A stretch of 24,579 nucleotides of DNA, from the IMG/VR virus record IMGVR_UViG_3300030451_001284, positions 1 through 24,579 of that record; one strand, given 5' to 3'. The notes beneath the pieces are model-generated. The model saw only the letters and a program-made list of their open reading frames with translations. It was not told the origin of the DNA and made no database searches. Source of the DNA: a virus. Of the stretch, positions 1 to 24,579 are shown piece after piece. The position numbers and the translations under genes were made by a program. Within the stretch, counting starts at the first letter, position 1. Each line of letters starts with the position of its first letter.

Positions 1-417
1 TTCGTCTACACCTTCGACAGCACGTTCATGTAAAGCATCCTCAGCACCATGTAATCTCCTGGACTCACGTTCTTGTTTGGCTAGTTCATATAATTTTTTG
101 GTAGCTTTACATCTATTCAATGCACCATTCTGGAATACAGACCAGGTAGGAAAGCCAGCCTTACTTGTAACAACTAACATTTTACCACCTGCAGCTATGC
201 CTTCCAGGGCAGCACGGAGATCCTTTCTATCTTTTTTACAGTCATCAAATATAGGAAGTTCGTTTTCTGCACGTTCAATATCTAGCCAAGATATATCCTC
301 TGCAGTTTTCATTCTCTCTATAAATTCCGTGCAGGATTCAGGCACTGGTGCCTGATCTCCAGAGATAAATAATCTTATACCTTTTTCGTAACGATATGGA
401 TGTGGTAATTCATTCAT
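1..417 (-). CDS. Terminase small subunit-like protein (partial, C-terminus off the left edge)
   Basis: The reverse strand is open from an ATG at 417 to the window edge, 139 codons without a stop. A basic helical stretch at about residues 65-105 (GIAAGGKMLVV, then AGFPTWSVFQN) resembles the helix-turn-helix of phage small terminases, which recognise packaging sites and recruit the large subunit. The following helix with AEDALHERAVEGVDE resembles the segment after that HTH in many small terminases. The start has only a weak upstream AAAGAAAG. The gene diverges from the replication block, and its direction predicts that the large terminase lies to the left, outside the window. The assignment rests on remembered family resemblance; another phage HTH protein is possible. 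Confidence 0.45.
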   Translation of the reverse strand, partial: MNELPHPYRYEKGIRLFISGDQAPVPESCTEFIERMKTAEDISWLDIERAENELPIFDDCKKDRKDLRAALEGIAAGGKMLVVTSKAGFPTWSVFQNGALNRCKATKKLYELAKQERESRRLHGAEDALHERAVEGVDE

Positions 418-461
418 GTCTTTCTTTTATAAACAATTACCATAAATGTAAAGGAGTAATT

Positions 462-695
462 ATGGGATTCACATTTGAACCATTCAGTAATGTTACCTTT
501 AAAGATACTGCAAGAAGTAAAGATTGTGGCAAGCACGTTGGCTATTGTCCTAATTGTAACTTGATGTATGGTGACAAAGAAATTAACCACCCTTGTGGAA
601 GATGCGGATACATTTTAACCAATGGTGAAAGTGATCATAGCGATGAACAATTTAGTGCAGGCTATGATGAATATTTATATAAGAGACAACAATAG
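462..695 (+). CDS. Small zinc-ribbon protein
   Basis: This 77-residue protein has two CxxC knuckles, C29-x2-C32 and C45-x2-C48, that together can bind one zinc ion as a rubredoxin-like ribbon. A further Cys22 and His25 lie just before. The C-terminus is acidic and then ends in KRQQ. I prefer the ATG at 462 over an in-frame upstream ATG at 396, because AAGGAG lies 7-8 bases before it and the upstream extension would overlap the divergent gene. It is the first gene of the plus-strand block and is followed by a hairpin terminator. The family is not recognised; DNA or protein binding is a guess from the ribbon. Confidence 0.75.
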   Translation: MGFTFEPFSNVTFKDTARSKDCGKHVGYCPNCNLMYGDKEINHPCGRCGYILTNGESDHSDEQFSAGYDEYLYKRQQ

Positions 696-739
696 AAAAA
701 GCAAAGCTCTGCGGACAAGTTATAGAGCTTATGCTTTTT
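696..739 (+). terminator. Hairpin terminator after the zinc-ribbon gene
   Basis: The arm at 696-710 (AAAAAGCAAAGCTCT) pairs with 724-739 (AGAGCTTATGCTTTTT), with one bulged base and a 13-base loop. The stem begins directly after the stop codon and ends in a T run on the plus strand. The A run at the start of the stem makes it potentially bidirectional. Confidence 0.65.
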
Positions 740-785
740 CTTGCGATGCTTTCTTGGTGTTTTTTAATATTAAGGAGAAATTATT

Positions 786-1853
786 ATGATACAGAAAATT
801 AATCATGATCAACTACGAAGGTGTCTAGTTCTTTTGTGGTTGGCAGATATACCAGCTTGTATAGTTGGTGATGTAGGTACTGGGAAAACTACAGCGGTAG
901 AAGACTTAGTAAAAGAACTAGATACAAAGATGGAAAACAAATTTAATCTTTGGAAAGTATTTCTTGGTTTAATAGATGCTACCGATATTGGTGGTATTCC
1001 AATGAAGAACCAAGATGGTAAGATTGATTATGCACCACCTAGATGTTTGCCATTTGGAACAGACGAGAGTGGTATTATATTTGGTGATGAGTATGATCGT
1101 GCAGCACCAGATGTTCAGAATGCTTTTAATCAGATTCTGTTAGGAAGAGAAATACATAACAATGTTATTAGTGATAATGCATATGTTATATTAGCAATGA
1201 ATGGTGAAGCAGATAGTTATACTACACCATTATCTAAAGCAGCTAGAAACAGAGTTTGCACTTTATTCTTATCACCTATTGCTGGTGACTCTCATTCCCA
1301 ATGGGATGATTGGGCAAGAAAGAATAATGTAAATAGTTACGTTAGAGGATTTGCTAGATACAGATCAGATCTAATTAAAGACGATGTTGAATATAGTGAG
1401 CTTGCTATGATCACACCTAGATCTAGAGATATGGCTGGTAGAATATTAGATAAAGTTAATGAAGTTGACTTTAAAACAGATGATATATTATTGCCTTGTC
1501 TTGCAGGTGTAATTGGTACTGCAGCTGCACAGGAGCTGATAGCTTTTATGGATCAAGAATCTAGTCTACCTGATATTAAACAGTTGTTAGATAATCCAGA
1601 TAAGTTTGAAGACATGGCGGATGATCTGTATGACAGACCTGATATAAACTTTATGTTAGGTATATCAATTAGTAATTATGTAACAAACAATAAAAATTAT
1701 GGTGAGAAAGCTATCAAATTCTTTACTGAAAAATTTCAACCTGAGAACAGAACTTGGGCAGTAGATAATATTGTGAGTAGTAATCCCAACATAATAACAA
1801 CTCCAGAGTATAAGAAATTCTTTAATAAACAAAAGACTCTTATGCTTGATTAA
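786..1853 (+). CDS. MoxR-like AAA+ ATPase
   Basis: This 355-residue protein is an AAA+ ATPase of the MoxR/AAA_5 kind. The Walker A motif is GDVGTGKTT at 28-36 and Walker B is FGDE at 99-102, followed by a helical insert (YDRAAPDVQNAFNQ) typical of the clade. A sensor-1 asparagine lies in VILAMNGEAD (about 134-143), and an arginine-finger-like segment AARNR follows near 150-155. MoxR ATPases usually work as hexameric remodelling chaperones with a VWA-domain partner, and exactly such a protein is encoded two genes downstream. AAGGAGAAATTATT precedes the ATG. The target in phage infection is unknown; metal-cofactor or complex assembly is the usual family role. Confidence 0.85.
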   Translation: MIQKINHDQLRRCLVLLWLADIPACIVGDVGTGKTTAVEDLVKELDTKMENKFNLWKVFLGLIDATDIGGIPMKNQDGKIDYAPPRCLPFGTDESGIIFGDEYDRAAPDVQNAFNQILLGREIHNNVISDNAYVILAMNGEADSYTTPLSKAARNRVCTLFLSPIAGDSHSQWDDWARKNNVNSYVRGFARYRSDLIKDDVEYSELAMITPRSRDMAGRILDKVNEVDFKTDDILLPCLAGVIGTAAAQELIAFMDQESSLPDIKQLLDNPDKFEDMADDLYDRPDINFMLGISISNYVTNNKNYGEKAIKFFTEKFQPENRTWAVDNIVSSNPNIITTPEYKKFFNKQKTLMLD

Positions 1854-1909
1854 ATAGAATCGGCTTGGTTCATGCCGTTGAATGGACCATTTTATTTAAG
1901 GAGAAAATT

Positions 1910-2776
1910 ATGAGTAACAAAGGACAACTTGTTAAAAAGATGTTAATGGTAAAACTAAACATCTCTTATGATACGGGTTACAGAAATAGTTCTGAGATGA
2001 AAGAACTAATTGAAGGAACAAAGAATGTATCTTCTAGTGCAATTAGAACTGGCATTACAATGTTTGATAAGTATCAAATTAGTGAGTTTACTACTGCTAT
2101 TAGTAGAGCTAGAAGTTTATACACGGGTGAAACATTACCCTGGGATTCTAGAAACTGGCGTGTAATACCTGTTAGTGCCTGGAGTAAATTCAAAGATGAG
2201 TTAGATACAGCTATTGAGAATGTTAAAGAAGCTTATGAAAAAGTTTTTGATGATGGTTACGATGAACTCAAAGAAGAGTTTGATGATAATATTAAAGGTA
2301 GTCTAGATATAGAATTTCCAGATAAGGAAGATCTTGCAGATAAATTTAATATTGATTATGACATAGGTCAAATTGCTAGTTGTGATGATATTAGGATTCA
2401 AGGTATTGATCATATCGAAAGAGATAAGATTAGAAACGATATGCAAAAACAATATCAAGAAAAGATGGATACTGGATTAACAGAATTAGCAAGTAGATTA
2501 GTTGAAGCATCACAAGACATAGCAATCAGAGCTAATGATCCTAATCAAAAAGGTAAGAAGTATAGCAAGAGTTTAAGTAATATTAATAAACTAGCTGATA
2601 CAGTAGAAGCATTGAACATTACAGGTAATGATGCAATAGCAGATGCTTGTTCTACAATTCGTACCCAGATAGGAACTTATTCAGCTGAAGCTATTAAAAC
2701 AACTGAATCAATTAGGGAGAATGTTCTTGAAGCAACTACTAGCATTAGAGACAGCTTATCAAAGGTGTCGTTATGA
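1910..2776 (+). CDS. Helical hypothetical protein between the MoxR and VWA genes
   Basis: The product is 288 residues, acidic and largely helical by composition, with coiled-coil-like stretches near 95-125 (ELDTAIENVKEAYEKVF) and across the last 80 residues. I do not recognise a family. The ATG at 1910 is chosen because AAGGAG lies 9 bases upstream; an earlier in-frame ATG at 1865 has no such site. The stop overlaps the start of the VWA gene (ATGA), so the two are probably translationally coupled. Its place between the MoxR and VWA partners suggests an adaptor or substrate of that pair, which is inference from context only. Confidence 0.75.
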   Translation: MSNKGQLVKKMLMVKLNISYDTGYRNSSEMKELIEGTKNVSSSAIRTGITMFDKYQISEFTTAISRARSLYTGETLPWDSRNWRVIPVSAWSKFKDELDTAIENVKEAYEKVFDDGYDELKEEFDDNIKGSLDIEFPDKEDLADKFNIDYDIGQIASCDDIRIQGIDHIERDKIRNDMQKQYQEKMDTGLTELASRLVEASQDIAIRANDPNQKGKKYSKSLSNINKLADTVEALNITGNDAIADACSTIRTQIGTYSAEAIKTTESIRENVLEATTSIRDSLSKVSL

Positions 2777-4083
2777 GTGAAGCTAGAGAACATATAAGCA
2801 AAGGTCTTATGCGTATGATGCGTAAGACCCCCTTCTTTACATCTTTATTATTAAGAAGTAAAATTATTGAATCAGAAAATATGGATGCTTTGATGGGAGT
2901 AGATGGTACTCATCTGTATTATAATCCTGCAATTAAAGATTTGAACTTAAAAGAACTGGTTCAAATATTATATCATGAAGCTATGCACGTTGCTAATCAG
3001 CATCATATAAGAGCTAAGCAATTGCAGGAAAAATACAAGAGAGAAATAAAAGCTGTCAACCTTGACTTTCCTATAACTTTTAATATTGCAGCTGATTTAG
3101 CTATCAATAGTATATTGTTTGATAAATATGAAACTATCTGGAGGGAAAGTAATGTCCTCAAGAATGGATGTGTTCCTGGAACAGAACCTTTTGAGGATTT
3201 TCCTAACAATAAACCTGTAGAGTTTTACTTTAAGAAGTTATTAGAAGTTGCAGAAAAGTGTGATACACCTGACCCAGTATCTGTATTAGTTGAAATGGAA
3301 TCAGATACTGACTACAAAGCTCATGCTAATGAAATAAAACATAGCATGAAGTTAGCTGGTCAAGTTTTAGTTGGTGAAAATAGCATTGAAGAAATGACAA
3401 ACAAGCTAGAGCTAGATATAGCATCAGCAACAATAGCATCAAAAGCAGCAGGTGAGGATCATGTTTTGGTTAATGAGATATTGCAGGAAAGAGATTCAGA
3501 AAAGCATTTGAATTGGAGAACAGAGCTGGACACATTCTTTAAACAGGTTACAAAAGGTAGACCTAATTATAAGAAACCTAATAGAAGATTTCCTAATGGT
3601 GATTTTATTATGCCTAGTAATAAAGATAAACAAACTAATAAGATTATCTTACTATTAGATACTTCAGGTTCTATGTCCGATAAAGATGTAGCTAAAGTAT
3701 ATGATCATGTAGAACAAATACTTTCTGTTAATGCTGGTGCTAGTATTGAGTTAGTACCATTTGATGATGAAGTATTTATGGATAATATTTATATATACGA
3801 TAGATCTTGTTTACCTATTAAACCTATAGATAGAAAAAGATTTGGATGTGGTGGTACAAATTTTACTCGAGCATTGAAATATGCAGAAGGAGAAATGCCT
3901 CAAGGTATTATTATGTTAACAGACATGATGCCTTATGATTCAGAGGAATTTAAAAATCATATACCTAAATTTCCTACTCTTTTTATCTCGGTTTTCTTGT
4001 TAAATTATAGTATAAAGTTTAAAGAAAATTATTGTGTAGAACCAAGATGGGCTAATATAACCTATCTAAAAAAGGATGATTAG
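2773..4083 (+). CDS. VWA domain protein with an N-terminal HExxH peptidase-like domain
   Basis: This 436-residue protein joins two domains. The N-terminal half has HEAMH at 68-72 followed by NQHH, a zincin-type zinc site. The C-terminal half is a von Willebrand A domain with a MIDAS: DTSGSMS at 296-302, a threonine in GGTNF (T362), and LTD at 382-384. The architecture matches the VWA-like/putative metallopeptidase proteins (DUF2201-type) that pair with MoxR ATPases. It overlaps the preceding gene by 4 bases and belongs to the same transcription unit as the ATPase. The MIDAS is expected to bind a divalent metal and a partner acidic residue. Whether the HExxH centre cleaves protein is unknown. 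Confidence 0.85.
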   Translation: MSEAREHISKGLMRMMRKTPFFTSLLLRSKIIESENMDALMGVDGTHLYYNPAIKDLNLKELVQILYHEAMHVANQHHIRAKQLQEKYKREIKAVNLDFPITFNIAADLAINSILFDKYETIWRESNVLKNGCVPGTEPFEDFPNNKPVEFYFKKLLEVAEKCDTPDPVSVLVEMESDTDYKAHANEIKHSMKLAGQVLVGENSIEEMTNKLELDIASATIASKAAGEDHVLVNEILQERDSEKHLNWRTELDTFFKQVTKGRPNYKKPNRRFPNGDFIMPSNKDKQTNKIILLLDTSGSMSDKDVAKVYDHVEQILSVNAGASIELVPFDDEVFMDNIYIYDRSCLPIKPIDRKRFGCGGTNFTRALKYAEGEMPQGIIMLTDMMPYDSEEFKNHIPKFPTLFISVFLLNYSIKFKENYCVEPRWANITYLKKDD

Positions 4084-5019
4084 ATGAATTATACAAATAG
4101 AACTGGCTTATCAGATTCAATTGCATCAGCAGTAAAAGCATTTGCACAAGATTATGATAAGGTTGGAGACTATTCTGTAACTACATTAATTGATTCCCCA
4201 AGATCCAAGTTACTTACTGAACGACATGGAGACAAAGTCACAGAAGATGTTAGTGATTTACTCTGGTCGTTCTTTGGTAACATGGGACACTTGATTGCAG
4301 AAAGAAATACAGATGCTAGTTCAATAGCTGAAAGAAGATTTATTTACAAACATAAAGGTAAACAAATTAGTTTTAAACCTGACTTGCTTGAAAGAGATCC
4401 AGAAGATTTTAATTCGTTTCAGTTAAATGATTTTAAGTTTACATCTGTATATGTTTTGAAATCAGCTTTAAATGGTACACCAAAAGTAGAATGGGTTAGA
4501 CAAATGAATTTTTATGTTTGGTGTTTAAATAAACTTGGTTTTAATATTACCAAGATTAAACTACATATTATAGCTAGAGATTGGAGAATGTCTGAATCTA
4601 AAAGAGAGATTAATTATCCAGCTCAAGCTTGTGGTGTAGTTGAAGTTCCTATATGGGATAAAGATAAAGCTGATAAATATTGCAATGAAAGAATTGATTT
4701 GTATATAGAATCAGAAAAGTTAGATGATGATGATTTGCCTAAATGTTCTGAAGAAGAACGATGGGCAGATCCAAATAGATGGGCTGTAGTTAAAAAGGAT
4801 TCTAAAGCTAGTAATATTACTGGCTATAGAAAAGCTTTACCTAAAGCCAATTCGTTTATGTTAAGATCTGATGCTCAACAATTTATATCTAAAAGAAAAG
4901 ATAAAGATAATCTTGAAGTTGAGTTCAGAAAAGGTGAAAGTAGAAGATGTAGTAACGGCTATTGTAAAGCCGCTCAATGGTGTAATCAGTTTAATCAAGA
5001 CATTGCACCTGCATTTTAA
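4084..5019 (+). CDS. PD-(D/E)XK nuclease, RecB/Cas4-like
   Basis: This 311-residue protein shows the order of motifs of RecB-family nucleases: GHLIAE (68-73), an aspartate in FKPD (D100), LNDFK with D116-x-K118, and QMNFY (Q140, Y144). Four cysteines, C221 and then C289, C294 and C300, are placed as in Cas4/AddB proteins that hold a 4Fe-4S cluster. Such enzymes resect double-stranded ends for recombination. The nearby ERF annealing gene supports a two-component exonuclease-annealase pathway. The ATG follows the VWA stop directly (TAGATG), with AAAAAGGATG as a possible ribosome site. The Fe-S cluster is inferred from cysteine spacing alone. Confidence 0.75.
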   Translation: MNYTNRTGLSDSIASAVKAFAQDYDKVGDYSVTTLIDSPRSKLLTERHGDKVTEDVSDLLWSFFGNMGHLIAERNTDASSIAERRFIYKHKGKQISFKPDLLERDPEDFNSFQLNDFKFTSVYVLKSALNGTPKVEWVRQMNFYVWCLNKLGFNITKIKLHIIARDWRMSESKREINYPAQACGVVEVPIWDKDKADKYCNERIDLYIESEKLDDDDLPKCSEEERWADPNRWAVVKKDSKASNITGYRKALPKANSFMLRSDAQQFISKRKDKDNLEVEFRKGESRRCSNGYCKAAQWCNQFNQDIAPAF

Positions 5020-5040
5020 TAATAGTAAAGGAGTCATATT

Positions 5041-5439
5041 ATGGCAATAGAACAAGAGTACATTGATAAGATCGAAGAGATCAAACAGCATGATGATCAG
5101 TTAACTGATTGGGAAAAAGGTTTCGTATTCGGAACTGAGGATTCTACACCAATAGATACAAGACCTAGTTTGTCTATATCACAGAAATCTATTGTAGATA
5201 GAATCCATGATCAAAGGGTTCAAGGTAAGAATAAAGAACCAGTAAATGAAATTAAGTTTTCAAGTGATCGTGTGGTTGCAAAGAAATCTGAAAGCAATAC
5301 ATTCCAAGTATACATAGATAATAAACCAATGGGTCCGAGTGTCTCACAAAGAGAAGCTACACCTGTTGTAGGTTGGTTATCTGAATGTATTGATAGTTTA
5401 ACAGGGGAGGTTGCCACATCTAGTGGTGACGCATTCTAA
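5041..5439 (+). CDS. Phage hypothetical protein with a TDWE...LS.KQ N-terminus
   Basis: This 132-residue protein begins with a segment (LTDWEKGFVFGT, then LSISQKSIVDRI) of a kind seen in many small phage proteins coded near recombination and replication genes. The remainder, with YIDNKPMGPSVSQREATPVVGWL near 90-113, is of unknown function. AAAGGAG lies 9 bases before the ATG. The stop overlaps the next start by one base (TAATG). Its place between the nuclease and the ERF gene suggests a recombination accessory, which is inference only. Confidence 0.7.
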   Translation: MAIEQEYIDKIEEIKQHDDQLTDWEKGFVFGTEDSTPIDTRPSLSISQKSIVDRIHDQRVQGKNKEPVNEIKFSSDRVVAKKSESNTFQVYIDNKPMGPSVSQREATPVVGWLSECIDSLTGEVATSSGDAF

Positions 5440-5765
5440 TGTCTGATAAGATGCTGTATGTAGAAACAGTATCTCATGAAGCATTAAACTTAACTGAAGA
5501 TATTGTTCGTCTGCAGATTGCAAAGAAAGCAATTGAAGATTTATCAATGACAGGAAGGATTGATTCTGATCCTGAACGCATTGATAAAGACGAACAGTAT
5601 GAAGTTATCAAAATGATTAATGGTTTTGAAAGAAAATTTCGTAGTGCTTTAAGAGATATTTATCTAGAACCAAGAGGAAAAAAGGTTTATGATAGCCTTA
5701 GAAACAGAATTAAAGACGAATTAAAAAAGGAAGGAGCATTCGATGAAAACGTCAGAGAGTGTTAA
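5439..5765 (+). CDS. Small helical hypothetical protein
   Basis: The 108-residue product is highly charged and appears helical throughout, with no cysteine pair or nucleotide-binding motif. I do not recognise it. The start overlaps the preceding stop by one base, and its end overlaps the ERF gene by 23 bases, so translation is probably coupled on both sides. The AAGGAG that serves the ERF start lies inside this gene. Confidence 0.65.
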   Translation: MSDKMLYVETVSHEALNLTEDIVRLQIAKKAIEDLSMTGRIDSDPERIDKDEQYEVIKMINGFERKFRSALRDIYLEPRGKKVYDSLRNRIKDELKKEGAFDENVREC

Positions 5766-6399
5766 AGAAATACTACCTGCATTACTATCTGTTACAGATA
5801 GTATGCAAGCAGAAAAAGACGGTAAGAATCCACATTTTAGATCAGATTATATGACGTTAGATGGTATTCTTAATACAGTTAAACCTATATTAAAAAATGT
5901 AGGTATTGTTATATTGCAATCTATTGATGATGATTCTGGTTTGATACGTTGTACAACTAGATTAATTCATACAAGTGGTGAATATGTTGAATGTGATTCA
6001 ATCGTTCATGCAGATAAAATGACACCACAAGGTTATGGTTCAGCAATAACTTATGCAAGAAGATATAGTATTACTACAGCATTAGGTATTGCAGAAGCTG
6101 ATGATGATGGGAATGCAGCGGAGGTTGCTTCGGCACCAAAAAAGCCAGTAAGTAAACCAAAACCTAAACCTGCTACTACCAAAGTAGAACCCAAGAAAAG
6201 TAATGGAGTTTTATCAGAAGAAGTAGCAGATAAAATTATAGCTGCATTTGATCCTTTAGGTGTAGAGATATGGGATCTAGAAAAGATTGCAGGTCCACAT
6301 CAAAAATGGACAGAAGAAACTAGAGTAGAATTATTAGCAAAATTTAATTCTCTTAAGTCTGGTACTATAACAGTAGAAGATTTACTAGGTAAGAAGTGA
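5743..6399 (+). CDS. erf: ERF-family single-strand annealing protein
   Basis: This 218-residue protein carries the ERF signature: KNPHFRSDYMTL (about 28-39), TTRLIHTSGEYV, GSAITYARRYSITTALGI (about 97-115) and the acidic EADDDGNAA that follows. ERF proteins form rings or filaments on single-stranded DNA and anneal complementary strands in phage recombination and circularisation. After residue 126 comes a Lys/Pro linker (PKPKPATTKVEPKK), then a separate C-terminal domain of about 60 residues that may bind a partner. It overlaps the previous gene, with AAAAAGGAAGGAGC before the ATG. The RecB-like nuclease gene three positions upstream is a likely functional partner. Confidence 0.88.
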   Translation: MKTSESVKEILPALLSVTDSMQAEKDGKNPHFRSDYMTLDGILNTVKPILKNVGIVILQSIDDDSGLIRCTTRLIHTSGEYVECDSIVHADKMTPQGYGSAITYARRYSITTALGIAEADDDGNAAEVASAPKKPVSKPKPKPATTKVEPKKSNGVLSEEVADKIIAAFDPLGVEIWDLEKIAGPHQKWTEETRVELLAKFNSLKSGTITVEDLLGKK

Positions 6400-7781
6400 G
6401 TTTGTTAATGGAAAGTAAGAATATATCTTCAGAAAATTTTATTATTGGTTCAGTTATAAATGACTATCCATTAGTAAGAAAAATTTCTAATGATTATAAT
6501 CTAGATTCCACCCACTTTGAAACAGCTGCTGCTAAAGAAATTTGGCAAGCAGCTGAATCTTTTTATTCTCAAGGTCAATCTGTAGATGCAGCTGGTTTAA
6601 TAGAGTTTGTTGAATCTAATAAACCATCTGTTGATATAGATGCACTTACAGCTGTAGTTGTTGACTCTATCAATGTTGCTACTAATAAAGAAAATATTTC
6701 TAGACACATTGAGAATGTTATAAACAAACACAAAAGAAGAAAAGCTACTGAGCATTTAACTAAAGGCATTCAATCTATTACCAATGGAGAATGTCTTGAT
6801 AATATTATAGCTACAACAAAACATCAGCTTTCTAATTTAAAAGTATCTATAGATGAAAAGTATTCTATAGAAGATACAATTAAATCAATGAAAGATAATT
6901 ATATTAATATTAAAAATAAAGGATGCTCTGGAGTAACTAGTAGATGGAAACAAATACAAGACCATACTACTGGTTATCCTTTTGGTAAAATAACTGTACT
7001 TGGTGCAAGACCTAAGATGGGTAAATCTACATTAGCATTAAACGAAGCTATATATTCTACTATAGTTAACAAGATACCTACATTAATTTGTTCTATTGAA
7101 ATGGATAGAAGCGAACTGTTAGAAAAAGCAGGATCAGATATTGCAGAAGTAGATAATAAAAAACTTAAACTCGGTGAGTTAAGTGTAAAAGATATAGATA
7201 AATTTATTAAGAATGGACCAGAAACTATTGCTCAATGTCCTCTATACATAGAAGATTCACCTTCACAAACAGTTGAATCTATATGTTCTAATATTAGAGA
7301 GTATGTTGCAGACCATAAAGTTAAGTTTGTTATTATAGATTATCTACAAATCATATCATCTACACCTGGTATGTCTTTTCAAAACAGAGCTTATGAGATT
7401 CAGTATATGACTAATCAATTAAGAATTGTAGCAAAAGAAACAGGAGTTGCTTTAATTTTGCTGTCTCAAATTAGTAGACCATTTAAAGGTAAAGATGGAA
7501 GTACGCAGGCACCTATGCCTGAAATGCACGACTTAAAAGATTCAGGTGCTATAGAACAAGATGCATATATTATTATGTTTATTGGTCCACCTACAATTAC
7601 ACCTGAACCTAAACCTTCCTGGATTAATCCAGGTATTGAACAATGTACTGTCAAGATTGCAGCTAATCGTGGCGGTTCATCTGGTGAAATACATATGATG
7701 TTTCATAAACCATTTAATAAATTTTTATCAATGGTTGAGTATCAATCATTTAAACAAAGGAAAAACAATGACCCTTTCTAA
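6396..7781 (+). CDS. dnaB: DnaB-type replicative DNA helicase
   Basis: At 461 residues this is the normal DnaB length. Residues 10-115 match the DnaB N-terminal helical domain (ENFIIGSVI at the start, AAAKEIWQAAESF later). The RecA-like motor domain follows: Walker A GARPKMGKST (203-212), Walker B FVIIDYLQII (D315), LILLSQISR, and the conserved LKDSGAIEQDAY. DnaB unwinds the fork ahead of the replisome and is normally loaded and primed by partners not seen in this window. The frame opens with GTG at 6396, overlapping the ERF stop (GTGA); an ATG four codons later at 6408 is an equally possible start. Confidence 0.92.
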   Translation: MSLLMESKNISSENFIIGSVINDYPLVRKISNDYNLDSTHFETAAAKEIWQAAESFYSQGQSVDAAGLIEFVESNKPSVDIDALTAVVVDSINVATNKENISRHIENVINKHKRRKATEHLTKGIQSITNGECLDNIIATTKHQLSNLKVSIDEKYSIEDTIKSMKDNYINIKNKGCSGVTSRWKQIQDHTTGYPFGKITVLGARPKMGKSTLALNEAIYSTIVNKIPTLICSIEMDRSELLEKAGSDIAEVDNKKLKLGELSVKDIDKFIKNGPETIAQCPLYIEDSPSQTVESICSNIREYVADHKVKFVIIDYLQIISSTPGMSFQNRAYEIQYMTNQLRIVAKETGVALILLSQISRPFKGKDGSTQAPMPEMHDLKDSGAIEQDAYIIMFIGPPTITPEPKPSWINPGIEQCTVKIAANRGGSSGEIHMMFHKPFNKFLSMVEYQSFKQRKNNDPF

Positions 7782-8070
7782 GAAAGAACAATATAAAAGA
7801 TTAAATAACTATACTGAAAATAAATGGATAGAAGTATTAGAACCTATTACAAATATACATTTAAAAAGAAAGTTAGCTTGTATTTTATTTTGGGATTTTT
7901 ATGGAGAGATAGATAAGAAATCTATTTATCTTAAAAGATTAAGTAGAGAATACTTTCCTAAAAGTCATGACATCTTTGTTACTGAAAATGAATTATATAA
8001 AGGATTGTTATCTATAGGTTATCCTGCATGGAGAGCTAGGATTAGATCAACAACACCTAAAACACATTAG
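7768..8070 (+). CDS. Small basic hypothetical protein
   Basis: The 100-residue product is lysine- and arginine-rich and probably helical, with an aromatic core (CILFWDFYGEIDKKS). I do not recognise it. The ATG at 7768 is preferred over an in-frame upstream ATG at 7735, because AAAGG lies 8 bases before it and the overlap with the helicase stays short (14 bases). A DNA-binding or helicase-associated role would fit its charge and position, but nothing shows it directly. Confidence 0.65.
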   Translation: MTLSKKEQYKRLNNYTENKWIEVLEPITNIHLKRKLACILFWDFYGEIDKKSIYLKRLSREYFPKSHDIFVTENELYKGLLSIGYPAWRARIRSTTPKTH

Positions 8071-8077
8071 GATAATT

Positions 8078-8467
8078 ATGGCAAGTATATCACCAACACA
8101 AAGAACTCTTAAAGCCAATAAAGATCTTGGTAGAAGATGTGGTATTGTAGAACGTTGGCAGCAATATGGTGGCAAGTTCGGAGTACGACAAGATCTTTTT
8201 GGTTTTATAGACATCATAGCTATTGACGAACATTATGGTATTGTAGGTATACAATCTACAGGTCAAGATTTTTCTGGTCATGTAAAAAAAATTATGGATT
8301 TAGAAGAAGTAGTTCTAGAATGGTTGCATCATGCACCATTAGAATTATGGTCTTGGCGTAAAGTTAAGAAGGTTCGTGGGGGTAAAGCTATGATATGGAA
8401 ACCAAGAGTTGCTGACTTTTATATAGACAGTAACAAAAAAGTAGTCTATAAATTAGTAGACAAATAA
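8078..8467 (+). CDS. PD-(D/E)XK-fold nuclease-like protein
   Basis: This 129-residue protein resembles small phage proteins of the restriction-endonuclease fold. It has a helix with an invariant-looking glutamate (VERWQQYGG, E25), then RQDLFGFIDIIAID (D39, D45) and IVGIQST (Q59), followed by HVKK. The order E, D, Q-x is that of VRR-NUC and Holliday-resolvase-like nucleases, though the usual lysine after the Q is a threonine here. A role in recombination or replication-intermediate processing would fit the preceding ERF and helicase genes. GGATAATT precedes the ATG. It is the last gene before the riboswitch cassette, and a promoter for that cassette lies within its end. Confidence 0.6.
   Translation: MASISPTQRTLKANKDLGRRCGIVERWQQYGGKFGVRQDLFGFIDIIAIDEHYGIVGIQSTGQDFSGHVKKIMDLEEVVLEWLHHAPLELWSWRKVKKVRGGKAMIWKPRVADFYIDSNKKVVYKLVDK
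8424..8452 (+). promoter_or_regulatory. Sigma-70-type promoter for the riboswitch cassette
   Basis: TAGACA at 8424-8429 and TATAAA at 8447-8452 are separated by exactly 17 bases; each has one mismatch to the consensus. Transcription would start near 8459-8461, about 8-10 bases before the riboswitch aptamer. In an AT-rich genome such matches arise by chance; the position directly before a leader RNA is what makes this one credible. Confidence 0.5.
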
Positions 8468-8468
8468 T

Positions 8469-8530
8469 CCGTTCAACCGAAAGGTCGGAAGTACCACATA
8501 GTGTGGGAAGGAACGCATCGTAACTAGGAG
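8469..8530 (+). ncRNA. Glutamine riboswitch (glnA / Downstream-peptide type)
   Basis: The leader folds as a three-way junction. P1 pairs CGTTC (8470-8474) with GAACG (8511-8515). P2 is ACC-GAAA-GGT (8476-8485). P3 pairs CCACA (8494-8498) with TGTGG (8502-8506). The joining sequences CGGAAGTA (8486-8493) and GGAAGGAACGCA (8506-8517) match the conserved core I remember for the glnA and Downstream-peptide RNAs, known to be glutamine aptamers. The ribosome site AGGAG (8526-8530) lies just after P1, so control is probably at translation initiation; no terminator lies between the aptamer and the gene. Downstream-peptide RNAs typically precede short open frames, as here. Confidence 0.82.
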
Positions 8531-8536
8531 AATACA

Positions 8537-8698
8537 ATGGCAAACTTGCAATATAGAGGTGCTAAAGTTGTTCAAGAAGAAGCGATGAAACAAGATCATG
8601 TAGCTTCATATCGTGGATCAACTTATAACACAAAAGATATAGAAGCACAGCCAACAGCTACATCTGGTAATTACAGAGGTAGTAGTTGGAAAGCTTAA
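8537..8698 (+). CDS. YRG-repeat small protein (DUF4278-like)
   Basis: This 53-residue protein carries three copies of a tyrosine-arginine-glycine motif: YRGAKV (6-11), YRGSTY (25-30) and YRGSSW (46-51). The repeats resemble DUF4278, a family of short proteins common in cyanobacteria and their phages with no known activity. AGGAG lies 6 bases before the ATG, directly after the glutamine aptamer, and a strong terminator follows 4 bases after the stop, so it can be a one-gene transcript. Its product is therefore likely to be made in response to glutamine. The family match is from memory of the YRG pattern. Confidence 0.8.
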   Translation: MANLQYRGAKVVQEEAMKQDHVASYRGSTYNTKDIEAQPTATSGNYRGSSWKA

Positions 8699-8702
8699 CA
8701 GG

Positions 8703-8725
8703 AAGGAGCTTCGGCTCCTTTTTTA
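8703..8725 (+). terminator. Intrinsic terminator after the YRG gene
   Basis: AAGGAGC (8703-8709) pairs perfectly with GCTCCTT (8714-8720) around a TTCG tetraloop, followed by a run of T. This is the strongest terminator in the window and closes the riboswitch cassette. Confidence 0.9.
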
Positions 8726-8740
8726 TTTTAAGGAGGTATC

Positions 8741-8824
8741 ATGAGCTTTGAAGAACTAGAAGCATATCTTATGACATTATTAATAATGGGCTTTATAGCA
8801 GTCTTATGGGATGCATTTACCTAA
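8741..8824 (+). CDS. 27-residue membrane peptide
   Basis: AAGGAGG lies 5 bases before the ATG, an excellent ribosome site. The peptide has a short acidic head (SFEELEAYL), then one hydrophobic span (MTLLIMGFIAVLW) and the tail DAFT. It is too short for family recognition. It is the first of three single-span peptides in a row just after a terminator. A lysis-related or membrane-modifying role is possible but unproven. Confidence 0.5.
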   Translation: MSFEELEAYLMTLLIMGFIAVLWDAFT

Positions 8825-8840
8825 AGAAAGACAGGGGTTT

Positions 8841-8987
8841 ATGGAATATCTATATTTAATAATAATATTTATTTGCGTACCATTATTAACATGGATTACT
8901 ATATCCAGTACTGCAGAAGATAACGAGCAAATGCAAGACAAATGGCACGATAACAATGAAAATAAAACTATTTACAAAGATCTTTAG
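8841..8987 (+). CDS. 48-residue membrane peptide
   Basis: The peptide has an N-terminal hydrophobic span (YLYLIIIFICVPLLTWITI, about 3-21) and a hydrophilic acidic tail of 27 residues. An AGGGGT stretch 3-8 bases before the ATG is a modest ribosome site. It could be a single-span membrane protein or carry an uncleaved signal anchor. Its tail overlaps the next small gene by 32 bases. It is not recognised. Confidence 0.45.
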   Translation: MEYLYLIIIFICVPLLTWITISSTAEDNEQMQDKWHDNNENKTIYKDL

Positions 8988-9078
8988 TGACAACCCAGAT
9001 AATAATCTGATAGTATACTTTCTTTCATTCGTTACTCTGTTAGCACTACTGATAGAGTTGTTAATTATATTTAATTAG
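8956..9078 (+). CDS. 40-residue membrane peptide
   Basis: A basic head (MKIKLFTKIF) is followed by a hydrophobic span (LIVYFLSFVTLLALLIELLIIF, about 18-39) that ends at the stop codon. The start overlaps the preceding gene in another frame and has no clear ribosome site apart from a nearby purine tract. The two frames support each other only weakly, because AT-rich sequence easily encodes hydrophobic runs. The terminator that follows uses the last bases of this gene. Confidence 0.4.
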   Translation: MKIKLFTKIFSDNPDNNLIVYFLSFVTLLALLIELLIIFN

Positions 9079-9095
9079 CGACTCTATTTTTTTTT
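9054..9095 (+). terminator. Terminator overlapping the end of a small gene
   Basis: AGAGTTG (9054-9060) pairs with CGACTCT (9079-9085), with one G-U pair. An inner TAATT/AATTA pairing extends the stem, and a run of nine T follows (9087-9095). The stem contains the final codons and stop of the 40-residue peptide. Confidence 0.7.
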
Positions 9096-9111
9096 CAATA
9101 AGGAATTAATT

Positions 9112-9279
9112 ATGGCACAACTATGTAAATATAATATTGTCCACAAAGAAAGTGGAGATACTGTTACTGTTGAAGTAAATGGATTCGACAGAGATAAAAT
9201 TTTAGAAATAGCTGGCAAAGAACTGGGCAAATTTTTAGATCCAAATGTATCTGGTCAAGTAAGAATACATCCAGCATGA
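9112..9279 (+). CDS. 55-residue hypothetical protein
   Basis: AAGGAATTAATT precedes the ATG at 9112. The product looks like a compact mixed alpha/beta fold: a strand pair (KYNIVHKESGDTVTVEV), one helix (RDKILEIAGKELGKFL) and a last strand (SGQVRIHPA). I do not recognise it. It is the last plus-strand gene, lies just after a terminator, and faces the convergent minus-strand block across a 26-base gap without a visible hairpin. Confidence 0.6.
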   Translation: MAQLCKYNIVHKESGDTVTVEVNGFDRDKILEIAGKELGKFLDPNVSGQVRIHPA

Positions 9280-9305
9280 ATTTAATATTTATTTACTGGT
9301 GCTAA

Positions 9306-9500
9306 CTACATACCTTCTGCTTCTATTACAGGTACTTCAGCAGTAGATGTTTGTTTAGATTTAATAGATACTTCGACTTCAGCATCAAAGAATTTATTTA
9401 ATACTATATTAAATACAGATACTGCATCTTCTATTGTCCAGCAATGTTTGTCTTTAATTCCTACTATTGATTGATCATCTTCTATAGTAATCTTAATCAT
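9306..9500 (-). CDS. 64-residue hypothetical protein
   Basis: The ATG at 9500 is preceded by AAAGGAGATATA, a strong ribosome site, and is preferred over an in-frame ATG at 9527. The product begins with a strand (MIKITIEDDQ), has a helix (TIEDAVSVFNIVLNKFF) and a second strand (EVEVSI), then an acidic tail. The start overlaps the stop of the gene before it by one base (TAATG), so it is probably the last gene of the minus-strand operon. It is not recognised. Confidence 0.65.
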   Translation of the reverse strand: MIKITIEDDQSIVGIKDKHCWTIEDAVSVFNIVLNKFFDAEVEVSIKSKQTSTAEVPVIEAEGM

Positions 9501-9733
9501 TATATCTCCTTTATACTTATTATACATCCTTTAGGTATAGCTATCTTATCAGCTATATCTAAACTTTTATACTTACTAGTTAGTAATCTAATATAAATTT
9601 TGTTTTCAAATTCAATCCATCCTACTGTAAAACTATGTTCAGGTTCTATTGCTGCATCAGTATTAATATCAGCAGTAATATCTAGCCATTCTACTTCTAC
9701 TCTTTTTCCGACCTTAGTTTTAATTTTACGCAT
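9500..9733 (-). CDS. 77-residue hypothetical protein
   Basis: The product has a basic N-terminus (MRKIKTKVGKRVEVEW) and a beta-rich remainder (SFTVGWIEFENKIYIRLL) that suggests a small barrel. Its first 34 bases overlap the zinc-protein gene in a different frame and its stop overlaps the next start by one base, which supports coupled translation. No family is recognised. Confidence 0.6.
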   Translation of the reverse strand: MRKIKTKVGKRVEVEWLDITADINTDAAIEPEHSFTVGWIEFENKIYIRLLTSKYKSLDIADKIAIPKGCIISIKEI

Positions 9734-10179
9734 GATGATTTCTCAATATTTAAATATCTTTCACCTTGATCGTAGTACTTCTTTAGCCATTTAGGAGTTT
9801 TAACAAAATAAATTTCACCTGTTCTGTTTTGTGTACCATCTTCAACTTCAATTAAAGCTATTTTATTTTTGCCTAATTTATTCATACATTTAGGACAAAT
9901 ACCAAAACCGCCTTTAACTATTTCTCCTTCAATTAACTCTTTCATTTCCCATGATCTATCTATTGAATCACATTCAGGACAATGAACCATTCCATCTTCT
10001 TCTGTATCAGGAGGTAAACCATAAGTAACAAAATTACAACTAGGACAAATATATTTATAATTCATATTTCCTAAAGGAACGTTCCCTAGTTTGTATTGAT
10101 CTTGACAGATAACGCACATATTAACAACAGGTCTAATGTTTGCGCCAAATTTTGAATGAGGTTCTATTCTTTTAGTCAT
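9697..10179 (-). CDS. Four-knuckle zinc-binding protein
   Basis: This 160-residue protein has four CxxC knuckles, at C22/C25, C45/C48, C67/C70 and C95/C98, enough for two zinc sites in ribbon or rubredoxin-like folds. The last 60 residues lack cysteine and end in a basic stretch (KSSCVKLKLRSEKE). The start overlaps the stop of the phosphoesterase gene by one base (TAATG). Nucleic-acid binding is the most common role of such ribbons, but the family is not recognised. Confidence 0.75.
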   Translation of the reverse strand: MTKRIEPHSKFGANIRPVVNMCVICQDQYKLGNVPLGNMNYKYICPSCNFVTYGLPPDTEEDGMVHCPECDSIDRSWEMKELIEGEIVKGGFGICPKCMNKLGKNKIALIEVEDGTQNRTGEIYFVKTPKWLKKYYDQGERYLNIEKSSCVKLKLRSEKE

Positions 10180-11174
10180 TATAAAACTACCCCGTCAATT
10201 ATTCTTTTGTTTACTACTGCAAATTGTTTACCATATAATTCAATAGTTGCAAAGCCATGATTCCATTTATTAAGTACAGCATACTCTGGTCTCATATCAC
10301 ATAAACATCCTATTGACCAACAATGAACGTGTTTATCATCAGCATTTTTAAATGAATGTTCTGATGTTTGATGTCTATGTCCTGCCATTGCACATACACC
10401 CAAATTGGTTTGTAAAGTTCTAGCAAAGTTAACAGGTGCAGTAGAATTAAATAACTCATGTCCATGTAATATAGTTAAGTGTGGTCCAGCTTTTGTTTTT
10501 TGTTTTCCTTTAACTTCTTCTACACCATACTTAGAAAAATTTAAAAGATTATACATTTCAAATTCAGAACAACCACATAACTCAGGAGCCTTTAACCACA
10601 TATATTTTTCCCATCGTTCTTCATGGTTACCTATTTTATAAATGATTCTACAATGAGGGTAGCGTTCTCGAAGATGCTGGAGAAATTGTCTACACAATTG
10701 CAACTCTCTAGGTAAGTTACGTTCTGCAGGATTCTTTTCCCATCTAGAAATAGAGAAGAAATCAGAAGCATCTCCATTTAAATATATACAATCAGGATCA
10801 TAGCTATCTCCAAAAGTTAAAGCAGCTTCTAAAGCTTTGTCATCATGATATGGTATATGGACATCAGACAGCACTAAAGTTTTTCCTTCTGGTAATTTAA
10901 AATCTTTATGAGGTTCTGCTATACTTTTAGGTAATTCCATTTTAAATCCTGCTTTACCATTTTCTCTAAATGTTTTTTCATAAGAAGTTTTTGCGGTCTT
11001 CCTATCTCTTTCACCTTTATTACCTCGTCTATATCTAATCATACTTCTAACATTTTCTAATGCAGTAAACTGTTCAGGATATTCTTTGTATAATTTTTTA
11101 GCTAGTGTCATTGTTGGAGCATCAGGAAATTCATTCAATGCTTGTATAACAATTTCATTTTTTACATCATCCAT
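10179..11174 (-). CDS. Calcineurin-like metallophosphoesterase with an N-terminal HTH-like region
   Basis: This 331-residue protein has the full set of metallophosphoesterase motifs: SDVH (D104, H106), LNGD (D135), GNHEE (182-186), LHGHE (about 233-237) and AGHRHQ (about 263-268). These residues bind two metals and cleave phosphoesters, with substrates ranging from nucleotides to DNA. The first 60 residues (EIVIQALNEFPDAP, TLAKKLYKEYP) look like a winged or helix-turn-helix segment ending in a basic stretch, so DNA may be the target. AAAAGGAGAAAG precedes the ATG. It overlaps the DUF5664 gene by 8 bases. Phages often carry such enzymes; the substrate here is unknown. Confidence 0.88.
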   Translation of the reverse strand: MDDVKNEIVIQALNEFPDAPTMTLAKKLYKEYPEQFTALENVRSMIRYRRGNKGERDRKTAKTSYEKTFRENGKAGFKMELPKSIAEPHKDFKLPEGKTLVLSDVHIPYHDDKALEAALTFGDSYDPDCIYLNGDASDFFSISRWEKNPAERNLPRELQLCRQFLQHLRERYPHCRIIYKIGNHEERWEKYMWLKAPELCGCSEFEMYNLLNFSKYGVEEVKGKQKTKAGPHLTILHGHELFNSTAPVNFARTLQTNLGVCAMAGHRHQTSEHSFKNADDKHVHCWSIGCLCDMRPEYAVLNKWNHGFATIELYGKQFAVVNKRIIDGVVL

Positions 11175-11451
11175 TTTCTTTCTCCTTTTCTATTTGTTTT
11201 TGTAGATTTGCTAATGCTCTCCAGGCAACTGCATCCCAGTCACCATCTATTAAATGACGCATCAATGCATCAAGTTCATCTCCTGATTTACTTCTATCCC
11301 AGAAAGTAGGTTTGCCAGGATTATGTTGTTGAGAACCAACATAGCTGATTTTAGATACAGCAGCTATAGCGTCAGGAAAGTATTTAATTACACCAGAATA
11401 AACAGGAAAAGTTTTTCTGGCATCAGAATCACTACCGAAAGGACTACTCAT
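11167..11451 (-). CDS. DUF5664 protein (dATP/dGTP diphosphohydrolase N-terminal-like)
   Basis: This 94-residue protein matches the pattern I know for DUF5664: ARKTFPVYSGVIKYFPDAI (11-29), then HNPGKPTFW (43-51), KSGDELDALMRHL (55-67) and WRALANLQ (77-84). The family is named after the N-terminal part of a phage dATP/dGTP diphosphohydrolase; many phages carry it alone. The likely role is in the nucleotide pool or as part of a MazG-like hydrolase, but the activity of stand-alone forms is not clear. AAGGAG lies between the giant gene's stop and this ATG, only 9 bases apart, so the two are co-transcribed. Confidence 0.75.
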   Translation of the reverse strand: MSSPFGSDSDARKTFPVYSGVIKYFPDAIAAVSKISYVGSQQHNPGKPTFWDRSKSGDELDALMRHLIDGDWDAVAWRALANLQKQIEKEKENG

Positions 11452-11460
11452 TTTATCTCC

Positions 11461-14400
11461 TTATTGTTGTGTTGCTCGTTTCCAAGCCTTTGCCCATGCT
11501 GTATTTAGCTTTATTTTTTTCTCAATGTCAAGCTTTCTTCCAGAATCTTCTAGTCTTCCTTCAACAGATCTCTTTAAATCTTGGAAACTAGTTTTTAGTT
11601 TCTGTAAATACAGAGCATTTTTTGCCATTCCTTTTTCATCACCTTCTTCTAAAGCTAAATAAAAGTCTTTATAATATCTTGCTCTAGCCATAGATACTCC
11701 ACCTTTAAATACTTCTCTAGGATCATATCCATTTATTTCAGCAGCTTGTACAATATCTGATACTAAATTTTGTAGGAATGGTTCTTCTTTAACTAATCCT
11801 TTTATATTAGCTTTGAATCCATCTTTAACATATGCATCCATAACTTCTGCTATTTCTTTTTTAGCAGCAAAACCACTCTTACCTAATTTCATAGGTGCAA
11901 AGAATGATAAAGGTTTAGCTCTAGTAGGATCTCCTTTAGCATCTATTAAAGTTTGTAGTGATAAAGGTATAAACTTTCTAACAATAAATGATGCTCTTCC
12001 ATCATATATATTTCCATTTGCTGCAAACCAAGATTCTAAGAATGGTGTATCTGCCCAAGGAACTTGCCATCCAGGTTTTATTATACCAAACATTTGTTCC
12101 ATTGCTATCTTTGCACCAATAGATGATTTACCTAATGCTGTATCTACTGGATTTCTTAACCAACCTTTAGGACCAAAGACCTCAAATGCCTGTTTACCAA
12201 ATGCCATATAAGTTCTTCGTTGTCTAGTCTTACCTATATGTTCATAGATACCCATTGTTCTCCATAAAGGTGTCATATCAATATGTAGTTTATGACCTTT
12301 TTCATTATTAAATGAGAACATTTCATCATCTTCATCATCATTACCTGTAGCTTTTGCTAATCCATATATTAAAGCTTGTATAACATTTGGTATACCAATT
12401 AATACTATTCCACCAAAAGCACCCCAATATCTAGTCATTCTATTTCTAGCATGGAGTTCACTTGTTGGAGAACCAATTGCTTTGTTAAGACTATCTATAT
12501 GAGTAACACCTGCTACATTTAATGCAGACAATGTCCAGTCAGGTGCAAACATTAATAAGTGTAAGTGTTTGCGCATACGAGGGTTAGCCCACATATACTT
12601 CTCCCATTCTTGTCCACCAAATGCATCATTAAGATATTCAGATATTTCTTCTCTTAATTTTTTCTCATCTATTATATCGCCATACACATCAGTTCTTCTA
12701 GCTAACTCTACTGAGAACAATCTATTAGCTGCATATAACTTCATTCCTGGTAACATAACTTCCCATAATAATCTATCTGATTGCCATTTAAGATTAGCTA
12801 CAGTTCTCATGCCGTGACCAAAGCCTTTAGATATTAAGTTTTTACTTTGAATCATTTTATTTGCTTTATTAATAAAACCTTCATGAACCATAGCATAATC
12901 AATATCGGGAGATCTTCCTGTATCAAATCCCATACCTGCTTCAACCCATTCTCTAGAATATTCTGGATTCAATATAGTAGCTCTGTACTCTGCCATTATA
13001 TCTTTATAGGTTCTTATAGGATTAAATATTAAGTTACCTTTAAATACACCACGTTTTTCTAAACCTGTTATTCCATCTAATGCAATTAAAGATTCTACTA
13101 ATGCAAATGGATGGAAAAGAGATAGACTAATACTCATAGATTTAGCTATATGGTTTAATGATAACAATGCATTATAAGCTTTACTTCTAAATCTAGTTTT
13201 AAATTCTCTTTGATCAGCAAAGATATGACCCATTAACTTAACAGGATCACCTTTCTTAACATAAGCAACACCAAGAGAAGCAAAACCTGTATCTACTATT
13301 TCATATCCTAGTTTTTTAGGATTTAAATCTCCTTTAAGTTCACCTGTTAAATCATTTAATCTTTTAAATCCGTTTATATTTTTAGGTGTAGTAAACTTAT
13401 GTTCAGGTTTAATAAACGAAATAGCTTTTTCTAATCTATTTGCTATTACATGAGCTGATTGTTCAGTCATTACACCCATGCGTTCTATACCATCAATTAA
13501 CATCATGGGTAACATATCTTCATCAGACACTTGTGCCATAGCACTAACACCAATTCTGTTTCTAACTACCTTTGATACTTCAACAGAATAGTTATCTAAC
13601 AATGCAGCTAAATCTAAATTCTTAGGAACAAGTCCTTTAGTTAAGAAAGCCTCTAAATATGTATTATATTTTCTAGCTTTCTCTTGTCTTGCTGTTTCTT
13701 TTTCAAACTGTGTAAATTTCTTTTCTTTTTCTAAAGGTTCATATTCATGTGGTACATAATTACTTCTTTTAGCAAACCATAACTCACCTATATATCCACT
13801 AATACTTTCTAATGCATCATATTGATCTCCAAATATTTTATTTAGTTTTTCATATAATGCATCAGTATCAGATACATCTATTAAATGAGGAGCATTTTCT
13901 TCTTTCCAAAATTGCCATTCAGTAAATACTTCTCCTACAGTCCTACCTATTGCATCACTAGGATTTCTTTTAACTACCTTACCTGTTCTTTCTTGTTCTG
14001 CTAATCTTTCTTTTTCTTTTGCTTGATCTACTTCTAATATTCTAACTTTTCTCCAATCAACATTTGGGTCTTTATAATGCTCTAAAAATAATGTGAATGC
14101 TTTTCTTAATTCAATACCACGTTGATTTGAATCTCTTGTTTTTTTAATTATTTTAACTTTTTTAACTGGTTTGTATTTACCAGTTTTTTTTCTTTCATCC
14201 ATTATTTTTTTATTTGCTTCTAAATCTTTTGGATCCATGTAATTAGCAGAACCTGTTTCCATAAGTAATACTGTTCTTGCTGCTCTGCCTAGATTAATTA
14301 ATACTTTACCTTCTCTTGTAGCTTTAAGTAATGCCTTTTGCATTTCTTGTGAACCATAAGCAGGTGACATATTATTTAATAGTGATGATGTTTCTAATAC

Positions 14401-17400
14401 TTTATCGAAGGTTGCAAATGAATAAGATATTTCTGTTGGTTCTTTTACTTCTTCTACTGTTTTATTTGTTAATTGGAATTTAGTAGGAACTCCGTTTACT
14501 AATCTAATTACTTTTTTAACCTGACCTAGTAATGCAAAATCTTCTGCAGATTCTATTCTATTGATAGTTTTATATTGATCTCCAGGAGTACCCATAATAT
14601 CTGCAATATCTATCTCATAACTAGCTAGTTCTTCATCTATATTATTAGATAATATATATTCTCTAGCTTCTAATTCACTAATACCTTTAGTAGCTCTTTG
14701 TGTTTGTAATAAAACAGATGGAGCTTTGTCATTAGATACATTATCTATTGATTGTTTAAATGCATTATATTCAACTAATGAATCTAATAACTTATTAAAC
14801 TCTAATTCTTTTGCACGATCATCAGCACTTCTTCTCATCTTTTTATTAAAATCTATAATATAATTATAAAGATCTGCTTCTTCTTCCATTTTTTTTGTAA
14901 AATCTTCTCCAAAAGGAAAATAAGGTTGAGGACCATCTCCACCTTCTTGCGCTCGGTTTCCATAATCATAATAATATTTTTCTACAACTTCATCACCAAG
15001 TGCGCTCATATGAAAAACAGCAACAGGTTGTAATACAACATTGCTTAAAGAAACATCACCTCCACTAGAGTCTGAAGGTAAATCACTTCTGTTAAATACA
15101 TAAACCATATCTCCATATCCATAATCATCAATAGGAGCAAATGGTGTTACACCTCCAGCTCCCAAACCTTCTTCAACAATTGATATTCTTTCAGAACTTC
15201 TATGAAATAAAAATTGATCAAAACCTTTACCTTTTTTTAAACCTTGTATTATAACTTGTGCTAAGTATTCAGCTTTATCTTTATCCTGTATCTTTAATAT
15301 AGACTCTATAGCTAGATTGTAAGTACCATTATTTATCTGTCTTAATATATTTTTATTTATATTATTATAATTAATAACTATTTGTGATTGTATATTACCA
15401 GGTAGATCACCCAAGTTAGGTAAATCTTTTAAAACATTTTTTACAGATTCAGCAGTTTGTTTAATCATATCATTTTTATAAGCTTTAGGAATAGGCGATT
15501 TAGTGCTACTAAATTTGCTACCCTTATGTTGCTCTATAAATGCATCTAAAATGCTGTTAAAATGAATCCTCGTGCCTTCTGGGGGTATTTCTATACCGTT
15601 CTTAGCAAGAGCCTTTATTAAATTAGGAGGTAATACCTGAACATTTGCAAAATCTTTATTAAAAGACATATGATCTGTAAGACCTAAAGTAAGATCTTTA
15701 TCTACAGATATGCTGTAAGTCATATTCTTAGACTCAACTTCACTTTCAACCATTCGTTTGTAGCTAGGTAACTTACTGCCAATGTCTAAAATATCCTGCA
15801 TAGTACCATCTTTAGTAATAAGATTTTCTTCTCTAAAAGTCTGTACTGCTGTATCAAAAGGAGTAATTTTTCTTTTAGCTCTTGGAGATAGTTTTAATCT
15901 TTTTTCTACAATTTTAGCTTCTACTTCACCAAGTTCTCCTCTATATTTAGTATATAAAACATTCTCTATGTATTTGTTTTTAGTAAAAGCATTTTCTCTT
16001 TCATATAAATTTTTTATTATTGCATCTAGTTCATTATATCTATCTATTTCTGATCTATCTAAAGTTCTAAGAATCATTTCATACATTTTACCACGAGCTA
16101 ATTCTTTTGTTTCTGGACTGGTAATCATTTCATAATATGCTTTTTCTTCTAGTTCAGACATAGCACTTAACTTTATTGCTTTATGTTCTATTTCATCTTT
16201 TTGTCTTCCTAATTGTCTAATTAATTTTATTCTTTCGTTATTTGTATTACTACCTAGTTCTGTAAATCCAGAAACATCTTGTATAGCGTGTTGAATCTCA
16301 TGTAATAAAGTAGATAGTAATTCTTCTTCAGTAGCTGGTATTAATATATTCTTTCCATTTTCATCTATAGATGGTCTGCTAAAGTTTAATTTAATTATAG
16401 CAGATGATAAATGTGTTTTATGTGTATACTCTCCAAGTGGTTTATTAAATGAAGTAAAACTACCCATACTTATTACTTTTATATTTTTTAGTTCTGGATA
16501 AATTTCAAATAAATTTGGATGATTTAATATTTCTTCTAGTCTGGCTGTGCCAGTATCAATTTTCATTTCTAATGGTCTTAGTATAGATTTAAATCTACCA
16601 ATCTTTCCAGGAGTAGTTACTTTGTATTTAAATTTTGCTTTAGAATCATCTAGTTCATATCTTATTTTTCCATCAGGACCCCATCTGTATAACCCTGTTC
16701 TTAAAAATATTTCTTCAATATCTAATCCCATTTCTTCAAGTTCTTTTATTTGCTCTTCGGCAAAAGCAACAGCACTAGGATCTTTAATTCTATCTAATGA
16801 AATCATAGAATAAGTTATATCTTCATCTATTCTATCAGATAAAGGATTTATATTTTTGTATGCAGCTGCCTTAGCATCAGCATCACTCATTCCATTAAAT
16901 ATTAATTTAGCTTTTTCTAATAAATATTCTGAATATCTTGTGATATTATTAAATTCAAATCCATCTGTTCTATTATTTTGATACTCTCTAGCTATTTGAG
17001 AATAGTTTATAATTACAGTTTCAGCACCTTTTCTTTTTTGTATTTGAATATTTCTAGCTAGATTGGTTTGTACAATAACAGGCATTGATTTTATTTTACC
17101 ACCAAATCGTTTAGATTCTTTAACTAAACTTTCTAGATCTTGTTTTTTTATTTCTGTTTTAGAAATTTCTCGTTCTATTAAATCTTTTGTATTAGTAGTA
17201 GGTGTTTCTAAATCTAACTCTGGTTGTGCTTCATCTACTTGTTCTTTAGCAAAACGATTAAATGATGGGAAGATGTTTAAAAATTCTCCAGTTATTTTAT
17301 AAGTAGATCCTGATATTACAGCATCTTGCAAAGCTTCTAAATTTCTAGATAGATCACTTAAATTTATATATGAGTTTATAGCTAAAGGCATACCTTCATT

Positions 17401-20400
17401 TATAAATTTACTAAATTGATTACTAAAGAATGGACTCCAGTTTCCATTCCAGTTACTAGATCCAAGTCCAAACTGTATATAAGATACTGTAGCTAAAGCT
17501 ATTTTTTCTTCTATAGGTAATGCTTCAAAATTATTTCTTTGATATTCTATTTCTTCTTCATTAAAATCTTTTTCTTTTAATCTTGATGATAAAGAAAATA
17601 AACCTTTATCTTCATCGTATATAATATTTTTAACTAATTTATTATTTTTACTTCTAGTTTTACCTTCAGCTATTTTAGTAACTAAAGCATTTTGTTCTTT
17701 TAACCAAGATGAAAATGTTTTAGTAGAGTTTGATTTTTTATATAATGATTTTACTGCAATTAAAATATTAATAATATTAGATTGATAATCTGCATTACCA
17801 ATATATTTTTCTAAAATATTTTCAGGTGTTTCTTGTTGTTTTTCTTCAGCTGATTTTTTTGCTAATCTTTCTATTAATTTAGCCTCAATAGTATTTGAAA
17901 ATACATTTAAATATTCTTGTATTGCATTTTCAGCTGAAGTAAATAATGGATTATTTTCTATAACTTCAGAAAAATTAAATAATTTAAATCCATTAGTATA
18001 AGATTCAAGTAAAGATATTAATTTATTTACATCAGTTGGAGTTTGCATAGATGCTTTTAAAAATGCAGTTACATCAAATGCATTCTTAGTAAAACTATCT
18101 ATGTTAGAAAAGAACTCTTGATGTTCTTTCATAAGATTTTTATCATGAGAAATTTTCTTATTAGTAATTTTATTTTCTTTTTGTAATTCTTTAAGTGCTT
18201 TAAAATATAATTTATTATATTCACCTGATTTTAATTTAACTGGATTTCTAATTTCTATTTCCTCACCATACTGATTATAATATGTATAAGGTTCTTCTTT
18301 TAACATTTTTTTCATACGCTGATTAATTGTAACAAAATCAGATTTTATAAATGTAATAATATCTCTAGTTCTTTTTGCTACTTGTGTAGAATAAAATTCT
18401 GAGTTCTCATTACTTAAATCAGTAGCAGTAATATTACTCATTACAAGTGAAGCAAACATGGATGCAGTATCACGATTTAAATTAGCAAAAAATAATCTAG
18501 GATCTTTATGATCATCTAGTGCAATGTTTAAAACTGTATCTAAAACTTTTTTAACACTTCTATAAGAAGCTAATTGTATTTGATGAGGAGATCGTAAAAG
18601 AATTTTATTACCATTTATATCTTCAAATTCAAAAGAAGCCTCATCTAATTTTACATCTATTATTCCATCTTCAGAAGCATTAACTGATAAGGCAGAATAC
18701 ATAGAGTTATATACAGCCATTATACCTATAACTTTATTTCTAATATAGTTTATTTCTGTAGCATGACCTATACCTTCTACTGTACCAAGTCTTAGTTTAG
18801 TAAGTATTGGATCAGATGTTCTATCTATCGCTTCATCAAAAGCATCTTTAGGTATTTCTCCTTGTTCATTATATAAATCAAATGCATCAGGATTAATCCA
18901 AGCCATATGCTCAAGTAATAAAGCTCTATTTTGCAAAGTGTTTTCGTCATTCTTTTTACTAAATGTAAATGCTAAATTAAAATTCTTACCCTTTGGATCT
19001 ATTTCTAATTCACCAGTTTCTTCATTTTTTCTATATATTCCTGCTGGTACATTATCATCAATTCTTCTATGCAATACTAAAGAGAATCCTTTGTCACCAT
19101 CAAGGTCTTCTCCCATACCTATTCTTATTCCATCATTAGGTATAGCGATATTTGAGTTAACAAATTTAGTACTAACAGGTTCATTTAATCTGTTAAAAGA
19201 ATGTGAAGCATATGATCCTGAGGGTACTCTTGTTCTATCAATAATTTCTCCAGGTATAATCCAATCACCGTTAGAGTCTTGATCGAGTTCATGCTCCATA
19301 ACATTTTTAAAGTCAGGCGTTCCATCTTCTTTAACCCAAAACATATCAGCATAAAATCTTTTATATGTTTTAATAAAATCAATAGCATCTTCTTTTTTCT
19401 TAAAAGGATTACCATTTTTATTAGTTTTAGTTGCGTATCTACCACCACGAATATTAGCATTTAATCTAGCTAACTTAACAACTTGTTGACCATTTGCAGT
19501 TTCTATTACATTATATCCTGGTAAACCAATACTGCCTTCACCAATTGTTTGAGTAGATATACGTTGCCCTATATGTTTAGATAATTCTTTTACATTAGAT
19601 AATAAACTCTTTAATATTTCAGAAGCAAATCTTGTATCATTTACTATATCTTCTCCGTTATTAGCAGACCGTTGCATTTGTGGACTAGAAAAAGAACCAG
19701 GTTTAAAATCTTTTCTAGGTTTAGCTAATCTTTGTTCTGCGGCTTGTCTTCTTAATTCAGCAGCTTTTGATCCTGCATTATCGTAATTAACTATTACTAG
19801 TTCTTCTTCTCCATCTTTATTTTCAATTTTATTTACAATAGGAGAAAATGGTAAATTTAAAGCAGCAAAGTGTGCCATTCTTTGACTAGGTATAGCACCT
19901 ACATGATCTGTAGAATTATCATGATGTAAGTCAACAGATATAATAAGGTTATTACCTTTATCATAAGTTACTATTTTGGCTGCTTCATTCTTTTTATAAT
20001 TAGTTTCTGGTATTATACTATACTTAGCACCTGACTCAAATACTACAGCTTCTATTTGGTTGTTTGCATTTTCTTTTTTACTGTTATGAGCATTAACATA
20101 ATCTAATATCTCTTTCATTTCAGGAATTGTTTCAGCTAGTAACTCTAAACTATGCCAGTTAACTTTAACTAAGTTTCTTTGATTACCATCTGTATTAGAT
20201 ATATGACCTTTAACATTATCATTTTCATCTAATAATCTTTCATCTTGAATGTCATCTAATTTAGATTGCGTAAATACAGCTAATCCATCAAAAGCATCAC
20301 TACCTTCATCAGCAATACTAGCTATTTCTGGTACACGAATAACATTTAATGAACCTTGATATGCTTCACCATCTGTTAATACTTGAGAAGTTCTAGCTAC

Positions 20401-23400
20401 AATATTTAAATAATTATATGCAACTAACTGATCAGCAGTTTTACCTTGTGCTTTTTTCTCTGATAACATATATGCAGATATGTCACCATGCATAGCTTGC
20501 ATTAATGCTGGAGTATTAACAGCATAATGCATATCTATTATATCTTTTTGAGAAATAGTAGATTGAGATAATATTTTATTTACAAGTTTTACAGGATCGG
20601 GATATAAATTTTTAGCATCATCACTTGCAAGTTTATTGATTATATCTTTAGCAAGCAAAGCAGCTTTTCTTATACCTTCTTTATCTATAGTAACTTCACC
20701 AGTAGATTGATCTACAGTACCATATAACTTTTGAATAATAAAAGGTGTAGCACTCTTTTCACCAAACCTACCCATATGATGTAAATAAACAGGCATACCT
20801 GCACTATTACTTAAGTTACCTCTTGCACTTTCTTTAAATACAAAGTTGATAGTTTCGACCATATCATCATAGCCAAATTGTCCTGTATCTTTGTCATACT
20901 CAAATCCATCAAGGAATTGAATAAATCTAAATTTCATTTTTTCTGCTTGTTCTTCTGTAAAACCAAAGTCTTTAAATAATTGATTAAATAAATTATCAAA
21001 GTGAGAATCACCTCTAACTGCAGATTTTTGAGAGCCTTCTACATTTGTAAACATAGGAGAGTTTTTAAGTATACCTAAATCAGATTCCATTATAGCTCTA
21101 GTTATAGAGTTTGCTCTACCAAAGCTTTGTTCTCTAAAGTTTCTATCTCCCTTTTTGCCAACACTTTCTCTAGCACCATCTAATATAGTATCTCTAATTA
21201 CTCTTGTTTTCTTTGGATTTTTTAAATCTTCTGATTTAATTAATAGCATTGTCTTAACAATAAGATTGTCATTCTTATCATTTATATCCACAAGTAAATC
21301 AGAACTAACACCAGTATATTGTTCTACTATTTTAAATATCTGACTTATATCTACTTCATCTATTTTATCTTTTGCTATTATCTCTAATAAAATATTATTG
21401 TATTCATCTCTAGTAATAGGATTGTCATCTGATTCTGTAGAGTTAGCTATAATTTCTTTTAATAAATCAACACTATTTGAAACACCCATTTTTTCTAAGT
21501 TGCCATCTTTATCTTTAAACAGTTTAAAGAATCTGTATGTGTGTAAAGATTTATTTGACTTATCAAACTTTAGAATAGACTTATAAGTCATACGTTCTTT
21601 TGTATCTACTCTTTCTCCTGTAGCAGTTGTCTTAATACCATTACCTATATCTCTAAGTAATATAGCAGTAGAGTTTGTTTGTTCTGTATTTAAGAAATCT
21701 TTCCAAGCTTCTTCAGAAGAAATAGCTGTTTTAAACCAATTAGTAAAAGATATATCTCTAATTATTCTTCTACCATTTTTGTTTCCTTTTCTTTTAATTA
21801 TTTCTAATGCTATTTCATTTTTAAAATAATAAATCTCTGCATGATCACTATCAAATTCCATATCAGAATTTAATGACTCAGTTAAATCTTCAGCTAACTC
21901 ACGAAGTTTTTGTTCATTAGTCATGTCATCAGAAAATAAATTAAATAATAATTGACCATCTGATGTTCCATCAAAGCTTGACATACTATAAGTAATGTTA
22001 GGATTAGTTGTATGTATTCTTCGTATAACTGCTTTGATTTTACCGAATGTTAATGTTTCGTTTTCGTATTCTTTATTTAATATATTTAATACTTTTTTAG
22101 CTAACTCTTCTTGTTCTACTGTAAGAACACCGCTTTTAATTTGTTGCTCAACAACTTTAATAGCTTCTTCTTTAGCCTTCTTAACTTTTCTAGATTGTCT
22201 TTTTAATTTTTTAGCAGGAGTATCAGGTTGTTCTTCTAAGAATTTTTCTACTGCTTTTTTACCTTTAGATTGTTGTTCATCAAGTTCATCAGAAACTTTT
22301 TCTGATTTATAATCATCCATTTTATTTTTAAGATTATCTTTTGTTTTACCAGAATAAGAAGCTAATACTGCTTTATCCATAACCTTTAAATCAGATTCTG
22401 TTAATATATCTATTAAATTTAAAACAGTATTATTAGCAGCTCTAGATTGTTCACCATATAAACCTTGAGTAATAGCTATGAATGCTTCAAACCCACTAGT
22501 ATTATCTAGATAGTTTAATATCTCTTTAGCTTGATCTACATTGCCAGATATAGTTCCTTCTATAATATTAGAAGCTCTTATTTTAAATCTATTAATAGCT
22601 TGTGTTACAAATTTGTTTTCTTTTTTAGTTAAGTTTTTATTCTGATAATTTATTTCAAGAGCCTCTTCTTCAATAACTCTTGCGCCTTCTAGTAAATTAT
22701 CTTCATCACTAGTAAATGCACTAACACCACCAATAACAATTTCATTATTAAGATTTCTTGCTTGAATAACAGCAACTCCACCTTTAGATATTTGTCTACC
22801 ACCAGCGTTAATATCTGAATCAGCCATTAATAAAGTAGAGTTAGCATATGATATTTTTAAATCTGGATTATTAACTAATTCATTTAATATAGAGTTAACT
22901 AAATTATCTAATCTTTTATCAGTTAATCTAATTAAATCTTTACCTTTTTGTTTTGAAGTAGTAGGAGATATTATTCCTCCTCTTTCATTAATTTGATCTT
23001 TAAATTCTTTTATTGCTTGTGCTTTTTTTTCTTTAAAATTTTTACCTGGACTTATTCTAATTTGTTCAGCAAGTTTTTTTAAAGATGAAATATCTAATTC
23101 TGATTTATTATCTATAACAGATTGATCAAGTTCATTGATAGATGAAGATGTTTCAACAATTGTTTGACTTTCTAATACTTGTTTTAATTCTGGTCTTTTT
23201 TCTATTAACTCAGCTTTTCTTTTAGCATCTATTCTAAATGCTTGAGTTACAAACTGACCTCTATCTGTTTCTTGTAATTGAACTCCTGCTATTTGTTTTT
23301 TACCTTTTGCAAAACTAAAAGGTTTTAAATCACCTGAAACAATTAATTCATCAAGTGCTTCAGCACTTTCTTTAGTATCTGCAAATCTTACTACAATTGA

Positions 23401-24579
23401 TTGACTTACTATTTCCTTAATAGCTTTTTTATCTGCAATTGCTTGTGGCATAGGAACTTTTTTTATAGTTCCATCAGGTTGTGTTTCATCTACTGTTTCA
23501 TTTTCTTGTAATTCAGCAGATCTTCTATCTACTTGGTCCACTAATTCTTGAACATTTCTAATACCTAATCCTCTATTAATTAGATAATCTTGTTGTCTTC
23601 CTGGTCTAAGAATTGCACCAACTATACCTTTTTGATACCACTTTTTATTTTTACCAAATTGAAAGATAGAGTTTACTACTCCTTCTGTTTCATCAAACGC
23701 ATCTGCTAAATCTTTAAGTTCTGCAGTTCCACCTCTTTGAAATTTTATATAGTTATTAATTGTTTCTAATTCTTTTTCAAACTCAGTACCTAATTTGTTA
23801 CCTCTTAGTTTGTTAATTACACCTACACCAGCAGGAAGAATACCTACTGATATTAATATAGCAGCAGCTTGATCTGGATATTTAACAGGAAATAATACTG
23901 AATCAAGTATACCTTCAGCATAAGTCATTCCTCTTTCTTCACGACTATCTTTTTCTAAGTCGAGAATAGAACTTGCTACCATTTCAATATACTCTTCAGA
24001 AGCTTCTTCTAATACGCCACCTATTTGAGTTGTGTTTCTAAACTCTTTAAAGAACTTACCTCTACCAGCAAGAGCCATACCTACAGAATCTTCTTTAAAA
24101 AATTTATCTACTCTTTTAGCAACTGTACTACCACCAATAACTCTAGCTACTGATGTATCTGCAATTTTAGCAACAGCAGTAGATATTCCTTTTTGTATTC
24201 CAGTAGCTTTAATTAATTTACTTGCGTATTCAAAACCAACTGTTTCTACTAAAACTGCAAGAGCAGCTTGTGCTTCTCTTCTTGCAAGGTCAGTCATGTT
24301 TGTTTCATCAAACTCAAACTCACCTGTTGCTTCATTAAAAGTTACTGATTCTAATTCTTCTTGTCTTAAATCTTTAAATACTTGAGGTTGTTGTGTACCT
24401 AAAGCTAAACCACCAATAGTTAGTCTTCCTCGTTTTGATTTTAAAAAGTTTTCAGCATTTGCTTGAAATTGTTCTGCCATAGAAGTTTTAAGGAAAAGAG
24501 CTTTATCTTTACTTTTAGGTAAAAATCTTTTATCTGCTTGTTCTAAAATATATTGAGCTTGTTCTTTTGTTATTCTAAA
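11461..24579 (-). CDS. Giant multi-domain virion-type protein with an RNA polymerase-like core (partial, N-terminus off the right edge)
   Basis: One reading frame runs from the stop at 11461 to the right edge, 4372 sense codons. The first ATG in view (24480, residue 1 in this annotation) has no ribosome site, and the 33 codons before it read as normal protein (ITKEQAQYILEQADKRF), so the real start is outside. Order of parts: helical N-terminus with a hydrophobic segment near 201-225; charged coiled-coil region about 730-800; RNA polymerase-like core about 1361-2011; helical region to 2550; HExxH module about 2646-2747; ADP-ribosyltransferase-like region about 3074-3177; helical, membrane-prone C-terminus. 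Such giant phage proteins (large polyvalent proteins, crAss-like gp66, N4 virion polymerase) are packaged in the particle and injected. Five small genes follow it in the same operon. The ORF is certain; domain functions are inferred. Confidence 0.9.
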   Translation of the reverse strand, partial: FRITKEQAQYILEQADKRFLPKSKDKALFLKTSMAEQFQANAENFLKSKRGRLTIGGLALGTQQPQVFKDLRQEELESVTFNEATGEFEFDETNMTDLARREAQAALAVLVETVGFEYASKLIKATGIQKGISTAVAKIADTSVARVIGGSTVAKRVDKFFKEDSVGMALAGRGKFFKEFRNTTQIGGVLEEASEEYIEMVASSILDLEKDSREERGMTYAEGILDSVLFPVKYPDQAAAILISVGILPAGVGVINKLRGNKLGTEFEKELETINNYIKFQRGGTAELKDLADAFDETEGVVNSIFQFGKNKKWYQKGIVGAILRPGRQQDYLINRGLGIRNVQELVDQVDRRSAELQENETVDETQPDGTIKKVPMPQAIADKKAIKEIVSQSIVVRFADTKESAEALDELIVSGDLKPFSFAKGKKQIAGVQLQETDRGQFVTQAFRIDAKRKAELIEKRPELKQVLESQTIVETSSSINELDQSVIDNKSELDISSLKKLAEQIRISPGKNFKEKKAQAIKEFKDQINERGGIISPTTSKQKGKDLIRLTDKRLDNLVNSILNELVNNPDLKISYANSTLLMADSDINAGGRQISKGGVAVIQARNLNNEIVIGGVSAFTSDEDNLLEGARVIEEEALEINYQNKNLTKKENKFVTQAINRFKIRASNIIEGTISGNVDQAKEILNYLDNTSGFEAFIAITQGLYGEQSRAANNTVLNLIDILTESDLKVMDKAVLASYSGKTKDNLKNKMDDYKSEKVSDELDEQQSKGKKAVEKFLEEQPDTPAKKLKRQSRKVKKAKEEAIKVVEQQIKSGVLTVEQEELAKKVLNILNKEYENETLTFGKIKAVIRRIHTTNPNITYSMSSFDGTSDGQLLFNLFSDDMTNEQKLRELAEDLTESLNSDMEFDSDHAEIYYFKNEIALEIIKRKGNKNGRRIIRDISFTNWFKTAISSEEAWKDFLNTEQTNSTAILLRDIGNGIKTTATGERVDTKERMTYKSILKFDKSNKSLHTYRFFKLFKDKDGNLEKMGVSNSVDLLKEIIANSTESDDNPITRDEYNNILLEIIAKDKIDEVDISQIFKIVEQYTGVSSDLLVDINDKNDNLIVKTMLLIKSEDLKNPKKTRVIRDTILDGARESVGKKGDRNFREQSFGRANSITRAIMESDLGILKNSPMFTNVEGSQKSAVRGDSHFDNLFNQLFKDFGFTEEQAEKMKFRFIQFLDGFEYDKDTGQFGYDDMVETINFVFKESARGNLSNSAGMPVYLHHMGRFGEKSATPFIIQKLYGTVDQSTGEVTIDKEGIRKAALLAKDIINKLASDDAKNLYPDPVKLVNKILSQSTISQKDIIDMHYAVNTPALMQAMHGDISAYMLSEKKAQGKTADQLVAYNYLNIVARTSQVLTDGEAYQGSLNVIRVPEIASIADEGSDAFDGLAVFTQSKLDDIQDERLLDENDNVKGHISNTDGNQRNLVKVNWHSLELLAETIPEMKEILDYVNAHNSKKENANNQIEAVVFESGAKYSIIPETNYKKNEAAKIVTYDKGNNLIISVDLHHDNSTDHVGAIPSQRMAHFAALNLPFSPIVNKIENKDGEEELVIVNYDNAGSKAAELRRQAAEQRLAKPRKDFKPGSFSSPQMQRSANNGEDIVNDTRFASEILKSLLSNVKELSKHIGQRISTQTIGEGSIGLPGYNVIETANGQQVVKLARLNANIRGGRYATKTNKNGNPFKKKEDAIDFIKTYKRFYADMFWVKEDGTPDFKNVMEHELDQDSNGDWIIPGEIIDRTRVPSGSYASHSFNRLNEPVSTKFVNSNIAIPNDGIRIGMGEDLDGDKGFSLVLHRRIDDNVPAGIYRKNEETGELEIDPKGKNFNLAFTFSKKNDENTLQNRALLLEHMAWINPDAFDLYNEQGEIPKDAFDEAIDRTSDPILTKLRLGTVEGIGHATEINYIRNKVIGIMAVYNSMYSALSVNASEDGIIDVKLDEASFEFEDINGNKILLRSPHQIQLASYRSVKKVLDTVLNIALDDHKDPRLFFANLNRDTASMFASLVMSNITATDLSNENSEFYSTQVAKRTRDIITFIKSDFVTINQRMKKMLKEEPYTYYNQYGEEIEIRNPVKLKSGEYNKLYFKALKELQKENKITNKKISHDKNLMKEHQEFFSNIDSFTKNAFDVTAFLKASMQTPTDVNKLISLLESYTNGFKLFNFSEVIENNPLFTSAENAIQEYLNVFSNTIEAKLIERLAKKSAEEKQQETPENILEKYIGNADYQSNIINILIAVKSLYKKSNSTKTFSSWLKEQNALVTKIAEGKTRSKNNKLVKNIIYDEDKGLFSLSSRLKEKDFNEEEIEYQRNNFEALPIEEKIALATVSYIQFGLGSSNWNGNWSPFFSNQFSKFINEGMPLAINSYINLSDLSRNLEALQDAVISGSTYKITGEFLNIFPSFNRFAKEQVDEAQPELDLETPTTNTKDLIEREISKTEIKKQDLESLVKESKRFGGKIKSMPVIVQTNLARNIQIQKRKGAETVIINYSQIAREYQNNRTDGFEFNNITRYSEYLLEKAKLIFNGMSDADAKAAAYKNINPLSDRIDEDITYSMISLDRIKDPSAVAFAEEQIKELEEMGLDIEEIFLRTGLYRWGPDGKIRYELDDSKAKFKYKVTTPGKIGRFKSILRPLEMKIDTGTARLEEILNHPNLFEIYPELKNIKVISMGSFTSFNKPLGEYTHKTHLSSAIIKLNFSRPSIDENGKNILIPATEEELLSTLLHEIQHAIQDVSGFTELGSNTNNERIKLIRQLGRQKDEIEHKAIKLSAMSELEEKAYYEMITSPETKELARGKMYEMILRTLDRSEIDRYNELDAIIKNLYERENAFTKNKYIENVLYTKYRGELGEVEAKIVEKRLKLSPRAKRKITPFDTAVQTFREENLITKDGTMQDILDIGSKLPSYKRMVESEVESKNMTYSISVDKDLTLGLTDHMSFNKDFANVQVLPPNLIKALAKNGIEIPPEGTRIHFNSILDAFIEQHKGSKFSSTKSPIPKAYKNDMIKQTAESVKNVLKDLPNLGDLPGNIQSQIVINYNNINKNILRQINNGTYNLAIESILKIQDKDKAEYLAQVIIQGLKKGKGFDQFLFHRSSERISIVEEGLGAGGVTPFAPIDDYGYGDMVYVFNRSDLPSDSSGGDVSLSNVVLQPVAVFHMSALGDEVVEKYYYDYGNRAQEGGDGPQPYFPFGEDFTKKMEEEADLYNYIIDFNKKMRRSADDRAKELEFNKLLDSLVEYNAFKQSIDNVSNDKAPSVLLQTQRATKGISELEAREYILSNNIDEELASYEIDIADIMGTPGDQYKTINRIESAEDFALLGQVKKVIRLVNGVPTKFQLTNKTVEEVKEPTEISYSFATFDKVLETSSLLNNMSPAYGSQEMQKALLKATREGKVLINLGRAARTVLLMETGSANYMDPKDLEANKKIMDERKKTGKYKPVKKVKIIKKTRDSNQRGIELRKAFTLFLEHYKDPNVDWRKVRILEVDQAKEKERLAEQERTGKVVKRNPSDAIGRTVGEVFTEWQFWKEENAPHLIDVSDTDALYEKLNKIFGDQYDALESISGYIGELWFAKRSNYVPHEYEPLEKEKKFTQFEKETARQEKARKYNTYLEAFLTKGLVPKNLDLAALLDNYSVEVSKVVRNRIGVSAMAQVSDEDMLPMMLIDGIERMGVMTEQSAHVIANRLEKAISFIKPEHKFTTPKNINGFKRLNDLTGELKGDLNPKKLGYEIVDTGFASLGVAYVKKGDPVKLMGHIFADQREFKTRFRSKAYNALLSLNHIAKSMSISLSLFHPFALVESLIALDGITGLEKRGVFKGNLIFNPIRTYKDIMAEYRATILNPEYSREWVEAGMGFDTGRSPDIDYAMVHEGFINKANKMIQSKNLISKGFGHGMRTVANLKWQSDRLLWEVMLPGMKLYAANRLFSVELARRTDVYGDIIDEKKLREEISEYLNDAFGGQEWEKYMWANPRMRKHLHLLMFAPDWTLSALNVAGVTHIDSLNKAIGSPTSELHARNRMTRYWGAFGGIVLIGIPNVIQALIYGLAKATGNDDEDDEMFSFNNEKGHKLHIDMTPLWRTMGIYEHIGKTRQRRTYMAFGKQAFEVFGPKGWLRNPVDTALGKSSIGAKIAMEQMFGIIKPGWQVPWADTPFLESWFAANGNIYDGRASFIVRKFIPLSLQTLIDAKGDPTRAKPLSFFAPMKLGKSGFAAKKEIAEVMDAYVKDGFKANIKGLVKEEPFLQNLVSDIVQAAEINGYDPREVFKGGVSMARARYYKDFYLALEEGDEKGMAKNALYLQKLKTSFQDLKRSVEGRLEDSGRKLDIEKKIKLNTAWAKAWKRATQQ
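12330..13190 (-). other. Helical C-terminal module with membrane-prone segments in the giant protein
   Basis: Residues about 3764-4051 include SISLSLFHPFALVESLIAL, a long helix with WQSDRLLWEVMLPGMKLYAANRLF, then YLNDAFGGQEWEKYMWANP and HLLMFAPDWTLSALNVAG, and a hydrophobic span with GGIVLIGIPNVIQALIYGLA (about 4023-4042). I recall the NDAFGG...APDWT pattern from the C-termini of many giant phage proteins (large polyvalent protein domains). The function is unknown; membrane or virion-core association fits. Confidence 0.5.
14416..14430 (-). repeat. ISYSF boundary motif 4
   Basis: Residues 3351-3355, in EISYSFATFDK, after the possible ART-like module and before the helical C-terminal third. 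Confidence 0.45.
14950..15260 (-). other. Possible ADP-ribosyltransferase-like module in the giant protein
   Basis: Residues about 3074-3177 contain FLFHRSSERISIVEEGLG, then YGYGDMVYVFNRSDLPSD and VVLQPVAVFHMSAL. The order of a strand with H-R, a glycine-rich turn and YGDMVYVF recalls NAD-binding ART folds common in such phage proteins. No decisive R-S-E triad can be assigned by eye, so this stays tentative. Confidence 0.3.
15709..15723 (-). repeat. MTYSI boundary motif 3
   Basis: Residues 2920-2924, in NMTYSISVDKD, between the HExxH module and the possible ART-like module. Confidence 0.5.
16240..16545 (-). other. HExxH metallopeptidase module in the giant protein
   Basis: HEIQHAIQ places a zincin HExxH at residues 2727-2731 (bases 16288-16302), followed by SGFTELGSN. 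Before it come HPNLFEIYPELKNIKV and a strand-rich stretch with THLSSAIIKLNF. The set resembles the peptidase-like domain of large polyvalent phage proteins (LPD type). It could process the giant protein itself or attack host proteins after injection. Confidence 0.7.
16804..16818 (-). repeat. ITYSM boundary motif 2
   Basis: Residues 2555-2559, in DITYSMISLDR, between the helical region after the polymerase-like core and the HExxH module. Confidence 0.5.
18450..20400 (-). other. Single-chain DPBB RNA polymerase-like core in the giant protein
   Basis: Several spaced motifs agree with two-barrel polymerases of the YonO/crAss gp66 kind. TDGEAYQG lies at 1369-1376. VVFESGAKYS has a lysine at 1486 where the first barrel carries a catalytic lysine. 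SVDLHHDNSTDHVGAIPSQR follows. RVPSGSYASHS (from 1751) leads to IAIPNDGIRIGMGEDLDGDK, whose DLDGD (1792-1796) corresponds to the metal-binding D-x-D-G-D loop of cellular beta-prime subunits. After it come NKVIGIMAVYNS and IALDDHKDPRLFFANLNRDT, as in remembered relatives. If active, it would let the virion bring its own transcription machinery. A degenerate or structural derivative cannot be excluded by eye. Confidence 0.65.
21982..21996 (-). repeat. ITYSM boundary motif 1
   Basis: Residues 829-833 of the giant protein, in NITYSMSSFDG, directly after the charged helical region and before the polymerase-like half. Confidence 0.5.
23806..23880 (-). other. Hydrophobic segment near the N-terminus of the giant protein
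   Basis: Residues about 201-225 contain AAAILISVGILPAGVGVI, long enough to cross a membrane. It follows a glutamate-rich helix (GGVLEEASEEYIEMVASS), an arrangement I have seen near the N-terminus of other giant phage virion proteins. It could help the protein enter the host membrane during ejection; this is inference. Confidence 0.45.

Follow-up and report, generated by a model that had tools for sequence, protein, structure and literature searches.

We found that a 24.6-kb virus record (hereafter the window, the whole analyzed stretch of 24,579 nucleotides) encodes on its minus strand a giant protein that is very probably a polyvalent virion protein containing a two-barrel DNA-dependent RNA polymerase (RNAP) core of the crAss gp66 type, injected into the host and transcribing the first phage genes. 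The homology of the core and the invariance of its putative active-site residues are supported by sequence comparison. Analogy with known systems suggests that the core is active as a polymerase, and gene position together with precedent points to packaging of the giant chain in the virion and to its injection.

The core occupies approximately residues 1260-2030 of the giant protein (window ~18,390-20,705, minus strand). Its features are listed below; fractions give the conservation of D1398 and of the lysines in the 7 family members that cover these sites and in 49 crAss-type enzymes, respectively.

18361-20718, minus strand: two-barrel RNAP core, modelled region, residues 1255-2040 (hhalign, AF2, Foldseek)
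20287-20289, minus strand: D1398 of DAFDGQA, corresponding to the crAss TDAQ motif (D in 7/7 and 48/49)
20209-20211, minus strand: K1424, first-barrel side, equivalent to gp66 K1012 (K in 7/7 and 49/49)
20164-20166, minus strand: K1439, first-barrel side, equivalent to gp66 K1027 (K in 7/7 and 49/49)
20023-20025, minus strand: K1486 in SGAK, equivalent to gp66 K1065 (K in 7/7 and 48/49)
19198-19230, minus strand: RVPSGSYASHS, residues 1751-1761, crAss RIPTQxxxS motif (all 58 sequences have R1751 and P1753)
19129-19149, minus strand: IAIPNDG, residues 1778-1784
19093-19107, minus strand: DLDGD loop of the second barrel (residues 1792-1796), predicted to bind the catalytic Mg2+, equivalent to gp66 D1361/D1363/D1365
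18466-18525, minus strand: IALDDHKDPRLFFANLNRDT, residues 1986-2005, crAss VDNxKDPxxxxLNxNT motif (hhalign-aligned; D1989 conserved)

The initial annotation had reported a DLDGD loop preceded by RVPSGSYASHS and IAIPNDG and followed by IALDDHKDPRLFFANLNRDT, and all four elements are located as it described. It had also proposed K1486 in SGAKYS (20017-20034) as the lysine of the first barrel. This residue is conserved, as one of three such lysines, and K1424 and K1439, which are more constant in the alignment, may equally be candidates for the first-barrel catalytic lysine. Across the 58-sequence alignment, R1751, P1753, D1792, D1794 and D1796 are invariant, and D1398, K1424, K1439, K1486 and D1989 are nearly invariant. 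A DxDGD motif by itself carries little weight; judged from the alignment, the joint conservation of the motifs in 58 sequences is beyond chance. The family has its own signature, GED(L/F)DGD, compared to GSDFD(I/V)D of the crAss-type enzymes.

Using hhalign, we compared a profile of 8 family members to a profile of 8 crAss-type RNAPs and obtained a match over 607 columns (E 2.3e-16) at a probability of 98.7%, with all motifs in identical order; the match of the family profile to 53 diverse IMG/VR enzymes with the GSDFDxDK motif reached 98.9% (E 1.1e-17, 616 columns). The control profiles (one reversed and 10 column-shuffled) scored 12-17, compared to 146.6 for the real profile. When the block from RVP to DxDGD was deleted, the score was still 111.8, and the parts N-terminal and C-terminal of this block, each used alone, matched at the correct location (E 8e-6 and E 2e-8, respectively). 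The window protein is about 12-16% identical to the crAss-type rows; multi-sequence profiles were required, and single gp66 or crAss001 sequences yielded weak hhalign matches. The family profile gave only background scores against single sequences of P23-45 gp96, YonO, RpoB and RpoC. Against the single P23-45 gp64 sequence, the E value was 0.008, at a position outside the motif. The lack of signal to gp96, YonO, RpoB and RpoC, combined with the strong crAss match, suggests that the nearest known family is crAss gp66; thus, of the two comparators originally named, gp66 is the right one, and YonO, at background in the single-sequence comparison, is not.

Searches of PDB, Pfam and PHROGs with the window sequence alone found no RNAP match (phmmer against PDB returned a MarR protein only), and an hmmsearch of PDB sequences with the family-only profile gave nothing convincing. 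A combined profile matched 6vr4 with E 7e-179; this match was given no weight for the window family, as that profile consists mostly of crAss-type rows. Calmodulin matches of the same profile in PDB (E > 0.001) were taken as noise. The matches from tblastn in phages, one in the capsid gene of Methylophilales MEP301 (E 0.1) and one to S-RIM2, were attributed to chance; the sole plasmid match was in Sinorhizobium (E 0.2).

An AF2 model of residues 1255-2040, built from 58 rows, had a pLDDT of 84 and a pTM of 0.82. Since 49 of these rows are crAss-type, the model is a confirmation and not a fully independent proof. In Foldseek, the best solved match of this model was 6vr4_A (E 4.3e-18), followed by the two-barrel enzymes RDR2, QDE-1, P74 gp62 and P23-45 gp64. 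The two-barrel homology of the crAss gp66 type that the initial annotation had proposed is supported by the controlled profile-profile match and by a confident model with 6VR4 as the top solved match. Among models, the top match in BFVD was the viral protein A0A516MBM4 (TM 0.78, E 2e-52, 29% identity), which was predicted without the present alignment; as a comparison of predicted structures, this match is more independent than that of the 58-row model to 6vr4_A. The presence of A0A516MBM4 in BFVD indicates that the family is in public databases, yet unannotated. With the 8 family rows only, the AF2 model was poor (pLDDT 49), with much of the first-barrel side at 75-90; Foldseek produced no significant match for it, although proteins with a double-psi barrel occur repeatedly in its list. 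Two double-psi barrels in one chain are a confident prediction of the 58-row model, judged from the pTM and the Foldseek ranking.

A search of IMG/VR with the window sequence recovered two contigs at 46-47% identity, G001 (53.6 kb) and G002 (46 kb), and scans with the DNA pattern for GED(L/F)DGDKG and with alignments added L024/L027, L026/L030, L031, L032, L033 and L048. The most distant relatives are ~20% identical over the core. The nine-member branch is monophyletic and forms its own clade apart from the crAss-type enzymes (support 1.0). All branch members found are uncultured contigs: INPHARED isolates contained no match to the core or to the C-terminal module, and GTDB genome contigs contained no relative. 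An HMM search for the core in the genomes of Rhizobium phage RHph_TM3_14A, HMO-2011 and Aeromonas 1233, run without a positive control, found none; the 2,307-aa giant protein of RHph was rejected as a candidate, having no DxDxD and a single weak match, to the C-terminal part of one relative. We found no description of this branch in the literature searched, which mostly did not extend to subscription journals and supplementary family lists.

The genes of the window and the parts of the giant chain outside the core are as follows.

786-8467, plus strand: replication/early-type operon with AAA ATPase, DUF2201 metallopeptidase/VWA protein, ERF annealing protein, DnaB helicase and small genes (Pfam)
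9697-10179, minus strand: small protein with a zinc-ribbon-like cysteine pattern (sub-threshold matches; conserved position)
10179-11174, minus strand: calcineurin-like phosphoesterase downstream of the giant gene (Pfam PF00149; same position in relatives)
11461-24480, minus strand: giant virion-type (polyvalent) protein, one ORF of 4339 aa from the first ATG (ORF listing, translation; N-terminus outside the window)
11464-14790, minus strand: C-terminal module, residues 3231-4339, the best conserved part among relatives
16285-16305, minus strand: LHEIQHA, an HExxH zinc-metallopeptidase motif, residues 2726-2732 (kept in L001, L027 and L030)
16627-16746, minus strand: LPD23 (large polyvalent protein associated) domain, residues 2579-2618; its Pfam match, PF18838, lies above the cut-off with E 5e-7

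The frame of the giant ORF is still open at the window end. In the relative L001 the protein starts 422 aa earlier, and in L027, a relative with both ends, it has ~4570 aa; because both reach further N-terminal, the window lacks the N-terminus. The chain unites LPD23, which is also present in the L027 giant protein (E 3e-11), with the RNAP core and the HExxH motif, i.e., several domains of polyvalent proteins. Judging from its motif, LHEIQHA may represent a zinc metallopeptidase. Eight relatives were examined for HExxH, which is found in the giant proteins of the window, L001, L027 and L030 and was not seen in those of L031, L032, L033 and L048, some of which are incomplete; the peptidase is therefore no constant partner of the RNAP core. 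The C-terminal module is 53% identical to L024 and 40% to L026, and its last ~750 residues have a 27% match in L048. It should be noted that both ends of the G001 contig (L008-L010) lie inside the giant gene and have the peptide YGRANKAY in common, the DNA not being identical; this ~53.6-kb contig looks near-complete, and its full giant protein would have ~5,200 aa and take up near 30% of the genome. In G002 (7375-13048; L002 near 12000-12419), where the contig has unresolved bases, the giant ORF passes into a short-chain dehydrogenase-like fragment, a junction that is probably an assembly chimera and not biology.

The genes of the window are syntenic with those of G001 (42-89% identity), including the conserved gene order of the plus-strand operon. 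In G001, terminase, portal, scaffold-like, P22-type capsid and further structural or unknown genes (including a glycosyltransferase) precede the giant gene on a single strand; the giant gene comes immediately after late structural-type genes and is itself followed by a small gene, the phosphoesterase and the zinc-ribbon-like gene. TerL, portal and MCP of G001 match proteobacterial podophages (Rhizobium RHph_TM3_14A, HMO-2011 type, BcepC6B, Vibrio and Pseudoalteromonas phages) and are not of the crAss type that defines Crassvirales; the window itself is without these genes. The earlier impression that the surroundings are not those of a crAss-like genome agrees with these matches.

A real two-barrel core could belong to a non-virion RNAP that is synthesized inside the infected host to transcribe middle or late genes, given that Thermus phage P23-45 has both virion and non-virion two-barrel enzymes (PMC10770324). 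However, the core is buried in a giant chain whose gene lies just downstream of genes of the head/tail type, the chain carries LPD23 and HExxH, as injected proteins do, and non-virion enzymes, of which P23-45 gp64 (616 aa) is an example, are small and form proteins of their own; we consider a non-virion enzyme improbable. The chance that the barrel fold is catalytically dead or repurposed, retained only to bind DNA or to form a structural component of the ejection machinery, appears slight. The family is indeed very divergent from the crAss-type rows, but the covering members and the 49 crAss-type enzymes keep R1751 and P1753, together with the aspartate triad and the lysines of the first barrel, while the rest drifts, a pattern that is hard to explain without catalysis. 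Archaeal PolD has the two-barrel fold, and a non-exhaustive scan of window and G001 genes, which include DnaB and ERF, recognized neither a DNA polymerase nor a second RNA polymerase. Nonetheless, the closest enzyme by both sequence profile and structure is the DNA-dependent RNAP 6VR4, and PolD is not among the listed best fold matches, such that a PolD-like DNA polymerase or primase for replication is a highly improbable reading. Finally, DxDxD loops are known from EF-hand-like sites and the single-sequence searches gave no RNAP match, but we assign next to no probability to DLDGD being an exposed Ca2+-binding-like loop of an unrelated domain, with the other motifs a coincidence, because this is contradicted by a profile match of >600 columns that outlives deletion of the DxDGD block and by a fold search that gives two-barrel polymerases.

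An injected virion RNAP, the reading we favor, can be compared to several known systems. Like the window protein, gp66 of crAss-like phage phi14:2 and its Crassvirales homologs (6VR4) are single chains with two barrels in a large virion-type protein, gp66 being annotated as structural by MS, and the motif order is the same (DAQ/DAFDG, conserved lysines, S-x-x-K, RxP...S, GxDxDxDK, D..KDP...LNxNT). The window family differs in its low identity, signature, separate clade and a phage outside Crassvirales, and in that its core lies in a chain of 3.5-5 thousand residues, with LPD23 and HExxH in several members. The 5,002-aa tape measure protein gp96 of P23-45 likewise is a giant virion protein with a DxDGD two-barrel RNAP and is annotated with a metallopeptidase domain (PMC10770324). 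No profile match to gp96 was detected, however, its core is N-terminal and not internal, and P23-45 is a long-tailed phage, whereas the window lineage has podophage-type genes. The coliphage N4 virion RNAP is also a giant injected polyvalent chain encoded among late virion genes, in which the polymerase nearly always has a metallopeptidase domain fused to it (PMC5512222). It is a T7-like single-subunit enzyme, whereas the window core matches two-barrel enzymes in fold and has no Pfam or PHROG match to the T7-like type. YonO of Bacillus phage SPbeta is a single-chain two-barrel RNAP (PMC5467207); unlike the window protein, it is not a giant virion protein, and its single sequence gave no profile match. 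Flavobacterium phage Fpv1, not placed in Crassvirales in its record, carries an RNAP motif of the crAss type (GLDYDIDK) in an annotated virion structural protein of ~4,400 aa (gp33, L038); in contrast to the window family, it was detected by direct tblastn with crAss001. Fpv1 is a cultured phage and could serve in the laboratory as a model for giant virion proteins that carry an RNAP.

We propose that the giant chain would be expressed late along with the head and tail genes, incorporated into the virion and ejected with the DNA. The first barrel would contribute the conserved lysines K1424, K1439 and K1486, and the second barrel the DLDGD loop, whose aspartates would hold the catalytic Mg2+. 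As the genome enters, the two-barrel core would transcribe the first phage genes before the host polymerase is used. The plus-strand operon (786-8467) is its presumed template, with the AAA ATPase, DUF2201/VWA, ERF and DnaB genes as likely early targets. More tentatively, and with a rather low probability, a proteobacterial-type podophage lineage might have swapped an N4-type T7-like virion polymerase for an independently acquired, divergent crAss-type enzyme in a self-processing (HExxH) chain of ~5,000 residues. In that case, with no other polymerase recognized across the ~54-kb genome, most phage transcription might depend on this single injected chain.

Injected two-barrel RNAPs have been demonstrated for crAss-like phages and one Thermus phage, and multisubunit versions are known in jumbo phages. 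Thus, giant virion proteins with two-barrel RNAPs are already known, and the window branch is not a new category; what is new is that it belongs to another phage lineage, has diverged deeply as a branch apart, and has a signature and accompanying domains of its own. The occurrence of such a deep sister branch in phages with unrelated head and tail genes shows that this enzyme type is broader than its known group, and supports repeated acquisition or exchange among phage groups. The branch also adds sequences for the question of origin, i.e., the link to the eukaryotic RNA-interference polymerases QDE-1/RDR2, and it offers a testable prediction for a protein unannotated in family databases, with a residue map (three lysines, R1751, DLDGD) usable for mutagenesis.

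Several minor observations were made. Between the convergent operons, ~1.2 kb (8467-9697) is without long ORFs and contains several terminator-like hairpins. Scans for repeats and promoters gave no candidate promoter for the polymerase; sigma-70-like sites showed no enrichment and no clear depletion. In the operon, the AAA ATPase is located near the DUF2201 metallopeptidase/VWA protein (2773-4083 and 786-1853), and ATPase and metallopeptidase genes are likewise annotated near each other in RHph_TM3_14A. A scan of IMG/VR with the DNA pattern for G(S/T)DFD(I/V)DK (L056-L135) gave at least 80 matches, and 74 of the 80 listed score against the crAss-type two-barrel RNAP profile; the ORFs around many of them have 2,000-4,200 aa, and short contigs carry some of them. 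This suggests that the crAss-type two-barrel RNAP family is much larger than known, and partly unassigned.
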